A DNA stretch of 64,000 nucleotides, taken from Leucothrix mucor DSM 2157. Lineage in GTDB: Bacteria; Pseudomonadota; Gammaproteobacteria; Thiotrichales; Thiotrichaceae. This document shows, piece after piece, positions 1-64,000 of this stretch. The notes below the pieces were generated by a model that was not told the origin of the DNA, ran no database searches, and worked only from the letters and a program-made list of their open reading frames with translations. The first letter of the stretch is position 1, and every line of letters begins with the position of its first letter. The position numbers and the translations under genes are program-made. Where the stretch lies: assembly GCF_000419525.1 (NCBI RefSeq), contig NZ_ATTE01000001.1:186001-250000 (forward strand), given 5' to 3'.

Positions 1-1
1 A

Positions 2-256
2 GCGATGAAAGCCCGTGCTTTTATGCCGCGCAATAGCTGGCACACTTGGCGTTCGTTTGGTTATCTGGTTGGCATGTTATTAGTGCGCAGTCTGGAGCGT
101 TCGGAGCGTATTTATGCGGCCATGAAATGCCGTGGCTATTGTGGCAAACTTTACTTGTTCGATACCATGCAATGGCAAAAGCGCGATACCCAGCTGATGC
201 TGTTTATGGCATTGTTTGCCAGCCTCGCACTCTTTATAGGATTGACGCTTAGATGA
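2..256 (+). CDS. cbiQ: CbiQ/EcfT-type energy-coupling-factor transporter transmembrane protein, C-terminal part
   Basis: This is the 3' end of a gene that begins before the window; about 84 codons remain. The visible part holds the cytoplasmic coupling helix of the EcfT/CbiQ family, with the sequence RSLERSERIYAAMKCRGY, followed by a last membrane segment (about residues 62-82). The Ala-Arg-Gly-type motif in this helix is what docks on the ATPase in ECF transporters. The stop overlaps the start of the downstream ATPase gene (ATGA), so the two are translationally coupled. The family imports cobalt, nickel or vitamins; the RGY form fits CbiQ/NikQ best, but biotin-type (BioN) cannot be excluded because the substrate-binding component is not in view. 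Confidence 0.8.
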   Translation, partial: AMKARAFMPRNSWHTWRSFGYLVGMLLVRSLERSERIYAAMKCRGYCGKLYLFDTMQWQKRDTQLMLFMALFASLALFIGLTLR

Positions 257-906
257 CCGCACTGATTCGCGCAGAAGGAATTTCATACAGCTATCCGGTT
301 CGCGGAATGGTGTTAGATCAGGCTGATTTGAGTTTGTTTGCCGGAGAGCGCATGTCGCTAGAGGGCGGCAATGGCGCGGGGAAAACCACTTTATTAAATC
401 TACTGGTGGGTTTGAATAAGCCCAAAGCCGGTCAGATTTTCGCATTTGGACGCGAGCGCAAAGTCGAAGCGGATTTCATCGAAGTGCGCAGTAAAGCAGG
501 ATTTTTATTTCAAGACCCGGATGATCAGTTGTTTTGCCCCACCGTATTGGAAGACGTGGCATTTGGTCCGTTAAACCAAGGTAAGACACCCGCCGAAGCG
601 CAGCGCCTTTCTTTGGAAGTGCTAGACTGTTTAGGGATGGCAGGCTTTGAGGATCGGGTCACGCATCAGTTATCGGGTGGGGAAAAACGCTTAATAACAT
701 TGGCTTCGGTACTGGCCATGCAGCCGGAAGTTTTATTGCTGGATGAGCCATCGAATGCGCTGGATTCACGTGCCCGTAGTCGCTTAATTGAAGTGCTGCA
801 GTCGCTGCCGCAGGCAATGATTATTATCTCGCATGAGCCAAGCTTTTTGGATGCGCTGGTTACTCGGCGTACTCGGCTGGAAGCGGGTAAGGTCATTCCA
901 GCCTGA
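253..906 (+). CDS. cbiO: ECF transporter ATP-binding protein, CbiO/NikO type
   Basis: ABC ATPase of 217 residues that powers the EcfT partner encoded just upstream. Walker A is GGNGAGKTT (about residues 38-46), the Q-loop lies in FQDPDDQLF, which is typical of cobalt/nickel ECF ATPases, the signature is LSGGEKR and Walker B is VLLLDEPSNALD, followed by the switch histidine in IISHEP. It is shorter than many CbiO proteins (about 270 residues) because it lacks the C-terminal extension. The start overlaps the preceding stop by four bases. Cobalt import would make sense beside the corrinoid-dependent cluster further on, but that link is inferred. Confidence 0.85.
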   Translation: MTALIRAEGISYSYPVRGMVLDQADLSLFAGERMSLEGGNGAGKTTLLNLLVGLNKPKAGQIFAFGRERKVEADFIEVRSKAGFLFQDPDDQLFCPTVLEDVAFGPLNQGKTPAEAQRLSLEVLDCLGMAGFEDRVTHQLSGGEKRLITLASVLAMQPEVLLLDEPSNALDSRARSRLIEVLQSLPQAMIIISHEPSFLDALVTRRTRLEAGKVIPA

Positions 907-994
907 TTGCCAGTTTGAATGGATATCCTTTATTGGGCTTCTGAGGTTAGTAGGGAATAGCGTAAGTACAACCACCTTTCAGCGTGTCTGGTCA

Positions 995-1124
995 ATGACC
1001 TGCACTTAAGAACAATTACCGTTTCAGAGGGCTTAGAGAATGTCCGATACTGAAGTGCAGTCATCGTTTTCATTTTCAGGGGGCTTAGTCAATGGTCAAC
1101 ACTGAAATACAATCACCGTTTCAG
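995..1124 (+). repeat. Degenerate tandem copies of a start-codon region
   Basis: The region just before the MFS gene holds at least two, probably three, related copies of its own translation start. ATG codons sit at 995, 1040 and 1092. The 52-base unit starting at 1022 matches the one starting at 1074 (TTTCAG, GGGCTTAG, ATG, then ACTGAA and TCA-CGTTT). The first unit before 1027 matches in about 22 of 30 bases after its ATG. Copy 2 would encode MSDTEVQSSF and the real gene MVNTEIQSPF. The 1040 frame stops at 1103-1105, overlapping the MFS start by 14 bases. Confidence 0.8.
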
Positions 1125-2486
1125 AATGCTAGCTTTCGGCGCTTATTTGCTGCGCAAATCACCTCGTTAGTTGGGAGTGGCTTTACGCAAGTGGCATTGG
1201 CTTTGCTGGCATTTGACTTGATGGGCGTGGAGGCTGCTGCGGTGCTTGGCATTGTGTGGTCATCGCGGGTGTTGGCTTCAGTCATTTTTGCGCCGATTTT
1301 TGGTGGGCTGGTGCACTTGCTGCCGCGTAAAACATGGTTGATTGGTCTTGATCTTGGGCGTGCTTTATTGGTCTGCGGGTTGTTTTGGGTAGATCAGCCG
1401 CTCATTTTATACCTGCTTATTTTTCTGATTAATGTGCTCTCGGCAGGCTTTACGCCCGTATTTCAAGCGGTGCTGCCAGATGTATTTCCCGATGAATCCA
1501 CTTATACCCGTGCGCTTGCCTATTCCCGTTTAGCCTATGAAATGGAGCGTGTGCTAAGCCCTGCATTGGCGGGAGTGGCGCTGCTGCTAGTGACTTATCA
1601 TTCTCTGTTTTTATTGAATGCGCTGAGCTTTGTGGCCTCAGCATTACTGCTGTTATTAACGGCGTTTCCAAAAGCCGTGCAGGGCGAGCGGGCTGGCGGC
1701 ATTCTGCATAATATTACCTATGGCATTAATGGCTATCTACGCACGCCACGTTTGCAAGGGTTGTTGGCATTGCAGTTGGTCGTCGCTGCGACGGGTGCAG
1801 TGGTGATTGTAGATACCGTTGCCTATGTACAGGGTGATTTGGGTTTAAGCGAGCAAGCGACGGTTTGGGTCATGGTTGCTTCTGGCGCTGGTGCAATGTT
1901 GGCTGCACGACTGACGCCCTGGTTGCTGGAAAATCATTTTAGCGACCGTAAACTGATGTTGCTTGCCGGTGGCATGATGCTCCTAGCTTTAGCACCAATC
2001 ACTATTTGGGCGTTAAATGTAATTGCGCTAGCAGTTTTCTGGGCGTGCATTGGCTTTGCTTCAGCGATTGTTTTAACCATATCCGGGCGTTTAATTACAC
2101 GCTCTTGTCACGAAGGCGATCGCAGCGCCTTTTTCTCAGCGAATTTTGCCTTGTCGCATTTGATGTGGCTGTTGTGTTATCCGCTGGCTGGTTGGTGGGG
2201 CTCAGAAAGTATTGCGCAAGCGGCATTGGGCTTAGGTATTTTGGGACTGCTTGGATTGCTGGCTGCCGTCCGTTTATGGCCAGCGGATGATGCGATTACG
2301 CTAAAACACTATCACCCTGAAATGGATCACCTGCACCCGCATTATCACGATGCGCATCATCAGCATACGCACGACTATGAGTGGGATGGCGTAGAGCCAC
2401 ATGTACACCCGCATCATCACCATGCCATTCAGCATACGCATCGCTTTGTGATTGATGAGCATCATGGGCATTGGCCTAAGCATTAA
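1092..2486 (+). CDS. MFS transporter with histidine-rich C-terminal tail
   Basis: A 464-residue membrane protein of the major facilitator superfamily (MFS_3/enterobactin-exporter-like), with hydrophobic helices across residues 15-395. The last 60 residues are a soluble tail with 22 histidines, many in HxH and HHHH runs, such as HPHYHDAHHQHTH. Tails of this kind bind Ni, Co or Zn in metal carriers and chaperones. Placement after the CbiQ/CbiO genes suggests a role in metal export or buffering, but no substrate can be read from the sequence. The start at 1092 is chosen because it gives the family N-terminus and follows the GGGGGC purine stretch. Its 5' region is duplicated upstream. Confidence 0.8.
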   Translation: MVNTEIQSPFQNASFRRLFAAQITSLVGSGFTQVALALLAFDLMGVEAAAVLGIVWSSRVLASVIFAPIFGGLVHLLPRKTWLIGLDLGRALLVCGLFWVDQPLILYLLIFLINVLSAGFTPVFQAVLPDVFPDESTYTRALAYSRLAYEMERVLSPALAGVALLLVTYHSLFLLNALSFVASALLLLLTAFPKAVQGERAGGILHNITYGINGYLRTPRLQGLLALQLVVAATGAVVIVDTVAYVQGDLGLSEQATVWVMVASGAGAMLAARLTPWLLENHFSDRKLMLLAGGMMLLALAPITIWALNVIALAVFWACIGFASAIVLTISGRLITRSCHEGDRSAFFSANFALSHLMWLLCYPLAGWWGSESIAQAALGLGILGLLGLLAAVRLWPADDAITLKHYHPEMDHLHPHYHDAHHQHTHDYEWDGVEPHVHPHHHHAIQHTHRFVIDEHHGHWPKH

Positions 2487-2710
2487 ATTAGCGGGTTGAG
2501 TGTTGTTGAATAAGTGTTTGTTTATTATGCTTAAAATTCGAAGTGTATTGGCATTAAGCAATTATCACGTTAGTAAACTGAGAATTATTTACCGTTGGTC
2601 TTTTTTCTCTTCACAGTGTTTTATTAATAAACACGTCGAGTACTCATTAGGCAGATAACAGGCTAGTATAGTGATTGGCTATACCCCTAAATCAACAAAA
2701 ATAATTGCCA

Positions 2711-5080
2711 ATGTGTCTAAAAACAAAGAATGCTTCCATCGCGGGAAGACCAAATCGTGCGCTGTTGTGCGCCAATTTTTTGGTGTTAAGTTTTACCGTA
2801 ACGGCTTGTGGCTCGGGCTCTAGCTCGGGTGGCTCAGATGTGGGCGCGACTGCGGCCCACAATGAGAGTGGTGTTGCGGCGAGTCCTGAGGTGTCTAGTG
2901 TTCCTGCGGTGCCGGTTGTGGTGGTTGGTGGTTCCGCGGGTGGTTCAGTAACTGTTGATAGTACGCTTGCTAGTGGGAATGTTGCGGAAACTGAAACCGA
3001 GGTAGCAGAGAGCAGTGACTCAAGCGGTAGCTCTGAATCTGCTGAAGTAGCGGATGATAACTCATCTACTAATGGCTCCGACCAGACTAATGTGCCACGA
3101 GATGCATCTACTGATGAAAGTGAGAGCTCTGAGTCTGCAGTGGTATCGGACGACACTACTACCACCGAGAATTCTGACCCAACTGAAGCAGTGGATAATA
3201 GCGCCTCAACTGACGAACCTGATTTAACAGAGTCACCCACAGATAACACTCCGGCTGAAGAGCCTGAATTAGCCGCATCCCCAGATGACTCTTCAACAAC
3301 TATCCAAGTCACCACCGGCAGCCTAACCCCAGGTTATGACTGGCGCTTACCTGCATCGGCAAACTTATCAACTGAAGGCGGCTTAGTTCGTGATACTTGG
3401 GCCGAAGATAAGCCTTACACCCAAAGCGTCTTTTACTCCATTCGCTGGGATGCGGTGTATCAAGCCGATGGCAGTTATGACTTCAGCGAGTTTGAAAACT
3501 GGATTCGAGACTACTCGCATGGCGACAGCATTTTGGTACGTCTTGAGGTTAATTCCCGCTGCGATACCCCCGTCAGTTTGCGTGAGATCTTCGAGTTTTA
3601 TGCCGGTGGTTCCACGGTATTCTGGCAGTCCCGCTACCTAAGCGAACACCAACAATTCGTTGCAGAATTCGCCCAGCGCTTTGCCAATGATCCACAAATT
3701 ATTGGTGTACACCTTGGTATTGGCGATGGAAATTACTCAGGTATCAAGCCAGATGAATACACCAGCACCACGATCACCAATGGTGTCAGCGTGACTCAAG
3801 ATCGCTGCGATGAGGTGGATTATTTCCATGCCGACAGTGGCTGGGGCGAGTTTTGGATGACCGAAGCCGATTTAGAGCATGCCATGAGCAAAGGCTTTAG
3901 CAGCACGCAATTTGTAAATTCGGTACGCCATATCATCGACTCCAACCTAAGCGCTTTTGCAGGCAATGAGCACAAGTTAGCGTTTACCAATTTCGGTGAC
4001 TTTGCTTATGATGAATACGGCCTGGAGGCTGTGGCCAGTACTGAAATTGATGCTATTAACGAGGGTCAGGATCAGCAAATCGTGCCTTATGTCATGGCCA
4101 GCGGTATCGGAAATCGTGACGGCTTGATTGAAGATTGGTTAAGTTATAACGATACGGTGTACGGCATGCAGTTTGAACCGGGCCCAAACAGCAGCTGTTA
4201 TTTGCGCATGGATGAGGACTTTGCCGACAGTATTCAAGGGCGCTATTGGGGAACCGAAAATGAGGAATATGGCACCGAGGATTATCAAATTCTTCGCCAT
4301 GGTCCGTTGGAAACTCATAACTACCGCTTTTTGATGTCATCGCTGCGTGCGTTACAGATGCGTCGCAATTATATTCAGATACACACGCCGGGTATGGATA
4401 GCCTGCCCATCAGTGAACATAACACCCCTGACTTACTTAACTATCTATCTAAAACAGTGGGCCGCACACGAGCCGATACACCGGATGCCTTTGTCGTCAT
4501 GGGTGAGCGTTATATCCGCGAATACTATCTCAAAGGATTTCAGGAGACGGATTTTGGAAATGCATCTTTAGCCAGCTGCCAAATTGATACCGGTGGTGAG
4601 CGTTATGTTCAGGTGCGCGAGTTTGGTCGTTGGTTGACCGAAGTTGGTGGGCAGGGCGATAAGGCTGAGTTGGTCGATTTAAGTGAATTTCCCTCGATGT
4701 GGAGCGTACCGAACTATTTGGAGACACAAATTGCGGGTGATCATGACACTAAAAAGTATGAATACGCCGCACGTCGCAGTCATGAGTTTGTCTTTGATAT
4801 TAATGATGAGGTGGTCGCTGAGCGTTGTGATAGTCCTTGTGAGTTAGAGGTCAAATTAGTGTTTCGTGACGATGTATCGACCACGTTGCAAGTAATGAAC
4901 CAGGAGGGTGTGTTAAGCACGTTACAAACACTGGGTGATGGCGCGTTGAAAACTGCTAGTTTCCCAGTCAGTGCTGAGTTTGCTAACCAGTTTAGTGGTG
5001 GCGATTTTGGTGTAACGACTGCCGCAGTGGGCCAGCCATTTCCTGTTTTAATGACACGAGTGAATTTCCTGAAACAATAA
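2711..5080 (+). CDS. Large surface lipoprotein with Ser/Asp-rich linker and barrel-like (DUF4832-type) domain
   Basis: About 789 residues. The N-terminus carries a hydrophobic signal with a lipobox ending TVTAC at Cys33, followed by GSGSSSGG, so the protein should be lipidated and exported. Residues about 34-200 are a low-complexity Ser/Thr/Asp/Glu linker. The rest resembles the glycoside-hydrolase-like DUF4832 barrel: YSIRWDAVYQADGSYDFSEF, then long strands with IIGVHLGIGDGNYS. A C-terminal beta-rich domain (from about residue 690) follows. A TTG at 2705 is in frame but the ATG at 2711 is preferred. It is monocistronic. No catalytic pair can be assigned with confidence; it may bind or trim a polysaccharide. 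Confidence 0.65.
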   Translation: MCLKTKNASIAGRPNRALLCANFLVLSFTVTACGSGSSSGGSDVGATAAHNESGVAASPEVSSVPAVPVVVVGGSAGGSVTVDSTLASGNVAETETEVAESSDSSGSSESAEVADDNSSTNGSDQTNVPRDASTDESESSESAVVSDDTTTTENSDPTEAVDNSASTDEPDLTESPTDNTPAEEPELAASPDDSSTTIQVTTGSLTPGYDWRLPASANLSTEGGLVRDTWAEDKPYTQSVFYSIRWDAVYQADGSYDFSEFENWIRDYSHGDSILVRLEVNSRCDTPVSLREIFEFYAGGSTVFWQSRYLSEHQQFVAEFAQRFANDPQIIGVHLGIGDGNYSGIKPDEYTSTTITNGVSVTQDRCDEVDYFHADSGWGEFWMTEADLEHAMSKGFSSTQFVNSVRHIIDSNLSAFAGNEHKLAFTNFGDFAYDEYGLEAVASTEIDAINEGQDQQIVPYVMASGIGNRDGLIEDWLSYNDTVYGMQFEPGPNSSCYLRMDEDFADSIQGRYWGTENEEYGTEDYQILRHGPLETHNYRFLMSSLRALQMRRNYIQIHTPGMDSLPISEHNTPDLLNYLSKTVGRTRADTPDAFVVMGERYIREYYLKGFQETDFGNASLASCQIDTGGERYVQVREFGRWLTEVGGQGDKAELVDLSEFPSMWSVPNYLETQIAGDHDTKKYEYAARRSHEFVFDINDEVVAERCDSPCELEVKLVFRDDVSTTLQVMNQEGVLSTLQTLGDGALKTASFPVSAEFANQFSGGDFGVTTAAVGQPFPVLMTRVNFLKQ

Positions 5081-5167
5081 GCGATTGGATTAGTATGGAT
5101 TGCTTAAGGATCTGCTAAAATATTGCAAAATTAGCAAATTGGTTTGAAAGAATCAGGAGATAGCATC

Positions 5168-5725
5168 ATGGCAGGATCATTACAGGATCAGCTCCTCGGA
5201 GCCGGTTTAGTGCATACGCAAAATGCAAAGAAGATCAAAACGGACAAGCATAAAGCCCAAGCAAAAAACCGTAAAAATAAGGTGGAGCTGGAAAATGAAG
5301 CGGCTGCACTAGCCGACAAAGTTCGCGAAGAGCAGCGTCTGAAAAGTCAGGCGCTAAATGAGCAGCGTAAGCAGGAAACTGAGAAAAAGGCAGTTGCTGC
5401 GCAAATTCGTCAAATCATTGAAATGAACAGTATTTTCAAAGGTAAGGGCGATAATTTAGTGGCGTACAATTTCACTGATTTTAATAAAGTGAAAACCCAA
5501 TATATGACGGCTGCTAACATGGATTTGGTCGTGCGTGGACGGGTAGCAATTGCTCGCTTAAAAGACGTTTATCACCTGATTCCGGCAGAAGCGGCCAATA
5601 AGATTATCGAGCGTGATGAGAGTTTTATTGTGGTGCTGAATGATCCTAAAGCTCAGGAAAGCGGCGCGCCGGAAGAAGATGATCCGTACGCAGCTTTCCA
5701 AATTCCAGATGATTTGATGTGGTAA
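5168..5725 (+). CDS. DUF2058 family protein (YaiL-like)
   Basis: A 185-residue basic, coiled-coil-rich protein starting MAGSLQDQLLGAGLVHTQNA, the hallmark N-terminus of DUF2058. Residues about 20-90 are charged and helical (Lys/Glu/Gln-rich); the C-terminal half is the conserved globular part with YNFTDFNKVKTQY and AIARLKDVYHLIPAEAA. The family is annotated in Enterobacteria as nucleoprotein or polysaccharide-associated, but its role is not established. The ATG at 5168 is preceded by CAGGAG, which decides the start over a TTG at 5144. Its end lies one base from the end of the convergent DUF1456 gene. Confidence 0.9.
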   Translation: MAGSLQDQLLGAGLVHTQNAKKIKTDKHKAQAKNRKNKVELENEAAALADKVREEQRLKSQALNEQRKQETEKKAVAAQIRQIIEMNSIFKGKGDNLVAYNFTDFNKVKTQYMTAANMDLVVRGRVAIARLKDVYHLIPAEAANKIIERDESFIVVLNDPKAQESGAPEEDDPYAAFQIPDDLMW

Positions 5726-5726
5726 A

Positions 5727-6311
5727 TCAGTCCTGAGTCGGGGTCGTTTTACCCCATTTAAACGTTGAGGGCTTCTTAGCGGGAGCCTTCTTCGGTTCAG
5801 CTTTAGCAGCAGACTTTGGTGCAGGGCGCTCAATCGGCTCTTTCGGTTCAATCTTATCCACGATGCGCATCTGCATACCACGCAGCAAATTCCGTAAAAT
5901 CTGATCTTTACACGTGCGGTAGTGTTTGTGCGCAGGTTTGCGGAAAAATGCGCTTAGTTCGTGTGGGCTGATCTTCATTTCCGTCATTGCTAGCATTTCC
6001 AGCATATCTTCCGCTTGCAAATTCAGCGCAATTTTCAGCTTAGTCAGAATGATGTTATTCGTGAGCCGCTTCTCAGGCTCTGGCATCGGGCCATCTTTTT
6101 TGCCGCGTTTTTCAACAATAAACCCATTTAAAAAAGTTGCTAATTGCTGGTCGGTGCAGGCTTGAAAGGCTTCGTCATCATCCTTCTTTAGCCAGTCGCT
6201 GATCTCAGCGCGGGTGACAGTGAGGTTAGCTTTTCCGAAAGTAGCGATCATTTTAGAATCATCTAAGTCGAAAATGTAACGGATACGGCGTAATACGTCA
6301 TTGTTGTTCAT
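5727..6311 (-). CDS. DUF1456 family protein (YehS-like)
   Basis: A 194-residue protein with the duplicated DUF1456 module: MNNNDVLRRIRYIFDLDD for the first repeat and NNIILTKLKIALNLQAEDM for the second, each followed by a helix containing Glu-Ile/Leu-Ser. The family is widespread in Gammaproteobacteria and has no proven function. A Lys/Ala/Pro-rich tail (about residues 160-194) is added at the C-terminus. The gene converges on the DUF2058 gene with a one-base gap, and diverges from the metalloprotease gene across a 158-base region that carries a long inverted repeat. Confidence 0.9.
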   Translation of the reverse strand: MNNNDVLRRIRYIFDLDDSKMIATFGKANLTVTRAEISDWLKKDDDEAFQACTDQQLATFLNGFIVEKRGKKDGPMPEPEKRLTNNIILTKLKIALNLQAEDMLEMLAMTEMKISPHELSAFFRKPAHKHYRTCKDQILRNLLRGMQMRIVDKIEPKEPIERPAPKSAAKAEPKKAPAKKPSTFKWGKTTPTQD

Positions 6312-6379
6312 GTTTCATCCTGATGAGGTGGCGGCTTGAGAGCTCTGAATCGGCATAGCGTGACATACGTTCGGACAGT

Positions 6380-6419
6380 ATTCAATCAAAACGGATTTGG
6401 CATAAGCTTTTGATTGAAT
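6380..6419. promoter_or_regulatory. 12-bp inverted repeat, candidate operator for the metalloprotease gene
   Basis: ATTCAATCAAAA at 6380-6391 and its exact complement TTTTGATTGAAT at 6408-6419 are separated by 16 bases. The right arm overlaps a likely -35 (TTGATT, 6410-6415) of a promoter reading towards the metalloprotease gene at 6470. Such arms placed over the -35 fit a repressor or activator site better than a terminator; the arms are AT-rich and no T-run follows. Confidence 0.55.
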
Positions 6420-6437
6420 TGCAGTATACGATATGAT
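6410..6437 (+). promoter_or_regulatory. Likely sigma-70 promoter of the metalloprotease gene
   Basis: TTGATT (6410-6415), a 16-base spacer and TATGAT (6432-6437) lie 33 bases before the ATG at 6470. The -35 sits inside the right arm of the inverted repeat at 6380-6419. Confidence 0.5.
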
Positions 6438-6469
6438 GGCTGTATTGGGCTGATAATTGGTGGGATTTA

Positions 6470-8518
6470 ATGAGACGTAATTGCGCGTTGCTGGTACTGA
6501 GTTTAATGGGAACGCTAGGGCTTCCTTCAATCGTGACGGCAGCGGCCAGCTCTGCGACCGATTTATGGCAGGATATTGGTAGTACTGATGCGACTCAAGC
6601 GCGCTCAGTGGTATCGACTTCAAAAGTGTCTACTGCTGACGGACGCCGTTTAGCAGCGGATGCTTATGCATTGCTAGAGGCTTTGCAGGTTGGCTCCTCA
6701 ATGCAGCTCCCCTTGCCACTTCCAAACGGCGAAATGGTGACTTACCAATTCAAACGCTCTTCCATTATGGCCGATGCTTTGGCCGCAAAATTTCCATCCA
6801 TTCAAACCTTTTCGGCCTATCAAATCGATAATCCCGCTAACCGTGGCCGTTTTGATATTACGCCACAGGGTTTTCATGGCATGTTTAAGCATGACGGCGA
6901 ATGGGTGTTTATTGACCCGGAAGCGCAAACGGACACCGGACAATACGTCAGTTATCTCGGTAAAAATGCCAAAGCTACCAGCCTGCGCAAGTTAGATACC
7001 GTGATACAAGGCAATAGCGACATGAGCTTTCAGCGCCGGCCGGATATTGCCATTCGCGCGATTTTAGGTGAAACGCTTCGAACCTATCGCTTGGCAGTCA
7101 GCGCTGCAGGGGAGTACACCCAATATAATGGCGGCACGAAAGCGCTGGGCATGGCAGCCATTACCACTGCAATTAATCGAGTAAATGAAGTTTTCCAGCG
7201 CGACCTATCCGTGCGCTTGGAGCTGATTGCTGATAATGACAAGCTGGTCTTCACCAATAGCGCGACCGACCCATTCGATAATTCTAATGATGATATTGAA
7301 GCCAATGTTGTTCTGCTGACAGATGAAATCGGTGCTGACAACTATGATATTGGCCATGTCGTTAATACCACCGATGGCGGAATTGCGGCGCTTGGGTTGT
7401 GTGACGACGCGCTTAAAGGCTATGGATTAACCGGCACTCCAGCACCGACCGGTGATGCCTTTTATATTGATTTTCTGGCACATGAGTTAGGTCACCAACT
7501 GGGTGCCAATCATACCTTTAACGGTACTACCTTAAATTGTGGTGGCAACAATCGTAACCCGACTACCGCTTGGGAGCCAGGCAGTGGCTCGACGATTATG
7601 GGTTATGCCGGAATCTGTGGCTCACAGGACCTACAAGACCACAGCGACGCCTTTTTCCATGTGGGTTCCATCGAAGAAATTGCTACAGCCATGGCCAGCA
7701 CTAGCTGTGGAGTGGATACCGCCACGGAAAATAATATTCCAATCGTCGATGCTGGCGAGGACTACACCATTCCTGCCTCAACGCCATTTAAGCTAAGTGG
7801 CAGCGGCAGTGATGAAGACAACGATCCACTGACTTTCATCTGGGAAGAATTGGATTTAGGCACACGATCAAGCGGCGTCGCTTCCATGGTGGATAATGGC
7901 ACGCGGCCATTGTTCCGCTCGCAGCAATTATCCGATGAGCCAGTGCGTTATTTACCGAACCTCTCCGATATTGTCGCAGGCACTCAAAGCCTCGGTGAAA
8001 CCTATGCAACCACCGACCGCACGTTAAACTTCCGCCTAACCGCGCGAGATGGCAAAGGTGGAGTCTCAACCGATGCCATAGAGATCATCGTCGCCACCAA
8101 CGATCAGCAATTTAAAGTAACCGAACCTGCAACCGGTGACAGCTGGCTAACCGGCGAAGTGCAAACCATCCGCTGGGATGTCGCAGGTACCAATGCCGCC
8201 CCCTACAACTGCAGTGCTGTCGATATCACTCTCTCCAAAGATAATGGCGCAACATTTGGCACATCACTCGGCGAAGCCATCCCCAACAATGGTGAATACA
8301 AACTCACCGTTGGCAACTATATCGCCGAAAACTCCAGAATTATGGTTGCTTGTTCCGACAATATCTTCTTCGCCGTCAATGAAGGAAGATTCCGAGTCTC
8401 TAAAGATGGCGAGCCAATCGAAAGCGCCGACAGTGGTGGAGGAGGCGGTAGCTTGCCATTGTGGTTCGTATTACTGCTAACGCCGTTCACTCTGCTTCGC
8501 AAAAACAGAACTCAATAG
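6470..8518 (+). CDS. Secreted reprolysin-like zinc metalloprotease with GlyGly-CTERM anchor
   Basis: A 682-residue exported protein. Residues 1-25 are a signal peptide (MRRN, then a hydrophobic run ending TAAAS). The catalytic zinc site is HELGHQLGANH at residues 338-348, the metzincin pattern HExxHxxGxxH, with the expected Met-turn candidate in STIMGYAGICG. A PKD-like domain follows (about residues 425-545), then a beta-rich domain. The end, GGGGGSLPLWFVLLLTPFTLL plus basic RKNRTQ, is a GlyGly-CTERM sorting signal, cut by rhombosortase in families that carry it; no rhombosortase gene is in the window. The likely role is extracellular protein breakdown. The gene stands alone behind its own promoter. 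Confidence 0.88.
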   Translation: MRRNCALLVLSLMGTLGLPSIVTAAASSATDLWQDIGSTDATQARSVVSTSKVSTADGRRLAADAYALLEALQVGSSMQLPLPLPNGEMVTYQFKRSSIMADALAAKFPSIQTFSAYQIDNPANRGRFDITPQGFHGMFKHDGEWVFIDPEAQTDTGQYVSYLGKNAKATSLRKLDTVIQGNSDMSFQRRPDIAIRAILGETLRTYRLAVSAAGEYTQYNGGTKALGMAAITTAINRVNEVFQRDLSVRLELIADNDKLVFTNSATDPFDNSNDDIEANVVLLTDEIGADNYDIGHVVNTTDGGIAALGLCDDALKGYGLTGTPAPTGDAFYIDFLAHELGHQLGANHTFNGTTLNCGGNNRNPTTAWEPGSGSTIMGYAGICGSQDLQDHSDAFFHVGSIEEIATAMASTSCGVDTATENNIPIVDAGEDYTIPASTPFKLSGSGSDEDNDPLTFIWEELDLGTRSSGVASMVDNGTRPLFRSQQLSDEPVRYLPNLSDIVAGTQSLGETYATTDRTLNFRLTARDGKGGVSTDAIEIIVATNDQQFKVTEPATGDSWLTGEVQTIRWDVAGTNAAPYNCSAVDITLSKDNGATFGTSLGEAIPNNGEYKLTVGNYIAENSRIMVACSDNIFFAVNEGRFRVSKDGEPIESADSGGGGGSLPLWFVLLLTPFTLLRKNRTQ

Positions 8519-8592
8519 CTCTAAGCTAGATTATTAGATCAATCACTAGAACTTACAAAGCTAGCCTGACTCGTCTTGTATCGTCCTATCAA

Positions 8593-8620
8593 TAGCGAGG
8601 TTGAATCACCAACCTCGCTA
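8593..8620. terminator. Perfect 11-bp hairpin downstream of the metalloprotease gene
   Basis: TAGCGAGGTTG (8593-8603) pairs exactly with CAACCTCGCTA (8610-8620) around a six-base loop. It lies 75 bases after the metalloprotease stop. A real U-run is missing on either strand, so it may be a Rho-independent terminator of weak form or an RNA-stabilising stem. Confidence 0.5.
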
Positions 8621-8723
8621 GCAAAAACAGCAACTATCACCAAGCAAAGTCTGCTACCAGCTCAAGCCTCTATAACAAAAAACTAGGTTAATTATCCAAT
8701 CAACCGGCTCGGCAAAAAACCAG

Positions 8724-8797
8724 CCCCGCGCTTCGGAATTAAATAAGGGCATGTCCCCAGCAACGCTGGGTGTGCCCCGTTTTAATTGCGAAGTGCG
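8724..8797. repeat. Long imperfect palindrome between convergent genes
   Basis: The arm from about 8724 to 8760 (CCCCGCGCTTCG, AATTAAA, GGGCA, CCCAGC) is matched by the reverse complement of 8766-8797, with a two-base bulge and a few mismatches; the loop is AAC. It sits between the metalloprotease and soxB, both pointing at it. It could be a bidirectional terminator, a REP-like element or a small mobile remnant. The whole 315-base gap 8519-8833 holds this and the shorter hairpin and no plausible gene. Confidence 0.6.
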
Positions 8798-8833
8798 GAG
8801 CGAATTCAGAGCACCAAAGCACAGAGCCTAACC

Positions 8834-10564
8834 CTATCCCTCAATACCAGGATTCCCCGTCACCCCCTTAAGCCGAGGCACATTCAACTCCACCGCCCCA
8901 ATCGTTTTCTTATCCTTTAAATACCCCGCCACCACATCCCAGATAGGCTTATTCTCCGGCACATTCTCCTGCACACTTGCCCAGCCCGCCACCGGATATT
9001 CCTTCTTAGCATCCAGTGCCTTGCCATCTAATTCCATATCAGACACCCGACTGCCCATTTTAGCCGTCGGATCAAAGCTAAACTGCAAACCACCCACCCG
9101 CACCATATCCCCACCTTGCTGATAATAAGGGTCTGGGTTGAACAAGTTGTCAGCCACATCTTCCAGCACTTCTTTAATCAGCTCACCACTCATTAAATTG
9201 CGCGTTACTGTGCCGTAGGTGAGGGCGGTCTGATCGGCAACATGCTCAAAGGTAATCGGCTGACCGGGCAACACACTAGTACCCCAGCGAAACCCCGGAG
9301 AGAAAGCAATCGGCGCATCCAGCCCTTCCATTAGCGCATTACAAATCAGCTGGTCAAAAGTGCCATTGAAGTTACCGCGTCGGTACAGCACGTCATCGCA
9401 AACCGCTAACTCCTCAGCGAGTTCTTTCTGATACGGCGCGCGGATTTTCTCAATCAGATCACTCATGCCTTTGTCAGCTTTGATCAGATTCGAAAATACC
9501 GGCAGCAGTTTGTAGCGATAATCCGTGACCTTGCCGCCTTTAACTTCCAGATCCAGTACCCCTAAAAATTTACCATTAGAACCCGCATTGGTGACTAAGG
9601 TTTTGCCGCCAGAGTTCTCAACGATCACGGGTTGATACACGCCATCGTGAGTATGGCCGCCCATAATCGCATCAATACCGGTTACGCGGGTGGCCAGTTT
9701 CAAATCCACATCCATACCATTATGCGACAGCAAAATGACAGCCTGCGCACCTTTGCCACGTGCTTCATCCACCATTTCCTGCATACGATCATCACGAATT
9801 CCAAAGCTCCAATCCGGTACAAAGTGGCGCGGGTTGGCAATTGGGGTGTAAGGGAAAGCCTGTCCGATAATGGCCACGGGCACGCCATTGATTTCCTTAA
9901 TCACATAAGGCTCAAATACCGGTTCTTCAAAATCATTGGTGATAATGTTCTGCGCGACAAAATCAATTTTACCGGCAAAGTCATTTTCGATAATCTCAAC
10001 CACGCGGTCAGCGCCGAAGGTCATTTCCCAATGCGCGGTCATTACATCCACACCCAATGCTAATTGGGCATCGACCATATCTTGCGCATTGGTTTTAAGA
10101 GCGGTCCAGGAGCCTTGCCAAGTATCGCCACCATCTAATAACAAAGCGTCAGGGCGATTAGCGCGCAGTTGATCAACCAAGGTTTTTAAGTGGGCAAAGC
10201 CACCGACTTTGCCATATTTTTGCGCGGCTTCTGCAAAGTTGAGATTGGTAAAGGCGTGCGCTTCCATCGAGTTTGGCGCGATGCCAAAATGATCCAAGTA
10301 GTGTTTACCCACCAAATGCGGCACGCGGCCTTTCATATCGCCAACGCCAATATTGATGCCGGGTTCACGAAAATAGATAGGATTTAACTGCGCATGGCAG
10401 TCGGTGTAATGCAGCACGGACACATTGCCAAACTTGGGGAGGTCATACGGGTTAGCCGCCTTACTGCTGAGTATTGCCTCACCGGCATAAGCATTATTCA
10501 GCTGGAAACCTGCGGCACTAGCGGCGGCAAGCATTTGTAGAAACTCTCGGCGGTTCAGGCTCAC
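8834..10564 (-). CDS. soxB: SoxB, thiosulfohydrolase of the Sox system
   Basis: A 576-residue periplasmic enzyme of the 5'-nucleotidase family. SoxB hydrolytically releases sulfate from the thiosulfate-derived group carried on SoxYZ. The N-terminus has a Tat motif (NRREFLQ) and a hydrophobic stretch. SoxB-specific features are VLHYTDCHAQLNPIYFREP, with metal ligands in DCH, GGDTWQGS, TAHWEMTFG, SHNGMD and GGHTHDG. The start is GTG at 10564, preceded by GAGGAGG. No soxXYZA or soxCD genes are nearby, so soxB is separated from its partners. It follows betC on the same strand, with a strong hairpin between. Confidence 0.96.
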   Translation of the reverse strand: MSLNRREFLQMLAAASAAGFQLNNAYAGEAILSSKAANPYDLPKFGNVSVLHYTDCHAQLNPIYFREPGINIGVGDMKGRVPHLVGKHYLDHFGIAPNSMEAHAFTNLNFAEAAQKYGKVGGFAHLKTLVDQLRANRPDALLLDGGDTWQGSWTALKTNAQDMVDAQLALGVDVMTAHWEMTFGADRVVEIIENDFAGKIDFVAQNIITNDFEEPVFEPYVIKEINGVPVAIIGQAFPYTPIANPRHFVPDWSFGIRDDRMQEMVDEARGKGAQAVILLSHNGMDVDLKLATRVTGIDAIMGGHTHDGVYQPVIVENSGGKTLVTNAGSNGKFLGVLDLEVKGGKVTDYRYKLLPVFSNLIKADKGMSDLIEKIRAPYQKELAEELAVCDDVLYRRGNFNGTFDQLICNALMEGLDAPIAFSPGFRWGTSVLPGQPITFEHVADQTALTYGTVTRNLMSGELIKEVLEDVADNLFNPDPYYQQGGDMVRVGGLQFSFDPTAKMGSRVSDMELDGKALDAKKEYPVAGWASVQENVPENKPIWDVVAGYLKDKKTIGAVELNVPRLKGVTGNPGIEG

Positions 10565-10618
10565 GGTATCCTCCTCAAATGAGATATTGCGCCCATTTTA
10601 AAGCGAAAACGTGGGAAT

Positions 10619-10652
10619 GTCCCTTTGCACATGAGAGATAGTGCAAAGGGAC
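10619..10652. terminator. Perfect 12-bp hairpin between betC and soxB
   Basis: GTCCCTTTGCAC (10619-10630) and GTGCAAAGGGAC (10641-10652) are exact complements with a ten-base loop. It starts nine bases after the betC stop on the minus strand. No T-run follows, so it may act as a Rho-independent-like terminator of betC or as a partial attenuator before soxB. Confidence 0.6.
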
Positions 10653-10660
10653 GTGCTGAT

Positions 10661-12181
10661 TTACTTCGGTTTAGGGTAGCGGTTATTGGCTTCCAGCACA
10701 TTCAAATCCATATGATTGCGCATAAAGCGTTCTTTAGAATCTTGCTGTGGTTGGAAGTCCCACGCTGTGAAATGGCCTTTGCGATTGGCAGAATCAACCA
10801 GCTTTCGACAGGCCTGACTAAGCTTTACTTCGCGGGTGAATTGTTCAAAGTCCCAACGTTGATTCATTTCCTCGGTGAATGCTTCTATGAGGTCGGTGTA
10901 GTCCGGATCATCCGCTAAGTTATTCAACTCTTGCGGATCAGTCTCAAGATTGAACAATTGCGTTGGATCATTCGGGCAATAGTTAAACTTATACGCCCCG
11001 CGACGAATCATAATCATTGGAGCGACTGAGCCTTCAGCGCAATATTCCGAGTAGGCAGCGCGTTCAGGATCTTCCTGTCCGGAGGCCAAACCAACTACAC
11101 TGCGCCCATCAATTTCACAGACGAGTTTGGTGGGGTCACCACCCGCCAGCTCAATCAAGGTTGGCAGAATATCGTGATTGGCTACTGGTGTTTTAACGCA
11201 GCCTGGCTTAAATCGGTCTGGCGCAGTAATCACGAAGGGCACGCGACTAGAGCCTTCAAAGAAACTCATTTTGTACCATAAGCCACGTTCACCCAGCATA
11301 TCGCCGTGATCAGCACACAGAATAATTTGGGTGCTATCGCTGAAATCACACTGATCCAATACCGCTAAAATCTCACCGATTTTATCGTCCAGATAGCTGA
11401 TATTTGCAAAGTAGCCATGGCGCGCATTGCGAATATCGGCATCGGTCACCTCAAAATTAGTGTAATCCACTGCATCATACAGGCGCTGTGAGTGCGCATC
11501 TTGCTCAGCATAAGGGATGGTGGGAGTGACCGGCATTGGAATAGCATCGTGATCATACAAATCCCAGAACTCGCGGCGCGAGACATAAGGGTCATGCGGA
11601 TGCGTGAAGCTGACAGTTAAGGCAAAAGGGCGTGGATCAAGGCGGCGCGCATATTGGTAGAGTTTTAGCTTAGCGTGATACGCCACATCATCATCAAATT
11701 CCAACTGATTGCTGATCTCCGCGACACCGGCTTCAGTGACTGAGCTTAGGTTGTGATACCACCAGTCGATACGCTCCAGAGGGTTCTCCCAATCCGGCGT
11801 CCAGCCAAAGTCAGCGGGGTAAATATCGGTGGTCAAGCGCTCTTCAAAGCCGTGTAACTGATCAGGGCCAACAAAGTGCATTTTGCCACTGAGGGCGGTT
11901 TGGTAACCCATGTCGCGCAGGTAGTGCGCAAAGCTTGGGGTTGTGGCTTTAAACTCGGCGGCATTGTCATACACGCCGTTACGCGATGGCAACATGCCAG
12001 TCATAAAGCTGCCACGAGAAGGGGTGCACAAAGGGCTGGAGGTGTAGGCGTTATCAAATTTCACGCCACGGTCGATCAGTTTACGCAGGTTGGGAATGTG
12101 CAGGTGATTGATCATGGCATCGTCTAGCAGGGTGCCGGTCATTTGATCGACCATGAGAATCAGGATATTCGGTTGTGGCAT
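10661..12181 (-). CDS. betC: Choline sulfatase BetC
   Basis: About 506 residues, cytoplasmic sulfatase family. It should hydrolyse choline-O-sulfate to choline and sulfate. The N-terminus NILILMVDQMTG holds the first metal ligands, and CTPSRGSFMTG is the sulfatase signature whose Cys becomes formylglycine. ADHGDMLGERGLWYKMSFFEGS is the second metal and substrate region and is typical of BetC, as is the C-terminal choline-sulfatase extension with WDFEQFTREVKLSQACRK. The ATG at 12181 with upstream GGAG is preferred to a TTG at 12193. betC is divergent from betA, so choline release and oxidation are probably co-regulated from the gap. Confidence 0.93.
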   Translation of the reverse strand: MPQPNILILMVDQMTGTLLDDAMINHLHIPNLRKLIDRGVKFDNAYTSSPLCTPSRGSFMTGMLPSRNGVYDNAAEFKATTPSFAHYLRDMGYQTALSGKMHFVGPDQLHGFEERLTTDIYPADFGWTPDWENPLERIDWWYHNLSSVTEAGVAEISNQLEFDDDVAYHAKLKLYQYARRLDPRPFALTVSFTHPHDPYVSRREFWDLYDHDAIPMPVTPTIPYAEQDAHSQRLYDAVDYTNFEVTDADIRNARHGYFANISYLDDKIGEILAVLDQCDFSDSTQIILCADHGDMLGERGLWYKMSFFEGSSRVPFVITAPDRFKPGCVKTPVANHDILPTLIELAGGDPTKLVCEIDGRSVVGLASGQEDPERAAYSEYCAEGSVAPMIMIRRGAYKFNYCPNDPTQLFNLETDPQELNNLADDPDYTDLIEAFTEEMNQRWDFEQFTREVKLSQACRKLVDSANRKGHFTAWDFQPQQDSKERFMRNHMDLNVLEANNRYPKPK

Positions 12182-12236
12182 GACTTTCTCCAAGGGTGAT
12201 AGCAGTGACTGCTTGGGCTAGAATAGTTTTTTTTAA

Positions 12237-12266
12237 TTAACTGTTCAATATAAAATGAGGTACAAT
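12237..12266 (+). promoter_or_regulatory. Likely betA promoter with BetI-like half site
   Basis: TTAACT (12237-12242), an 18-base spacer and TACAAT (12261-12266) lie upstream of betA. The overlapping bases AATTAACTGTTCAAT (12234-12248) form an imperfect inverted repeat whose right arm, GTTCAATATAAA, resembles the arm recalled for BetI operators. The BetI assignment is tentative; no betI gene is in the window. Confidence 0.4.
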
Positions 12267-12306
12267 TTCGACAATTAAAAAGCCAGCCAGTGGAGGCGTG
12301 TGTTAG

Positions 12307-13920
12307 ATGCAAACTAAAGAATATGATTACGTGATTGTGGGTGCTGGTTCGGCAGGTTGTGTCTTGGCCAATCGCCTGACGGAAGATGCGAATGTGTCTG
12401 TGCTGTTATTGGAGTACGGTGGCAGCGACCGCAGTATTTTCATCCAGATGCCGACCGCCTTATCCATCCCGATGAATACCAAAAAATACAACTGGCAGTA
12501 CGAGTCACAGCCTGAGCCTAATTTGGATAATCGCTTAATGCATTGTCCGCGCGGTAAAGTGCTGGGTGGTTCTTCCTCCATTAATGGCATGGTGTTTGTG
12601 CGCGGAAATGCAGGCGACTTTGATGAGTGGGAAGCGCACGGAGCCACTAACTGGGGCTATAAAGATTGCCTGCCGTATTTTAAAAAGATGGAAGATTGGG
12701 CCTTTGGTGCCGATGATTTTCGTGGAACTGGCGGCCCGCTAGCGGTCAATAACGGTAATAATCGCCAAAACCCGCTATACGATACCTTTGTGAAAGCTGG
12801 CCAGCAGGCGGGCTACATGAAAGCCGAAGACTACAACGGTGAAAGTCAGGAAGGCTTTGGCCCGATGCACATGACGGTGAAAAACGGCGTTCGTTGGTCA
12901 ACGGCAAATGCTTATTTGAAGCCTGCCATGAGCCGCCCGAATTTGACGGTAGAAACCCATGCGCTGAGCCGCCGTATTTTGCTGGAAGGCAAAAAAGCCG
13001 TTGGTATTGAATATGAGCAGGGCGGCACGATTAAGCAGGTTAAAGCCAAGCGTGACGTGATTGTAAGTGCAGGGCCGATTGGTTCGCCACAGTTACTACA
13101 AGTCTCTGGCATTGGGCCAGCAGATGTTCTGAAAAAAGCAGGCATTGAAGTAAAACATGATCTGCCTGGTGTGGGTGAAAACCTGCAAGATCATTTGGAG
13201 TTCTATTTCCAGTACAAATGTAAGCAAGCAATTACACTAAATGGCAAGTTGAATCTATTTAGCAAAGCGCTGATTGGTATGCGTTGGATTCTGTTTAAAA
13301 CAGGGCTGGGCGCGACCAATCACTTTGAGTCTTGCGCGTTTATTCGCTCAAATGACAAAGTAGCTTTCCCTGATCTGCAGTACCATTTCCTGCCAGCGGC
13401 CATGCGTTATGATGGTAATGCGGCATTTGATGGTCATGGCTTTCAGGTGCATGTTGGTCATAACAAGCCTTTTAGTAGGGGCTCTGTTCGGGTTAAGTCT
13501 GCTGACTTTAGCGAGAAGCCGGAGATTCAGTTTAACTACCTGCAAACGCCGGAAGATATTGAAGCCTTCCGCCAGTGTGTGCGATTGACTCGTGAAATTA
13601 TTGAGCAACCAGCCTTTGATGAATACCGCGATGGCGAGATTCAGCCGGGTGAAGCGGTGCAGACTGATGAGGAGATTGATGCCTTTGTACGTCAGGCGGT
13701 GGAGAGTGCTTATCATCCATCGTGCAGCTGTAAGATGGGTACAGATGATATGGCTGTGGTTGATCCTGAAACCCGGGTGCGTGGGATTGAAGGGTTACGG
13801 GTTGTGGACTCTTCGATTTTCCCGACGATTCCAAATGGGAATTTGAATGGGCCTACGATTATGTTGGCTGAAAGAGCGGCGGATTTGATTAAGGGTAAGG
13901 GGATGTTGGAAGCGCTATAA
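12307..13920 (+). CDS. betA: Choline dehydrogenase BetA (GMC oxidoreductase)
   Basis: A 537-residue FAD enzyme that oxidises choline to betaine aldehyde. The ADP-binding fold is at the N-terminus ([16 protein letters not shown], residues 10-25), followed by the GMC signature [19 protein letters not shown] and the second signature [15 protein letters not shown]. The C-terminus has [10 protein letters not shown] with the catalytic His and [17 protein letters not shown]. The ribosome site is GGAGG ten bases before the ATG. It lies back to back with betC. No betB aldehyde dehydrogenase is present; BetA of this family can carry out the second oxidation in part, or betB lies elsewhere. Confidence 0.93.
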
Positions 13921-14026
13921 GCTCCAAAGTGCATAGCGACTACTCAAGCTCGGTACGCTGTATTGGGCGGTCGCTTTTAGAATTGAGTCGCTTATCTGGC
14001 CTTAAATAAAGCAGCACACAAAATAA

Positions 14027-14056
14027 AGGCGCGGCAGTCATTAAACTGCCGCGCCT
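14027..14056 (-). terminator. Rho-independent terminator of the homocysteine-methyltransferase family gene
   Basis: AGGCGCGGCAGT (14027-14038) and ACTGCCGCGCCT (14045-14056) form a perfect GC-rich 12-bp stem with a six-base loop. Read on the minus strand it is followed by TTTATTTTG. It lies 31 bases after the minus-strand gene stop and also faces the end of betA. Confidence 0.85.
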
Positions 14057-14087
14057 GATTAGCCATTTAATAGCTGAATGCTAAAGA

Positions 14088-15146
14088 TCAATCACGTTTA
14101 CGACGACGCGACTCACGTGGCGCACCATCACCACCCGAAATCGCGCCCTCCATCACACTCATCTCACCTCGATTCTGCGCTTTAGCGCCAACTGAAACCT
14201 CACCCAGCCGCGCTTCAACTTCAGCCACTGTCGGCTTTTCACCCTTAATGTGCTCATCCAGTGCTTCACGCATCGCACGAATATGCTCTGGTGTCGTACC
14301 ACAGCAGCCGCCAATAATCCGAGCACCCGCATCAATTGCCATACGCACATAATCGGCCATGATTTCAGGCGTGCCGTTGTAATGAATCTTACCTTCGACA
14401 TACTCCGGAATACCGCAGTTGGCCTTAGCCACATAGATATTCTCTTCATTGTCCGAAGCGTTGCCCATATTCAAAATAGCAACGACCAGCTCAGAAGCAC
14501 CGACACCGCAGTTAGAGCCACACGCCGTTGGCGGGTGCTCGGAGTGCTCATACAGGTTCACCAAATCAGCCGGTGTAACACCCATCATCGAGCGGCCGTT
14601 AATATCAAAGCTCACGGTGCACACTGTCGGCAGGTCAGTCGTTGCAGCGCCAGCTAAGGCTGCTTGCACTTCTTCCAGTGACGACATGGTTTCAATCCAC
14701 AAAATATCTGCACCACCGGCTGCCAGTGCCTGAGCTTGTTCAGCAAAAGCGGCGGTCGCAGATTCCATGGTCAGTGCGCCCATTGGCTCCATTAGCTCGC
14801 CAGTCGGCCCCATTGAGCCGGCCACTAAAATCTTGCGTTCAGTGGTGGCATCAGCACATTCACGGGCAATGCGTGCGCCTGCTTCATTCAGCTCGGTTAC
14901 GCGGTCTTGCGCATCGTGCAGCTTTAAGCGAAAGGTGGTGCCACCAAAGGTATTGGTTAGCACAATATCAGAGCCTGCTTCGATAAAGCTCACATAATTG
15001 GCCGCAATGCGATCCGGATGATCAACGTTCCACAACTCCGGTGAGTCACCGGTTTGCAGGCCCATCGCGAACAGATTGGTGCCAGTTGCACCATCGGCCA
15101 ATAAATAAGGACGCATTTTTAATAAGTCACGAAGGCAGTTAGTCAT
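14088..15146 (-). CDS. Homocysteine/betaine S-methyltransferase family protein with Arg-rich tail
   Basis: About 352 residues of the cobalamin-independent homocysteine methyltransferase (MetH N-terminal/BHMT) family. The start is LLADGATGTNLFAMGL, and the zinc site is one Cys in SNCGVGA plus the Cys pair in GGCCGTTPEHI (about residues 280-290). Members transfer a methyl group from betaine, S-methylmethionine or methyl-corrinoid to homocysteine. The protein ends APRESRRRKRD, a basic tail not needed by the fold and shared in style with proteins of the neighbouring corrinoid operon, which suggests it belongs to that pathway. ATG at 15146 is taken over an in-frame GTG at 15179. A strong terminator follows. 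Confidence 0.85.
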   Translation of the reverse strand: MTNCLRDLLKMRPYLLADGATGTNLFAMGLQTGDSPELWNVDHPDRIAANYVSFIEAGSDIVLTNTFGGTTFRLKLHDAQDRVTELNEAGARIARECADATTERKILVAGSMGPTGELMEPMGALTMESATAAFAEQAQALAAGGADILWIETMSSLEEVQAALAGAATTDLPTVCTVSFDINGRSMMGVTPADLVNLYEHSEHPPTACGSNCGVGASELVVAILNMGNASDNEENIYVAKANCGIPEYVEGKIHYNGTPEIMADYVRMAIDAGARIIGGCCGTTPEHIRAMREALDEHIKGEKPTVAEVEARLGEVSVGAKAQNRGEMSVMEGAISGGDGAPRESRRRKRD

Positions 15147-15306
15147 ATTCAGATCCTGAAAAATAGTATTTTGCAGCACTTTAGCGGGTTGTCAGCGTGC
15201 TAACAAGGCGCAATTTTTAGAGGTCAGACTGCGTTTTATTTATCACGTGACCCATCATCGCGTTCGGGATACTCTAGGCCGTCGTAAAATTAACCGGGGA
15301 AATAAC

Positions 15307-16041
15307 ATGGCAACACAACGCGTAGACTGGGGCTTATTTCTACAAGGCGCTAGGGATACGTTGCCACTGATTGTCGCGGCGATTCCGTTTGGAATTGTGT
15401 ATGGCGCAATGGCACAGGCGGCGGGCTTAACGCAATGGGAAGCGCTGGGCATGTCCTTATTTGTGTTTGCGGGCTCTTCGCAATTTATTGCCGTCACTTT
15501 GCTGGCCAGTGCAGCCGCCTTTCCAGTGATTGCGATGACGGTGTTTATCGTCAATCTGCGCCACATGTTGTATTCCGCCAGTTTAATGCAAGCGGCCAAG
15601 CAGGTTCCTGCCTTGCTGCGAGTGCCGATGGCCTTTTGGCTGACCGATGAAACCTACGCAGTAGTGGCCAATCGCCTGCGGGCCAAGCAAGACTCCGGCA
15701 CCGGCTTTTACACCTACTACATTGGCTCTGCACTGACGATGTATCTCAACTGGCAGCTGTGTACCTGGATAGGTGTAATGGTTGGCGAGAGCGTGCCAGA
15801 TATGACGCAATGGGGATTGGATATTGCGATGGTGGTTGCCTTTATCGGGATTGTGGTTCCTGCACTGCAACACTTGGCGCATTGGGCTTGTGCAGCAACC
15901 GCTGCCGTGAGTATCTTGCTGACTTATGATTGGCCGCATCAAAGTGGCTTGCTGTTTTCCTCATTGCTGGCCATTGCGGTGGGCATTCTAGTATTAAAAC
16001 GACAACAGGCATGTGAACAGGCGAGGGCAAGTCATGAGTGA
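15307..16041 (+). CDS. azlC: AzlC family branched-chain amino acid exporter, large subunit
   Basis: About 244 residues with some seven to eight membrane segments. AzlC hallmarks are FGIVYGAMAQAAGLTQWEALGMSLFVFAGSSQ, split here as FGIVYGAMA and FVFAGSSQF, followed by NLRHMLYSASL. With AzlD it forms an exporter of branched-chain amino acids or analogues. The ATG at 15307 follows GGGGAAATAAC and is preferred to an upstream GTG at 15247. It overlaps azlD by eight bases. Confidence 0.93.
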   Translation: MATQRVDWGLFLQGARDTLPLIVAAIPFGIVYGAMAQAAGLTQWEALGMSLFVFAGSSQFIAVTLLASAAAFPVIAMTVFIVNLRHMLYSASLMQAAKQVPALLRVPMAFWLTDETYAVVANRLRAKQDSGTGFYTYYIGSALTMYLNWQLCTWIGVMVGESVPDMTQWGLDIAMVVAFIGIVVPALQHLAHWACAATAAVSILLTYDWPHQSGLLFSSLLAIAVGILVLKRQQACEQARASHE

Positions 16042-16351
16042 TTATTGGTGGTTAATTGTTGGGATGACGGCGCTGACATTCTTGCCGCGTTATTTGCCAT
16101 TGGCATTAGCGGGTAAGGTGCATATTCCGCCATTATTGGCGCAGGCGCTGGAATTTGTACCGATTGCCGTATTGACGGCGATTATTGTGCAGGTGAGTTT
16201 GGTGCGGGATGGGAGTGTAATGATCAGCACGGAGAATCCTTATCTGATTGCGTCCGTGCTGGCCTTTTTAACGGCACTGAAAACCCGTCACCTTATGCTG
16301 ACGATTGTCGTCGGACTGGTTACGTTTTCTCTGTGTCGTTTTATCTTATAG
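16034..16351 (+). CDS. azlD: AzlD family branched-chain amino acid exporter, small subunit
   Basis: About 105 residues with three to four membrane helices. The family motif LTFLPRYLPLALAGK is at residues 13-27. It pairs with AzlC to form the exporter. The start overlaps the azlC end by eight bases, indicating coupling, and its 3' end overlaps the end of the convergent DUF3461 gene by six bases. Confidence 0.92.
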   Translation: MSDYWWLIVGMTALTFLPRYLPLALAGKVHIPPLLAQALEFVPIAVLTAIIVQVSLVRDGSVMISTENPYLIASVLAFLTALKTRHLMLTIVVGLVTFSLCRFIL

Positions 16352-16732
16352 CTTGTGTAGCAGGCTACGAATTTCTTCGTGTGCAGATTTAATTTCCTGC
16401 TCGATCTGAGACATGCGCTCAAGGATGTGCTGCTTCTGGTCAACGATAGATCCACGCTTAGCAATTAACTCATCCAGCTCAGAAACTGCTCGGCTCAGAA
16501 ACGGTGAAATCTCATGGATTTCGCGCGTTGGCTGATGGATGTCGCCCGTAGAAACCATCTTAGCAGAACGGCCAAAACGGAATGTTTTGCGGTCCGGCAA
16601 GAAAGAGCCTTTTTGGCGCTCATAAAAAATCTTTAGTACATCGCCATCATTGCCTTCCTGATGTAGCGTGTAGTGTTTAATTTGGTCTGTACGTTTGACG
16701 TCCATTTCCGCCAACGTTGGGTAATCACTCAT
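16346..16732 (-). CDS. DUF3461 family protein
   Basis: A 128-residue protein with the DUF3461 pattern: YPTLAEMDVKRTDQIKHYTL, then QEGNDGDVLKIFYERQKGS and FRFGRSAKMV, EISPFL. A C-terminal coiled coil spans residues about 85-128 (ILERMSQIEQEIKSAHEEIR). The family is confined mainly to Gammaproteobacteria and has no known role. It is transcribed alone, convergent with azlD and overlapping it by six bases. Confidence 0.9.
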   Translation of the reverse strand: MSDYPTLAEMDVKRTDQIKHYTLHQEGNDGDVLKIFYERQKGSFLPDRKTFRFGRSAKMVSTGDIHQPTREIHEISPFLSRAVSELDELIAKRGSIVDQKQHILERMSQIEQEIKSAHEEIRSLLHKL

Positions 16733-16834
16733 GTTTTAGTCCTGATTTGTTTTAGTTAAGTAACAATCTATACCATATTGTAGGTCAAATTTAGAGGCAA
16801 TGTTAGTACTCTACTGCACAAGCGCATACCAAAA

Positions 16835-18832
16835 CTATAGCGGCGCCGCTAAACATTCTGCGGTGATTGTCGCTGAAATCAAGCCCGTATCGCCCTGCAT
16901 ATTTGGAATATCCAAACGCTCAACGTGTATCTCGACTTTCGGGTGTTTAGTTTGCATCGCGGCGGCTTTTTTCAGCGCACTTTGAGTAGCCAGTTCCCGA
17001 GCCTGAGTAATGGCTTCAGCGGGATTAATCACATGAATGGGCTCGCCATCCTGATGTAAATGGTAGCCACCTTGTACCGCTGAACTGATCTCAATAACGG
17101 TGTGTACTTTCACCACCCCAATCGCCGCACCAATGGCATTAGCCACCTCGCTTCCGGTCGGAATAATGGGAGTAATTCCCAATCGCTCTCCAACCGTGCC
17201 GTAAAAAACCTGCGCTGGCCCACCCACGGCCACTAATGGAATAGAAGGTGTCAGCGATAAATTCAGATCACCTAATTGCAAACTACCCTGACAAATACTG
17301 CTAATGATCGGGTCAGTTGGCGCGAAGCTGTGACCGGCTAATCGCTCTAGTAATAAATGGGTACTTTTAGCGACCATGGCATCATAAATTTCCTGCGCAA
17401 AGGCGCGGCATTCCTGATCCATATTGGCATCGTTATAGGTTATTTTTCCGTGGGAACGGCCAACCATCAGGCAGACTAATTCAGCAGCTTCGCGCGACCA
17501 TTGGGACTGCCGGTCGAGCACATGCGCTGCATCGCTGGGGGTAAAGCCACCGACTTGCAGCAGGCCACGGTCCACCAAACGCGTCACCCGATTGCGGTCA
17601 GACACCCGATTCACCAATTTTGACCAGCGCACGGGCTGATCCATAATGAGTGATAAGAACTCGCAGTCCGCTTCGCTAAGATCTTCCGGTAGCGGGTGGC
17701 GGTCATAGCCATCGGGGCGCACTAAAAACATCGTTGCCATGCCAAGGCCCATGCCTTGGCTGAGGCTTTGTTTCATGTCTTTGATCACGGATGGCCAGCG
17801 CGAACCTAGCAGCGCTAATGGCACCACGCGATTAGCCTGCAAGGTAATACGACCACGGTGATCAATTTCAATCGCGCTATCGCCACCTAAGCCAATGGTT
17901 TGCATATCAATGGCTTTTACCATGGTGCGAAAGCCACCAATCATAGAGCCGGCTTCATTGAGGTCTGGCCAGCCGTTTTTAACAATCGCTACATCGGTAG
18001 TGGTGCCGCCAATATCTGAGATAATAAAGTCGCTTTCACCCGATAAGAAATTAGCGCCAATCACGCTGGCGGCCGGGCCGGAGAGAATGGTTTCAATTGG
18101 GCGCTCAATCACTGTTTCAGCGCTGGCAATCGAGCCATCACCTTTTACAATCATTAGTGGGGCGGTAATCGCGTGATTCGCCAAAGCATCACGAACCGCA
18201 TCAACCAGCGCCACAATCAAAGCAATAATACGAGCATTAAAGGCAGCGGTGAGTGCGCGGCGCGGGCCATTTAGCGCTTCGGATAAATCACAAGAAGCCG
18301 TCACCGGACAGCCTGAAATCTCATGGATTAAGGCCTGCGCCCGTCGCTCATGTTCAGGGTTGCGCACAGAATAATGCGAAGCCACGGCATAAGCACCGAC
18401 CTTGCCAGCATTCTCCCCCAGCATGTTACGAATCGCTGCTTCATCCAACATCGTTGCTTCGCTACCATCATAACTATGGCCACCAGCCACCCGAGTGACC
18501 AACGCAGAGGGAATCGCCGACTCCAGATTACTGCGCTCTAACATCACATCATCAAAGCCAATCAGCAATACACCAATGCGCGAGCCTTGGCCTTCCACCA
18601 ATGCATTGGTCGCCAGTGTGGTTGAGAGTGAGACTAGAGAAATAGAGTCTGCTGAGACCTCGTCACTGGCTTGCTGCATTACCTTATCCAGCGCTTCAAT
18701 TACGCCAATGGATAAGTCGCCACGGGTGGTTAGCGCTTTGGCAGAGGCCACCAGTTTACGGCTTTGATTGTCGATAATCACCGCGTCGGTATAAGTGCCG
18801 CCAGTGTCGATTCCGATATTGTAGCTATTCAT
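16835..18832 (-). CDS. HyuA-like hydantoinase/oxoprolinase family ATPase
   Basis: A 665-residue protein of the hydantoinase A/oxoprolinase ASKHA family. The N-terminal phosphate loop is IGIDTGGTYTDAVI, and the second is FIISDIGGTTTDVAIVKNG (about residues 270-290). Stand-alone relatives lacking the HyuB partner occur in corrinoid methyl-transfer clusters, as here, so it may not act on hydantoins. No HyuB gene is present. It is the last gene of the minus-strand operon, eight bases after the activator gene. One inference is that it is a second ATP-dependent chaperone or activator of the corrinoid protein. Substrate unknown. Confidence 0.8.
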   Translation of the reverse strand: MNSYNIGIDTGGTYTDAVIIDNQSRKLVASAKALTTRGDLSIGVIEALDKVMQQASDEVSADSISLVSLSTTLATNALVEGQGSRIGVLLIGFDDVMLERSNLESAIPSALVTRVAGGHSYDGSEATMLDEAAIRNMLGENAGKVGAYAVASHYSVRNPEHERRAQALIHEISGCPVTASCDLSEALNGPRRALTAAFNARIIALIVALVDAVRDALANHAITAPLMIVKGDGSIASAETVIERPIETILSGPAASVIGANFLSGESDFIISDIGGTTTDVAIVKNGWPDLNEAGSMIGGFRTMVKAIDMQTIGLGGDSAIEIDHRGRITLQANRVVPLALLGSRWPSVIKDMKQSLSQGMGLGMATMFLVRPDGYDRHPLPEDLSEADCEFLSLIMDQPVRWSKLVNRVSDRNRVTRLVDRGLLQVGGFTPSDAAHVLDRQSQWSREAAELVCLMVGRSHGKITYNDANMDQECRAFAQEIYDAMVAKSTHLLLERLAGHSFAPTDPIISSICQGSLQLGDLNLSLTPSIPLVAVGGPAQVFYGTVGERLGITPIIPTGSEVANAIGAAIGVVKVHTVIEISSAVQGGYHLHQDGEPIHVINPAEAITQARELATQSALKKAAAMQTKHPKVEIHVERLDIPNMQGDTGLISATITAECLAAPL

Positions 18833-18840
18833 GCTGCGAC

Positions 18841-20874
18841 TTAACCTCTGCGACGACGGCGTCGGCGGCCATCACCATCTTCATTGCGATTGCCCCCGGC
18901 TTTTTCGGGCGGCTTAGCGACCACGGAAAACAAATTCGGGAAAGGGTCAGTGTCATGCGGGAATGCCATCGCACCCACAAAATACTCCTGAAACTTAGTT
19001 TCTACGGCGGTTTCAATTTTCTCAATACTGCGAACCACGCGCTCAATAATATAGCGGGATTCTTTATTCAACAGGGCAATGCGCGCACCAGTTCCGGCAG
19101 CATTTCCCGCCGACGCCACTTGCTCCAATGGGCAGTCTGGAATCAGTCCCAATACCATCGCATGTTTTACATCAATATGACTTCCGAAGGCTCCGGCTAA
19201 TCGAATGCGCTCGATTTGGGTGACGCCTAATTTATCCATTAATAAGCGCACACCAGCATACAGCGCGGCTTTACCCAACTGAATCTGGCGTACATCATTT
19301 TGCGAAACTGAAATCACCCGATCAGGGCGGCCCGAACCATCGTCATAAAGCACATAAGACCAAGTGCGCTCATTAGGAATAATCCGTGAACTGACTGCCG
19401 CTAAATCGCCATCCACCACGCCATCTTTGCTGATAATGCCCGCCAGATACATTTCGGCGATGACTTCAATAATGCCGGAGCCACAAATGCCATTCACGCC
19501 AATCTTCTTAATTTCGTCCTGAAAGCCATCTTCATTTGACCAAAGTTCGGAGCCAATCACGCGAAAGCGGGGCTCTTTGGTAATAGGGTCAATACGAACT
19601 CGCTCAATCGCGCCGGGTGCCGCACGTTGGCCGCAGCTGATTTGTGCGCCTTCAAAGGCAGGGCCGGTGGGGCTTGAGCAGGCCATTAGGCGATCTTTAT
19701 TACCGAGAACGATTTCTGCATTGGTGCCCACATCCACCAGCAAGGTAATTTCATCTTGTAGCTGTGGCTCTTCAGAAAGCACCATACCCGCCGCATCGGC
19801 ACCCACATGCCCGGCGATGCAGGGCAGAATATAGATCATGCCACCGGCATTAATTTTGATATCCATGTCTTTGGCGCGGGTGCGAATGGCTTCATCGGTC
19901 GCCAGTGCAAAGGGCGCGCCACCGAGTTCTACCGGATCAATTCCCAGCAGAATGTGATGCATAATGGGATTGGCCACCATCACCAACTCCATGACTTCAT
20001 CCAGCGCAATATCCGCGTTTTCAACAATCTCAGCAATCAGCTTATTTAAACCGTCGCGAATGGCGTGGGTCATTTCACCCGCACCTTCAGGATGCATCAT
20101 CACATAGGAGACGCGGCTCATGAGGTCTTCACCAAAGCGAATTTGGGGATTCATCAAACTACCGGACTGTATAACCTCGCCACTGTGCAAATCACACAAA
20201 TGTGCTGCTACGGTGGTAGAGCCCACATCAATGGCGAGACCATAGGCTTTCTCTTTAAAGCCCGGCCACAGTGAGACAATTCGGCGACCGTCATATACCG
20301 CGGCGGTGACTTTCCATTCGCCAGAGCGCAGTACCGGTTGCAGGGTTTGCAGCAGGCTTAAGTCATATTCCAGATCGACCAAACCCCATTCGCGTTCCAG
20401 CGCATCGCAAACCCGTTGCATATCACCGCTTGGCTTATGCATGTCGGCTTCTTCTACGTCGATGTAATGAAGTTGAATGGTGCTGTCGAGGGTGATATCG
20501 CGCAGGTCCGCATCTTTGCGTACGACCTGTTTGTGTACCTGACTTTCCGGCGGCACATCAATGATGACATCGCCTTCCAGCAAGGTGTGGCAACTTAAGC
20601 GGCGGTTTTCTGCCAGCACTTTGCGCTTAGCCGAGTACTTTTTCTCAGCTTCAGACAAAGGGTTCAGATGTGAAATGCTGGAGACGATTTGGTGCTTCTG
20701 AAAGTTGCCTTCCATGCACTCGACCTGACAGCGGCCGCAAATCCCACGACCACCACAGACAGAATCAATATCAACGCCCAAGCTCTGAGCGATTTGTAAT
20801 AACGGTGTGCCTAAGGGGAATTTCCCACGACGCCCAGAGGGCATAAACACAACTTTGGCGGTTTTGTTAGTCAA
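18841..20874 (-). CDS. Ferredoxin-ASKHA reductive activator of corrinoid protein (RACo/RamA-like)
   Basis: A 677-residue protein. The N-terminus is a plant-type [2Fe-2S] ferredoxin with Cys40, Cys46, Cys49 and Cys95. A linker follows, then a DUF4445/ASKHA ATPase domain with YGLAIDVGSTTVAAHL (about residue 213) and LLVDVGTNAEIVLGN. RACo-type proteins reduce accidentally oxidised Co(II) corrinoid to the active Co(I) state using ATP. The end, GDG plus RRRRRRRG, is a striking arginine run outside the enzymatic fold. It sits between the methyltransferase and HyuA-like genes in the same operon. Confidence 0.9.
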   Translation of the reverse strand: MTNKTAKVVFMPSGRRGKFPLGTPLLQIAQSLGVDIDSVCGGRGICGRCQVECMEGNFQKHQIVSSISHLNPLSEAEKKYSAKRKVLAENRRLSCHTLLEGDVIIDVPPESQVHKQVVRKDADLRDITLDSTIQLHYIDVEEADMHKPSGDMQRVCDALEREWGLVDLEYDLSLLQTLQPVLRSGEWKVTAAVYDGRRIVSLWPGFKEKAYGLAIDVGSTTVAAHLCDLHSGEVIQSGSLMNPQIRFGEDLMSRVSYVMMHPEGAGEMTHAIRDGLNKLIAEIVENADIALDEVMELVMVANPIMHHILLGIDPVELGGAPFALATDEAIRTRAKDMDIKINAGGMIYILPCIAGHVGADAAGMVLSEEPQLQDEITLLVDVGTNAEIVLGNKDRLMACSSPTGPAFEGAQISCGQRAAPGAIERVRIDPITKEPRFRVIGSELWSNEDGFQDEIKKIGVNGICGSGIIEVIAEMYLAGIISKDGVVDGDLAAVSSRIIPNERTWSYVLYDDGSGRPDRVISVSQNDVRQIQLGKAALYAGVRLLMDKLGVTQIERIRLAGAFGSHIDVKHAMVLGLIPDCPLEQVASAGNAAGTGARIALLNKESRYIIERVVRSIEKIETAVETKFQEYFVGAMAFPHDTDPFPNLFSVVAKPPEKAGGNRNEDGDGRRRRRRRG

Positions 20875-20900
20875 TGGGATAGCTCCTCAAAAAATTATTG

Positions 20901-21800
20901 TTATGAACGGCGACGACGGTTGCCAGAGGTACGAGTACCGCGCGCGCCTTCTGCTGGTGCCTGACGGTATTTGCGAATCCAGTTGGCACAATCCGGATCA
21001 TTACCCATCATCACATCGCCACCGAGTACTGCCTGAATGACTTCAGGATGCAGCGGGCTGGTAATCGCGGAGGTCATGCCCGCACCCATTGCCATGCTCA
21101 AAAAGGCACTGTTAACGCCGTTGCGATTTGGGAGGCCGAAGCTTACATTAGAAGCCCCGCAAGTGGTATTCACTTTTAGCTCATTACGTAGGCGTGAAAC
21201 CAGCGCCATGACTTGCTTTCCGGCGGTATTGATCGCACCAATTGGCATCACTAAGGGGTCAACCACAACACGGTCGTGGGAGATGCCATAATCCGCTGCA
21301 CGCTCAACGATTTTCTTCGCCACTTCAAATCGCACATTCGGATCTTCGCTTATGCCGGTCTCATCGTTTGAGATGGCCACTACCGAGGCATTGTATTTTG
21401 CGACCAGAGGCAATACGCGATCTAGTGACTCATCTTCACCGGTTACCGAGTTCACCAGCGCACGGCCTTGATACACCGCCAAACCCGCCTCCAGCGCATC
21501 AATAATCGAAGAGTCAATACACAGAGGTGTGTCAGTCAGCGACTGCACTAATTGAATCACTTCTGCGAGAATGCGTGGTTCATCCGCCAGTGGAATCCCC
21601 GCATTAATATCCAACATGTGCGCACCGGCGGCAATTTGTGCCAAGGCATCTGCTTCCACACGGCTGTAATCCCCGACTTTCATTTCTTCCGCGAGGATTT
21701 TACGACCGGTCGGATTAATGCGCTCACCAATGATCACAAAGGGATGATCGAAACCGATTTTTACTTCTTTAGTTGGCGATGTGATGATGGTGGTTGTCAT
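20901..21800 (-). CDS. Methyltetrahydrofolate:corrinoid methyltransferase (pterin-binding, MtgA/AcsE-like)
   Basis: A 299-residue TIM-barrel pterin-binding enzyme. Family features are VIIGERINPTGRK at the N-terminus, AGAHMLDINAGIPLADE for the pterin-binding Asp/Asn, and CIDSS and NTTCGASNVSFGLPNR. In methylamine and betaine pathways this second methyltransferase moves the methyl group between the corrinoid protein and tetrahydrofolate. The protein ends GARGTRTSGNRRRRS, a basic tail beyond the usual fold. It lies 26 bases before the activator gene and 49 after metF. Confidence 0.9.
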   Translation of the reverse strand: MTTTIITSPTKEVKIGFDHPFVIIGERINPTGRKILAEEMKVGDYSRVEADALAQIAAGAHMLDINAGIPLADEPRILAEVIQLVQSLTDTPLCIDSSIIDALEAGLAVYQGRALVNSVTGEDESLDRVLPLVAKYNASVVAISNDETGISEDPNVRFEVAKKIVERAADYGISHDRVVVDPLVMPIGAINTAGKQVMALVSRLRNELKVNTTCGASNVSFGLPNRNGVNSAFLSMAMGAGMTSAITSPLHPEVIQAVLGGDVMMGNDPDCANWIRKYRQAPAEGARGTRTSGNRRRRS

Positions 21801-21849
21801 GATGATGTCTCTCCAAGGGGCCGTCTATTGCGGCTAAATAAATGAGGGT

Positions 21850-22857
21850 TTATGCCTGAGTAATTGCCGCTTCGCGTCCGGGGAACCAAGGGATGCGATC
21901 ACCGAGTACACCCGAGTTCTGCACGATTTCAGCCACGGCATATTCCATGCGATAGGCCATAATGTGTACGCCATGTACGCCGGGCATTTCTTTAATGGCA
22001 TTGACCATGTCGGTACAAATATTGATGCCTTCCTGTTTTTGGTTTTCAGCACCAGCCAGTCGTTTGATAATGGCATCCGGAATATGCACGCCGGCAACAT
22101 TGCTACGAATCCACTCCGCCGCGCGAGCAGAAGCTAGCGGGCCGACACCGGGTAAAATAAAGACTTTTTCGTGCAGTCCCATATCCACTACCTGATCCAT
22201 ATAATTGCGCATCATTTCAATATCAAAGCAGTATTGGGTTTGCACAAACTGAGCGCCGGCCGCTACTTTTTTAGCAAGGCGGTGAGGGCGGTAGTCAAAG
22301 GGTGGTGCGAAAGGATTAGCCGCTGCACCCAGAAAGACTTCCGGCGCTTTGCTGAGCTTGCGGCCACTTAAAAAGCGACCCTCATCACGCATGCCGCGCA
22401 CCATGGATAAGGCTGACATGCAGTCCAAATCAAATACGGGTTTTGCTTCAGGGTGATCGCCAGATTGCACGCCATCGCCACTCAAACACATGATGTTCGC
22501 CACGCCCATCGCCGAAGCGCCAAGTACATCACCCTGAATCGCAATGCGGTTACGATCGCGGCAAGAGACTTGCATCACCATTGAGTAACCGTTGTGAGCG
22601 AGTAGGGCACACATGGCCACGCTAGACATATGGCAGTTAGCGCCTGAGCCGTCGGTGGCATTGATTGCATCGACATAGCCATCAAATACTTCGGCGCGCT
22701 CATACACTTCATTGGGGTCGGCAGAGTCCGGTGGGGCTATTTCTGCGGTGACGGCAAAGTGTCCCGCGCGCAATACCCGCTCAAAGCGGCCGGGTGAGGT
22801 GTGTCCGGGTAGTACCTTAAGGTTTTCACCGGGATTGGTTTCGTCATCAAAAAACAT
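21850..22857 (-). CDS. metF: Methylenetetrahydrofolate reductase, MetF
   Basis: A 335-residue flavoprotein of the MTHFR family, interconverting methyl- and methylene-tetrahydrofolate. Markers are FAVTAEIAPPDSADP, DAINATDGSGANCHMS, IMCLSGDGVQSGDHPEA for the flavin region, and AAGAQFVQTQYCFD. It is followed in the operon by methyltransferase 2, and preceded by the Cys-rich MetV-like gene. In a demethylation pathway it would run towards methylene-H4folate. It has no C-terminal regulatory domain. Confidence 0.93.
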   Translation of the reverse strand: MFFDDETNPGENLKVLPGHTSPGRFERVLRAGHFAVTAEIAPPDSADPNEVYERAEVFDGYVDAINATDGSGANCHMSSVAMCALLAHNGYSMVMQVSCRDRNRIAIQGDVLGASAMGVANIMCLSGDGVQSGDHPEAKPVFDLDCMSALSMVRGMRDEGRFLSGRKLSKAPEVFLGAAANPFAPPFDYRPHRLAKKVAAGAQFVQTQYCFDIEMMRNYMDQVVDMGLHEKVFILPGVGPLASARAAEWIRSNVAGVHIPDAIIKRLAGAENQKQEGINICTDMVNAIKEMPGVHGVHIMAYRMEYAVAEIVQNSGVLGDRIPWFPGREAAITQA

Positions 22858-22876
22858 GGCGTCGTCTCGTTAGGAC

Positions 22877-23344
22877 TCAGGAATTAGAGCGGGCTTGCTG
22901 ACGTTTCTGGCGTACTTCACGTAGCCAGGCAGAGGTGCCTTTTTTGCGGGCATCCAGTGCAGGCTGAATAATCTGAATCGCCTGCTCCGTTTGCTTCATA
23001 TTTTTGGTGCCTTCCCAAGCCACCACCCACACGCAATCCATATCGGGTTTGACTTCACATTTGCCATTAGGGCGCACGCCGCCACAAGGTCCATTGCGAA
23101 TGGTTTTCGGGCAATTCATGGGGCAGGACATACCCGTGGAACCCAGTGTGCACTGGCCGCAGGATTGTGAATCAAACAGCAAACCTTTGGTGGCTTTTTC
23201 AACCGCCATAAACGGTTTTTCCAGTCGCTCATAGCCAATTTTTTCCAGCAAGGGAGCGGCTTTTAACAGACTGTTTTCAACACCACTGTAAATATGATGC
23301 AGGGTGTTTGAGTGCTTGGCAGACCAGCGGCGAAGTCGGTACAT
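22877..23344 (-). CDS. MetV-like methylenetetrahydrofolate reductase C-terminal domain protein
   Basis: A 155-residue protein with the MTHFR_C cysteine-rich domain: Cys62, Cys65, Cys74, Cys78, Cys87 and further Cys near residues 96-103, in the patterns CGQC, MSCPMNCPK and GPCGGV. Stand-alone forms are the MetV partners of MetF in acetogens, and here metF lies 19 bases downstream, so a MetF-MetV complex is likely. The start ATG shares its A with the stop of the preceding gene. The last 20 residues are rather basic (REVRQKRQQARSNS). Confidence 0.88.
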   Translation of the reverse strand: MYRLRRWSAKHSNTLHHIYSGVENSLLKAAPLLEKIGYERLEKPFMAVEKATKGLLFDSQSCGQCTLGSTGMSCPMNCPKTIRNGPCGGVRPNGKCEVKPDMDCVWVVAWEGTKNMKQTEQAIQIIQPALDARKKGTSAWLREVRQKRQQARSNS

Positions 23345-23655
23345 CAGGCGCTCTCCTCGTCTAGCCCGCCAGCGGCGACCAGACTTTTTAAGCGCTCATC
23401 GGGGTAGGCCGTCTCCAGTAACTCTGCTTCGCTAGCGGCTTGTGCCTGAATGTCATCCGCATTATCGCAAGGCTCGCTGACGCGTCTCCACTCCTCAACA
23501 TAGTCATCCGTTCCGGCTTTTCCAGAGCGCATGGCGGCATCATCAATGGCGACTTGGAAGCGTTGGCTTAGCACCATCTTTCCCTTATTGCGGCCACGTT
23601 TGATAATTACCTGCGAGGGGATATCCCTCCAGTAAACGATAATTTTATCAGGCAT
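23344..23655 (-). CDS. Virulence-factor family small protein (PF13769-like)
   Basis: About 103 residues. The N-terminus DKIIVYWRDIPSQVIIKRGR matches the small family named virulence factor in databases; despite the name, its genes co-occur with corrinoid methyl-transfer operons and no function is known. Conserved features are the WRDIP segment, RFQVAIDDAAMRSG and YVEEWRR. ATG at 23655 with GAGGG upstream is chosen over a longer frame from 23742, which would overlap the DUF1638 gene. It is translationally coupled to the MetV-like gene (TGATG). Confidence 0.8.
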   Translation of the reverse strand: MPDKIIVYWRDIPSQVIIKRGRNKGKMVLSQRFQVAIDDAAMRSGKAGTDDYVEEWRRVSEPCDNADDIQAQAASEAELLETAYPDERLKSLVAAGGLDEESA

Positions 23656-23662
23656 GTTGCTG

Positions 23663-24286
23663 CTACCCTCTGGATTGGAAGTTGATAACTTGGGTCTGAA
23701 GCCCGCTTTCCAGCAAACCATAGCCGGTATGTTGGTGTTCAAAATCGAGGCCGAGATATTCGGCGGCTTGCTGCGCTGCTAGCAGCAATGTTGGATTGTG
23801 CGTTTGTGAGAGGTAAACCACTCGGGTGTAATGACCAAACATCATCGGCAGCAGCTCCGGATGCTGGTCTAATTTCAGGCCTTTCACGATCAGGCGCTGA
23901 AAGTGCTGGGCCAAAAAATCAGTTAAATAAAACGAGCCGATCGCCTGCTCGGCTAACTCATCAAACTGTTCAAGTCCGGCAAAAAAGGCATAGCAATGAG
24001 CGCCGGGCAGTCGTTCAATCGGATGGGCTTCGCTGGAGAACTCGGCAATCACCTTATCAATATCACCACCACTGCCACAGTCGGCATAGGCGATAAAAAT
24101 ATTCTGGTATTGCGCATGAAGCTCCTCAAGCTTTTCCCGCAACTTTCCGGCAATGCGCTCCGGTCGGTTGTGTAACTCCGCATCCAAACATTGAATGCGG
24201 AGGTGTTGCCAGTCATTCAGCACTTTAAGCTGTTGAATTTCTCTGGCCAGTGCGCCGCACGCGATAACAAGTGACGGCGCAGTCAT
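23663..24286 (-). CDS. DUF1638 family protein
   Basis: About 207 residues with the DUF1638 features: LVIACGALAREI at the N-terminus, YADCGSGGDID, RLPGAHCYAFFAGL, and a C-terminal Tyr/Gly-rich segment. Conserved Cys and His residues suggest metal or corrinoid contact, but the family has no proven role. DUF1638 genes are recurrent neighbours of MttB-family methyltransferases. The ATG at 24286 lies four bases after the corrinoid protein stop; a longer frame from 24394 would overlap that gene. Confidence 0.85.
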   Translation of the reverse strand: MTAPSLVIACGALAREIQQLKVLNDWQHLRIQCLDAELHNRPERIAGKLREKLEELHAQYQNIFIAYADCGSGGDIDKVIAEFSSEAHPIERLPGAHCYAFFAGLEQFDELAEQAIGSFYLTDFLAQHFQRLIVKGLKLDQHPELLPMMFGHYTRVVYLSQTHNPTLLLAAQQAAEYLGLDFEHQHTGYGLLESGLQTQVINFQSRG

Positions 24287-24290
24287 GGCG

Positions 24291-24989
24291 TCAGGCTGCG
24301 TATTTTTCCGCGACCAGCTCAACGGCCATACTGGCGGCAGTGGCTGCATCACGGCAATAAGCGGTTGCGCCAACGGCCAAACCGAACTCTTCATTCAGTG
24401 GCGCGCCACCCACTAAGATGATGTAGTCATCACGAATACCGCGCTCGACCATCGCATCCACAACCACTTTCATATAAGGCATGGTAGTCGTCAGCAGGGC
24501 AGACATGCCCAGTACATCCGGCTTGTGCTCTTCTAGTGCTGCAAAGTACTCATCAACCGAGTTATTAATGCCGATATCGATGACTTCAAAGCCAGCGCCT
24601 TCCAGCATCATTCCGACCAGGTTTTTACCGATGTCATGAATGTCGCCTTTCACGGTGCCAATCACCATTTTACCAATTGGCTTCGCGCCGGTTTCAGCCA
24701 GTAGCGGGCGCAGAATGGACATGCCACCTTTCATTGCATTAGCCGCTAGTAGTACTTCCGGTACAAACAAAATACCATCGCGGAAGTCGATACCGACAAT
24801 CGTCATGCCGCCAACCAGTGCTTCGGCCAGTACTTTCTCAGGAGACCAACCACGTTCCAGCAGGATGTTAGTGCCTTCAATAATTTCTTCTTTCATACCG
24901 TCGTACAAATCGTCGTGCATTTGCTCAACTAACTCGTCATCGGCAAGCTCGGATAAGATGATCTCGTCATCATCGTATTCATCAGTCAT
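24291..24989 (-). CDS. Corrinoid (cobalamin-binding) methyl-carrier protein
   Basis: About 232 residues, with a helical cap domain (residues about 30-100) and a Rossmann B12-binding domain. The signature is GDIHDIGKN, with His118 as expected lower-axial cobalt ligand, and VLVGGAP and GLAVGATAYC further on. It would carry the methyl group between the MttB-family enzyme and methyltransferase 2. The first 30 residues are unusual, with 14 Asp/Glu and no Lys/Arg. ATG at 24989 with AGAGGT upstream. It lies 73 bases after the MttB-family gene, the first gene of the operon. Confidence 0.95.
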   Translation of the reverse strand: MTDEYDDDEIILSELADDELVEQMHDDLYDGMKEEIIEGTNILLERGWSPEKVLAEALVGGMTIVGIDFRDGILFVPEVLLAANAMKGGMSILRPLLAETGAKPIGKMVIGTVKGDIHDIGKNLVGMMLEGAGFEVIDIGINNSVDEYFAALEEHKPDVLGMSALLTTTMPYMKVVVDAMVERGIRDDYIILVGGAPLNEEFGLAVGATAYCRDAATAASMAVELVAEKYAA

Positions 24990-25062
24990 CAAAAGTACCT
25001 CTTAAAACAGTGTTATTGTTGTGAAGCGGTTGGCTCAGGGCCAAACCGGCAGCATCCTGCGG

Positions 25063-26604
25063 TTAATACTCTTTATCCGGGAAAGCGTTTTTACGGCGAG
25101 CGATAAAGTCCAGTAGGGCTTCGTCAATCGCTGGGTCCATGGCCGGTGGCTCGTACTCCGCCAGCATGGTTTTGAATATTTTATTGGCGCGTTGAGCGGC
25201 ATCTAACTCGCCATCTTCCGACCACTGCTCGAAACTGTTGTTATCAGCAATATTGGAGCGGTAAAACGCGGTTTCGAAATTGGCTTGAGTGTGCGCTGCG
25301 CCAAGGAAATGATTGCCGGGGCCGACTTCGCGCAAAGCATCCATCGCCTGACCATTTTCACTCATATCGACGCCTTTAAGTAGCACCGACATCATATTGG
25401 CCTGATCAACATCCATAATGAATTTTTCATAGCTCATCACCAAGCCGCCTTCCAGCCAGCCTGCGGTATGCAGCATGAAGTTCACGCCTGCCAGTGCCGC
25501 TGTTTGCAGGGTATTCGCCGCTTCATAAGCTGCTTGCGCATCAGGTACTTTAGAGGCACATAAGCCACCACCACTGCGGAACGGGACGCCTAAACGACGC
25601 GCCAGTGCAGCGGCAACATACAGAATTAAACTTGGCTCTGGCGTACCAAAGGTTGGCGCACCGGATTGCATAGAAACGGCTGCAGCAAAGGTACCAAATA
25701 CCACTGGCGCACCCGGATTAACCAGCTGCACAAAGGCCATACCCGCTAAGGCTTCTGCCAGAATCTGCGTGGCAGTACCGGCTACTGTGACGGGTGACAT
25801 AGCACCGGCCAGAATAAAGGGCGAAATGACCGTTGCTTGATTATGACGCGCATATACCTTGGCAGCACCGAGCATGGTGTCATCAAAAGTCATTGGCGAG
25901 TTGGCATTAATCAGGCTGGCAGTGACAGCGTTGTTATCAACGAACTCATCACCAAACACGATTTTGCACATGTCGACCGTGTCTTGCGCGCGCTCTGGTG
26001 CAGTGACCGAGCCCATAAACGGCTTGTCGCTGTATTTGATATGACTGTAGATCATATCGAAGTGGCGCTTGTTAACCGGTAAATCAACCGGCTCACAGAT
26101 GGTGCCGCCGGAGTGATGCATACCCGGTGACATGTAGGCCAGTTTTACAAAATTACGGAAGTCTTCGATGGTGGCATAACGACGACCTTTATCCAGGTCG
26201 CGAACAAATGGCGAGCCATAAGCTGGAACTAGTACGGTGCGTTTGCCGCCGATAATGGTGGTGTTTTCAGGGTTGCGGGCGTGTTGGGTAAATTCTTTTG
26301 GCGCGCTGGCCTGAATAATGGCGCGGCACATGCCACGAGGGAAGCGGACGAGTTCGCCCTTAACATCAGCACCGGCATCTTTAAGGATTTGCAGGGCTTC
26401 AGGATCATCGCGGAACTCAATACCGATTTCTTCCAGTACGGTATCCGCATTGTATTCTATCTGTGCGAGTCCAGACTCATCCAGCACTTCATAATAAGGA
26501 ATGTTACGCTCGATGTAAGCTGACCGATGGGTCTGGGAAATCTTGCGCGCTGCGCGCTTTCCACTACGACCGCCACCGCCGCCTCTGGTTCGTCTTTCAC
26601 TCAT
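25063..26604 (-). CDS. MttB-family (trimethylamine/glycine betaine type) corrinoid methyltransferase, no pyrrolysine
   Basis: About 513 residues of the trimethylamine methyltransferase MttB family. The TIM-barrel core has GTICEPVDLPVNKRH, FGTFAAAVSMQSGAPTFGTP and LGVPFRSGGGLC. The reading frame has no in-frame amber codon, so this is a non-pyrrolysine homologue like the glycine-betaine, proline-betaine, carnitine and butyrobetaine enzymes. The N-terminal extension MSERRTRGGGGGRSGKRAAR is basic and glycine-rich. ATG at 26604 with GTGGAG is preferred to one at 26625. It heads the operon. The methylated substrate is unknown; glycine betaine fits the neighbours best. Confidence 0.92.
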   Translation of the reverse strand: MSERRTRGGGGGRSGKRAARKISQTHRSAYIERNIPYYEVLDESGLAQIEYNADTVLEEIGIEFRDDPEALQILKDAGADVKGELVRFPRGMCRAIIQASAPKEFTQHARNPENTTIIGGKRTVLVPAYGSPFVRDLDKGRRYATIEDFRNFVKLAYMSPGMHHSGGTICEPVDLPVNKRHFDMIYSHIKYSDKPFMGSVTAPERAQDTVDMCKIVFGDEFVDNNAVTASLINANSPMTFDDTMLGAAKVYARHNQATVISPFILAGAMSPVTVAGTATQILAEALAGMAFVQLVNPGAPVVFGTFAAAVSMQSGAPTFGTPEPSLILYVAAALARRLGVPFRSGGGLCASKVPDAQAAYEAANTLQTAALAGVNFMLHTAGWLEGGLVMSYEKFIMDVDQANMMSVLLKGVDMSENGQAMDALREVGPGNHFLGAAHTQANFETAFYRSNIADNNSFEQWSEDGELDAAQRANKIFKTMLAEYEPPAMDPAIDEALLDFIARRKNAFPDKEY

Positions 26605-26790
26605 GCAGTTAGCTCCACAATCCATAAGGTTTTAAATTTCCACCAATTTGATTTTGCAGCGTTGTGCCAGATCTGAGCAAGCAAAAAAAACAATATCTGA
26701 GTATAAATTTTGGCGTGTGCTGAGCAGACAAGCGAGGAGTTGTGCGGGGCGAGTGGTTGGAGCTGTTATTTTTGATGTATCTGGCACCAA

Positions 26791-26822
26791 AGGAGGGTGT
26801 TGGTTGGACCCAACACCCTCCT
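26791..26822 (-). terminator. Rho-independent terminator after the dimethylglycine-dehydrogenase-like gene
   Basis: AGGAGGGTGTTGG (26791-26803) and CCAACACCCTCCT (26810-26822) form a perfect 13-bp stem with a six-base loop. It lies 28 bases past the flavoprotein stop on the minus strand and is followed by TTTGG. It separates that gene from the MttB operon. Confidence 0.75.
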
Positions 26823-26850
26823 GTTAAACGTCGATTAATCGATGATTAGA

Positions 26851-29418
26851 TTAAGAACGTGGTTTGATGTTTTCAGGGTCGTACAGCGGGCCGTAACCAA
26901 CTGCATCTAACGTGACTTTATAGATCTCACCCTGATATTCCATATCCAATACGCGACCAACCTGGCAATATTCATAAGGCAGGAATGCCAGTGCAATATT
27001 TTTTCCAATGCTTGGGCCAAAGGCGATACTGGTGGTGTATGAGCGACGACCTTTAGCGTCGATCAGTGTTTCGCCCGTTTCAGGGTCCAAAATCGGGCAA
27101 GCGCCAAATGGGAAGCGTGCAACGCCATGCGAGTCGACATTATCATTCACGGTCAGCGTACAGAGGTAGGCAGGCTGGTGCTCACGCTCACGAATCTTCA
27201 GGTAGGCTTCTTTACCAATAAAGTCAGCGGCTTTAACCACTTTACGTGCTAAGTCGACTTCTAACAGGTTGTACTCAGTCAGTAAGTCAGCGTTTTGTAG
27301 GCGTAAGCTCTTTTCCAAACGACGACTGTTGGCGTAAGTTTCAACACCCACTGGCAACACGCCTTCTGCAAACAAAGCATCCCAAACGGCTAAGCCATCT
27401 TCCAGTTTGAAGTGCAGCTCCCAGCCTTGCTCACCGACATACGAGATGCGGAAAGCGGTGACTTTTTTGCCTGCGATTTCCAGCGTACGAAGCCCCGCAA
27501 ATGGGAAGTTCTCATTGCTGATATCGTCTGGGTTGGCGATCAATTTAGACAGGGTGGTGCGCGCATTCGGTCCCCAAAGGCCTAAGCAACCAAACTCGGT
27601 TGATAAATCCTCGACCAGTACTTGATCATAGCCGTAGTCTTCGGCATTGCGCTTCATCCAAACGAAGTCACGGTTACCCGCATCACCACCATCAATCACG
27701 CGGAAGTGGTTTTCACCTAAACGCAGTACGGTTAAATCGGCACGGACACCGGCGACTTTATCTAGGAAGTGCGTGTAAACCCCTTTGCCAATCGGCGTAT
27801 CGCCAGCCACTTTGGCTACGCAAAGGAATTCCATTAGATCAGCTGCTCCTTCGCCGCTCACGTCATAGATCGCAAAGTGGCTGAGGTTGACCATGCCCAC
27901 ATTCTCAGACATTTCCAAATGCTCAGCATTGGAGACGCGCCAGAAGTGACGGTTTTCCCATTCGTTTTCACGAACCGGGACTTTATCACCCCATTTTTCT
28001 AAGAGGTGCTCATTGGCGGCATAGCCGTGTGCACGCTCCCAACCAGCAGCTTCCATAAAGTAACCGCCCAGCTCTTTTTCACGCTCCCAGAATGGGCTCT
28101 TGTAGTGATCACGCGCCGCGGTGTATGGCTCGCGGTTATGCACTGGCGGGTTGTAGATTTTGAAAGCCGATTCATAGCAACGGTCGGCGATGTATTGCTC
28201 TTCACATTGGAATGGGTAATAGCGTGCCACGTCGATACGCGCGTGGTCGATATGGGTGTAACCGTCAGTCATCCAGTCAGCCAGAATTTTACCGGTACCT
28301 GGTCCATCTTTGACCCAAACGGATTCGGCATACCACAGGCCACGCACATTGGCAGACTCACCAATGGATGGGCCACCATCGGCAGTCACTTGTAATAGGC
28401 CGTTGAATGAGTATTTCTCATCGTAGCCCAGCTCGCCCAAAATCGGCGTCAGCTCAATGGCTCGCTCTAATGGCTCCATCACTTCTTCGATATCTAAATC
28501 GCGCTGTGAAGGAGACAGGCGGGCTTCCTGCTTTTCTAAAATGTCGCGAGGGTGGCACATACGAGGCGCTTTTTCTTCGTAGTAGCCCCACTCAATCTGG
28601 CCACCTTCAGCGGTTTTTGGGTCTCCGGTATCACGCAAGTAAGCGGAGTTACCTTGGTCGCGTAGCAGTGGATAACCGATGTCTTTGCCCGTGCCTGCAA
28701 ACTCTTCAAAAGGCTTGAAGAAGGTTAGTGGGTGATCAACCGGCATGATGGGTAAATCTTCACCCGCCATTTCAGCGATCAAACGGCCCCAAAGGCCAGC
28801 ACAGACAACCACGTAATCGGCTTCGATATAACCGCGTTCGGTTTCAACGCCTTTAATGCGACCGTCTTCGATTTTCAGGCCAGTACAGGAGGTGTTAGCA
28901 AAGGCTTGTAGCTTGCCGGTTTCAACGCCCATTTCGACCAATTCGCCCGCAACGGTTTGAGAGCGAGGGACAACCAAACCTGCATCCGGGTCCCATAAGG
29001 CACCTTGAATCATATCTTCTTCAAGTAGTGGGAATTTTGCTTTGGCTTCGGCAGTTGAGATCATTTCAACGCGGTTGCCTAAGGCTTTACCAGACGTCAC
29101 TCGGCGCTTGAGTTCAAGCATGCGCTCATCATCGCCAACACGAGCGACTTCAAGGCCTCCGACACGGGCATAGTGGCCCATCTTGTCAAAGAAGTCGATG
29201 CTGTATTGGGTGGTGAACATGGTCATTTGATCGTGCATCGTGTTGTAAACGAAATCAGATGCATGTGCGGTCGAACCGATATCAGTAGGGATCGCGGACT
29301 TATCAATGCCGACGATATCATCCCAGCCACGCTCGATAAGATGGTGTGCAACGGATGACCCGACAATACCACCCAAACCGATGATGACTACTTTTGCTTT
29401 AGCAGGGAACTTTGCCAT
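26851..29418 (-). CDS. Dimethylglycine/sarcosine dehydrogenase-like FAD flavoprotein with folate-binding GcvT domain
   Basis: An 855-residue two-domain enzyme. The N-terminal half is a DAO-type FAD domain with VVIIGLGGIVGSSVAHHLIERG and DIGSTAHASDFV, whose His is the candidate for covalent flavin attachment in dimethylglycine dehydrogenases. The C-terminal half is a GcvT/folate-binding domain (about residues 430-850) with YVGEQGWELHF. The family oxidatively demethylates dimethylglycine or sarcosine and passes the carbon to folate. It is the only gene on its transcript, with its own promoter and terminator, and lies upstream of the MttB operon. Exact substrate is inferred from context. Confidence 0.87.
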   Translation of the reverse strand: MAKFPAKAKVVIIGLGGIVGSSVAHHLIERGWDDIVGIDKSAIPTDIGSTAHASDFVYNTMHDQMTMFTTQYSIDFFDKMGHYARVGGLEVARVGDDERMLELKRRVTSGKALGNRVEMISTAEAKAKFPLLEEDMIQGALWDPDAGLVVPRSQTVAGELVEMGVETGKLQAFANTSCTGLKIEDGRIKGVETERGYIEADYVVVCAGLWGRLIAEMAGEDLPIMPVDHPLTFFKPFEEFAGTGKDIGYPLLRDQGNSAYLRDTGDPKTAEGGQIEWGYYEEKAPRMCHPRDILEKQEARLSPSQRDLDIEEVMEPLERAIELTPILGELGYDEKYSFNGLLQVTADGGPSIGESANVRGLWYAESVWVKDGPGTGKILADWMTDGYTHIDHARIDVARYYPFQCEEQYIADRCYESAFKIYNPPVHNREPYTAARDHYKSPFWEREKELGGYFMEAAGWERAHGYAANEHLLEKWGDKVPVRENEWENRHFWRVSNAEHLEMSENVGMVNLSHFAIYDVSGEGAADLMEFLCVAKVAGDTPIGKGVYTHFLDKVAGVRADLTVLRLGENHFRVIDGGDAGNRDFVWMKRNAEDYGYDQVLVEDLSTEFGCLGLWGPNARTTLSKLIANPDDISNENFPFAGLRTLEIAGKKVTAFRISYVGEQGWELHFKLEDGLAVWDALFAEGVLPVGVETYANSRRLEKSLRLQNADLLTEYNLLEVDLARKVVKAADFIGKEAYLKIREREHQPAYLCTLTVNDNVDSHGVARFPFGACPILDPETGETLIDAKGRRSYTTSIAFGPSIGKNIALAFLPYEYCQVGRVLDMEYQGEIYKVTLDAVGYGPLYDPENIKPRS

Positions 29419-29466
29419 TTTAAACTTAACTCCAGACCGAACATTTCAAGGGGAACATGCGAACCG

Positions 29467-29495
29467 AATTTATCGGCGAGGTGATTTTTGGTCAA
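29467..29495 (-). promoter_or_regulatory. Likely sigma-70 promoter of the flavoprotein gene
   Basis: Read on the minus strand, TTGACC (29490-29495), a 17-base spacer and TAAATT (29467-29472) lie about 50 bases before the start at 29418. Confidence 0.6.
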
Positions 29496-29532
29496 ACAAA
29501 AAAAACGTAGGCTGCAGCTAAGTTTTGCCACA

Positions 29533-29567
29533 CCTGCCGATAACGTCCATTTTGGCGCATCGGCAGG
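29533..29567. terminator. Hairpin after alr
   Basis: CCTGCCGAT (29533-29541) and ATCGGCAGG (29559-29567) pair exactly around 17 bases, 21 bases past the alr stop on the minus strand. No T-run follows directly. Confidence 0.45.
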
Positions 29568-29587
29568 GCCTATAAAGTGCAGCTAGA

Positions 29588-30673
29588 TTATTGATTAATA
29601 TAGCGTAAGGGCACACGGCGGGTAATGCTGGTGAACAGCGTGTAGGAAATGGTGCGGCTATGCGTTGCCACAAGATTGACATCCACTTCCTTACCCCATA
29701 ATTCTACAGGGTCACCTTCTTTAGCATCCGGCAAATCAGTGAGGTCAACGGTGAGCATATCCATGGATACGCGCCCGATAATTCGGCTGGGTTTGCCGTT
29801 GACCGAGACTGGTGTGCCATCCTGAGCATGGCGTGAATAACCATCGGCATAACCGATTGCCACAACACCGACGCGGGTAGGGCGATCACAAATAAAGTTC
29901 TCGCCATAGCCAATGGGCTCGCCAGCAGCTAGCTCTCTTACCGAGAAAATCTCAGAGCGTAGCGACATGGCCGGTTTGAGTAAGGCATGGCTTGGATCAT
30001 CCGGTGCCATCAGGGGCGATGCGCCATACAGCATAATACCGGGGCGCACATAAGCTTGATTGGCTGCAGCGGGCCAGGCCAGTGTGCCGGCTGAGTTAGC
30101 CAAGCTACAGTTTAAGCCTAAGCTGTTATTCACCTGACTGATGCGTTCTAACTGGCGTTCGGTGGTTGGCTGGTCGGGTTCATCGGCGCGCGAGAAGTGG
30201 CTCATTAGCGTGACTTGTCCGACATGCGGGCAAGCGGCTAAGCGGGCATACACCGCAGGATAGTCTGCCGGTGAAAAACCTAAGCGGTGCATGCCGCTAT
30301 CCATTTTCAGGAAGATATGCACCTTTTTGCTGAGTTTAGCCTCCAGCAACCAGCCTAATTGACGCTCGGTTGCGACGGCCATGTAAAGGTCGTGTTGATC
30401 GACTTGTTGTAACTCATCCGGTTCAAAAATCCCTTCTAATAATAAGACGGGATTAGTGATTCCAGAGTCGCGTAACTCCATCGCTTCCTCAAGACAGGCG
30501 ACACCATAAGCGTCGGCTTCCGGGCTGAGGGCTTTGGCAACGGCGACGGCACCGTGGCCGTAAGCATTGGCTTTGATAATGGCGATCGCTTTGGCAGACG
30601 GCGCCAATACTTTCGATTGGCGATAATTATGCCGAATGGCATCGAGGTCAATAATGGCGTGTGCTGGTCTCAT
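29588..30673 (-). CDS. alr: Alanine racemase
   Basis: A 361-residue PLP enzyme giving D-alanine for peptidoglycan. The PLP lysine is in AIIKANAYGHGA near residue 34, and the second catalytic Tyr region is GYGENF and GYADGYSRH. Length matches the family. It follows ridA by 19 bases on the same strand, and RidA removes reactive enamine by-products of PLP enzymes, so the pairing makes biochemical sense. Confidence 0.96.
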   Translation of the reverse strand: MRPAHAIIDLDAIRHNYRQSKVLAPSAKAIAIIKANAYGHGAVAVAKALSPEADAYGVACLEEAMELRDSGITNPVLLLEGIFEPDELQQVDQHDLYMAVATERQLGWLLEAKLSKKVHIFLKMDSGMHRLGFSPADYPAVYARLAACPHVGQVTLMSHFSRADEPDQPTTERQLERISQVNNSLGLNCSLANSAGTLAWPAAANQAYVRPGIMLYGASPLMAPDDPSHALLKPAMSLRSEIFSVRELAAGEPIGYGENFICDRPTRVGVVAIGYADGYSRHAQDGTPVSVNGKPSRIIGRVSMDMLTVDLTDLPDAKEGDPVELWGKEVDVNLVATHSRTISYTLFTSITRRVPLRYINQ

Positions 30674-30692
30674 AAGCTAAATAGGTTGCTAA

Positions 30693-31076
30693 CTAGACAA
30701 CCATCACTCCCTCAACCTCGACTTGTACGCCTAGTGGCAGTGCCGCAACGCCAATCGCTGCACGGGCCGGGAATGGGGCTTCAAAGTAACGCACCATCAC
30801 TTCGTTAACCATCGCGAAGTTATTAAGGTCAGTCAGGTAAATATTCAGCTTTACGATGTCTTTTACTGAACCGCCAGCCGCTTCTGTAACGGCTTTAATA
30901 TTGCGAAACACCTGATCGGCTTGCTCTGCAAAGTCGGTGGTTTCTACTTTCATCGTCTCAGGGTTTAACGGAATCTGGCCAGACAGGTAAGTGGTGTTAC
31001 CGACCGTGACAGCTTGTGAGTAGGGGCCGATTGCTGATGGAGCGTTTTCCGTTGAAACAATGGTTCTTTCAGTCAT
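30693..31076 (-). CDS. ridA: RidA family enamine/imine deaminase
   Basis: A 127-residue RidA/YjgF protein. It hydrolyses reactive enamine and imine intermediates to keto acids. Key segments are NAPSAIGPYSQA, GQIPLNPETM and PFPARAAIGVAALP, whose Arg binds the carboxylate in active RidA. It lies between the MFS gene and alr on the same strand. Confidence 0.95.
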   Translation of the reverse strand: MTERTIVSTENAPSAIGPYSQAVTVGNTTYLSGQIPLNPETMKVETTDFAEQADQVFRNIKAVTEAAGGSVKDIVKLNIYLTDLNNFAMVNEVMVRYFEAPFPARAAIGVAALPLGVQVEVEGVMVV

Positions 31077-31165
31077 GACAACTTCCTGCGTAAGGGTTAA
31101 TGAATGCTTCGAGCATAATACAGGCGTTTCCGCAAAAGCAATGGGGTCACGCCTTGATTATGGGG

Positions 31166-32482
31166 TCAGTGTTTATCATCTGGTTGGGCCAGCTCAATGG
31201 CCAATTCTTCAAAGCTCGCCTGAATATCTTCGCGATCTTCTGAGGCAGCTTCTTCAATGACGTCCATTTCAATATCTGAATTTAGGGAGGCACTTAGCGG
31301 GGTAGAGGCCATGACTACGAAATCGCCACGTTCCTCTTCGGTGTGGTCTGCACGGCGAGTTGAGCGCCAGAGCGTAAAGGTCACCACCGTCCCCATCATT
31401 ACCGCAATGGTACTGTAAAATGCGGAGGGTCCGAATATATCCATCGCAAAGGCCGCAATGGGTGAGCCCATGGTCGCACCAATTGCATTTACTAATACTA
31501 AGGTGCCACTGGCCGCGACCATTTGAATTGGCGATAGGTAGTCATTCACATGCGCGCCACACAAAGCATACAGGGGCATAATCATGCCGCCAATAAACAG
31601 TGCCATCACAAAGAACATCACACCTTGGTCTGGATTCGCGGCGGCATAAAGCGCTAACGCACCACCGATTGCGCAGGTGGTTAAAATAACGCTACGACGA
31701 CCATAGCGGTCCGATAGCCAACCTAGTGGGTACTGACTTAAGAAGCCGCCGATAATTATCGAGCTCATAAATAGCGCGACATCTTTAACTGAGAAACCGA
31801 GGTTGGTGGTATACACCGCACCCATTCCAAAGAAGGCCCCCATGCACACACCGGAGGCAAACATTCCAAATACGCCAAGTGGTGAGATTTTATAGAGCTG
31901 AAAAATACTCACAGACTCAGCCGAGGTGAGCGTCGGGCCGCTATTGGCCGAAACCAGAATCGGCACTACCGCCAAGCTGATCATTAAAGATGACAGAATA
32001 AATAGCTCAATCTGCTCAGGTGAGGCTAGGTTTAGTAGGAACTGGCCGCCGGCCATGCCACCTAGCGAAATGATCATATAAATACTGAGCATTTGGCCGC
32101 GCGAATCGTTGTCGGCGGCATCGTTTAGCCAGCTTTCGGTCACGATGTATAAACCGGCGTAGGAAAATCCGGTGACTAAGCGCATTGCCCACCACAAAAA
32201 CGGATCAACCCAGACGCCATGAATCAAAATAGAAGTGGACGCCAGTGAGGCCAGTGCGCCAAATACACGCACATGGCCGACTTTGGCAATTAGGCGAGGA
32301 ACGGCATAACAACCCGCGATTAAACCGATGAAATAACCCGACATCACCAATCCAGTGATGCTGGTATCAAAGCCCTCGATGGTGGCGCGGATGCCGAGCA
32401 ATGTGCCTTGAAGGCCATTGCCCAACATGATCAATCCCATGCCTAGAAACAGTGCCCAGGTATTTATTAGTGTTTTGCGCAC
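31166..32482 (-). CDS. MFS transporter, YcaD-like
   Basis: A 438-residue transporter with about 12 membrane helices and a hydrophilic, acidic C-terminal tail (residues about 385-438). The family motif between helices 2 and 3 is represented by PRLIAKVGHVRVFG, and the one after helix 8 by GWLSDRYGRRSVIL. Similar proteins are annotated as YcaD-type or CynX/NimT-type exporters; the substrate cannot be read. It starts 25 bases after the App1-like gene stop, and may be co-transcribed with it. Confidence 0.82.
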   Translation of the reverse strand: MRKTLINTWALFLGMGLIMLGNGLQGTLLGIRATIEGFDTSITGLVMSGYFIGLIAGCYAVPRLIAKVGHVRVFGALASLASTSILIHGVWVDPFLWWAMRLVTGFSYAGLYIVTESWLNDAADNDSRGQMLSIYMIISLGGMAGGQFLLNLASPEQIELFILSSLMISLAVVPILVSANSGPTLTSAESVSIFQLYKISPLGVFGMFASGVCMGAFFGMGAVYTTNLGFSVKDVALFMSSIIIGGFLSQYPLGWLSDRYGRRSVILTTCAIGGALALYAAANPDQGVMFFVMALFIGGMIMPLYALCGAHVNDYLSPIQMVAASGTLVLVNAIGATMGSPIAAFAMDIFGPSAFYSTIAVMMGTVVTFTLWRSTRRADHTEEERGDFVVMASTPLSASLNSDIEMDVIEEAASEDREDIQASFEELAIELAQPDDKH

Positions 32483-32507
32483 GTGCTTCTCCTAGCGTTA
32501 GTGTCGC

Positions 32508-33605
32508 TCAGGATTCTAAAGCGGGCTCGGGTGATAAATCCACCAACGAATGTGATGGCTCAGAGAAAACTTTCCACTTATCCGCCGGCACTTCTTTGAA
32601 CACTTCTGTAAAGCGCGAGTGATGCAAGTTCGAATCATCGACCGCCCGAATCAGGATCTGTTTGATATTGTGGGGGAATTCGCGATAAATGCGCGCATAC
32701 ACTTCAGGATCTTTTTCACTGCTGTCTCCAATCAAAATGAATTGATGCTCCGGATAACGATGGATAATATTCATCGCCTTGGTGGTTTTATACACCTCGG
32801 ATGACAGGAAAAACTTGATAAAGCTGCGATCGGTCGGGTTGAAATTGCGCAGATGCATCGCGCCTTTCGGGTAATGCGTGTCGATAAATGGCTGTAGCAG
32901 CGGATACATTTGCCAAGGTGAAGAGGACAAATAATGGAAATACGCCCCTTCATTTTCTAGCCACTGATAAAACGCTGGCATGCCTTTGGTGGCGGTGTAT
33001 TCGTGAAAGAATATATTCTGGACCAGTTTCTTTTTATCCGACACATTGCTGGTTTTGATGGTGTCATCAATGTCGGAAATTACCGATAAGCCTTTGCGTG
33101 GAATCATCTGTGCTTCGGCGCTGAATACGCGGTTATCGCCATCGGGGGCTTGTACTGGCAAGGTTAGCCATTCGCCCGCGGCGACTTCACCTTTGAACGG
33201 GACTTCATATTGAGTGTGGCCGTTTAGACCGGTGCGCGGTGAGGTCAATAGCTCATCGCCCAGTCGCAAATTAACGCGCTTGTTACTTTCATTATCCAGC
33301 AAAAACCATTTGATACGTTCCTGGAATATCGGCAGCTTGGCTTGCTGCTCGGTGACATCCATAAACTCCAGCAACTCAGATACGGCTTTGACATTCAGCA
33401 AACGAATCAGGCTATTGGTGTCCAGCTCAAAAAACCAAGCGTGTACCGGCACTTCCCAGCTGCCATCTTCGTTCTGCGTGGCGCTGGTGGGAAAGAAGAT
33501 CAGCTCTTCATCCAATTTTAGCGGCGAGCCGTGGCTCAGCCAGAGTGGCGCAAGGAAGACCCAATATTTTAGGCGCGTTAATTTTTCCGTCAGGGTTGAG
33601 CTCAT
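32508..33605 (-). CDS. App1-like phosphatidate phosphatase (DUF2183)
   Basis: A 365-residue protein of the App1/DUF2183 family. The HAD-type motif SDIDDTIKTSN (about residue 195) and a later GDSSEKDPEVYARI match the catalytic domain. App1 of yeast is a Mg-dependent phosphatidate phosphatase; bacterial function is not established. A beta-rich N-terminal domain precedes it. No signal peptide is clear, though residues 13-26 are hydrophobic. It is followed by the MFS gene. Confidence 0.85.
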   Translation of the reverse strand: MSSTLTEKLTRLKYWVFLAPLWLSHGSPLKLDEELIFFPTSATQNEDGSWEVPVHAWFFELDTNSLIRLLNVKAVSELLEFMDVTEQQAKLPIFQERIKWFLLDNESNKRVNLRLGDELLTSPRTGLNGHTQYEVPFKGEVAAGEWLTLPVQAPDGDNRVFSAEAQMIPRKGLSVISDIDDTIKTSNVSDKKKLVQNIFFHEYTATKGMPAFYQWLENEGAYFHYLSSSPWQMYPLLQPFIDTHYPKGAMHLRNFNPTDRSFIKFFLSSEVYKTTKAMNIIHRYPEHQFILIGDSSEKDPEVYARIYREFPHNIKQILIRAVDDSNLHHSRFTEVFKEVPADKWKVFSEPSHSLVDLSPEPALES

Positions 33606-33671
33606 GTTCGTCTCTCACAAAAGGGTTAAGACTGCGTAGCCATTAAGAATGTATTAGCGCCTATCTTCGCA

Positions 33672-33703
33672 CAGTGGCTGCGCCATCGAAAGCGCAGCCA
33701 CTG
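33672..33703 (-). terminator. Hairpin terminator after avtA
   Basis: CAGTGGCTGCGC (33672-33683) and GCGCAGCCACTG (33692-33703) form a perfect 12-bp GC-rich stem with an eight-base loop, ten bases after the avtA stop on the minus strand. A T-run is lacking. Confidence 0.65.
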
Positions 33704-33712
33704 GCGTAGGGT

Positions 33713-34963
33713 TTATTCCTCGTAAGCTTTGGCGACTTCTTCGGCGATGATGGCAATGCCGTCGCGCACCACAGACTCCGGTTGCGCATAGGAGACGCGG
33801 ATACATTCCTGCGTATGTCGCCAGCCGGGCTCAATGCCGGGGAAGAAGTTGTGTCCGGGGATGACCAATACGCCACGCGCTTTTAAGCGTTGGTAAAGCT
33901 CTTGCGAGGTAATCGGCAAGCCTTCAAACCATAACCATAGGAAGATCGCGCCTTCTGGTTTATGGATGTAATAGGGCAGGTCGCCTAGCGAATTGCGGAA
34001 AGCATTCACCGCAAAGTCGGCACTCTCGCGATAATACGGCTCTACATATTGCTTGCTGAGAGTCAGAATTTCGCCAGTGCGGAACCATTCTTTGGAAAGG
34101 GATGGGCCTAAGTTGCAGCAAGCTAAGTTGGCGATGGTACTGGCATTGCTGTAGGCCTCGATCACTTCCTCATTCGCCACGATGATACCGGTACGTACAC
34201 CCGGCAGGCCAAGTTTGGATAGGCTGAGCACTAAAATCGTGTTGTCATTCCAGTGAGGCTTGGCGTCATTAAAAATAATACCGGGGAACGGTAAGCCGTA
34301 TGCGCCATCTAAAATAAAGGGAATACCTTCGGCTTTAGCGACCGCATCTAAATGCTTGATTTCGTTGTCGGTGAGCACATTGCCGGTTGGATTGGTTGGG
34401 CGCGACACGCACAGTGCACCAGCATGATTTAAATTGAGCTGCGAGAAATCCACGCGGTATTTGAACAGGTGATCATCCAAATGCTCGATCTCAGGGCGCG
34501 TGGCGCTGAACAAATTCTCATGAATCCCCACATCGCTGTAGCCAATATATTCTGGGGCCATTGGTAAGTGGATGGTGCGCTGTTCGCCATCTTTGCAAGG
34601 GCCGCCGAAGAGATTAAACAGAATGAAGAAGGCTGCCTGACTGCCGTTGGAAATCGCAATATTGCGCTCGCTGAGGTCCCAACCGAACTCTTTTCGCAGT
34701 AAACCTGCAACATTTTGACGGAACTCGGTCTCACCTTTGGTGGACTGATAAATACCCAGCATGCTGTGCAGCAGTTGCGGGTCGGCAGCGATATCGGCCA
34801 TGCGCTGCTGGAAGACGGCTTCCATTTCCGGAATGCGTCCCGGGTTGCCACCACCTAAAAAGAGCATATCCGGATTATCGTTGAGCGCACTGCTCAAGTC
34901 GTCCATGAGGTCTACAATGCCTGACTCTGAGGCAAACTTGTCGCCGAAGGCTGATAATTTCAT
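33713..34963 (-). CDS. avtA: Valine-pyruvate aminotransferase
   Basis: A 416-residue PLP aminotransferase that interconverts valine/alpha-ketoisovalerate and alanine/pyruvate. AvtA-specific start: KLSAFGDKFASESGIVDLMDDL, then MLFLGGGNPGRIPEME. The PLP lysine is in LSLSKLGLPGVRTG, and SRPTNPTGNV is the substrate/cofactor loop. It is transcribed alone, divergent from the Nudix gene. With alr and ridA nearby, alanine metabolism is concentrated here, but they are separate transcripts. Confidence 0.93.
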   Translation of the reverse strand: MKLSAFGDKFASESGIVDLMDDLSSALNDNPDMLFLGGGNPGRIPEMEAVFQQRMADIAADPQLLHSMLGIYQSTKGETEFRQNVAGLLRKEFGWDLSERNIAISNGSQAAFFILFNLFGGPCKDGEQRTIHLPMAPEYIGYSDVGIHENLFSATRPEIEHLDDHLFKYRVDFSQLNLNHAGALCVSRPTNPTGNVLTDNEIKHLDAVAKAEGIPFILDGAYGLPFPGIIFNDAKPHWNDNTILVLSLSKLGLPGVRTGIIVANEEVIEAYSNASTIANLACCNLGPSLSKEWFRTGEILTLSKQYVEPYYRESADFAVNAFRNSLGDLPYYIHKPEGAIFLWLWFEGLPITSQELYQRLKARGVLVIPGHNFFPGIEPGWRHTQECIRVSYAQPESVVRDGIAIIAEEVAKAYEE

Positions 34964-35104
34964 GAGGTCCTGCCGCTGTGTATTTTCAAGGTGCTATGGT
35001 CTCATATTGCGCTGCACCATGGGAAGAACCTATAAACGGGCATTGGCAGTGCTAAGGTTTAATCATTACAATGATCGAAAACTTCGATACTAAAAGGACC
35101 ATCC

Positions 35105-35638
35105 ATGAATTTTTGCAGCGAGTGCGGGCAGAAGGTAACTAAGCAAATCCCTGAAGGCGACAACCGGCTACGTGATGTTTGCGAGCACTGCGATACGATT
35201 CATTATGAAAACCCTAAGGTGGTGGCAGGCAGTCTACCGGTCAGTGGTGATCGGGTGTTGCTGTGCAAGCGTGCCATTGAGCCGCGCTATGGTTACTGGA
35301 CCTTGCCAGCGGGCTTTATGGAAAACGACGAAACCCTGACTGAAGCCGCTGCCCGTGAAACGCAGGAAGAAGCATTGGCAGAGGTGACTGATCTTGAGCT
35401 GTACACCGTGATCAGCGTGCCAAGTGTCAATCAGGTTCATGTGTTAATGCGCGGTGAGTTGGTGGATGACAAGTTTGCGGCGGGTATTGAAAGCCTTGAA
35501 GTAAAGCTGTTTCGCGAAGATGAAATTCCTTGGGATGATATTGCCTTTCGCGCGGTGAGGATGACGCTGGAGCGTTATTTTGAAGATCGCAAAACTGGTA
35601 AATTCCCGGTCTATAATTTGGATATTGAACGCTGGTAA
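35105..35638 (+). CDS. Nudix hydrolase with N-terminal zinc ribbon
   Basis: A 177-residue protein. Residues 4-29 hold CSEC and CEHC, a zinc ribbon as in NudC-type proteins, and the Nudix box GFMENDETLTEAAARETQEE matches GX5EX7REUXEE. Nudix enzymes hydrolyse nucleoside diphosphates linked to another group; the precise substrate is unknown. The start follows AAAGGACC. Two unknown genes follow within 13 bases each, so the three may be one operon. Confidence 0.9.
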   Translation: MNFCSECGQKVTKQIPEGDNRLRDVCEHCDTIHYENPKVVAGSLPVSGDRVLLCKRAIEPRYGYWTLPAGFMENDETLTEAAARETQEEALAEVTDLELYTVISVPSVNQVHVLMRGELVDDKFAAGIESLEVKLFREDEIPWDDIAFRAVRMTLERYFEDRKTGKFPVYNLDIERW

Positions 35639-35644
35639 TCGCTT

Positions 35645-36202
35645 ATGTTACGCCTGACCTTGTTTTTGATGATTCTGGTGGCCCTGCTGATTTTAATTGG
35701 CGTGGTGTATATGGCTTATCGCAAAGTAAAGCGAGGCATTGGTGGCGCTTGGGATAAAGGGGTTGAAACCGTTTCTGAGCAACAACAACGCTGGAAGCGA
35801 CGCGAGCAACTCAAGTCGCTTCCGGAGTTTATCCAACAAGCGCACCAGCAGTCGGAGACGATTGAGCAAGATACCGAGCTGCTGCCTGCTGAGTGGCAAG
35901 CGTCGCTACGCCCTTTAAATAGCGCGATGCAGGCTATTTTAAATATTAGCGTGAATGATCTGCCTAAAGCTGAAAAAATCCGCACGTTTTATAACACCAG
36001 CTTGCCGGCTTACGCTGGCTTTGTCGCGAAGCTACGAACCGATCATTTGCACCTTGATGCTGAGGAAAAGCAAAAAGCGGTCGATAATCTGGCGGTGTTT
36101 GAGGCGGACTTTGCACAATACGAACAGCGCATACAAGCAGCACGGCGTTTTGATTTTGATGTATTGATGGATGTGATAAAGGTTCGTTTAAAAAATCGCT
36201 AA
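35645..36202 (+). CDS. Hypothetical membrane-anchored coiled-coil protein
   Basis: A 185-residue protein I do not recognise. It has one N-terminal membrane helix (residues about 4-24), then a Lys/Arg-rich stop-transfer region and a long helical cytoplasmic part rich in Gln, Glu and Arg. It starts six bases after the Nudix stop and ends 12 bases before the SRPBCC gene, so it is probably part of the same transcript. A scaffold or stress-protein role is possible but not supported. Confidence 0.75.
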   Translation: MLRLTLFLMILVALLILIGVVYMAYRKVKRGIGGAWDKGVETVSEQQQRWKRREQLKSLPEFIQQAHQQSETIEQDTELLPAEWQASLRPLNSAMQAILNISVNDLPKAEKIRTFYNTSLPAYAGFVAKLRTDHLHLDAEEKQKAVDNLAVFEADFAQYEQRIQAARRFDFDVLMDVIKVRLKNR

Positions 36203-36214
36203 CGGAGAGATGTA

Positions 36215-37210
36215 ATGGGTATTGTTTTGTGGGTGATTGTCGCCATTCTGGTCGCAATTGTTATCTGGTTGGCGATGCAGCCGGGTAATTTTGAAGTTGT
36301 TCGCCGCCGTGTGGTGCAGCTGAAACCTGAAGAAATTTACCCGATCGTTGCAGATCTCAAGCAGTGGAATGGCTGGAGCCCATGGCTAATGCATGAGCCG
36401 GATGCGACCCTGAAATACGGTGATATCACTGACAAATCGGGTGGTTGGTATTCCTGGGAAGGCAAGTATATCGGCGCGGGGAAAATGACGCATACCAGTC
36501 TGACTGTGAATGAAGCCATTGAGCAAGAGCTCCACTTCACCAAGCCCATGAAATCCCGCAACCATGTGTACTGGCGTTTTAATACCGTCGGTGATTCCAC
36601 GGAAGTCACGTGGGGTATGCGTGGGAAAATGCCATTCTTTTTCCGCTGGATGAGTAACATGATGGACCAGTGGGTGGGTAAGGATTTTGAGATTGGTTTA
36701 TCGCGCTTAGCAATGGTCGCGGGTGATATGTCGGACCCGATGAGTATTGAATTTACCGGACAGATCACCAGTGAGCCAGAGGATTATATTGCCAAGCACT
36801 TTGTGGGCAGTGTGAAAGACTTACCCGCTGCGATGCGTGAAGGCTTTCCTGAAGTTAAAGCGGTGATTGATGAGAACGGTATGCAAATTGCCGGTACGCC
36901 AATGGCGATTTATCACACCTTTGAAATGAAAACAGGCAAGGTGATTTGTGATATTGCCGTTCCTGTGGTGGAGGCGCAATCGGTTGATGGCTTTATTAGT
37001 GGCGCGCTGTTTGGGCAGAGTTATTTGCGCACAACAGCTAAGGGTGAGTATTCGAATTTGGAGAAGGCTTGGCACAGTGCGTTTGGCCATGCACGGATGT
37101 TTAAGCGCAAGATTGATATGACCAAGCCAATGGTGGAACGCTATGCGAGTGATCCCGAGACCAACAATGGCTTGGACGTGGTGACTTATATTGATTTGCC
37201 GTTGAAGTAG
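36215..37210 (+). CDS. SRPBCC-domain membrane-anchored protein with C-terminal GyrI-like domain
   Basis: A 331-residue protein with one N-terminal helix (residues 4-20). Residues about 25-170 form a SRPBCC/polyketide-cyclase-like lipid-binding domain (VRRRVVQLKPEEIYPIVADL, WNGWSPW). The C-terminal part from about 190 resembles a GyrI/AraC-effector-binding fold (MAIYHTFEMKTGKVICDIAV). Such pairs bind hydrophobic ligands; the ligand is not known. It ends the three-gene run after the Nudix gene. Confidence 0.8.
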   Translation: MGIVLWVIVAILVAIVIWLAMQPGNFEVVRRRVVQLKPEEIYPIVADLKQWNGWSPWLMHEPDATLKYGDITDKSGGWYSWEGKYIGAGKMTHTSLTVNEAIEQELHFTKPMKSRNHVYWRFNTVGDSTEVTWGMRGKMPFFFRWMSNMMDQWVGKDFEIGLSRLAMVAGDMSDPMSIEFTGQITSEPEDYIAKHFVGSVKDLPAAMREGFPEVKAVIDENGMQIAGTPMAIYHTFEMKTGKVICDIAVPVVEAQSVDGFISGALFGQSYLRTTAKGEYSNLEKAWHSAFGHARMFKRKIDMTKPMVERYASDPETNNGLDVVTYIDLPLK

Positions 37211-37335
37211 GTGTTTATTCACTCTGCAATTTAAGTGTGTATTTAGTGCATTTTAGGCTCACAAGGTAGCAATAAATCAGTCTCTAATGTTATTGTCCGA
37301 AGTATCAAATTTTAGCCCTCCAGAGAGAAGAGACT

Positions 37336-38718
37336 ATGCAAAAACTGAGCTGCTTTAAAGCCTATGACATCCGCGGACAATTGGGTACAGAGTTGAATGA
37401 CGATATTGCTTACCGTATTGGCCGTGCCTATGGTGAATGGTTGCCAGCAGGTAAAAAGCAAGTCGTGGTTGGCGGTGATATTCGATTGACGTCAGAAAGC
37501 CTCAAAGCAGCGCTAGCCAATGGTTTAATGGACTCTGGCATTGACGTTATTGACCTTGGCATGACCGGTACGGAAGAGATTTATTTTGCAACTTCGCACC
37601 TCAAGGTTGCGGGTGGCGTTGAAGTCACTGCCAGTCATAACCCAATGGATTACAACGGTATGAAATTGGTCTGTGAAGGCTCCCGACCAATCAGTGGTGA
37701 TACCGGCCTAAGGGATATCCAGTTGATGGCAGAAGATGAAACATTGTCTGATAAGCCTCCTGTTGCTGAGCGTGGTACGTTGGTTAAGCAGTCTTGCGAA
37801 GCGGCCTACGTTGATCACTTGCTAAGCTATATTGACCCTAAAGCAATTAAGCCATTGAAGTTGGTGGTCAACTCAGGAAATGGTGCAGCGGGTCATGTCG
37901 TTGATGCTATTGAAAAGTCCTTTGCAAAATTAGGCGTTCCAGTCACTTTTATCAAGGTACACCACGAAGCAGATGGAAACTTCCCGAACGGTATTCCTAA
38001 TCCTCTATTGCAGGAATGTCGTGAAGATACTCGCCAAGCCGTAATTGAGCATGGTGCGGATATGGGAATTGCCTGGGATGGTGATTTTGATCGCTGTTTC
38101 TTATTCGATGAAAAGGGTGAGTTCATCGAAGGCTACTATATTGTTGGTTTGCTGGCAGAGGCCTTTTTGCAGAAAAATCCTGGGGCGAAAATTATTCATG
38201 ATCCACGTCTGACCTGGAATACGATTGAAGTTGTTGAGTCTAATGGTGGACAGCCTATTCTGTGCAAAACAGGCCATGCATTTATCAAAGAGCGGATGCG
38301 GTCAGAAGATGCGATTTATGGTGGCGAGATGAGTGCACACCATTACTTCCGTGACTTTGCCTATTGCGACAGCGGCATGATTCCTTGGCTGTTGGTTACT
38401 GAGTTACTCTCTGTCAAAGGTCAGCCACTCTCTGACATGGTGTCAGAGCGAATTGCGGCTTACCCTTCACCGGGTGAAATTAATTTCCGATTAACTGATC
38501 CGAAGACTGTCATTGCAGGTATTCGAGCGCATTATGAAAAAGATGCACTGGTTATTGATGAGACGGATGGGATTAGTCTGGAGTTTAGCGACTGGCGCTT
38601 TAATCTGCGATCGTCCAATACGGAGCCGGTTGTCCGCTTAAATCTGGAAACACGTGGTGATGAAGCCTTGATGCAGGCCAAGCTTGCAGAGCTGAGTGAG
38701 CGACTAAACGCGGGTTAA
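37336..38718 (+). CDS. cpsG: Phosphomannomutase CpsG
   Basis: A 460-residue alpha-D-phosphohexomutase converting mannose-6-P to mannose-1-P for GDP-mannose and polysaccharide synthesis. It starts [11 protein letters not shown], the phosphoserine loop is [14 protein letters not shown], the metal loop is WDGDFDRCF, and the sugar loop [12 protein letters not shown]. Length and long conserved stretches are almost those of Escherichia coli CpsG. The ribosome site is AGAGAGAAGAG. It is monocistronic and followed by a strong terminator. No other capsule gene is beside it. Confidence 0.95.
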
Positions 38719-38743
38719 AGCTGTACGCCAAACTGCATTATAT

Positions 38744-38806
38744 AACGCCACCTGATCTGCTTGTAACTGGTTTAAGAATCACAAGTAGACCAAGGTGGCG
38801 TTTTTA
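38744..38806 (+). terminator. Rho-independent terminator after cpsG
   Basis: AACGCCACCT (38744-38753) pairs with AGGTGGCGTT (38793-38802), with an inner stem TGCTTGT/ACAAGTA, and is followed by TTTTAATT. It serves cpsG and, being symmetric, may also end the convergent dehydrogenase transcript. Confidence 0.8.
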
Positions 38807-38807
38807 A

Positions 38808-39812
38808 TTAAAATCCAGTCAGTACAATTTTACCTTTCGATTTGCCGGACTCCAGCAGGGCATGTGCCTTAATCAGGTTCTCGGTATTAATTGCGCCAAA
38901 GTCGCTCGCCAGAGTGGTTTTGATATCACCGGCGTCAACCATCTTGGCAACATTCGCCAGCAGCTTGTGCTGTTCAATCATGTCATCGGTTTGGAATAGG
39001 GAGCGGGTAAACATCAGTTCCCAGTTCACTGATACACTTTTGACTTTAAATGGCATGATGTTGAACTCGGTCGGATCATCGATCAGCGCCATTTTTCCTT
39101 GTGGCGCAATCGCTTCGATAATGGCCGCCATGTGATCATCAGTATTAGTCAGGCTGGCGATGTATTTTACCGTATCAAAGCCAATCGCTTTTAACTCAGA
39201 ATCTAATGGCTTGCTGTGATCAATCACATGATCTGCGCCGATATTTTTAACCCATTCCTGAGTTTCAGGTCGGGACGCGGTGCCGATAATGGTTAGGTTG
39301 GTTAGCTTTTTAGCCAGCTGAACCATGATAGAACCCACGCCGCCAGATGCGCCAATCACTAATAGCTCGCCAGTGCTTTCTTCCGTCAGGCCGAGGCGAT
39401 CGAATAACAATTCCCAAGCAGTAATTGAAGTCAAAGGAAGTGCTGCGGCCTCGGTAAAACTCAGTGACTCCGGCATTTTTGACACAATGCGCTCATCAAC
39501 CAGATGGTATTCCGCATTTGAACCGGAGCGGTTAATCGCACCGGCATACCAAACTTTATCGCCTGCTTTGAATAAGGTGACGTCCTCGCCGACGGACTCC
39601 ACTACGCCAGCTGCATCGTAGCCCAGCACTTTGTAATCATCGCCTTCAGGGGCGGCACGCATGCGGACTTTGGCATCTACCGGGTTTACTGAGACCGCTT
39701 CAACACGGACTAGGATATCTTTGCCGCTGGCGGCTGGCTTTGGTAGCTCGATATCCATTAGCGCGTTTGGTGCATCGATTGGTAGGGACTTTTGGTAACC
39801 AATTGCTTTCAT
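38808..39812 (-). CDS. Zinc-type alcohol dehydrogenase / quinone oxidoreductase family protein
   Basis: A 334-residue MDR-superfamily NAD(P)H-dependent reductase. The N-terminal GroES-like domain contains VRVEAVSVNPVDAKVRMR and VLGYDAAGVVESVG; the Rossmann segment is LLVIGASGGVGSIMVQLAKKL (about residues 150-170). The Cys ligands of a structural zinc are not evident, so it resembles quinone oxidoreductases rather than zinc alcohol dehydrogenases. It converges on cpsG. The substrate is unknown. Confidence 0.9.
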   Translation of the reverse strand: MKAIGYQKSLPIDAPNALMDIELPKPAASGKDILVRVEAVSVNPVDAKVRMRAAPEGDDYKVLGYDAAGVVESVGEDVTLFKAGDKVWYAGAINRSGSNAEYHLVDERIVSKMPESLSFTEAAALPLTSITAWELLFDRLGLTEESTGELLVIGASGGVGSIMVQLAKKLTNLTIIGTASRPETQEWVKNIGADHVIDHSKPLDSELKAIGFDTVKYIASLTNTDDHMAAIIEAIAPQGKMALIDDPTEFNIMPFKVKSVSVNWELMFTRSLFQTDDMIEQHKLLANVAKMVDAGDIKTTLASDFGAINTENLIKAHALLESGKSKGKIVLTGF

Positions 39813-39938
39813 GATTTTTTCCTCGGAGGTTTTAGCTTTGGTGGTTGATTATAGTGGGAGCTGTGTGGGTAGCAAGGATTCACTACGGCTGTGTCGGATA
39901 TACGGGGTTCTGGGTACTCAATACGGAACACTATTTTC

Positions 39939-39973
39939 TTGACAGGTGAATACAGGTGAATACACTGTATTCA
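39939..39973 (+). promoter_or_regulatory. Promoter and palindromic operator of the RHH-ParE toxin-antitoxin pair
   Basis: TTGACA at 39939-39944 is a perfect -35; TACACT at 39961-39966 is the -10, spacer 16. A perfect palindrome TGAATACA-C-TGTATTCA spans 39957-39973 over the -10. A ten-base direct repeat, AGGTGAATAC, occurs at 39944 and 39954. This is the usual layout for auto-repression by a ribbon-helix-helix antitoxin. Confidence 0.75.
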
Positions 39974-39997
39974 AGTACCTAAATGATGGAAGTAATC

Positions 39998-40291
39998 ATG
40001 GCCTCAACAATTCCCCCAATGACAGTTCGCTTTAGTGAAGAGACCCGCAACAGTTTGAATGAGTTTGCTAAGCTTACAAACCGCTCTCGGTCTTATGTTA
40101 TTAATCAGGCAGTTGAAGCGTTTCTGGCGACACGCATGGATTATCTAAAAGAGTTGGATAACGCAGTTGAGTCTATCGAAAAAGAGCCAACTTATGCCGC
40201 AAGTGAAATTTTTGAATGGATGCACACTTGGGGTGAAGAAAACGAACAACCGTTTGAAACCAAGAAACCAGCTCCTAAAAAGGCCGGCTAA
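39998..40291 (+). CDS. Ribbon-helix-helix antitoxin of a ParE-type pair
   Basis: About 97 residues. The N-terminal RHH DNA-binding domain is MTVRFSEETRNSLNEFAKLT plus RSRSYVINQAVEAFLATR; the C-terminal half is the acidic toxin-binding tail ending in a Lys-rich stretch. It should neutralise the toxin encoded directly after and repress the shared promoter. The ATG at 39998, five bases after GGAAG, is preferred to ATGs at 39983 and 39986. The stop overlaps the toxin start (TAATG). Confidence 0.85.
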   Translation: MASTIPPMTVRFSEETRNSLNEFAKLTNRSRSYVINQAVEAFLATRMDYLKELDNAVESIEKEPTYAASEIFEWMHTWGEENEQPFETKKPAPKKAG

Positions 40292-40593
40292 TGGAAATTC
40301 GTTTTACTGCGCCTGCACAGCAAGACTTGAAAGAGTTGCGAGACTACCTTGAACCACTGTCTCCGAGTGGCTTTAAAAATGTAGTTTCTGATATTGAAAA
40401 AACGGTAAAAGAGATACCGGGTAGTATTTCGAGAGGGTTTAGAACGCCTCGCGATGATGTTTGGGAAAAGATAACCCCAGCATATAAATACCGAATTCCT
40501 TACCATATTAAGGATAACGTGCTTTACGTGCTTCGGGTTTACCATCCGAGTCGCAAGCCCTTGGACTACGGAAGTGACCCCTCGTTGGTATAA
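40291..40593 (+). CDS. RelE/ParE family toxin
   Basis: A 100-residue basic protein of the RelE/ParE fold: MEIRFTAPAQQDLKELRDYL at the start, and YRIPYHIKDNVLYVLRVYHPSR at the end with the family's Tyr/Arg/His cluster. ParE members poison DNA gyrase whereas RelE members cleave mRNA; the sequence alone does not decide, although the antitoxin type and PFAM-like start favour ParE. The gene overlaps the antitoxin stop by one base and is intact. Confidence 0.85.
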   Translation: MEIRFTAPAQQDLKELRDYLEPLSPSGFKNVVSDIEKTVKEIPGSISRGFRTPRDDVWEKITPAYKYRIPYHIKDNVLYVLRVYHPSRKPLDYGSDPSLV

Positions 40594-40647
40594 AGGGTGT
40601 AGTTGCACTGTAGCCCTATTGAGCTGAGATTAACTGATATTATCAAA

Positions 40648-40670
40648 GTACATAAAAGTGTATATGTACA
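40648..40670 (+). promoter_or_regulatory. YefM-type operator upstream of the orphan antitoxin
   Basis: GTACATA (40648-40654) and TATGTAC (40663-40669) form an inverted repeat, and the right arm contains TGTACA (40665-40670), the core hexamer known from YefM-YoeB operators. It lies ten bases before the yefM start. Confidence 0.65.
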
Positions 40671-40680
40671 GGATTTGATT

Positions 40681-40899
40681 ATGAAAAGTTTAAGTTATAC
40701 CGCAGTGCGCAACAATCTCGCAAAAACAATGGCGCAAGTTTGCAAAGATCATTCACCCGTTCTCATCACACGAAAAGGGGAGAGTACTGTGGTCATGATT
40801 TCTCTGGAGGACTACCACAACCTTGAAGAAACGGCTTATCTCTTGAGAAGCCCGAAGAATACACGGCGCTTGATGACGTCTATTGCAAGTCTTGAGTAA
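40681..40899 (+). CDS. Orphan, shortened YefM-family antitoxin
   Basis: A 72-residue Phd/YefM antitoxin: MKSLSYTAVRNNLAKTMAQV, LITRKGESTVVMISLEDYHN and LEETAYLLRSPKNTRRLMTS, very close to E. coli YefM. It stops at SIASLE, about 11 residues short of the usual toxin-binding end (in E. coli SLKSGKGTEKDIIE follows); the next in-frame codons read Gly-Asn-Trp then a second stop. No YoeB toxin frame follows. It could still bind its operator, so it may regulate, or neutralise a toxin elsewhere, or be decaying. Confidence 0.8.
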   Translation: MKSLSYTAVRNNLAKTMAQVCKDHSPVLITRKGESTVVMISLEDYHNLEETAYLLRSPKNTRRLMTSIASLE

Positions 40900-40925
40900 G
40901 GAAATTGGTAAGCCAGAGCTATTAG

Positions 40926-40945
40926 GAGGGAGTAACCTCTCCCTC
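40926..40945. terminator. Hairpin between yefM and the HNH gene
   Basis: GAGGGAG (40926-40932) and CTCCCTC (40939-40945) pair exactly with a six-base loop in the gap between two convergent genes. No T-run is present. Confidence 0.45.
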
Positions 40946-40987
40946 GGTCGCTCCTATGAACACCCAATAGGTGGCCAACTAGTCCCT

Positions 40988-42523
40988 TTAGTTCTTATAC
41001 GTTGAATTACAATACGGATGACTTAATTGGCCATTGCTTGGAGTTCCTAGGCCACCGTCTTCTTTTCTTTGAATATGGTCAATTGTAATTGATTTTAGAT
41101 GAACAAGCCCTTGGCAAATTTTACACCTCGGAGCACTTTGAACTGCATCCCTCAGGAACACTTCAGATTTAGAATTTGATGAAAATGTGCTCGTACCCGG
41201 AAGTTCCCCATTATCATTGATCTTGAGATATGTGTAGCTATCAGATATTGCACTATCAATGTCCTCCATCGCAGTTTTGTTGTCCAATATTAGGTCAAGA
41301 ATATCTGTGTAGAGAGACTTTAGATGAAGGTATCCCTTTAGAGCACTTCCGTATTTGGTCGTGATTTGATTGGTGAGGTTCTTTCTATTGATGATATATG
41401 TTTCAAAAGTAGCTCTTGCTCTTATAAAGTCATCAAAACTATTCTTGTTTTCAAAATCCTTGATTATCTCAATCCATGCAAGGAAAGCTGTAGGTTGATA
41501 TCTCCCTTTTTCGCTGTAGAAATAAACCGCAGGATGAAGACCTAAGGACGATGGGTGTGTCGTAGTGAAACGCCTGATAATTCGGTTAGTATTTTTTAAG
41601 AATTTTATAGTAGCTTTACCATCAGGATCATCTCCGACCTCTTTTTTTAAAGCATTGTTTGATAGCTTCACTAGATCAAAAATTAAAGGAAGTGTTCTTG
41701 GTGAGTAGTTTTTGCCTGCTAGTGGCAAATCCAAAGTTTTAACAGGGCCGTTGGTTTCTGGTGTGAAGAGAGATTCGTTGATTTCTTTAGCAATCTTTAT
41801 TATCTCATCACCTATTTCATCTTGATACTTTGACCAATATTGATGTCCAGTCCCTGAACGCATGATGGCTCTTGATGCTATTGCGTAGGGTGTTTTACGT
41901 GCCTTGAGAAGAGCTTTTTCGGTCTCACTGATTGGGGTAGACTTTTCATTAATTTTAAAAAAAGACTTTTGAGCTTTATCAGAGTCGCCCTGAACCCACT
42001 GAATATTAACGGATAGAATCCCCAACTTGAGTGCTGTTTTGAGTTTCTCCGGAGCAGCTAATTCTTGGTTCGCTGCTGCGTCAAGGAAACTCTGGTATGA
42101 ACCAATTTCACGCTCTATTAGTTTGCGGGTTTTAACGGCTATTGATAGTTGCTCTGAATCTATGTCATGGTTAAAAAATGATTGTGAAATTAGCCCGTCG
42201 CCATAGTCATTATTAACCCATGCTATGAGAGCGCTTAGCCTATGTGCTCCATCTATAACAAAGGTGTACTGTCCTGCGCTCCAGAGAATGATTGATGGAA
42301 TCAAATCTCCATTAAGAAAACTATGTATAAAGTCCTTTATTTTTTCTTCGTCCCAGTCCGCAGTTTCTCTCTGGAAGTCCGGTTTTCTAAGAGATGAATA
42401 GAGAAACTGCCCTTTGGCAAGCGCACCCGCACTAAGGGTGTTAACAAGCTGTTGGTTTGTATTGTTGTTAAGTACCTCAAAGTCTTCCCTGGGAATTAGG
42501 GCGTCTAAGTTAACTCTTGGCAT
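40988..42523 (-). CDS. DUF262 (ParB/GmrS-like) protein with C-terminal HNH nuclease
   Basis: A 511-residue protein. The N-terminal DUF262 region has LRKPDFQRETADWDEEKIKD and VIDGAHRLSALIAW (Asp91-Gly-Ala-His-Arg), the NTP-handling motif seen in GmrS and related defence proteins. A helical middle follows. The end is a zinc-type HNH nuclease: Cys467 and Cys470, Asp482-His483, Asn497, His502 and Cys505, and the protein stops six residues later. This DUF262-nuclease pairing is typical of modification-dependent restriction (GmrSD, where the nuclease domain is DUF1524) and phage-defence genes. It is AT-rich relative to its neighbours and stands alone beside toxin-antitoxin genes. Target and function unknown. 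Confidence 0.85.
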   Translation of the reverse strand: MPRVNLDALIPREDFEVLNNNTNQQLVNTLSAGALAKGQFLYSSLRKPDFQRETADWDEEKIKDFIHSFLNGDLIPSIILWSAGQYTFVIDGAHRLSALIAWVNNDYGDGLISQSFFNHDIDSEQLSIAVKTRKLIEREIGSYQSFLDAAANQELAAPEKLKTALKLGILSVNIQWVQGDSDKAQKSFFKINEKSTPISETEKALLKARKTPYAIASRAIMRSGTGHQYWSKYQDEIGDEIIKIAKEINESLFTPETNGPVKTLDLPLAGKNYSPRTLPLIFDLVKLSNNALKKEVGDDPDGKATIKFLKNTNRIIRRFTTTHPSSLGLHPAVYFYSEKGRYQPTAFLAWIEIIKDFENKNSFDDFIRARATFETYIINRKNLTNQITTKYGSALKGYLHLKSLYTDILDLILDNKTAMEDIDSAISDSYTYLKINDNGELPGTSTFSSNSKSEVFLRDAVQSAPRCKICQGLVHLKSITIDHIQRKEDGGLGTPSNGQLSHPYCNSTYKN

Positions 42524-42615
42524 GTCTGGTTATTTCCGAAGATTAAAATAATGAGTGAAAATAGCACATATTGACTGCGTGTTCATCGATAGTGTCTATC
42601 TTGGTTGAAGCTGCA

Positions 42616-45378
42616 TCAATGCGCCTCATCCCAATTAACCCCAACCCCAGTATCCACCACCAGCGGCACTGCCAACTCCGCCGCCTTAGTCATCCGCTCA
42701 ACCACAATCCCTCTAACCAACTCCAGCTCTTCATCCGCTACTTCAAACACCAATTCATCATGCACCTGCATAATCATTTTGGTGCTTGTAGTGCCTTCGC
42801 GCAGCCAGTCATGTACTGAGATCATCGCTAGTTTAATAATATCCGCCGCAGTTCCCTGCATCGGTGCATTGATCGCGGTACGCTCGGCATAATTGCGGCG
42901 CATGGCATTCTTAGAATTAATCTCTGGCAGGTACAAACGACGGCCAAATAAGGTCTCAACATAACCTTGCTCTTTCGCCTTCTCGCGGGTGTCTTCCATA
43001 TACGCTTTCACGCCGGGGTAGCGGGCAAAATACAGATTCACATATTCCTGCGCTTCACCGCGCGACACGCTCAGCTGTTTGGCCAAGCCAAAGGCCGACA
43101 TGCCATAAATCAAACCAAAGTTAACCGCTTTCGCTGCACGACGTTGATCAACAACAACTTCTTCCAGAGGCACGCCAAAAATTTCTGCAGCGGTCGCTTT
43201 ATGAATATCTTTACCCGCTGAGAACGCGCTGAGTAAGCCTTCGTCACCAGACAGGTGCGCCATAATCCGCAGTTCGATTTGCGAGTAATCGGCCGCGAGA
43301 ATGCTACGGCCCTTTGGTGCCACAAATGCCTGACGAATACGACGGCCTTCCGCATTTCTGACGGGAATATTTTGTAAGTTTGGATCAGTTGAGGATAAGC
43401 GTCCGGTTGCGGCAATCGCTTGCTGATAAGAGGTGTGAACGCGTCCGGTGCTGTCATTAATCATCAGCGGCAGCTTGTCGGTATACGTCGATTTCAACTT
43501 ACTCAATCCACGATGTTCCAACAGCAAGCGCGGTACTTCATGTTCCAGCGCCAGCTCACTTAACACATCCTCTGCGGTTGATGGCTGACCTTTTGGTGTT
43601 TTACGAATGACGGGAAGATTCAGCTTTTCCTCATCAAAGAAAATCGCCTGAATTTGCTTGGGTGAGCCAAGGTTAAACTCTTCACCGGCCAGCGCATAAA
43701 TCTCTTTTTCCAGCTCGGCCATGCGCGTGGTGAGTTCTTTACTTTGCACGCCTAGCATCTCAGCATCGATCATAACGCCGGTGCGTTCGATATCGGATAA
43801 TACCTTCAGCAGTGGCATTTCAATTTCGCGATACAGCTTTTCTTGATTGGGTGCTTTATCGTTTTTCAGCGCTTTAATTTGTGGCGCAAAGAAGCGATGC
43901 AAACGCAAGGTCACATCTGCATCTTCCGCAGCATAGGGTGTGGCTTCTTCCAAAGTAATTTGGTTGAAGGTGAGCTGTTTTTTGCCTTTGCCCGCAATGT
44001 CTTCAAACTTAATGGTTTGATGATTTAAGTGTTTCAGGCACAGCGTATCCATATCGTGACGGTTAGCCACAGAGTCCAATACATAGGATTCCAACATGGT
44101 GTCATGTGCAATGCCGCGCAACTCGATACCATGATTTAGCAGCACAGAGCGGTCATATTTCAGATTTTGACCGACTTTAAGTATCGTTGGATCTTCCAGC
44201 AATGGCTTGAGGCGCGCCAAAGTGGCATCAAAGTCCAACTGCTCAGGCACATCAATATAATCGTGACCTAATGGCAAGTAGGCGGCTTCACCAGGTGTCA
44301 CTGAAAAGCATAGGCCAACCACACGGGCATCAATATAATTCAGGCTGGTGGTTTCACTATCAAACGATACCCACTTAGCGGTGCTGATTTTTTCAACCCA
44401 CTCATCCAATTGTGCTTCGGTGAGAATGCATTGGTAGTCAACTTCATCAATGATTTCAACTGCAGGCACGCCGCCTTCCATTGGGGCTGGCTCATCCAAT
44501 GTTGTAATGATATCGGGGCTGCTTTCTTGTAAGCGAGCTAAGCGCGTGCGCAAGCCCAGTTCGGTATACAGCTCAGCCAGTCGCTCAGTATTTTCTTTGC
44601 TGAAACTCAGTGAATCACCCGTGCAGCTTAGATCAAGATCACATTTTATCGTGACCAGCTCGTAAGACAGCGGCAGGCGGGGGATGGCTTCGCGTAAATA
44701 TTCACCGACTTTGCCTTTGAAGTTATCCGCATTGGCGATGATGTTTTCAAGCGTGCCGTACTCGGCCAACCACTTCACTGCAGTTTTTGGGCCTACTTTA
44801 TCAACCCCTGGAATATTATCGACTTTATCGCCCATCAGGGTGAGGTAGTCTTTGATCTGATCAGGCCGCACGCCGTATTTGTCGATGACTCCCTGAATGT
44901 CGTGGAAGCTGTTAGACATGGTATTGATCAGGCTAACCCGCTCGTTGACCAGTTGCGCCATGTCTTTATCGCCAGTGGAGATAATCACGTCGCCATCATA
45001 ACCAACGGACAGGGTGCCAATGACGTCATCCGCTTCTACATCGGGGATTACTAACATCGGATAACCTTGCGCCAGTATGATCTCGTGCAGCGGCTCTATT
45101 TGATAGCGCAGCTCTTCCGGCATGGGCGGGCGAGTGGCTTTGTATTCCGGAAACAGGTCATTTCGGAAGGTTTTTCCCTTGGCATCGAACACCACGGCCA
45201 TATGTTCTGGTTCATAGGTTTTGCGTAAGCTATCAAGCATACTCAGCACACCATGAATTGCGTTAGTTTGTCTACCATCTGGGCTAGTCAGGGTGTTGGG
45301 TAGGCCAAAAAAGGCGCGAAACAGATAGGATGATCCATCAACGAGAACAAGCGGTTTGCGGGGATTTTTATCTGACAT
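42616..45378 (-). CDS. polA: DNA polymerase I
   Basis: About 920 residues with all three activities: the N-terminal 5'-3' exonuclease (PLVLVDGSSYLFRAFFGL), the middle 3'-5' proofreading domain (VSFDSETTSLNY, VGQNLKYDRSVL), and the polymerase (AADYSQIELRIMAHLSGDEG, RRAAKAVNFGLIYGM, MQVHDELVFEV). It fills gaps in replication and repair. ATG at 45378 is the family start; an in-frame ATG at 45432 would add 18 unconserved residues and overlap nadA. It is divergent from nadA, with 46 bases between starts. Confidence 0.96.
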   Translation of the reverse strand: MSDKNPRKPLVLVDGSSYLFRAFFGLPNTLTSPDGRQTNAIHGVLSMLDSLRKTYEPEHMAVVFDAKGKTFRNDLFPEYKATRPPMPEELRYQIEPLHEIILAQGYPMLVIPDVEADDVIGTLSVGYDGDVIISTGDKDMAQLVNERVSLINTMSNSFHDIQGVIDKYGVRPDQIKDYLTLMGDKVDNIPGVDKVGPKTAVKWLAEYGTLENIIANADNFKGKVGEYLREAIPRLPLSYELVTIKCDLDLSCTGDSLSFSKENTERLAELYTELGLRTRLARLQESSPDIITTLDEPAPMEGGVPAVEIIDEVDYQCILTEAQLDEWVEKISTAKWVSFDSETTSLNYIDARVVGLCFSVTPGEAAYLPLGHDYIDVPEQLDFDATLARLKPLLEDPTILKVGQNLKYDRSVLLNHGIELRGIAHDTMLESYVLDSVANRHDMDTLCLKHLNHQTIKFEDIAGKGKKQLTFNQITLEEATPYAAEDADVTLRLHRFFAPQIKALKNDKAPNQEKLYREIEMPLLKVLSDIERTGVMIDAEMLGVQSKELTTRMAELEKEIYALAGEEFNLGSPKQIQAIFFDEEKLNLPVIRKTPKGQPSTAEDVLSELALEHEVPRLLLEHRGLSKLKSTYTDKLPLMINDSTGRVHTSYQQAIAATGRLSSTDPNLQNIPVRNAEGRRIRQAFVAPKGRSILAADYSQIELRIMAHLSGDEGLLSAFSAGKDIHKATAAEIFGVPLEEVVVDQRRAAKAVNFGLIYGMSAFGLAKQLSVSRGEAQEYVNLYFARYPGVKAYMEDTREKAKEQGYVETLFGRRLYLPEINSKNAMRRNYAERTAINAPMQGTAADIIKLAMISVHDWLREGTTSTKMIMQVHDELVFEVADEELELVRGIVVERMTKAAELAVPLVVDTGVGVNWDEAH

Positions 45379-45424
45379 GGTTTGTTGGTATGATGTCCGG
45401 AAATAATATGAGTGAGTATAAGCG

Positions 45425-46501
45425 ATGTCCACCCAAGTAACAGCCCCTGTTCTGCCAGAGATTATTTATCCTGCGACAGCGAAGATTGAGTCGCTGCGGC
45501 CGGTTTACTCGCCTGAACAAAAAGAGGCGGTTAAGAATAAGATTAAAAAACTGCTTAAGGAGCAGAATGCCGTATTAATCGCGCACTATTACGTGTCTGC
45601 GGAGTTGCAAGAGCTGGCGGAAGAAACCGGCGGTTATGTGTCTGACTCGCTCGATATGGCGAAATTTGGTAATGAACATCCTGCGAAAACCTTAGTGGTA
45701 GCAGGGGTTCGTTTTATGGGTGAGACCGCGAAAATCCTGACGCCGGAAAAGCGGGTGATCATGCCGACGCTGGAAGCGGAATGTTCACTGGATTTGAGTT
45801 GTCCAATTGAAGACTTTGACAAGTTTTGTGATGAGCATCCTGAGCACACGGTGGTGGTGTATGCCAATACTAGTGCGGCGGTTAAAGCACGTGCTGATTA
45901 TGTGGTGACTTCCGGTATTGCTTTGGATTTGGTCTCTTGGTTGGCTGATCAAGGTAAGAAAATCTTATGGGCACCCGATCGCCATTTGGGTACTTATATT
46001 CAGCGCGCTACACAAGTTGAAATGGTGCGCTGGCAGGGTGCTTGTATTGTACATGATGAGTTTAAGTCTCGTGCGCTGGGTGAGCTGATTGAGAAATATC
46101 CGGATGCGGCGGTTTTAGTGCATCCTGAGTCGCCAACCGATGTCATTGCATTGGCGGATGTAGTGGGGTCAACCACGCAAATCATCACCGCGGCCAAAGA
46201 GCTGCCTAACAAGCAATTCATTGTGGCAACCGATAAAGGCATCTTCTATAAAATGAAGAAGGCGGCTCCTGATAAGGAATTTATCGAAGCTCCAACCAAT
46301 GGTACTGGCGCGACCTGTAAAAGCTGTGCGCACTGTCCTTGGATGGCGATGAACGGGCTGGATAATTTGTTAGCAGTGCTGGAAAATGGTGATAACGAAG
46401 TGTTTGTCGACGAAGAAATTCGTGTAAAGGCATTACGCTCAACCCAACGCATGCTGGACTTTGCTAAGGCATTTGCTGCGGGCGAGTTAGATTCAAAATA
46501 A
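45425..46501 (+). CDS. nadA: Quinolinate synthase NadA
   Basis: A 358-residue [4Fe-4S] enzyme that condenses iminoaspartate and dihydroxyacetone phosphate to quinolinate for NAD synthesis. Key segments are [41 protein letters not shown] and [19 protein letters not shown], which supply the cluster Cys. The long form matches E. coli. nadB is not in the window. A hairpin follows at 46516-46544. Confidence 0.96.
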
Positions 46502-46515
46502 AAAATAGAGTAATA

Positions 46516-46544
46516 CCAGCTGCCTGAAGGAATCGGGCAGCTGG
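46516..46544. terminator. Hairpin after nadA
   Basis: CCAGCTGCC (46516-46524) and GGCAGCTGG (46536-46544) pair exactly with an 11-base loop, 14 bases after the nadA stop, and are followed by AAAAATTAAT rather than a T-run. It may still end the nadA transcript. Confidence 0.5.
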
Positions 46545-46566
46545 AAAAATTAATGGAATAAAATAC

Positions 46567-49038
46567 ATGCGCTCCACAAAAGATTTACTGCTTTATCTGA
46601 GTTTGGTTGGCATGGTCGGCTTTGCCGGACTGTCATATTATTTATACAAAGAGTCGGTGATGTCGGGCAAGGCCGCGATTTTCACTAGCAGTAAATCAGG
46701 AGAACAAAGTGCTGCGCCCGCTGGTCAAACGCCAACTGCCGGTACGGATGCTCAAAGCTCTGGCGCTATCGACCGCGATGAGGATGGCACTGACACGACT
46801 CAAACCGCTCAGGCACCTGTTGTTATTCCTGAAGATAAGCCGGTGGTTCCTGAGGTTCCAACCGAGGAAGACCGAACTGGTTTTCAGCGCGCAAGTCGCA
46901 TCATGGGCATTAACACTGCCGATGTGAAAGAAGATACCTCCAGCGTCCAGTTCGTCAATATTTTCAAATCCGCCATTCCTTTTTATGAAACCACGCCATG
47001 GGGTAGTGGAAAGGACGTTGAGTACGATGCTCAAGGCTGGCCAATTGATTTGCATGGTGGTCAGGCGCTAACTAAATTCCTGAATCGTTTGCCAGTGAAT
47101 ACCGTTCCCGATGGCTTTTACACGGTGCTATACGATGGTAAGGGCACGATCCACTATGGGAATGATGCATCCCTTGTCGCGCACCGTGATGGTATGGATA
47201 TTATCGAAATCAAAGCCGGCCCTGATCGCATTCTAAATGCGTCGTTGGCGATTAAAGAGATCGATAAGAAAGACTATATTCGCAATATTCGCGTGCTATT
47301 GCCGGGCGGTATTTGTAACGGTAACCCCTACATTCGAGTGGATGATGAAAGTGCCTGTAAGCCGGGTGCTTACTTATCATTTGCCTCTCATTACGAGCTG
47401 ATTCGCTACAACCCTGATTACTTGAATTTTATTAAAGATTTTCAGGTGATTCGTTTTATGAATATGAGCGGCATGACGCGTAATCCAGTGATTGATTGGG
47501 ATGATCGCAACAAGCCTGAAAAAGCCACTTGGGGGGGGCGCGAAGGGACTTATTCACGGGGCGCGCCGGTTGAGGTGATGATTGATATTGCCAATAAAGT
47601 GAATGCCGATGCGTGGTTCTCTATGCCGTATCAGGCTAGTGATGACTATATTCGTAAGTTTGCCGACATGGTAAATGAGCGCCTGAAACCGGGTCTGAAA
47701 GCGTATATTGAATACAGTAATGAAATCTGGAATCCAATCTTTGTGCATCATGATTATGCGATTAATCAGGGCCTTAAACTCGGTTTGGATACTGACAAAA
47801 ATAAGGCGCGTACCAAGTACCATTCACTGCGCAGTGTGCAGGTGTTTGATATCTGGGAAGCGGCCTTTGGTGGTACAGATCGCTTGATTCGGGTAATGGG
47901 GGCATGGACAAGTAATCCTCGTATGTCGAATGCCTTGTTGACCTATCGCGATGCGTATAAAAAGACCGATGCTTTAGCCGTCGCGCCATATTTCGGTGCC
48001 ACAATTAAAGAAATTCAGAACGCTAAAAATGTTGATGATATTTTCAAAGCGATCAATAACAGACGCTCTAAGAAAGGTTTTGCTGCCAGTGTGCGACAAA
48101 TGGAGCAGCAGTCGAAAGTGGCTGAGGTATTTGATGTCGATATGATTGCCTATGAAGGTGGTCAGCATTTGGTGGATTGGAATACCCGTAAGGCAGATGA
48201 CGGCAATAACGAACTGTTGTATGCCGCCAATCGTGACCGTCGTATGGGTGACCTCTACAAGAAATACATGGAAGCCTGGGAAAAGGCCGGCGGCAGGCTG
48301 TTTGTTCAATTTAGCGCGCCACGTATTTATAGCTGGTACGGCAGCTGGGGGATTAAAGAATACATTTCTCAGTCTCGCTCCGAAGCGCCTAAGTACGATG
48401 CGATCCTAAGTTATATGGAGCAAAAGGCTGGGATTAAAGGGCCGGAAGCGACCTCATTGATGAATACAGCCACGGCGCAAAGTGGTGTTGAGTTAAAGAA
48501 AGTCAGCTCACCGGATGTGTTGTGGTCGATGAATGATTTCTGGCCGGTGTATTTGCCGAATAAAGACCCATCGAAAGTCTCCAAAATCGCGGCAAAATGG
48601 CAGGCGTATTGGGATGAAACCAATCTGTATCTGGCCGTCGCCGTTGAAGATGGCCATGTTGAAACAGGTGATGGCATTGAGCTAACCGTAAAACTGGGTG
48701 AAGAAGAGCCCAAGTCACTGGAACTTAAGTACGGCGAAGCAGGGGAGTTTAATCCGTTCTTTACGCAGGTTGAGCATGGTTACAAAGTCTCTGCAGTGAT
48801 TCCTTGGGAGAAGCTCTCTAAAGTCCCTGAGGTTGGCGATAGCATGGGCTTTGATATCCAAATTACTGATGTAGATAAAGATCGCAAGAAAGCCACTTTA
48901 CACTGGGCTGAGCGTGCCTCTCAAAAGGCGGGAGACCATAAAATGCTCACTGCCGCAGTGAAAGATGCAACCAAACTCGGCAACACTAAATCAGAAATTG
49001 AGTTCATTTTACCCACGGTAACACTGATCGAAGAGTAG
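46567..49038 (+). CDS. Large envelope protein with TIM-barrel-like centre and C-terminal CBM9-type domain
   Basis: An 823-residue protein anchored by one N-terminal membrane helix (residues about 8-26) and exported. Residues 40-95 are a disordered Pro/Thr/Glu linker. The centre (about 110-620) resembles a glycoside-hydrolase barrel (YIEYSNEIWNPIF, VDMIAYEGGQHLVDW), and the Glu residues in NEIW and YEGGQ are candidate catalytic residues. The end (about 645-815) resembles carbohydrate-binding family 9 (FWPVYLPNKD, AAKWQAYWDETNLYLAVAVED, GDGIELTVKL). It may act on surface or extracellular polysaccharide. It is unlinked to other sugar genes. Confidence 0.62.
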   Translation: MRSTKDLLLYLSLVGMVGFAGLSYYLYKESVMSGKAAIFTSSKSGEQSAAPAGQTPTAGTDAQSSGAIDRDEDGTDTTQTAQAPVVIPEDKPVVPEVPTEEDRTGFQRASRIMGINTADVKEDTSSVQFVNIFKSAIPFYETTPWGSGKDVEYDAQGWPIDLHGGQALTKFLNRLPVNTVPDGFYTVLYDGKGTIHYGNDASLVAHRDGMDIIEIKAGPDRILNASLAIKEIDKKDYIRNIRVLLPGGICNGNPYIRVDDESACKPGAYLSFASHYELIRYNPDYLNFIKDFQVIRFMNMSGMTRNPVIDWDDRNKPEKATWGGREGTYSRGAPVEVMIDIANKVNADAWFSMPYQASDDYIRKFADMVNERLKPGLKAYIEYSNEIWNPIFVHHDYAINQGLKLGLDTDKNKARTKYHSLRSVQVFDIWEAAFGGTDRLIRVMGAWTSNPRMSNALLTYRDAYKKTDALAVAPYFGATIKEIQNAKNVDDIFKAINNRRSKKGFAASVRQMEQQSKVAEVFDVDMIAYEGGQHLVDWNTRKADDGNNELLYAANRDRRMGDLYKKYMEAWEKAGGRLFVQFSAPRIYSWYGSWGIKEYISQSRSEAPKYDAILSYMEQKAGIKGPEATSLMNTATAQSGVELKKVSSPDVLWSMNDFWPVYLPNKDPSKVSKIAAKWQAYWDETNLYLAVAVEDGHVETGDGIELTVKLGEEEPKSLELKYGEAGEFNPFFTQVEHGYKVSAVIPWEKLSKVPEVGDSMGFDIQITDVDKDRKKATLHWAERASQKAGDHKMLTAAVKDATKLGNTKSEIEFILPTVTLIEE

Positions 49039-49141
49039 GGATGTTTGAGGTGTAATTGCACTTATCGGGTAAGTATTGCTAAGTCAGTACTTACCCTGTT
49101 TAATTGTGGACACTAATCAAAATAACAATAAGGTCCCTAGT

Positions 49142-49915
49142 ATGGAGATGCTCACATTTCCAATTCTGATAGTCACATTCCTGATTACTCTGTGGTTGAC
49201 TAGTCATATTGCCAAACAACTTTACGCGCGTCAGCCGGGCATGCCTTGGGTGTTTACCTCTTGGTTGGTTGGAATTATTTTTGGCATTGCCTCGTTAATC
49301 CTGTTGGATGTGTTGGCGCTTGAGCCAATGCTGACTGTGATTCTGCAAATTGCCATGCCGGTGTTCTTTTCAACGCTAGCATTTGTGCTATTTACTCAAG
49401 TCTCATGGGGCGGTGCACTCACAACCAATATTGCCGGTGTGTTTATTGGTTTAATTTTATCCGTGGTGGCAATGGTAGTGCTTGGCTTACCTCTGGAGAA
49501 AACCTTTAGCGCAGCTAGAGTGGTGTTACACAACGGCAAAGCAGAGATCACCTCAATGGTGACGGGCAAGCCTGCTGATTTGATTGTGACCGAAGCGCCA
49601 GTCGTTGAAGATGAAATCGAGCTGGAGCCCGTTTATTCCTCAAGAGACTTCTTGCCGGAAGAGGCTCAAAAAGCCTTAGCCAAGCAAGACGAGGTTGTTT
49701 TAAAAACGGCTAAGTATCGCGATATCAATGTGTTCAATGCACGTCGTGCGGTCGGTAAGTTGGTGCGTGCTTCGTGGAAAGACGGCCGTATTTCATCCGG
49801 TAAGTTAGAAGCTGTGCAGGGTGGTGATTTGATTGTGACTTTACGTCGTAAGGAAGGCTTAGCACAGGTACCGATCGCGATGTCTAAACTCAAAAAGCTT
49901 GAAGTTTATCGCTAG
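49142..49915 (+). CDS. Hypothetical four-helix membrane protein with cytoplasmic domain
   Basis: About 257 residues that I do not recognise. Four membrane helices lie in residues 1-125 (MEMLTFPILIVTFLITLWL, then two in 35-80 and one near 100-120), followed by a soluble C-terminal half with many Lys and Glu. ATG at 49142 is preferred; a TTG at 49076 would add 22 residues without family support. It lies 103 bases after the large envelope protein gene on the same strand, so a functional link is possible but unproven. Confidence 0.7.
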   Translation: MEMLTFPILIVTFLITLWLTSHIAKQLYARQPGMPWVFTSWLVGIIFGIASLILLDVLALEPMLTVILQIAMPVFFSTLAFVLFTQVSWGGALTTNIAGVFIGLILSVVAMVVLGLPLEKTFSAARVVLHNGKAEITSMVTGKPADLIVTEAPVVEDEIELEPVYSSRDFLPEEAQKALAKQDEVVLKTAKYRDINVFNARRAVGKLVRASWKDGRISSGKLEAVQGGDLIVTLRRKEGLAQVPIAMSKLKKLEVYR

Positions 49916-49948
49916 TACCCAGTTGTTAGACTAATTCAGAAAGTGGGG

Positions 49949-50179
49949 TTATTGATGTGGTTCTTTTTTCTCAGGAACCGGATCGTAGCCCCAAGTTCCC
50001 CAAGGGTGGCATTTGCCAACCCGCTTCACCGTAAGCCATAAGCCTTTCAAAGCGCCAAAGCGTTCAATTGCCTGAAAGGAATAACGTGAGCAAGTCGGCT
50101 CATGGCGGCAGTTCGCGCCAATCACCGGACTTAAAAATAACTGATAACCCCGGATTAACCAGAGAAAAATCTGCTTCAT
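49949..50179 (-). CDS. yidD: Membrane protein insertion efficiency factor YidD
   Basis: A 76-residue small protein with the YidD motif: LIRGYQLFLSPVIGANCRHEPTCSRYS, with Cys residues and PTCSRYSFQAI, then GWYDPVP-like end (GYDPVPEKKE). YidD helps the YidC insertase. It is usually found with rnpA/yidC but is here after hisI, overlapping it by four bases (ATGA). Confidence 0.93.
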   Translation of the reverse strand: MKQIFLWLIRGYQLFLSPVIGANCRHEPTCSRYSFQAIERFGALKGLWLTVKRVGKCHPWGTWGYDPVPEKKEPHQ

Positions 50180-50604
50180 TTTCCGTAGAGTGTCTTAGGA
50201 TCAATGAGTGGCTCTGAGTCTGTGATTAGCTCGTTGCCTTCCACGACTCGGTAGAAACAGCTGCGGCGGCCTGTGTGGCACGCTGGACCGGTTTGATCAA
50301 CTTCTAATAGCAGTGTGTCGGCATCGCAATCAATGCGGAAGCCTTTTAGCAACTGCACCTGACCGGAGCTTTCACCCTTGCGCCATAAAGACTGACGCGA
50401 ACGGGACCAGTAGCACACGCGGTTATTCTTCAATGTCTCAGCAATCGATGTGGAATTCATCCACGCCATCATCAAGACTTCGCCGGTATCATGCTGTTGA
50501 GCAATCGCCGGAATCAATCCATCCTCGTTAAACGTTAGCTGAGCGATAAATTGCTCGATAAAGGTATCATTTGGAATAGCGGCTTGAGTTGTGGAATCAG
50601 TCAT
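50176..50604 (-). CDS. hisI: Phosphoribosyl-AMP cyclohydrolase HisI
   Basis: A 142-residue enzyme of histidine synthesis, opening the purine ring of PR-AMP. The segment GEVLMMAWMNSTSIAETL and RSRQSLWRKGESSGQVQ, and zinc ligands in DCDADTLLLEVDQTGPACHTGRRSCF, identify it; the HisE pyrophosphohydrolase domain is absent, as in the single-domain form. It sits between the DUF971 gene (2 bases away) and yidD, separated from a his operon. Confidence 0.94.
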   Translation of the reverse strand: MTDSTTQAAIPNDTFIEQFIAQLTFNEDGLIPAIAQQHDTGEVLMMAWMNSTSIAETLKNNRVCYWSRSRQSLWRKGESSGQVQLLKGFRIDCDADTLLLEVDQTGPACHTGRRSCFYRVVEGNELITDSEPLIDPKTLYGK

Positions 50605-50606
50605 TA

Positions 50607-50972
50607 TTAGCTTACCTGTACATCAGTTTGACGAACGTAATTGGCCTCTTCGCAGCGACGTAAATAGTCTGCCCAGTGGGCTTCATAGTTATCGCCTAAG
50701 TCGCGCAGCAAGTTCCAGTCATACAAACCGCTGTCGTGCTTATCATCAAACACTAATTTCACTGCATAGCGACCAACGGGCTCAATGGCGGTGATATTGA
50801 CCGACTCTTTGCCCAGTTGCAGTTTTTCCTGTCCCGGCCCGTGGCCACGCACCTCCGCTGAAGGCGAGTAAACCCGTAAATATTCACACGGCAATTGATG
50901 CACTACATTATCTGGCCAGGTCAGTTCCAGCACCCGTGATTTCTGATGCAGCGCGATATTGGTTGGTGTCAT
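50607..50972 (-). CDS. DUF971 protein (gamma-butyrobetaine hydroxylase-like N-terminal domain)
   Basis: A 121-residue protein of the DUF971 family: SRVLELTWPDNVVHQLPCEYLRVYSPSAE and PVGRYAVKLVFDDKHDSGLYDWNLLRDLG. The fold equals the N-terminal domain of gamma-butyrobetaine hydroxylase but stands alone, and its role is not settled. It starts a three-gene minus-strand run with hisI and yidD. A full gamma-butyrobetaine-dioxygenase-like gene lies at 56743-57885. Confidence 0.92.
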   Translation of the reverse strand: MTPTNIALHQKSRVLELTWPDNVVHQLPCEYLRVYSPSAEVRGHGPGQEKLQLGKESVNITAIEPVGRYAVKLVFDDKHDSGLYDWNLLRDLGDNYEAHWADYLRRCEEANYVRQTDVQVS

Positions 50973-51043
50973 AACGGTTTTCTCTGTTCAATGGAGGTGA
51001 GTAGTGTAGCCACAGGTCGGTTTGAGCGAGACCTTGCTATACC

Positions 51044-52378
51044 TTACAAGATATAGCGAGACAGATCTTCATCCTGAACCAATGGGCCAAGCGTATCATC
51101 AACTTTCTTACCGTCAACAACAACCTCAGCTTCACAGTCTGGCGCACGATATAGCTCATCTTCCAGCAAACGCTCAACAATGGTGTGCAAACGACGCGCA
51201 CCGATGTTCTCAGTGCTGGAGTTCACATCAAAGGCATGCTTGGCAATGCGCTCAATACCATCTTGAGTGAAGGTCAAATTAACGCCTTCAGTTTGCAGCA
51301 GGCCAACATATTGCTCAGTCAGTGATGCGTGAGGCTCAACCAAAATACGCTCAAAGTCTTTTGCAGTTAGAGCTTCTAACTCAACACGAATCGGTAAACG
51401 ACCCTGCAGCTCCGGAATCAGATCAGAAGGCTTCGCTAAGTGGAACGCACCGGATGCGATAAACAGAATGTGATCGGTTTTGATAATACCGTGCTTAGTC
51501 GTTACGCTAGTGCCTTCGATTAATGGTAGTAAATCACGCTGAACGCCTTCACGTGATACATCAGCTCCACCTGATTGGCCTTTGCGAACCACTTTATCGA
51601 TCTCATCCAAGAAGACGATACCGTTTTGCTCAACGTTTTTAATCGCAATCTGTTTGATTTCGTCGTTGTTCAGCATCTTGTGGGCTTCTTCTTCAGCCAA
51701 CAGCTTCAGCGCTTCTTTGATCTTCACTTTGCGCTTTTGCTTTTTGTCTGCACCCATATTCGCGAACATGCCTTGTAACTGGCTCGCCATATCTTCCATG
51801 CCCGGTGGTGCCATGATGTCTACACTGGCCGCCGCTTGGGCGACATCAATTTCGATCTCTTTGTCGTCTAACTGGCCTTCGCGCAATTTCTTGCGGAATT
51901 TCTGACGCGTCGCACTATCGGTGGTTTCAGCGCTAGTCCAGCTAGCATCTGTCGTTTCTGTCTTGGGTGAAGGCAGCAGAATATCTAATACGCGGTCTTC
52001 TGCAGCATCTTCAGCACGGTATTTGTGCTTTTCAACTTCTTGTTCACGCGTTAGCTTAATCGCAATATCCGCTAAATCACGAATAATGGAGTCAACTTCC
52101 TTACCGACATAACCCACTTCGGTAAATTTAGTGGCTTCCACTTTAATGAATGGCGCGTTCGCCAGTTTCGCTAAGCGGCGTGCAATTTCGGTTTTACCGA
52201 CACCGGTAGGCCCGATCATCAGAATATTTTTAGGGGTAACTTCATGGCGCAAATCTTCGCCTAACTGCTGCCGACGCCAGCGATTACGCAGCGCAATGGC
52301 TACCGCGCGCTTGGCTTGCTGTTGCCCGACAACATGTTTGTCGAGTTCCTGTACGATTTCCCGAGGAGTCATTGACAT
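51044..52378 (-). CDS. hslU: HslU, ATPase subunit of the HslUV protease
   Basis: About 444 residues of AAA+ unfoldase. Walker A is [15 protein letters not shown], Walker [11 protein letters not shown], and the end DEDLSRYIL is the C-terminal tail that inserts in HslV. The insertion domain lies between. ATG at 52378, followed by a second Met, with AAGGA upstream, is preferred to an in-frame start at 52447. It follows hslV by 13 bases; together they form the heat-shock protease complex. Confidence 0.96.
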
Positions 52379-52391
52379 GGTGATGGATTCC

Positions 52392-52925
52392 TTAAAGTTC
52401 TTCGATAGTACGGTTGTGATTGGTGTAGATACAGATATCTGCTGCAATACCTAAGCCTTTTTCCACGATATCACGGGCCGACATATCAGTATTGTCCAAG
52501 AGCGCACGCGCGGCTGATTGCGCAAACGGGCCACCAGAGCCAATGGCGATCAGATTATCTTCCGGCTCAATAACATCCCCATTACCGGTAATGATTAATG
52601 AAGTTTCGCTATCGGCGACGGCCAACAAGGCTTCCAGACGGCGCATTGCGCGATCGCTTCGCCAGTCTTTAGCTAGCTCAATGGCTGCACGGGTCAGGTT
52701 ACCGTTGTACTGCTCCAGTTTGGCTTCAAAGCGCTCAAACAGGGTAAAGGCATCGGCGGTACCGCCTGCGAAGCCTGCAATGACCTGACCATCGTGTAAA
52801 CGTCGAACTTTGCGAGCGTTTCCTTTCATGACGGTGTTGCCCAATGAGACTTGACCGTCTCCGCCAATTACGACTTTGCCATTCCGGCGTACCGAAAGGA
52901 TCGTTGTTCCTCGATATTGCTCCAC
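52392..52925 (-). CDS. hslV: HslV, proteolytic subunit of the HslUV protease
   Basis: A 177-residue proteasome-beta-like peptidase. After a short propeptide MEQYRG, the active-site Thr is exposed at [19 protein letters not shown]; the GDGQVSLG loop is family-typical. It precedes hslU, with which it forms a translational pair. Divergent from the lptM-lysA run. Confidence 0.96.
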
Positions 52926-52984
52926 TTATAAGCTCCGCTTTTGATTTAATTCAAGCAAATTATGTTGGGGTGACCAGTTCGTAT

Positions 52985-53013
52985 TTCAAGCAACTTTAAA
53001 AATTCGGTATACT
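52985..53013 (+). promoter_or_regulatory. Likely promoter of lptM-lysA
   Basis: TTCAAG (52985-52990), a 17-base spacer and TATACT (53008-53013) lie 30 bases before lptM, on the plus strand. Confidence 0.5.
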
Positions 53014-53042
53014 GCGCTCTTTACAAAGTGCGGGGAGTTTCC

Positions 53043-53201
53043 ATGTTTAAGCAAGTTTGCTGGGGAAACCGGATTTTTTTAATCATGGTAATGGGGCTGT
53101 TTTTTGTCTCATTACTTAGTGGCTGTGGCACAAAGGGTGATCTTTACCTGCCAAAAGCGAAAGCAGCTGACACCACTCAAGATAAGCAGAAAACAAAATA
53201 A
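53043..53201 (+). CDS. lptM: LPS translocon maturation lipoprotein LptM (YifL-like)
   Basis: A 52-residue lipoprotein. The hydrophobic signal ends in LLSGCGTKGDLYLP, with the lipobox Cys at residue 28 and the conserved GTKGDLYLP that marks LptM. LptM associates with the LptDE translocon in Enterobacteria. A GGGGAG ribosome site precedes it. Its stop overlaps the lysA start (TAATG). Confidence 0.9.
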   Translation: MFKQVCWGNRIFLIMVMGLFFVSLLSGCGTKGDLYLPKAKAADTTQDKQKTK

Positions 53202-54448
53202 TGGATTACTTTAATTATAAGCAAGGCCAGCTCTACGCTGAAGATGTGTCGGTCAAAGGCATTGCAAATACCTATGGCACACCCTGTTATATCTATTCAC
53301 GGGCGACCTTGGAGCGCCACTGGCATGCCTTTAATAATGCCTTTGGCGATCATGACCACCTGATCTGCTATTCGGTAAAGGCGTGTTCTAACTTAGCCAT
53401 TCTGAATTTATTTGCCCGCTTAGGCTCAGGCTTCGACATTGTATCGGTTGGCGAGCTGGAGCGTGTGATTGCGGCTGGTGGAGACCCTGGAAAAGTGGTT
53501 TTCTCAGGCGTTGGTAAGCGTGACGATGAAATGCGCCGTGCACTGGAAGTCGGTATTCGCTGCTTTAATATCGAATCTGAGGCTGAATTAGACCGTTTGA
53601 ATAGCGTTGCTCGTGAAATGGGTAAGGCTGCTGCGATCTCTATTCGGGTTAATCCGGATGTTGATGCGAAAACTCACCCGTATATTTCTACCGGTTTGAA
53701 AGAAAATAAATTCGGCATTGATATTAAAACCGTTGAAGCGGTGTATGAGCGTGCGGAAAGCATGCCAAATATCAAAGTCGATGGAATTGATTGTCATATC
53801 GGTTCTCAGTTGACAGAAGTATCTCCATTTTTAGATGCGCTGGACCGCGTACTGGATCTGGCTGATCGCTTAAAAGAGAAAGGCATTACCATTAGCCATC
53901 TTGATTTAGGAGGTGGACTGGGCGTGCGTTACAACGAAGAAACCCCACCATTGCCTGCTGAATACATGCAGAAAATGATGGAAAACGAGCGCCTGAAAGA
54001 TTACGAAGTGGTGATCGAGCCAGGCCGTGCGATTGTCGCGAATGCAGCAATTTTGGTGTCTCGTGTGGAATACCTGAAACCTGGCGAAACCAAGAGCTTT
54101 GCGATTGTTGATGCGGCGATGAATGACTTATTGCGCCCATCTTTGTATCAGGCATGGCAGCGGATTATTCCGGTGAAGGAAGAACCAGCGGTTGAAAGCA
54201 GCTTGTATGACATCGTTGGCCCAATTTGCGAAACTGGCGATTTCCTTGGAAAAGACCGTGAGTTGGCGCTGGAACAAGGCGATTTGATTGCGATTCGCTC
54301 TTCAGGCGCTTATGGCTTTAGCATGTCATCTAACTACAACACGCGTCCTCGGGCTTGTGAAGTATTGATCGATGGCGAGCAAGTGCATCAAATCCGTCGT
54401 CGCGAGACGATTCAGGAGTTATTTGCTGGTGAGTCTTTGCTGCCATAA
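53201..54448 (+). CDS. lysA: Diaminopimelate decarboxylase
   Basis: A 415-residue PLP enzyme, the last step of lysine synthesis. The PLP lysine is in CYSVKACSNLAILN, and HIGSQLTE, LDLGGGLGVRYNEE and EPGRAIVANAAILV bind PLP; CETGDFLGKDRE gives the active-site Cys. Length matches the family. It directly follows lptM. The usual next gene, dapF, is not here; an esterase follows. Confidence 0.96.
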   Translation: MDYFNYKQGQLYAEDVSVKGIANTYGTPCYIYSRATLERHWHAFNNAFGDHDHLICYSVKACSNLAILNLFARLGSGFDIVSVGELERVIAAGGDPGKVVFSGVGKRDDEMRRALEVGIRCFNIESEAELDRLNSVAREMGKAAAISIRVNPDVDAKTHPYISTGLKENKFGIDIKTVEAVYERAESMPNIKVDGIDCHIGSQLTEVSPFLDALDRVLDLADRLKEKGITISHLDLGGGLGVRYNEETPPLPAEYMQKMMENERLKDYEVVIEPGRAIVANAAILVSRVEYLKPGETKSFAIVDAAMNDLLRPSLYQAWQRIIPVKEEPAVESSLYDIVGPICETGDFLGKDRELALEQGDLIAIRSSGAYGFSMSSNYNTRPRACEVLIDGEQVHQIRRRETIQELFAGESLLP

Positions 54449-54535
54449 CTACAGTCAGCGGCAGCGCACCCCGCGTTGCCGCTTTGTAAATCCTCATTTC
54501 TACCTATTAGAATCCTTCAGTTGGAAAATACACTC

Positions 54536-55210
54536 ATGAAATTGGAACGCGAAACAATCGAGCTGGGTACTGACATTCGTCATGCGGTCATCTGGTTACA
54601 TGGCTTGGGTGCCGATGGTAATGACTTTGTGCCGATCGTGCCGGAGCTAAAGCTGGATAAAAGCATTGGCGTGCGCTTTATTTTTCCGCATGCGCCATCT
54701 CGCCCAGTCACGCTGAATAACGGTTATACGATGCCAGCTTGGTATGACATTATTTCTTTAGATCGCAGTAAAAATGCCAGTGAAGACGACATTCTGACGA
54801 CGGTGGGCTGGATTAATGAACTGATCGAAGAGCAAATTCAGCTGGGCATCGAGCCTGAAAATATTATTATGGCTGGCTTCTCCCAAGGTGGTGTAATTGC
54901 CCTGCATACGGCATTGCGTTATCCCAAGCGTTTAGGTGGCCTAATGGCACTATCTACCTACTTTCCCTTTGCCGATGAAGTGTTGTCGAAATTGCCAAAA
55001 GGCTATGATCAGATTCCGGTATTTGCGGCGCATGGCACGTATGATCCGGTGATTCCAGTGGCATGGTGGGAAGACTATGTGCCAAAACTGGAAAAGCATG
55101 GCTTCGATGTACTTTCCAAAACGTATCCCATGGAACATTCGGTACACCCCTCTGAGATTCAGGACATGGGGATGTGGTTTCGGGATGTATTAACGGACTC
55201 AACAGACTAA
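54536..55210 (+). CDS. Carboxylesterase/phospholipase-family alpha/beta hydrolase
   Basis: About 224 residues of the bacterial carboxylesterase/acyl-protein thioesterase family. VIWLHGLGADGNDFVPIVPEL is the oxyanion-hole region, and GFSQGG holds the nucleophilic Ser; the Asp and His follow near YDPVIP and EHSVHPSE. Substrate is unknown. ATG at 54536 gives the family start. It lies between lysA and the ParA-like gene, 14 bases from the latter. Confidence 0.9.
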   Translation: MKLERETIELGTDIRHAVIWLHGLGADGNDFVPIVPELKLDKSIGVRFIFPHAPSRPVTLNNGYTMPAWYDIISLDRSKNASEDDILTTVGWINELIEEQIQLGIEPENIIMAGFSQGGVIALHTALRYPKRLGGLMALSTYFPFADEVLSKLPKGYDQIPVFAAHGTYDPVIPVAWWEDYVPKLEKHGFDVLSKTYPMEHSVHPSEIQDMGMWFRDVLTDSTD

Positions 55211-55224
55211 GAGGAATAACTGAA

Positions 55225-55917
55225 ATGACCCGTATCCATTTTGTCGGTGGTGAGAAAGGTGGTGTAGGTAAGTCGGTGTTAGCCAGAGTACTGGCGCAAT
55301 ATCATATTGATAAAGAGAAACCATTTACGGCGTTTGATGGTGATTTATCGCATGGCGCTTTAGTGCGTTATTACGGTGATTACACCCAAGCGGTTGATAT
55401 TGCCTCGTTTGAAAGTGCTGACCAAATCGCAGAAGCAGCCGTTGAGTCGGGCTGTGATGTGATTGTTGATTTGGCGGCACAGGCTGCGCGTCCGCTGGAT
55501 AGCTGGATTACAGAATCTGGTTTGGTCGATTTCAGTGAAGATGCTGGCGTGGGAATTACTCTATGGCATGTGATGGATGATGGGACTGATTCGGTCCGTT
55601 TGCTGGAAAAGGTATTGGATACCTATGGAGCAGGGCCTCAGTACATTTTAGTCCGCAATCATGGGCGCGGCGGTGATTTTTCCTTATTTGATGAGTCGGA
55701 CGCTAAGGCCAGAGCGATGGCGCTGGGCGCACGTGTGATGGATCTGCCGAGCTTGCATGCGGGCTCTATGCGCAAGATTGATCGGGCGGGTGCGAGCTTG
55801 TGGGCAGCGGCTAATAATAAGGATAAAGTGAAAGGCCCAACGCTGGGTATGATGGAACGCCAGCGAGTTAAAGTCTGGTTGAGTAAAGCTTATGCGGAGT
55901 TGGATAAAGCGCTCTAG
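55225..55917 (+). CDS. ParA/MinD-like P-loop ATPase, unknown role
   Basis: About 230 residues. The deviant Walker A is FVGGEKGGVGKSVLARVL, typical of ParA/MinD/Soj ATPases, and a Walker B-like segment is VIVDLAAQA. It has no ParB or plasmid genes beside it, and the C-terminal part (WLSKAYAELDKAL) has no known partner helix. A nucleotide-dependent placement or export-related role is possible. GAGG precedes the ATG, and it starts 14 bases after the esterase stop. Confidence 0.8.
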   Translation: MTRIHFVGGEKGGVGKSVLARVLAQYHIDKEKPFTAFDGDLSHGALVRYYGDYTQAVDIASFESADQIAEAAVESGCDVIVDLAAQAARPLDSWITESGLVDFSEDAGVGITLWHVMDDGTDSVRLLEKVLDTYGAGPQYILVRNHGRGGDFSLFDESDAKARAMALGARVMDLPSLHAGSMRKIDRAGASLWAAANNKDKVKGPTLGMMERQRVKVWLSKAYAELDKAL

Positions 55918-55932
55918 TTGCTCAAATCATTA

Positions 55933-55975
55933 TTCGTGGCTTGCTAAACTTTTTTGCTGGTTAGCAAGCCACGAA
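55933..55975. terminator. 15-bp terminator hairpin between convergent genes
   Basis: TTCGTGGCTTGCTAA (55933-55947) and TTAGCAAGCCACGAA (55961-55975) form a perfect 15-bp stem with a 13-base loop. It serves the ParA-like gene and the convergent aldolase gene. Confidence 0.75.
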
Positions 55976-55990
55976 GTTTAGCCTGAAGTA

Positions 55991-56740
55991 TTATTCCTTA
56001 TAATCAGGCTCACTACGATCAAGCAGCGTTTTCAGGTCATCAAAGTGGCGCTGCGACTGGTCGGGATAGTCATCCAATTCGCTAGCCGTTTTTTCTGCAA
56101 CTTCATGAGATAGCACCCGTAATGGCTGACCTGTTTGCAGCGCGCGAATATAGGTTTCCGCGGAGCGCTCAAAGTAATATAGGCGATTAAAGGTGTCCGC
56201 CACGCTATCACCAAGTACTAGCAGGCCGTGATTACCCATAATCATCACCTTAACTTTGGGATCACCCAGCAAGCGTGAACAACGCTCACCCTCAGCTTCA
56301 AATGCCAAGCCCCCAAAGCTGTCATCAATCACATAGCGCTGGTAAAACGTGGCAGTATTTTGATCTATTGGCAGTAAGCGACTGTCGGCCAGTGAAGCTA
56401 ATACCGTAGAAAACATGGAATGCACATGCATAACGCAGCGCGCATGTGGGCAGTAGCGATGTACTGAGCCATGTAAGCCCCACGCGGTTGGGTCTGGCGC
56501 ATTGGGCTGCTTTAAGACATCCGGATCATTAGCATCCAACAGTAATAATTCGCTAGCCTTAATCAGCCCAAAGTGTCGTTGATTAGGGTTAATCAAAAAC
56601 TCAGTACCATCATCATTCACCGCTAAGGAAAAGTGATTAGCGACGGCTTCGTTGAGGTTAAGCCGTGCAGCACTGCGAAAGGCGGCGGCTAAATCAACGC
56701 GTTGTTGCCAGTGTGGGTCTTGTGAGTGTGAAGTGGGCAT
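55991..56740 (-). CDS. Class II aldolase/adducin family protein
   Basis: A 249-residue protein of the class II aldolase family. The zinc ligands are in CVMHVHSMFS and MIMGNHGLLV, and LNEAVANHFSLAV is the N-terminal phosphate/substrate region. The substrate is unknown. It starts two bases after the dioxygenase-like gene on the same strand, so the pair is probably co-transcribed and may act on successive steps of one pathway. Confidence 0.88.
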   Translation of the reverse strand: MPTSHSQDPHWQQRVDLAAAFRSAARLNLNEAVANHFSLAVNDDGTEFLINPNQRHFGLIKASELLLLDANDPDVLKQPNAPDPTAWGLHGSVHRYCPHARCVMHVHSMFSTVLASLADSRLLPIDQNTATFYQRYVIDDSFGGLAFEAEGERCSRLLGDPKVKVMIMGNHGLLVLGDSVADTFNRLYYFERSAETYIRALQTGQPLRVLSHEVAEKTASELDDYPDQSQRHFDDLKTLLDRSEPDYKE

Positions 56741-56742
56741 GC

Positions 56743-57885
56743 TTATTCCTCTTGAGTGTCGGTAACGTTAGGATATTCCTTGCGCAATGCCCGGTAGGTA
56801 CTACGCATTTCGCCTCGATCAATATAACAGCCGCGTAGGTGGCGCGCGCCACTGCCTTCAATAAATGAGCCGCGACCATGTGCAATGCGATGGTTATCAA
56901 ACACAATGCATTCACCAGCATTCAGCCTGAAGCGCATTAGGTATTTAGGGTCTTGTAGCATTTGGCCAAATTTACGAAATGCCGGATAAAACTCATCCAT
57001 AAACGTTTGTGGCATATCGAAAATGTCGGATAAATGTTGGCTAAAACTAATGCCACTGACTTCACCGTTGACCGGATCGAGTTCAATAATACGCTGGCGG
57101 GCACGAACATCTTGCGTGTCGGTGGTGTAGCGGAAGGGGACTTTGGTCTCGGTCAGTAGTTTGAAGTAGTCAGGATAATGCTCGCGGAACTCATTAGCAA
57201 CGCTGGTGGCATCGACAAACAGGCTCTGGCCACCTTCAGCGTCATTGACTCGGCAATGCAGAAATTGCACACCGGGAGCGAGTTCTTCAGGGGGCAAATC
57301 GGTATGCAACTCCAATGCTCTGGCGGTATAAGCGAGATTGACGGGCTTTACTTCGGTGCGCACATTAAAGGCGTAACCTGAAAAAGAGGGGCGTACGGTA
57401 CCAATTAGCTCGCAGGCTTGTTGCAAACCTTCATCGCTATCTGGCATGTCGGTAATCAGTGCAATGCCTTCATCAAGCAGCGCCTCAATCCAGTCAGCGA
57501 CTTTGGCTGGGCGCGTAATGAGGTCATCAAAGCTAAAGCGGGCAATTTGCTCATATTGATCGGCGTACCAGCTGCGGCGTGCTCGGATGGCAATATCGCC
57601 ATGGCCGGGTGCATTATCACTGCTTGGTGTGTGCCATTGGCTTAGCCAGTCTTTGTGGTAAGTGCTTTGGTGACCGCTTGGCCAAGTGAGGTATAGGTGA
57701 TCAGCGTCATCACTGATTTCAAGCGGCCTTAGGTGGTCGGCTTCGGCGAGAATGTCGAAACTTCGTTCCTGCGTATCGGTATCCCAAGAGCTGGGGCAGT
57801 TATCCCGCAGCCAGTAATAGTTAAAATAGGCTGCGTCAGCATTGGGCAGGGAAAGGGTCAGACCGTTATCATGAAGCTGTAGCAT
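56743..57885 (-). CDS. Gamma-butyrobetaine dioxygenase-like Fe/2-oxoglutarate oxygenase
   Basis: About 380 residues. The N-terminal zinc-type domain has YYWLRDNCPSSWDTDTQ; the TauD-type double-stranded helix has the iron site His194-x-Asp196 (LELHTDLPPEE) and distal His in FDNHRIAHGRGSF. Length and domain order match bacterial gamma-butyrobetaine hydroxylase, which makes carnitine; trimethyllysine dioxygenases share this build. ATG at 57885 with GAGGT is chosen; a longer frame from 58113 would run into yaaA. It is followed by the class II aldolase. Confidence 0.85.
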   Translation of the reverse strand: MLQLHDNGLTLSLPNADAAYFNYYWLRDNCPSSWDTDTQERSFDILAEADHLRPLEISDDADHLYLTWPSGHQSTYHKDWLSQWHTPSSDNAPGHGDIAIRARRSWYADQYEQIARFSFDDLITRPAKVADWIEALLDEGIALITDMPDSDEGLQQACELIGTVRPSFSGYAFNVRTEVKPVNLAYTARALELHTDLPPEELAPGVQFLHCRVNDAEGGQSLFVDATSVANEFREHYPDYFKLLTETKVPFRYTTDTQDVRARQRIIELDPVNGEVSGISFSQHLSDIFDMPQTFMDEFYPAFRKFGQMLQDPKYLMRFRLNAGECIVFDNHRIAHGRGSFIEGSGARHLRGCYIDRGEMRSTYRALRKEYPNVTDTQEE

Positions 57886-57946
57886 GCGGATTACCTCGAG
57901 CAGGAATTTGGAAATTCCAAGATAATCTTGAGCTGAATTTTGAGAT

Positions 57947-57981
57947 ACACCCAAGCTGCCAAGTGATGGCAGATTGGGTGT
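57947..57981. terminator. Hairpin between yaaA and the dioxygenase gene
   Basis: ACACCCAAGCTGCC (57947-57960) pairs with GGCAGATTGGGTGT (57968-57981) with one mismatch in 14. It lies 17 bases after the yaaA stop on the minus strand. No U-run follows, so activity is uncertain. Confidence 0.5.
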
Positions 57982-57997
57982 CTTTACAATGGGGCTT

Positions 57998-58783
57998 TTA
58001 GCTAGCTGCTTCTGGCTGTTGGCGCTCAAATACCCACTTGTCTTTGCTGGATAATTCAGCTGCGTATTTATAGCCAGCGATATCGAAATCTTTGATACCC
58101 TCGGGTGACTCAATTCGGTTGCGGATAATGAAGTCTGCCATCATGCCACGGGCTTTTTTGGCATAGAAAGCAATGATGCGCGTCTTACCATCTTTGGTTT
58201 CTTTAAAGTCGATATTTAGAATACGGCCTTTAACCTGTTTGGGTTTGACCGATTTATAATACTCATTGGATGCCAGGTTAACCAAGACTGCTTCTTCCTG
58301 TTCTGCCAAGACGGCATTCAGACTATCGGTAATCTGATCACCCCAGAACTCATACAAGTTCGCACCGCGTGGGTTTTTCAGCTTGGTTTTCATTTCCAGG
58401 CGGTAAGGCTGAATCAAGTCCATCGGACGCAAGGCGCCATACAGGCCTGATAGAATCCGCAAATGATCTTGGGCATAGTTCAGATCATCTTTAGTGAAGC
58501 TGGCGCTATCAATCCCTGAATACACATCCCCTTTAAATGCAAACAATGCCGGTTTGGCATTCTCGGGATTAAATGGGGTGTGAAACTGTTGAAAGCGCTC
58601 AAAGTTTAGATTCGCGAGGTTCTCACTGATGCTCATCATGCTTTCGATTTGCGGTGGTGCATAGTCGCGCAATTCATCAATCAGAATTTGCGACTGATCA
58701 AGCTGAGCCGGCACGCTATAATCCGCGTCTGGCATTGGAAAATCGAAATTTTGGCCCTTAGAGGGCGACAATGTAACGAGCAT
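57998..58783 (-). CDS. yaaA: Peroxide stress protein YaaA
   Basis: A 261-residue UPF0246 protein. The start MLVTLSPSKGQNFDFP, the segments LSGLYGALRPMDLIQPYRLEM and VNLASNEYYKSVK, and FYAKKARGMMADFII are all family-typical. In E. coli it limits iron-driven damage under peroxide. It starts 18 bases after the ferredoxin gene stop on the same strand; both relate to iron. Confidence 0.95.
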   Translation of the reverse strand: MLVTLSPSKGQNFDFPMPDADYSVPAQLDQSQILIDELRDYAPPQIESMMSISENLANLNFERFQQFHTPFNPENAKPALFAFKGDVYSGIDSASFTKDDLNYAQDHLRILSGLYGALRPMDLIQPYRLEMKTKLKNPRGANLYEFWGDQITDSLNAVLAEQEEAVLVNLASNEYYKSVKPKQVKGRILNIDFKETKDGKTRIIAFYAKKARGMMADFIIRNRIESPEGIKDFDIAGYKYAAELSSKDKWVFERQQPEAAS

Positions 58784-58801
58784 CAGTGGTTTCCTGTTAT
58801 C

Positions 58802-59062
<261 letters not shown>

Positions 59063-59129
59063 TTACATATCGATAATGGGTTGAATTCTAACAGCGCAGC
59101 GTTACAAAAAACATTATTCCCTACAGAGT

Positions 59130-61463
59130 CTAGCCAAAAACATCCATTTGCCTTTGTGTGAGCCGCTCATAGGAGGTACCGACAAAGTATAAAATGCTAT
59201 CGGCGACGGGTTGCAACTGCTTTTCCTGATAGTGCTGATAATCGGGCTTAGCGGTGATATTTTCAATGGGGTCGGGTCCATTGAGTGTCATCAGGTATTG
59301 GATTCGCTTGCCGGGCTTTTGCATTTTGCGAGCGGCTTTCACATGGGGTGGCTGGCTGCTGATATAGCTCTCTAGCGGGCGGCGCAGGCGTTTGGTGTAA
59401 ACCAGTTGATCATCGCACTCGCCGGCAAATAGCTGATCAGTGACTTCGCGGACATAATCAGCATAGGGCAGGTCATTAAAGATGCGTCGGTAAAGCTCTT
59501 GCTGAAAGGTTTTGGCCAGCGTAGTCCAGTCGGTGCGGACGGTTTCTAAACCCTTAAACACCATGCTGAGTTCATCATTTCGGCGCACAACGCCGGCATA
59601 ACGCTTTTTGCTACCCGCTTCACTGCCGCGAATAGTCGGCATTAAAAAGCGTAGATAATGCGTTTCGTATTCGATTTCCAGATTGGAGGGGATATCGAAG
59701 CGTTCTTGTAAGGTTTGAGCCCAGTGTTGATTGAGTGCCGCGGCGAGTTGCTGGCCGATTTCATTGGCTTCGGTTTCGCTGGCTTGCTCATCCAGATGCA
59801 CAAAGACCGAGTCGGTATCGCCATAAATCACGGTATAGCCTTGTTCACCAATAAAGGCCGCGCTTTGCTGAATGATTTCATGGCCTCGGCGGGTGATGCT
59901 GCTGGCTAACTGCGGATTGAAAAAGCGACAACCAGATGAGCCAAGCACCCCGTAAAACGAATTCATAATAATCTTGATGGCATAGGATAATGGAGCGTCT
60001 TTATGCTGCTTGGCCATGTCGCGATCTTTCCAGAGCTGAGTAACTAAATCAGGAAGAATGTAATTATCACGAGAAAAACGTGCGCCTGCAAAACCGGGAA
60101 TGGCGGGTGACTCAGGTTCGCTCAATCCAATAGCTAAGCCCAGCGGATCAATTTTAAAAGTGCGGATAATACTGGGATACAGGCTTTTAAAATCCAGCAC
60201 TAACACATTGCGATACAGGCCCGGCATTGAGTCCATCACATAGCCACCGGGGCTGGTGGCTTGGTTTTGCTGGCTACCAATATCGGGCGCGACATAACCT
60301 TGGCGGTGCAAGCGTGGCAAATATAAATGATCAAAAGCGGCGGTAGAACCACCTTGGCGGTCCATCGCTAAACCTGTCATGCGGGCGCGTTCGATGGAGA
60401 AGTTAATCAGATCAGCTTTTTCAAAGATGCAGGCCACTAATACGCAATCCTGAATATTATAGGCGGCTAGCCGTAAGGGTTCTTCGCGGTATTGACGGCG
60501 AATTTCAGCAAGTTTGTCGCCTTCTGCACTGATTAGCTTATCTTCGCCGAGAATTTGCTGGGCTACATGGCCCAATTCGTAATGCTCGAAATTCCAGAAT
60601 GCGCCTTTTAAACAGCTGATGCCATCGAGTACTACGCGACCGGGGACTCGGGCAACATCAATTTGACCGCCGTTTTTGGCTTCAAGTACCGTCGCGGTTT
60701 CATTGCCGCGGCCTAAAGCAAAGGGCAGTTTCAGTTGCTGACATTTCCATTTGATAAAACTTAAATCAAAGCCAATCACATTCCAGCCGAGAATCAGGTC
60801 GGGGTCTTCGCGCTGAATCCAGTCAAAACAGGCTTGCAGAGCGTCGCGCTCGGTATCAAACCAATCCAATTCAAAGTCTTGGGGGGTATCTGCCGTGACA
60901 TTGGGTTGCTGGGGATGACACACCATAAATACGTGTCGCTTATCGGCGCTGGTGACAGCGATAGAATAGAGCTTGCCGCGTAAATCATGCGTTTCTATAT
61001 CCAGAGAGACCCATTTTAGGCTAGGGGCGTAGTCGCTGGCTTTCAGCTGTGGCTGGAGCATTTCAAGATAGCCATCTCGCTGGATTAGCTCGCCACGCGC
61101 ACAGACTGAGGCCGTAATAAAGCGCTCCATTAAATACCGCTCGGTGGGCTTTACTTCGGACTCATTCAGCTGTGTTTTATCGTGAGAGAGATGGTCGCGC
61201 AGGGCGTTAAGCTCACGCTGTTGCTGAAAATACAAGCCATCGACGGACTCGCCAGCCAATGTTTTCAGTGGTAAGGGTTTGCGGCTAATACGAGGCGGTA
61301 AACGCATTGGATTATCGTGGCGAATAAAGCAGACCGCTTGCTCGCCATTAATCACCAGACGTAGCGGCCCCTGATCTGTGCTAAGCCAGAAACTGAGTTC
61401 GATGCCAGTGGGCGTATCACGCCATTGTCTGGTGAGCAGAAAGCCGTTAAGTTGCGTTATCAT
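59130..61463 (-). CDS. polB: DNA polymerase II PolB
   Basis: About 777 residues, close to E. coli Pol II (783). It has the 3'-5' exonuclease motif WVSLDIETHDLRGKLY and family B motifs SLYPSIIRTFKIDPLG, KIIMNSFYGVLGSSGCRFF and YGDTDSVFVHL. It acts in repair and translesion synthesis, and in E. coli is SOS-regulated; no clear LexA box was found here in the 39-base gap. ATG at 61463 is taken over an in-frame frame start at 61487. It is divergent from ybaK. Confidence 0.96.
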   Translation of the reverse strand: MITQLNGFLLTRQWRDTPTGIELSFWLSTDQGPLRLVINGEQAVCFIRHDNPMRLPPRISRKPLPLKTLAGESVDGLYFQQQRELNALRDHLSHDKTQLNESEVKPTERYLMERFITASVCARGELIQRDGYLEMLQPQLKASDYAPSLKWVSLDIETHDLRGKLYSIAVTSADKRHVFMVCHPQQPNVTADTPQDFELDWFDTERDALQACFDWIQREDPDLILGWNVIGFDLSFIKWKCQQLKLPFALGRGNETATVLEAKNGGQIDVARVPGRVVLDGISCLKGAFWNFEHYELGHVAQQILGEDKLISAEGDKLAEIRRQYREEPLRLAAYNIQDCVLVACIFEKADLINFSIERARMTGLAMDRQGGSTAAFDHLYLPRLHRQGYVAPDIGSQQNQATSPGGYVMDSMPGLYRNVLVLDFKSLYPSIIRTFKIDPLGLAIGLSEPESPAIPGFAGARFSRDNYILPDLVTQLWKDRDMAKQHKDAPLSYAIKIIMNSFYGVLGSSGCRFFNPQLASSITRRGHEIIQQSAAFIGEQGYTVIYGDTDSVFVHLDEQASETEANEIGQQLAAALNQHWAQTLQERFDIPSNLEIEYETHYLRFLMPTIRGSEAGSKKRYAGVVRRNDELSMVFKGLETVRTDWTTLAKTFQQELYRRIFNDLPYADYVREVTDQLFAGECDDQLVYTKRLRRPLESYISSQPPHVKAARKMQKPGKRIQYLMTLNGPDPIENITAKPDYQHYQEKQLQPVADSILYFVGTSYERLTQRQMDVFG

Positions 61464-61502
61464 GACGCTCAGTTTAACAGTTTGCACTAATCAGGAGTAG
61501 CA

Positions 61503-61979
61503 ATGACACCGGCGACCAAGCAAGCGCAGAAAGCAGGAATTGCGTACAAAATCCATCAATATGAACATGACCCCGCTGCGCAGGGATATGGTGAGGAAGC
61601 GGCTCAGGCAATGGGTGTCGATGCTGTGCGGGTGTTTAAAACCTTATTGATTGCCTTAAATGGCGAGCCGAAAAATCTGGCGGTTGCTGTCGTGCCGGTT
61701 TCCGGACAGTTGAACCTTAAAGCGGCCGCCTCTGCTTTAGGCGCTAAAAAAGCGGCGATGGCAGATACCAAGATTGCGCAAAGTACCACCGGCTATATTT
61801 TGGGTGGCATTAGCCCGCTTGGGCAGAAGAAGCGATTGCCAACATTGATTGATAATTCTGCCTTTGAGTTTGAAACAATTTTTGTGAGTGGTGGGCGACG
61901 CGGGCTTGAAATTGAGTTGAGCGCCGCAGATTTAAAACAGCTGTGTAATGCCAAATCAGCAGCTTGTGCGAGTGGTTAA
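61503..61979 (+). CDS. ybaK: Cys-tRNA(Pro)/Cys-tRNA(Cys) deacylase YbaK
   Basis: A 158-residue editing protein of the YbaK/EbsC family. Features are AGIAYKIHQYEHDPAAQGYG and DAVRVFKTLLI with the catalytic Lys, and GYILGGISPLGQKKRLPTLID. It removes mis-acylated Cys from tRNA-Pro. It starts 39 bases from polB, divergently. Confidence 0.94.
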   Translation: MTPATKQAQKAGIAYKIHQYEHDPAAQGYGEEAAQAMGVDAVRVFKTLLIALNGEPKNLAVAVVPVSGQLNLKAAASALGAKKAAMADTKIAQSTTGYILGGISPLGQKKRLPTLIDNSAFEFETIFVSGGRRGLEIELSAADLKQLCNAKSAACASG

Positions 61980-62382
61980 TTGACTGACTCATAATGTGCT
62001 TTAATCTTACAAATAGGTCTGATTTTATCCAGTTAAAGAACTAATCCTATTTTTAAAGCTCAATATTAATGTTTGAACCACCGAAAACTTATTAATTCGA
62101 TAACAAAATAAGTTATAGTTATGTCTATTTACTAGACATTTGATAGTCACTAGGATCGAATAACCAAAATGGATGAGGCTTAATGTGTCTTGCTTCATCC
62201 TAACCAGAGCCCGTTTCCTGCTTCTACCGCTGTGTGTTTTACCCCAAGCCCACACCGTCTTCATTAGAAATTAAGCAGCTCGAGACAAGCAATTGACGAC
62301 GAATATGTTGTTCTGTGCGCCATGCCATTGCTGTCTGTTTCAGGTGCTCCAATAAAAAAACATCGACTTCGGAGATGATACG
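61980..62382. other. AT-rich 403-base gap with no gene
   Basis: No coding frame is convincing here; a 79-codon antisense frame lacks family features and a plausible ribosome site. It holds a possible stem, GGATGAGGC (62171-62179) with GCTTCATCC (62192-62200) including a G-U pair, and AT-rich stretches that may contain the promoter of the ankyrin gene. GGAG at 62371-62374 is the ribosome site. Confidence 0.5.
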
Positions 62383-63006
62383 ATGAAGCACAATTATACC
62401 CCCGCAATTCCCCACTCACATGCCCGTAGGAATAAAGCCCTTAGTTTGTTTGGCGCCTTAATGCTAAGCAGTACTGGCTTTGCCTCGGTTACGCCTGACA
62501 CTCGGCCTACTTCGACGGCTTATACCAAAGCGACATTTGTAGAGTCACACGCCATGCTATCCCGTGCTGTGGAGCGTCCTAGCTATGCAGTTGCCGGTCG
62601 GCCACAAAACAAGGCCACCTCTGGAGCTCGTCCAGACCCGCGCCAGTTATTAGATGCCAGCCTGCGTGGCGATTTAGCCTTGGTGCAGGAGCTCGTGCGC
62701 CAAAAGGTGAATATTCAATTTGCCAATGAAGATGGCGAGCGTGCACTACACATGGCGGCCTCGCGTGGTCATTTAGCGATTGTGATCTTTTTGATCAGTC
62801 ATGGTGCGAATATGAATGCCCGTACGGTGAATAACTGGATTCCGTTGCATCATGCCATTCGCTTTAATCATCCGGTAGTGGCTAATTATTTGCTGGCGAA
62901 AGGTGCACCACCATACTTTCGTACGGCTGATGGCGTGAACTCTCTGCAGATTGCCGAAACCATGCGTAACCAAAAAATGATTAGCTTGGTCATGAAGTAT
63001 ATGTAG
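62383..63006 (+). CDS. Exported ankyrin-repeat protein
   Basis: A 207-residue protein. Residues 20-37 form a hydrophobic export segment (LSLFGALMLSSTGFASV). Ankyrin repeats fill about residues 85-205: DASLRGDLALVQELVRQKVN, then GERALHMAASRGHLAIVIFL and NWIPLHHAIRFNHPVVANYL. Ankyrin repeats bind other proteins; the partner is unknown. It is preceded by a long non-coding gap. Confidence 0.88.
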   Translation: MKHNYTPAIPHSHARRNKALSLFGALMLSSTGFASVTPDTRPTSTAYTKATFVESHAMLSRAVERPSYAVAGRPQNKATSGARPDPRQLLDASLRGDLALVQELVRQKVNIQFANEDGERALHMAASRGHLAIVIFLISHGANMNARTVNNWIPLHHAIRFNHPVVANYLLAKGAPPYFRTADGVNSLQIAETMRNQKMISLVMKYM

Positions 63007-63067
63007 GCATAGCCTTTCTGACTGAGCCATTCTATGATGCTCGCCTTAAATACTTAAGGGTGTAAGC

Positions 63068-63832
63068 ATGGAGCAGGTTCAGTCATTGGCGACTCACTGG
63101 TTATTGATTCTGGTCGTTGTCGCCTTTTTTGCCGGTTATGTGGATGCTATTGCTGGCGGCGGCGGGATGATTTTGATTCCGGCGCTGCTATTTGCAGGCA
63201 TTCCGGCAGTCGCGGCAATGGCGGCTAATAAAATCGTAGCCATGTCAGGTACTGCAATCGCAGTCGTTAAATTTGCCTTAGCTCGCCAAGTGAATTGGAA
63301 GGTTGTAGCCTGGAGTGCATTGCCGTGTTTATTGGCATCCTACTTAGGTGGTCGGGTGGCTTTGCATATGAGTGATGAGCTGTTAGCTTGGGCTATTCTG
63401 ATCTGTATTCCTATCGCTTTGTACTTTGTCTTGCGTGGTAAACAAGCGATTAAGGCAGAGGAAGGCGCATCTGCAAAAAAATCTCCCTTAGCATTAGCAC
63501 CGATCGGTTTTTATGATGGATTATTAGGGCCGGGGACGGGCACTTATATGACCATCGCAATGCGCCGAGTATTGAGCTTGGATTATTTGCAGGCGACGGC
63601 GACGACTAAGCCATTAAACCTGCTAACCAATGTAGGGGCTGCAATTGCATTTTTATTTGCAGGAAAAGTGATCTGGAGTCTGGCACTGCCGATGCTGCTG
63701 GCCAATATGGCCGGTGCGTGGCTGGGTAGTCATTCTGCCATTCGCAATGGTGAAAAATTCATTCGGTATATGCTGATCGTGGTGCTAACGGTGATGTTGG
63801 TTGCGAACTTATTTAAGCTGCTAATGGAATGA
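63068..63832 (+). CDS. TSUP family transporter (YfcA/TauE-SafE-like)
   Basis: A 254-residue protein with about eight membrane helices. The N-terminus FFAGYVDAIAGGGGMILIPAL is the TSUP signature, repeated in weaker form at FYDGLLGPGTGTYMTIAM. Members export sulfite or organosulfonates. Given soxB and sulfatase in the window a sulfur anion is plausible, but the substrate is not known. AAGGG precedes the ATG. Confidence 0.9.
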   Translation: MEQVQSLATHWLLILVVVAFFAGYVDAIAGGGGMILIPALLFAGIPAVAAMAANKIVAMSGTAIAVVKFALARQVNWKVVAWSALPCLLASYLGGRVALHMSDELLAWAILICIPIALYFVLRGKQAIKAEEGASAKKSPLALAPIGFYDGLLGPGTGTYMTIAMRRVLSLDYLQATATTKPLNLLTNVGAAIAFLFAGKVIWSLALPMLLANMAGAWLGSHSAIRNGEKFIRYMLIVVLTVMLVANLFKLLME

Positions 63833-63927
63833 TTCTGGGATGGAGTTCTTAGAGTCGCGACGGGCATTTTGAGAGTGGCAGTGTGTAAAAGAGGCAGTGT
63901 CTATGAGTATTTGTGCAGTTTTTTTGG

Positions 63928-63963
63928 TATAGGCCGTCAGATTAAATAGTCTGACAGCCTATA
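63928..63963. terminator. Hairpin after the TSUP gene
   Basis: TATAGGCCGTCAGA (63928-63941) pairs with TCTGACAGCCTATA (63950-63963) with one mismatch. It lies about 95 bases after the transporter stop. A T-run precedes the stem rather than follows it, so terminator activity is uncertain. Confidence 0.45.
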
Positions 63964-64000
63964 CTTATCGCTTAGTAAAGCTGCATTTTCGGCAGCGCAC

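Follow-up and report, generated by a model that had tools for sequence, protein, structure and literature searches.

How a split corrinoid system passes its carrier among methyl donors, methyl acceptors and an activator without the covalent tether of MetH is the question raised by a locus of Leucothrix mucor DSM 2157. The locus lies in a stretch of 64,000 nucleotides, hereafter the window, and all the coordinates given below refer to its minus strand. It encodes an aerobic, split, cobalamin-dependent methyl-transfer system, made of MtgB-, MtgC- and MtgD-type proteins, an activator and an MtgE-type homocysteine methyltransferase. This gene content agrees with that of the MtgBCDE/RamA system of aerobic methyl transfer (Mausz 2025; Price 2018). 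The corrinoid (B12-binding) carrier, of the MtgC type (24291..24989), is a separate protein, with a frame of 233 residues containing the Pfam domains B12-binding_2 (PF02607, the cap) and B12-binding (PF02310). Its top NCBIfam match is MtgC, at 189 bits, and its scores are under the cut-offs of the anaerobic MtgC models NF047996 (189 versus 370 bits) and NF047995 (157 versus 310 bits). The PF06253, PF00809 and PF02574 methyltransferases are also encoded as separate proteins. They are the MttB-family, MtgB-type enzyme (25063..26604; PF06253, 777 bits), the methyl-H4folate:corrinoid methyltransferase MT2, of the MtgD type (20901..21800; Pterin_bind, PRK07535 above its cut-off), and the BHMT-type, MtgE-type homocysteine methyltransferase (14088..15179; S-methyl_trans, PRK07534 at 480 bits for a cut-off of 338). 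A RamA/RACo-type ferredoxin-ASKHA reductive activator (18841..20874; RACo_C_ter, Raco_middle, RACo_linker and Fer2) and a DUF1638 protein (23663..24394) are both present, adjoining the operon-like run of the carrier gene. The DUF1638 frame overlaps the carrier gene, and its real start probably lies later than that of the open frame. MetF (21850..22857), a MetV-like protein (PF12225; 22877..23344), a PF13769 protein (23344..23742) and a HyuA-like ASKHA protein (16835..18832) complete the set. Choline/betaine genes flank the locus, and the BHMT gene lies away from the operon-like run, beside an AzlC gene of opposite orientation.

An earlier note on this DNA had described charged ends on five of these proteins, and that description holds. 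Read from the ATG at 24989, the carrier begins with an acidic arm of 30 residues (24900..24989) containing 14 Asp/Glu and no Lys/Arg. An in-frame TTG precedes this ATG, and 13 Asp/Glu are found in the first 30 residues counted from the TTG. The MttB-family enzyme has a basic N-terminal end, MSERRTRGGGGGRSGKR, which begins at the second ATG (26604) and is taken here as the first 21 residues (26542..26604); an upstream in-frame ATG at 26625 would extend it by seven residues. The C-terminal ends are exactly as described. MT2 has an Arg-rich tail of 19 residues (20904..20960), the activator an Arg-rich tail of 18 residues (18844..18897) and the BHMT-type protein an Arg/Lys-rich tail of 12 residues (14091..14126). 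MetF, which serves as an internal control, the HyuA-like protein and DUF1638 are tail-less, as had been noted, and so are the PF13769 protein and, by the counting rule given below, the MetV-like protein. An Arg-rich end is thus found on every enzyme expected at the carrier corrinoid and is absent from the proteins encoded beside them.

The rarity of such ends was assessed by counting as Arg-tailed any protein with at least 5 Arg within any 10 of its last 25 residues. Three of the 44 window genes pass, and they are exactly MT2, the activator and the BHMT-type protein. For comparison, a single gene passes among 283 drawn from twenty stretches of this genome, each of 20 kb. If three Arg-tailed genes were placed at random among the 44, all would fall within the four partner enzymes with P = 3e-4. 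As for acidic starts, none of the 283 sampled genes and none of the 44 window genes has as many as 10 acidic residues together with at most 1 basic one among its first 30, the carrier itself being outside these 44 because the overlap filter kept the DUF1638 frame instead. A basic N-terminal end of the MttB kind is commoner in the genome sample (3/283).

The charged ends are conserved together across related loci, as a check of co-occurrence between the acidic arm and the Arg tails established. With the same rule, an Arg-rich C-terminal end is found in 57/57 MT2 orthologues (56/56 without duplicates), in 51/53 activators (50/52 without duplicates, and 53/53 at a threshold of at least 4 Arg) and in 33/33 BHMT-type orthologues, a figure unchanged by the removal of duplicates. 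Only one of 218 control proteins (MetF, MetV, PF13769, DUF1638 and HyuA) passes. On the carrier side, whose representative here is 73-80% identical to the carriers of roseobacters and rhizobia, all 91 scored orthologues have an acidic N-terminal end, 89 of them with at most one Lys/Arg. The N-terminal end of MttB is basic (net charge of at least +4) in 80 of the 82 homologues scored in loci L061 to L180. Other Arg-tailed neighbours amount to 23/1145; by eye they form no recurrent family, and several resemble spurious frames. Close relatives that had lost the tails while keeping the acidic stretch were not encountered, since every MT2, activator and BHMT-type protein scored in MtgC-bearing loci is tailed at a threshold of at least 4 Arg. 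The charge of the carrier covaries weakly with that of the tails (Spearman 0.27, 0.21 and 0.32; P = 0.05, 0.13 and 0.07, common descent being ignored).

The BHMT tail occurs in 41/41 MtgC-bearing genomes versus 0/3 high-completeness genomes without MtgC, these three representing two loss events and having been accepted at a completeness of at least 98%, a cut set after the data had been seen. Calling genomes MtgC-less through a missing activator was dropped as circular. Seven BHMT-type proteins retain the tail in assemblies where MtgC was not detected; these assemblies (71-96% complete) are read as incomplete because the activator and/or MttB is also present. One genome (G287) has a second, 42%-identical corrinoid protein without an acidic start, and the MttB homologue next to it lacks a basic end. 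Two other MttB homologues (L281 and L282) have neither a basic end nor a known carrier of their own, and in genome G850 an orphan MttB retains part of the basic end though MtgC is absent. None of ten free-standing MetH-type homocysteine modules has an Arg tail. The outgroup systems examined have no Arg tails either, and the acidic start is absent from all of them but one, which is haloarchaeal.

These counts bear on the proposal, made in the earlier note, that the separately transcribed homocysteine-methyltransferase homologue uses the same carrier. In agreement with it, genetic studies of Phaeobacter and Ruegeria assign the activator and the MtgC-, MtgD- and MtgE-type proteins to a single function (PMC5764234, PMC12478193). 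Phaeobacter mutants of the BHMT-type protein resemble those of the carrier and pterin modules (PMC5764234); Ruegeria mutants do not grow on glycine betaine, and mtgC or mtgD mutants also lose methionine prototrophy (PMC12478193). Against this, a biochemical report describes purified Phaeobacter Bmt as converting betaine or DMSP, with formation of methionine, without added cobalamin partners (PMC12366255). It might then be argued that the BHMT-type protein acts alone as a betaine/DMSP:homocysteine methyltransferase, with a tail unrelated to the carrier, all the more as a MetH-length protein is also encoded in the same genome. Given the mutant phenotypes and the distribution of the tail (41/41 versus 0/3), we regard this reading as very improbable. 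A dual role of the BHMT-type protein is possible.

What would the ends then do? In an AlphaFold2 model of the carrier, residues 1-7 have pLDDT values below 50, the mean over residues 11-20 is 96, and residues 17-29 form the first helix of the cap. Most of the acidic stretch is thus predicted to sit on the cap domain rather than simply outside the fold. Within it, Leu12, Leu15, Leu20 and Gln23 are invariant in 45/45 aligned sequences. The MT2 tail is predicted to be disordered (mean pLDDT of 61 for residues 281-290 and of 43 for residues 291-299). A structural comparison of the carrier model was uninformative. Judging from the sequences, we consider it reasonably probable that the Arg ends are electrostatic docking tags, which bring clients to a single common carrier and replace the covalent tether of MetH. 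They would bind the acidic arm as weak, interchangeable tags, and one carrier could in this way serve many clients in trans. More speculatively, since the acidic arm lies on the cap, tail binding may help to shift the cap off the corrin. The earlier note had likewise proposed docking to one carrier, or else a gathering of the enzymes in a condensate or on a membrane surface. Conservation and the loss of the BHMT tail support the view that the tails serve the carrier, to which they would dock. That tails and acidic arm are kept in relatives, while the BHMT end is lost and the MttB end is worn where the carrier is missing, argues that they are probably docking tags. Against this reading stand the small base of the co-loss (three genomes, two events), the tails of the seven BHMT-type proteins without a detected MtgC, the weak charge covariation, the MttB homologues L281 and L282, the orphan MttB of G850 and the carrier-free activity of Bmt. 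DUF1638, implicated in reactivation (PMC5764234), is moreover tail-less.

Other explanations may be envisaged. Arg/Gly-rich tails of variable order, opposite in charge to a shared partner and, for MT2, predicted to be disordered, would suit a multivalent co-condensate with the carrier, a metabolic body. This is rather unlikely, because of the shortness of the tails (about 10-20 residues) and because an acidic partner that is mostly folded in the model and has four invariant residues better fits a defined docking site. As Arg-rich ends bind polyanions generally, the tails could also bind a nucleic acid, polyphosphate or a membrane surface and gather the enzymes there, the acidic arm having a separate job. 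Such an arrangement is unlikely: only those enzymes that should come into contact with the corrinoid are tailed, MetF, MetV, PF13769 and DUF1638 being tail-less, and the BHMT tail is gone where the carrier is gone, though nucleic acid and membrane persist. Residue order and length drift among orthologues, as would be expected of solubility features or low-complexity ends without any partner. Such a composition is, however, shared by four unrelated folds, is absent from five neighbouring families and occurs once in 283 genes of the genome, which makes an origin of this kind extremely improbable. Gene overlap or a regulatory constraint behind the Arg codons was ruled out by the like tail of the BHMT gene, apart from the run. 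Binding of folate polyglutamate was also ruled out, as the activator, MttB and BHMT-type proteins are not known to bind folate.

The numbers of carriers and of possible clients also favour the docking reading. Each of 25 genomes contains one carrier of at least 65% identity, and 23 of these have 1-21 MttB (PF06253) matches apiece. The reading can be carried further: a single-carrier methyl hub with a generic tag, in which the gain of an Arg-rich end would make any enzyme an MtgC client and the tag gripping the arm would also open the cap, would explain these many MttB homologues per carrier. We hold this extension to be possible, somewhat short of an even chance. Should the tails prove to be address tags, they would provide a sequence signature predicting which uncharacterised MttB-family enzymes are MtgC clients, partner choice would become testable by transplanting a dozen residues, and a portable tag would be at hand for constructing methyl-transfer cascades. 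The pathway is reported to be widely expressed in the ocean (PMC12478193).

The methyl-transfer system itself is already known. MttB-family, corrinoid, pterin and homocysteine methyltransferases, a RamA-like activator, DUF1638 and a MetF paralogue are common to this locus and to MtgBCDE of Ruegeria pomeroyi and Phaeobacter inhibens, described as a glycine-betaine demethylase or split methionine synthase (PMC12478193, PMC5764234). No description of the tail code turned up in the literature searched: the main text of PMC12478193 does not mention a tail or arginine, and the consulted text of PMC5764234 does not mention a tail, arginine-rich or acidic. As loci of bacteria of the Ruegeria and Phaeobacter kind have the tails as well, these represent an unreported feature of MtgBCDE and not another system. 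The anaerobic MtgABC, MttBC and MtaBC systems have the same catalytic plan, with a substrate methyltransferase, a corrinoid protein, a second methyltransferase and an activator. Their solved relatives differ from the present proteins at the ends, with little or no sequence ahead of the aligned core in 9yce, 2qne, 7xcn and 1y80, and at most 3 residues past it in 3zyy, 1f6y and 2yci. In MtaC, an extra N-terminal domain sits in a groove of MtaB (PMC9842639). This is a different solution from charged ends. MetH gathers homocysteine, folate and B12 modules and reactivation around one corrinoid, as here, but its modules are covalently tethered, whereas those of the present locus are separate proteins with charged ends. 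In carrier-protein megasynthases, short charged docking elements at the termini route the carrier to its partners, mostly in cognate pairs. The present locus would instead combine one carrier and one generic tag with four enzyme types.

On the minus strand, the genes for an MttB-family methyltransferase (PF06253, MtgB-type; 25063-26604) and the corrinoid protein (the carrier, MtgC; 24291-24989) are followed by those for a DUF1638 protein, a PF13769 protein, a MetV-like protein and MetF. The same strand carries MT2, a pterin-binding, MtgD-type methyltransferase (20901-21800), the ferredoxin-ASKHA activator of RamA/RACo type (18841-20874), directly after it a HyuA-like ASKHA protein (16835-18832) and, further on, a BHMT-type (MtgE-type) homocysteine methyltransferase (14088-15179). 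These genes are parts of the aerobic MtgBCDE/split methionine synthase system known from Ruegeria and Phaeobacter (PMC12478193, PMC5764234). The corrinoid gene and those for DUF1638 and PF13769 have overlapping open frames (23344-24989); homology suggests that the latter two genes probably start downstream of their first start codon. The HyuA-like protein, possibly a second activator, has no tail and is represented by only 6 distinct sequences among the compared loci. The system is flanked (10664-13917 and 26854-29418) by a choline-sulfatase-type gene, a GMC oxidoreductase, which we guess to be choline dehydrogenase, and an FAD and GCV_T folate-domain oxidase resembling dimethylglycine dehydrogenase. 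This surrounding is consistent with a route from choline sulfate through glycine betaine to dimethylglycine, and thus glycine betaine is the likely substrate.

The five charged ends from which the earlier note suggested that Arg-rich tails may dock four enzymes to one acidic carrier are all present as written. If a tail is defined as a ten-residue stretch, within the C-terminal 25 residues, that contains five Arg or more, the only genes that qualify among 44 of the window encode MT2, the activator and the BHMT-type protein; among 283 genes in 400 kb of the strain's own genome, a single one does. Ends were compared in 40 genome stretches and 80 named loci (the best 80 of 580), the latter labelled as Gamma- and Alphaproteobacteria and Acidimicrobiia, leaving out, before counting, matches at contig edges or of low identity (five and one of 63 for MT2, three and two of 58 for the activator, none of 33 for BHMT). 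Tails were found in 57/57 MT2 orthologues (56/56 without duplicate sequences), 33/33 BHMT orthologues (33/33) and 51/53 activators (50/52), the latter reaching 53/53 at four Arg or more. Among the excluded matches, an MT2 (27% identity) and an activator (32%), both of locus L100, are tailless and the other activator (L081, 42%) is tailed. Control families gave 0/34 for MetF, 0/35 for MetV, 0/65 for PF13769, 1/77 for DUF1638 and 0/7 for HyuA, and the remaining neighbour genes 23/1145. Arg is kept although residue order drifts. The same pattern is seen at the Azoarcus and Sinorhizobium meliloti loci, the MtgD tail of S. meliloti being thinner (maximum four Arg in ten).

The carrier N-end, scored for 91 of 94 matches (two had no anchor motif and one was the 35% relative of L100), has 7-15 acidic residues in 20-33, with at most one Lys/Arg in 89/91. 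The MttB N-end, scored for 82 of 86 matches (three edge-cut, one without usable start), has a net charge of at least +4 in 58/60 close (at least 60% identity) and 22/22 more distant homologues; of the two exceptions, L119 reaches +3 and L126 appears damaged in assembly. In an AF2 model of the carrier (45 sequences), pLDDT is below 50 for residues 1-7 and averages 96 over residues 11-20, and the cap has four helices, of which helix 17-29 comes first; Leu12, Leu15, Leu20 and Gln23 are invariant (45/45). Given these features, the acidic element is, in the model, a defined arm on the cap, loose at its tip only. The MT2 tail is predicted to be disordered.

Co-occurrence of tails and acidic stretch across genomes, which the docking idea implied, was indeed observed. 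Within 398 genomes of the phylum, 44 hold a BHMT orthologue (E at most 1e-40), with MtgC found in 41 and not in 3; the BHMT tail is present in 41/41 with MtgC versus 0/3 without (Fisher P 7.6e-5, treating genomes as independent of descent). The tailless cases count as two loss events, not three, because genomes G711 and G756 group as sisters in the BHMT phylogeny; the BHMT gene of G756 is decaying, with two stops. In family f223, probably Rhodobacteraceae (256 genomes), an MtgC-grade match is lacking in 22, and BHMT occurs in 10 of them: G711, G756 and eight others, in which the tail is kept in all seven readable to the end (G775 is edge-cut). Since these eight assemblies are 71-96% complete yet hold activator and/or MttB genes, we judge their MtgC to be unassembled rather than absent, and likewise for G897 (97%), G981 (96%) and G917 (86% complete), where activators and MttB genes occur without an MtgC match. 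Eleven genomes without MtgC reach a completeness of at least 98% (ten from f223, plus G762); they hold no activator, three BHMTs, all tailless, and one MttB, in G850 (99% complete; L383, G850:C1:325000-344900; 59% identity), where no MtgC-grade carrier, activator or BHMT was matched. The N-end of that MttB is eroded (5 basic and 4 acidic residues).

A single carrier of at least 65% identity occurs per genome (25/25), and 23 of these genomes have 1 to 21 PF06253 matches, fragments inflating the high counts; the strain itself has one such carrier and three PF06253 proteins, whose N-ends are basic. In G287, an additional, 42%-identical corrinoid protein without acidic start adjoins an MttB homologue without basic end. 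Two distant MttB homologues (L281, G287:C37; L282, G382:C30) also start near the fold, without basic end, and no corrinoid gene was found within the 6 kb taken. In Acetoanaerobium and Gemmatirosa, carriers have no acidic start and activators no tails. A haloarchaeal locus combines an acidic carrier with a tailless activator; since haloarchaeal proteins are acidic in general, this acidity says little.

The enzymes that should contact the corrinoid carry a compositional signature, conserved alongside the acidic arm; in BHMT, this signature is missing where the carrier is missing. These sequence patterns suggest that the tails would dock to the arm; more speculatively, docking on the cap might help uncapping. 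Against docking, charge covariation between carrier and tails is weak, DUF1638 is untailed though implicated in reactivation (PMC5764234), and purified Bmt, the Phaeobacter BHMT-type protein, can function without carrier (PMC12366255). In the largely open-access literature searched, in part by words within the main texts, no description of these tails was found.

When aligned, the solved structures related to the activator (3zyy), to MT2 (1f6y, 2yci), to glycine betaine methyltransferase (9yce, 2qne) and to the carriers (1y80, 7xcn) leave little or no sequence at the places of the charged ends. A basic N-end is present in 4yyc, a close relative of the window MttB. A precedent is found in MtaC, where an N-terminal extension of the corrinoid protein aids partner binding (PMC9842639). 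Free-standing MetH-type homocysteine modules have no tail (0/10, one further module being edge-cut), and MetH itself would be the covalent equivalent of the proposed tail docking.
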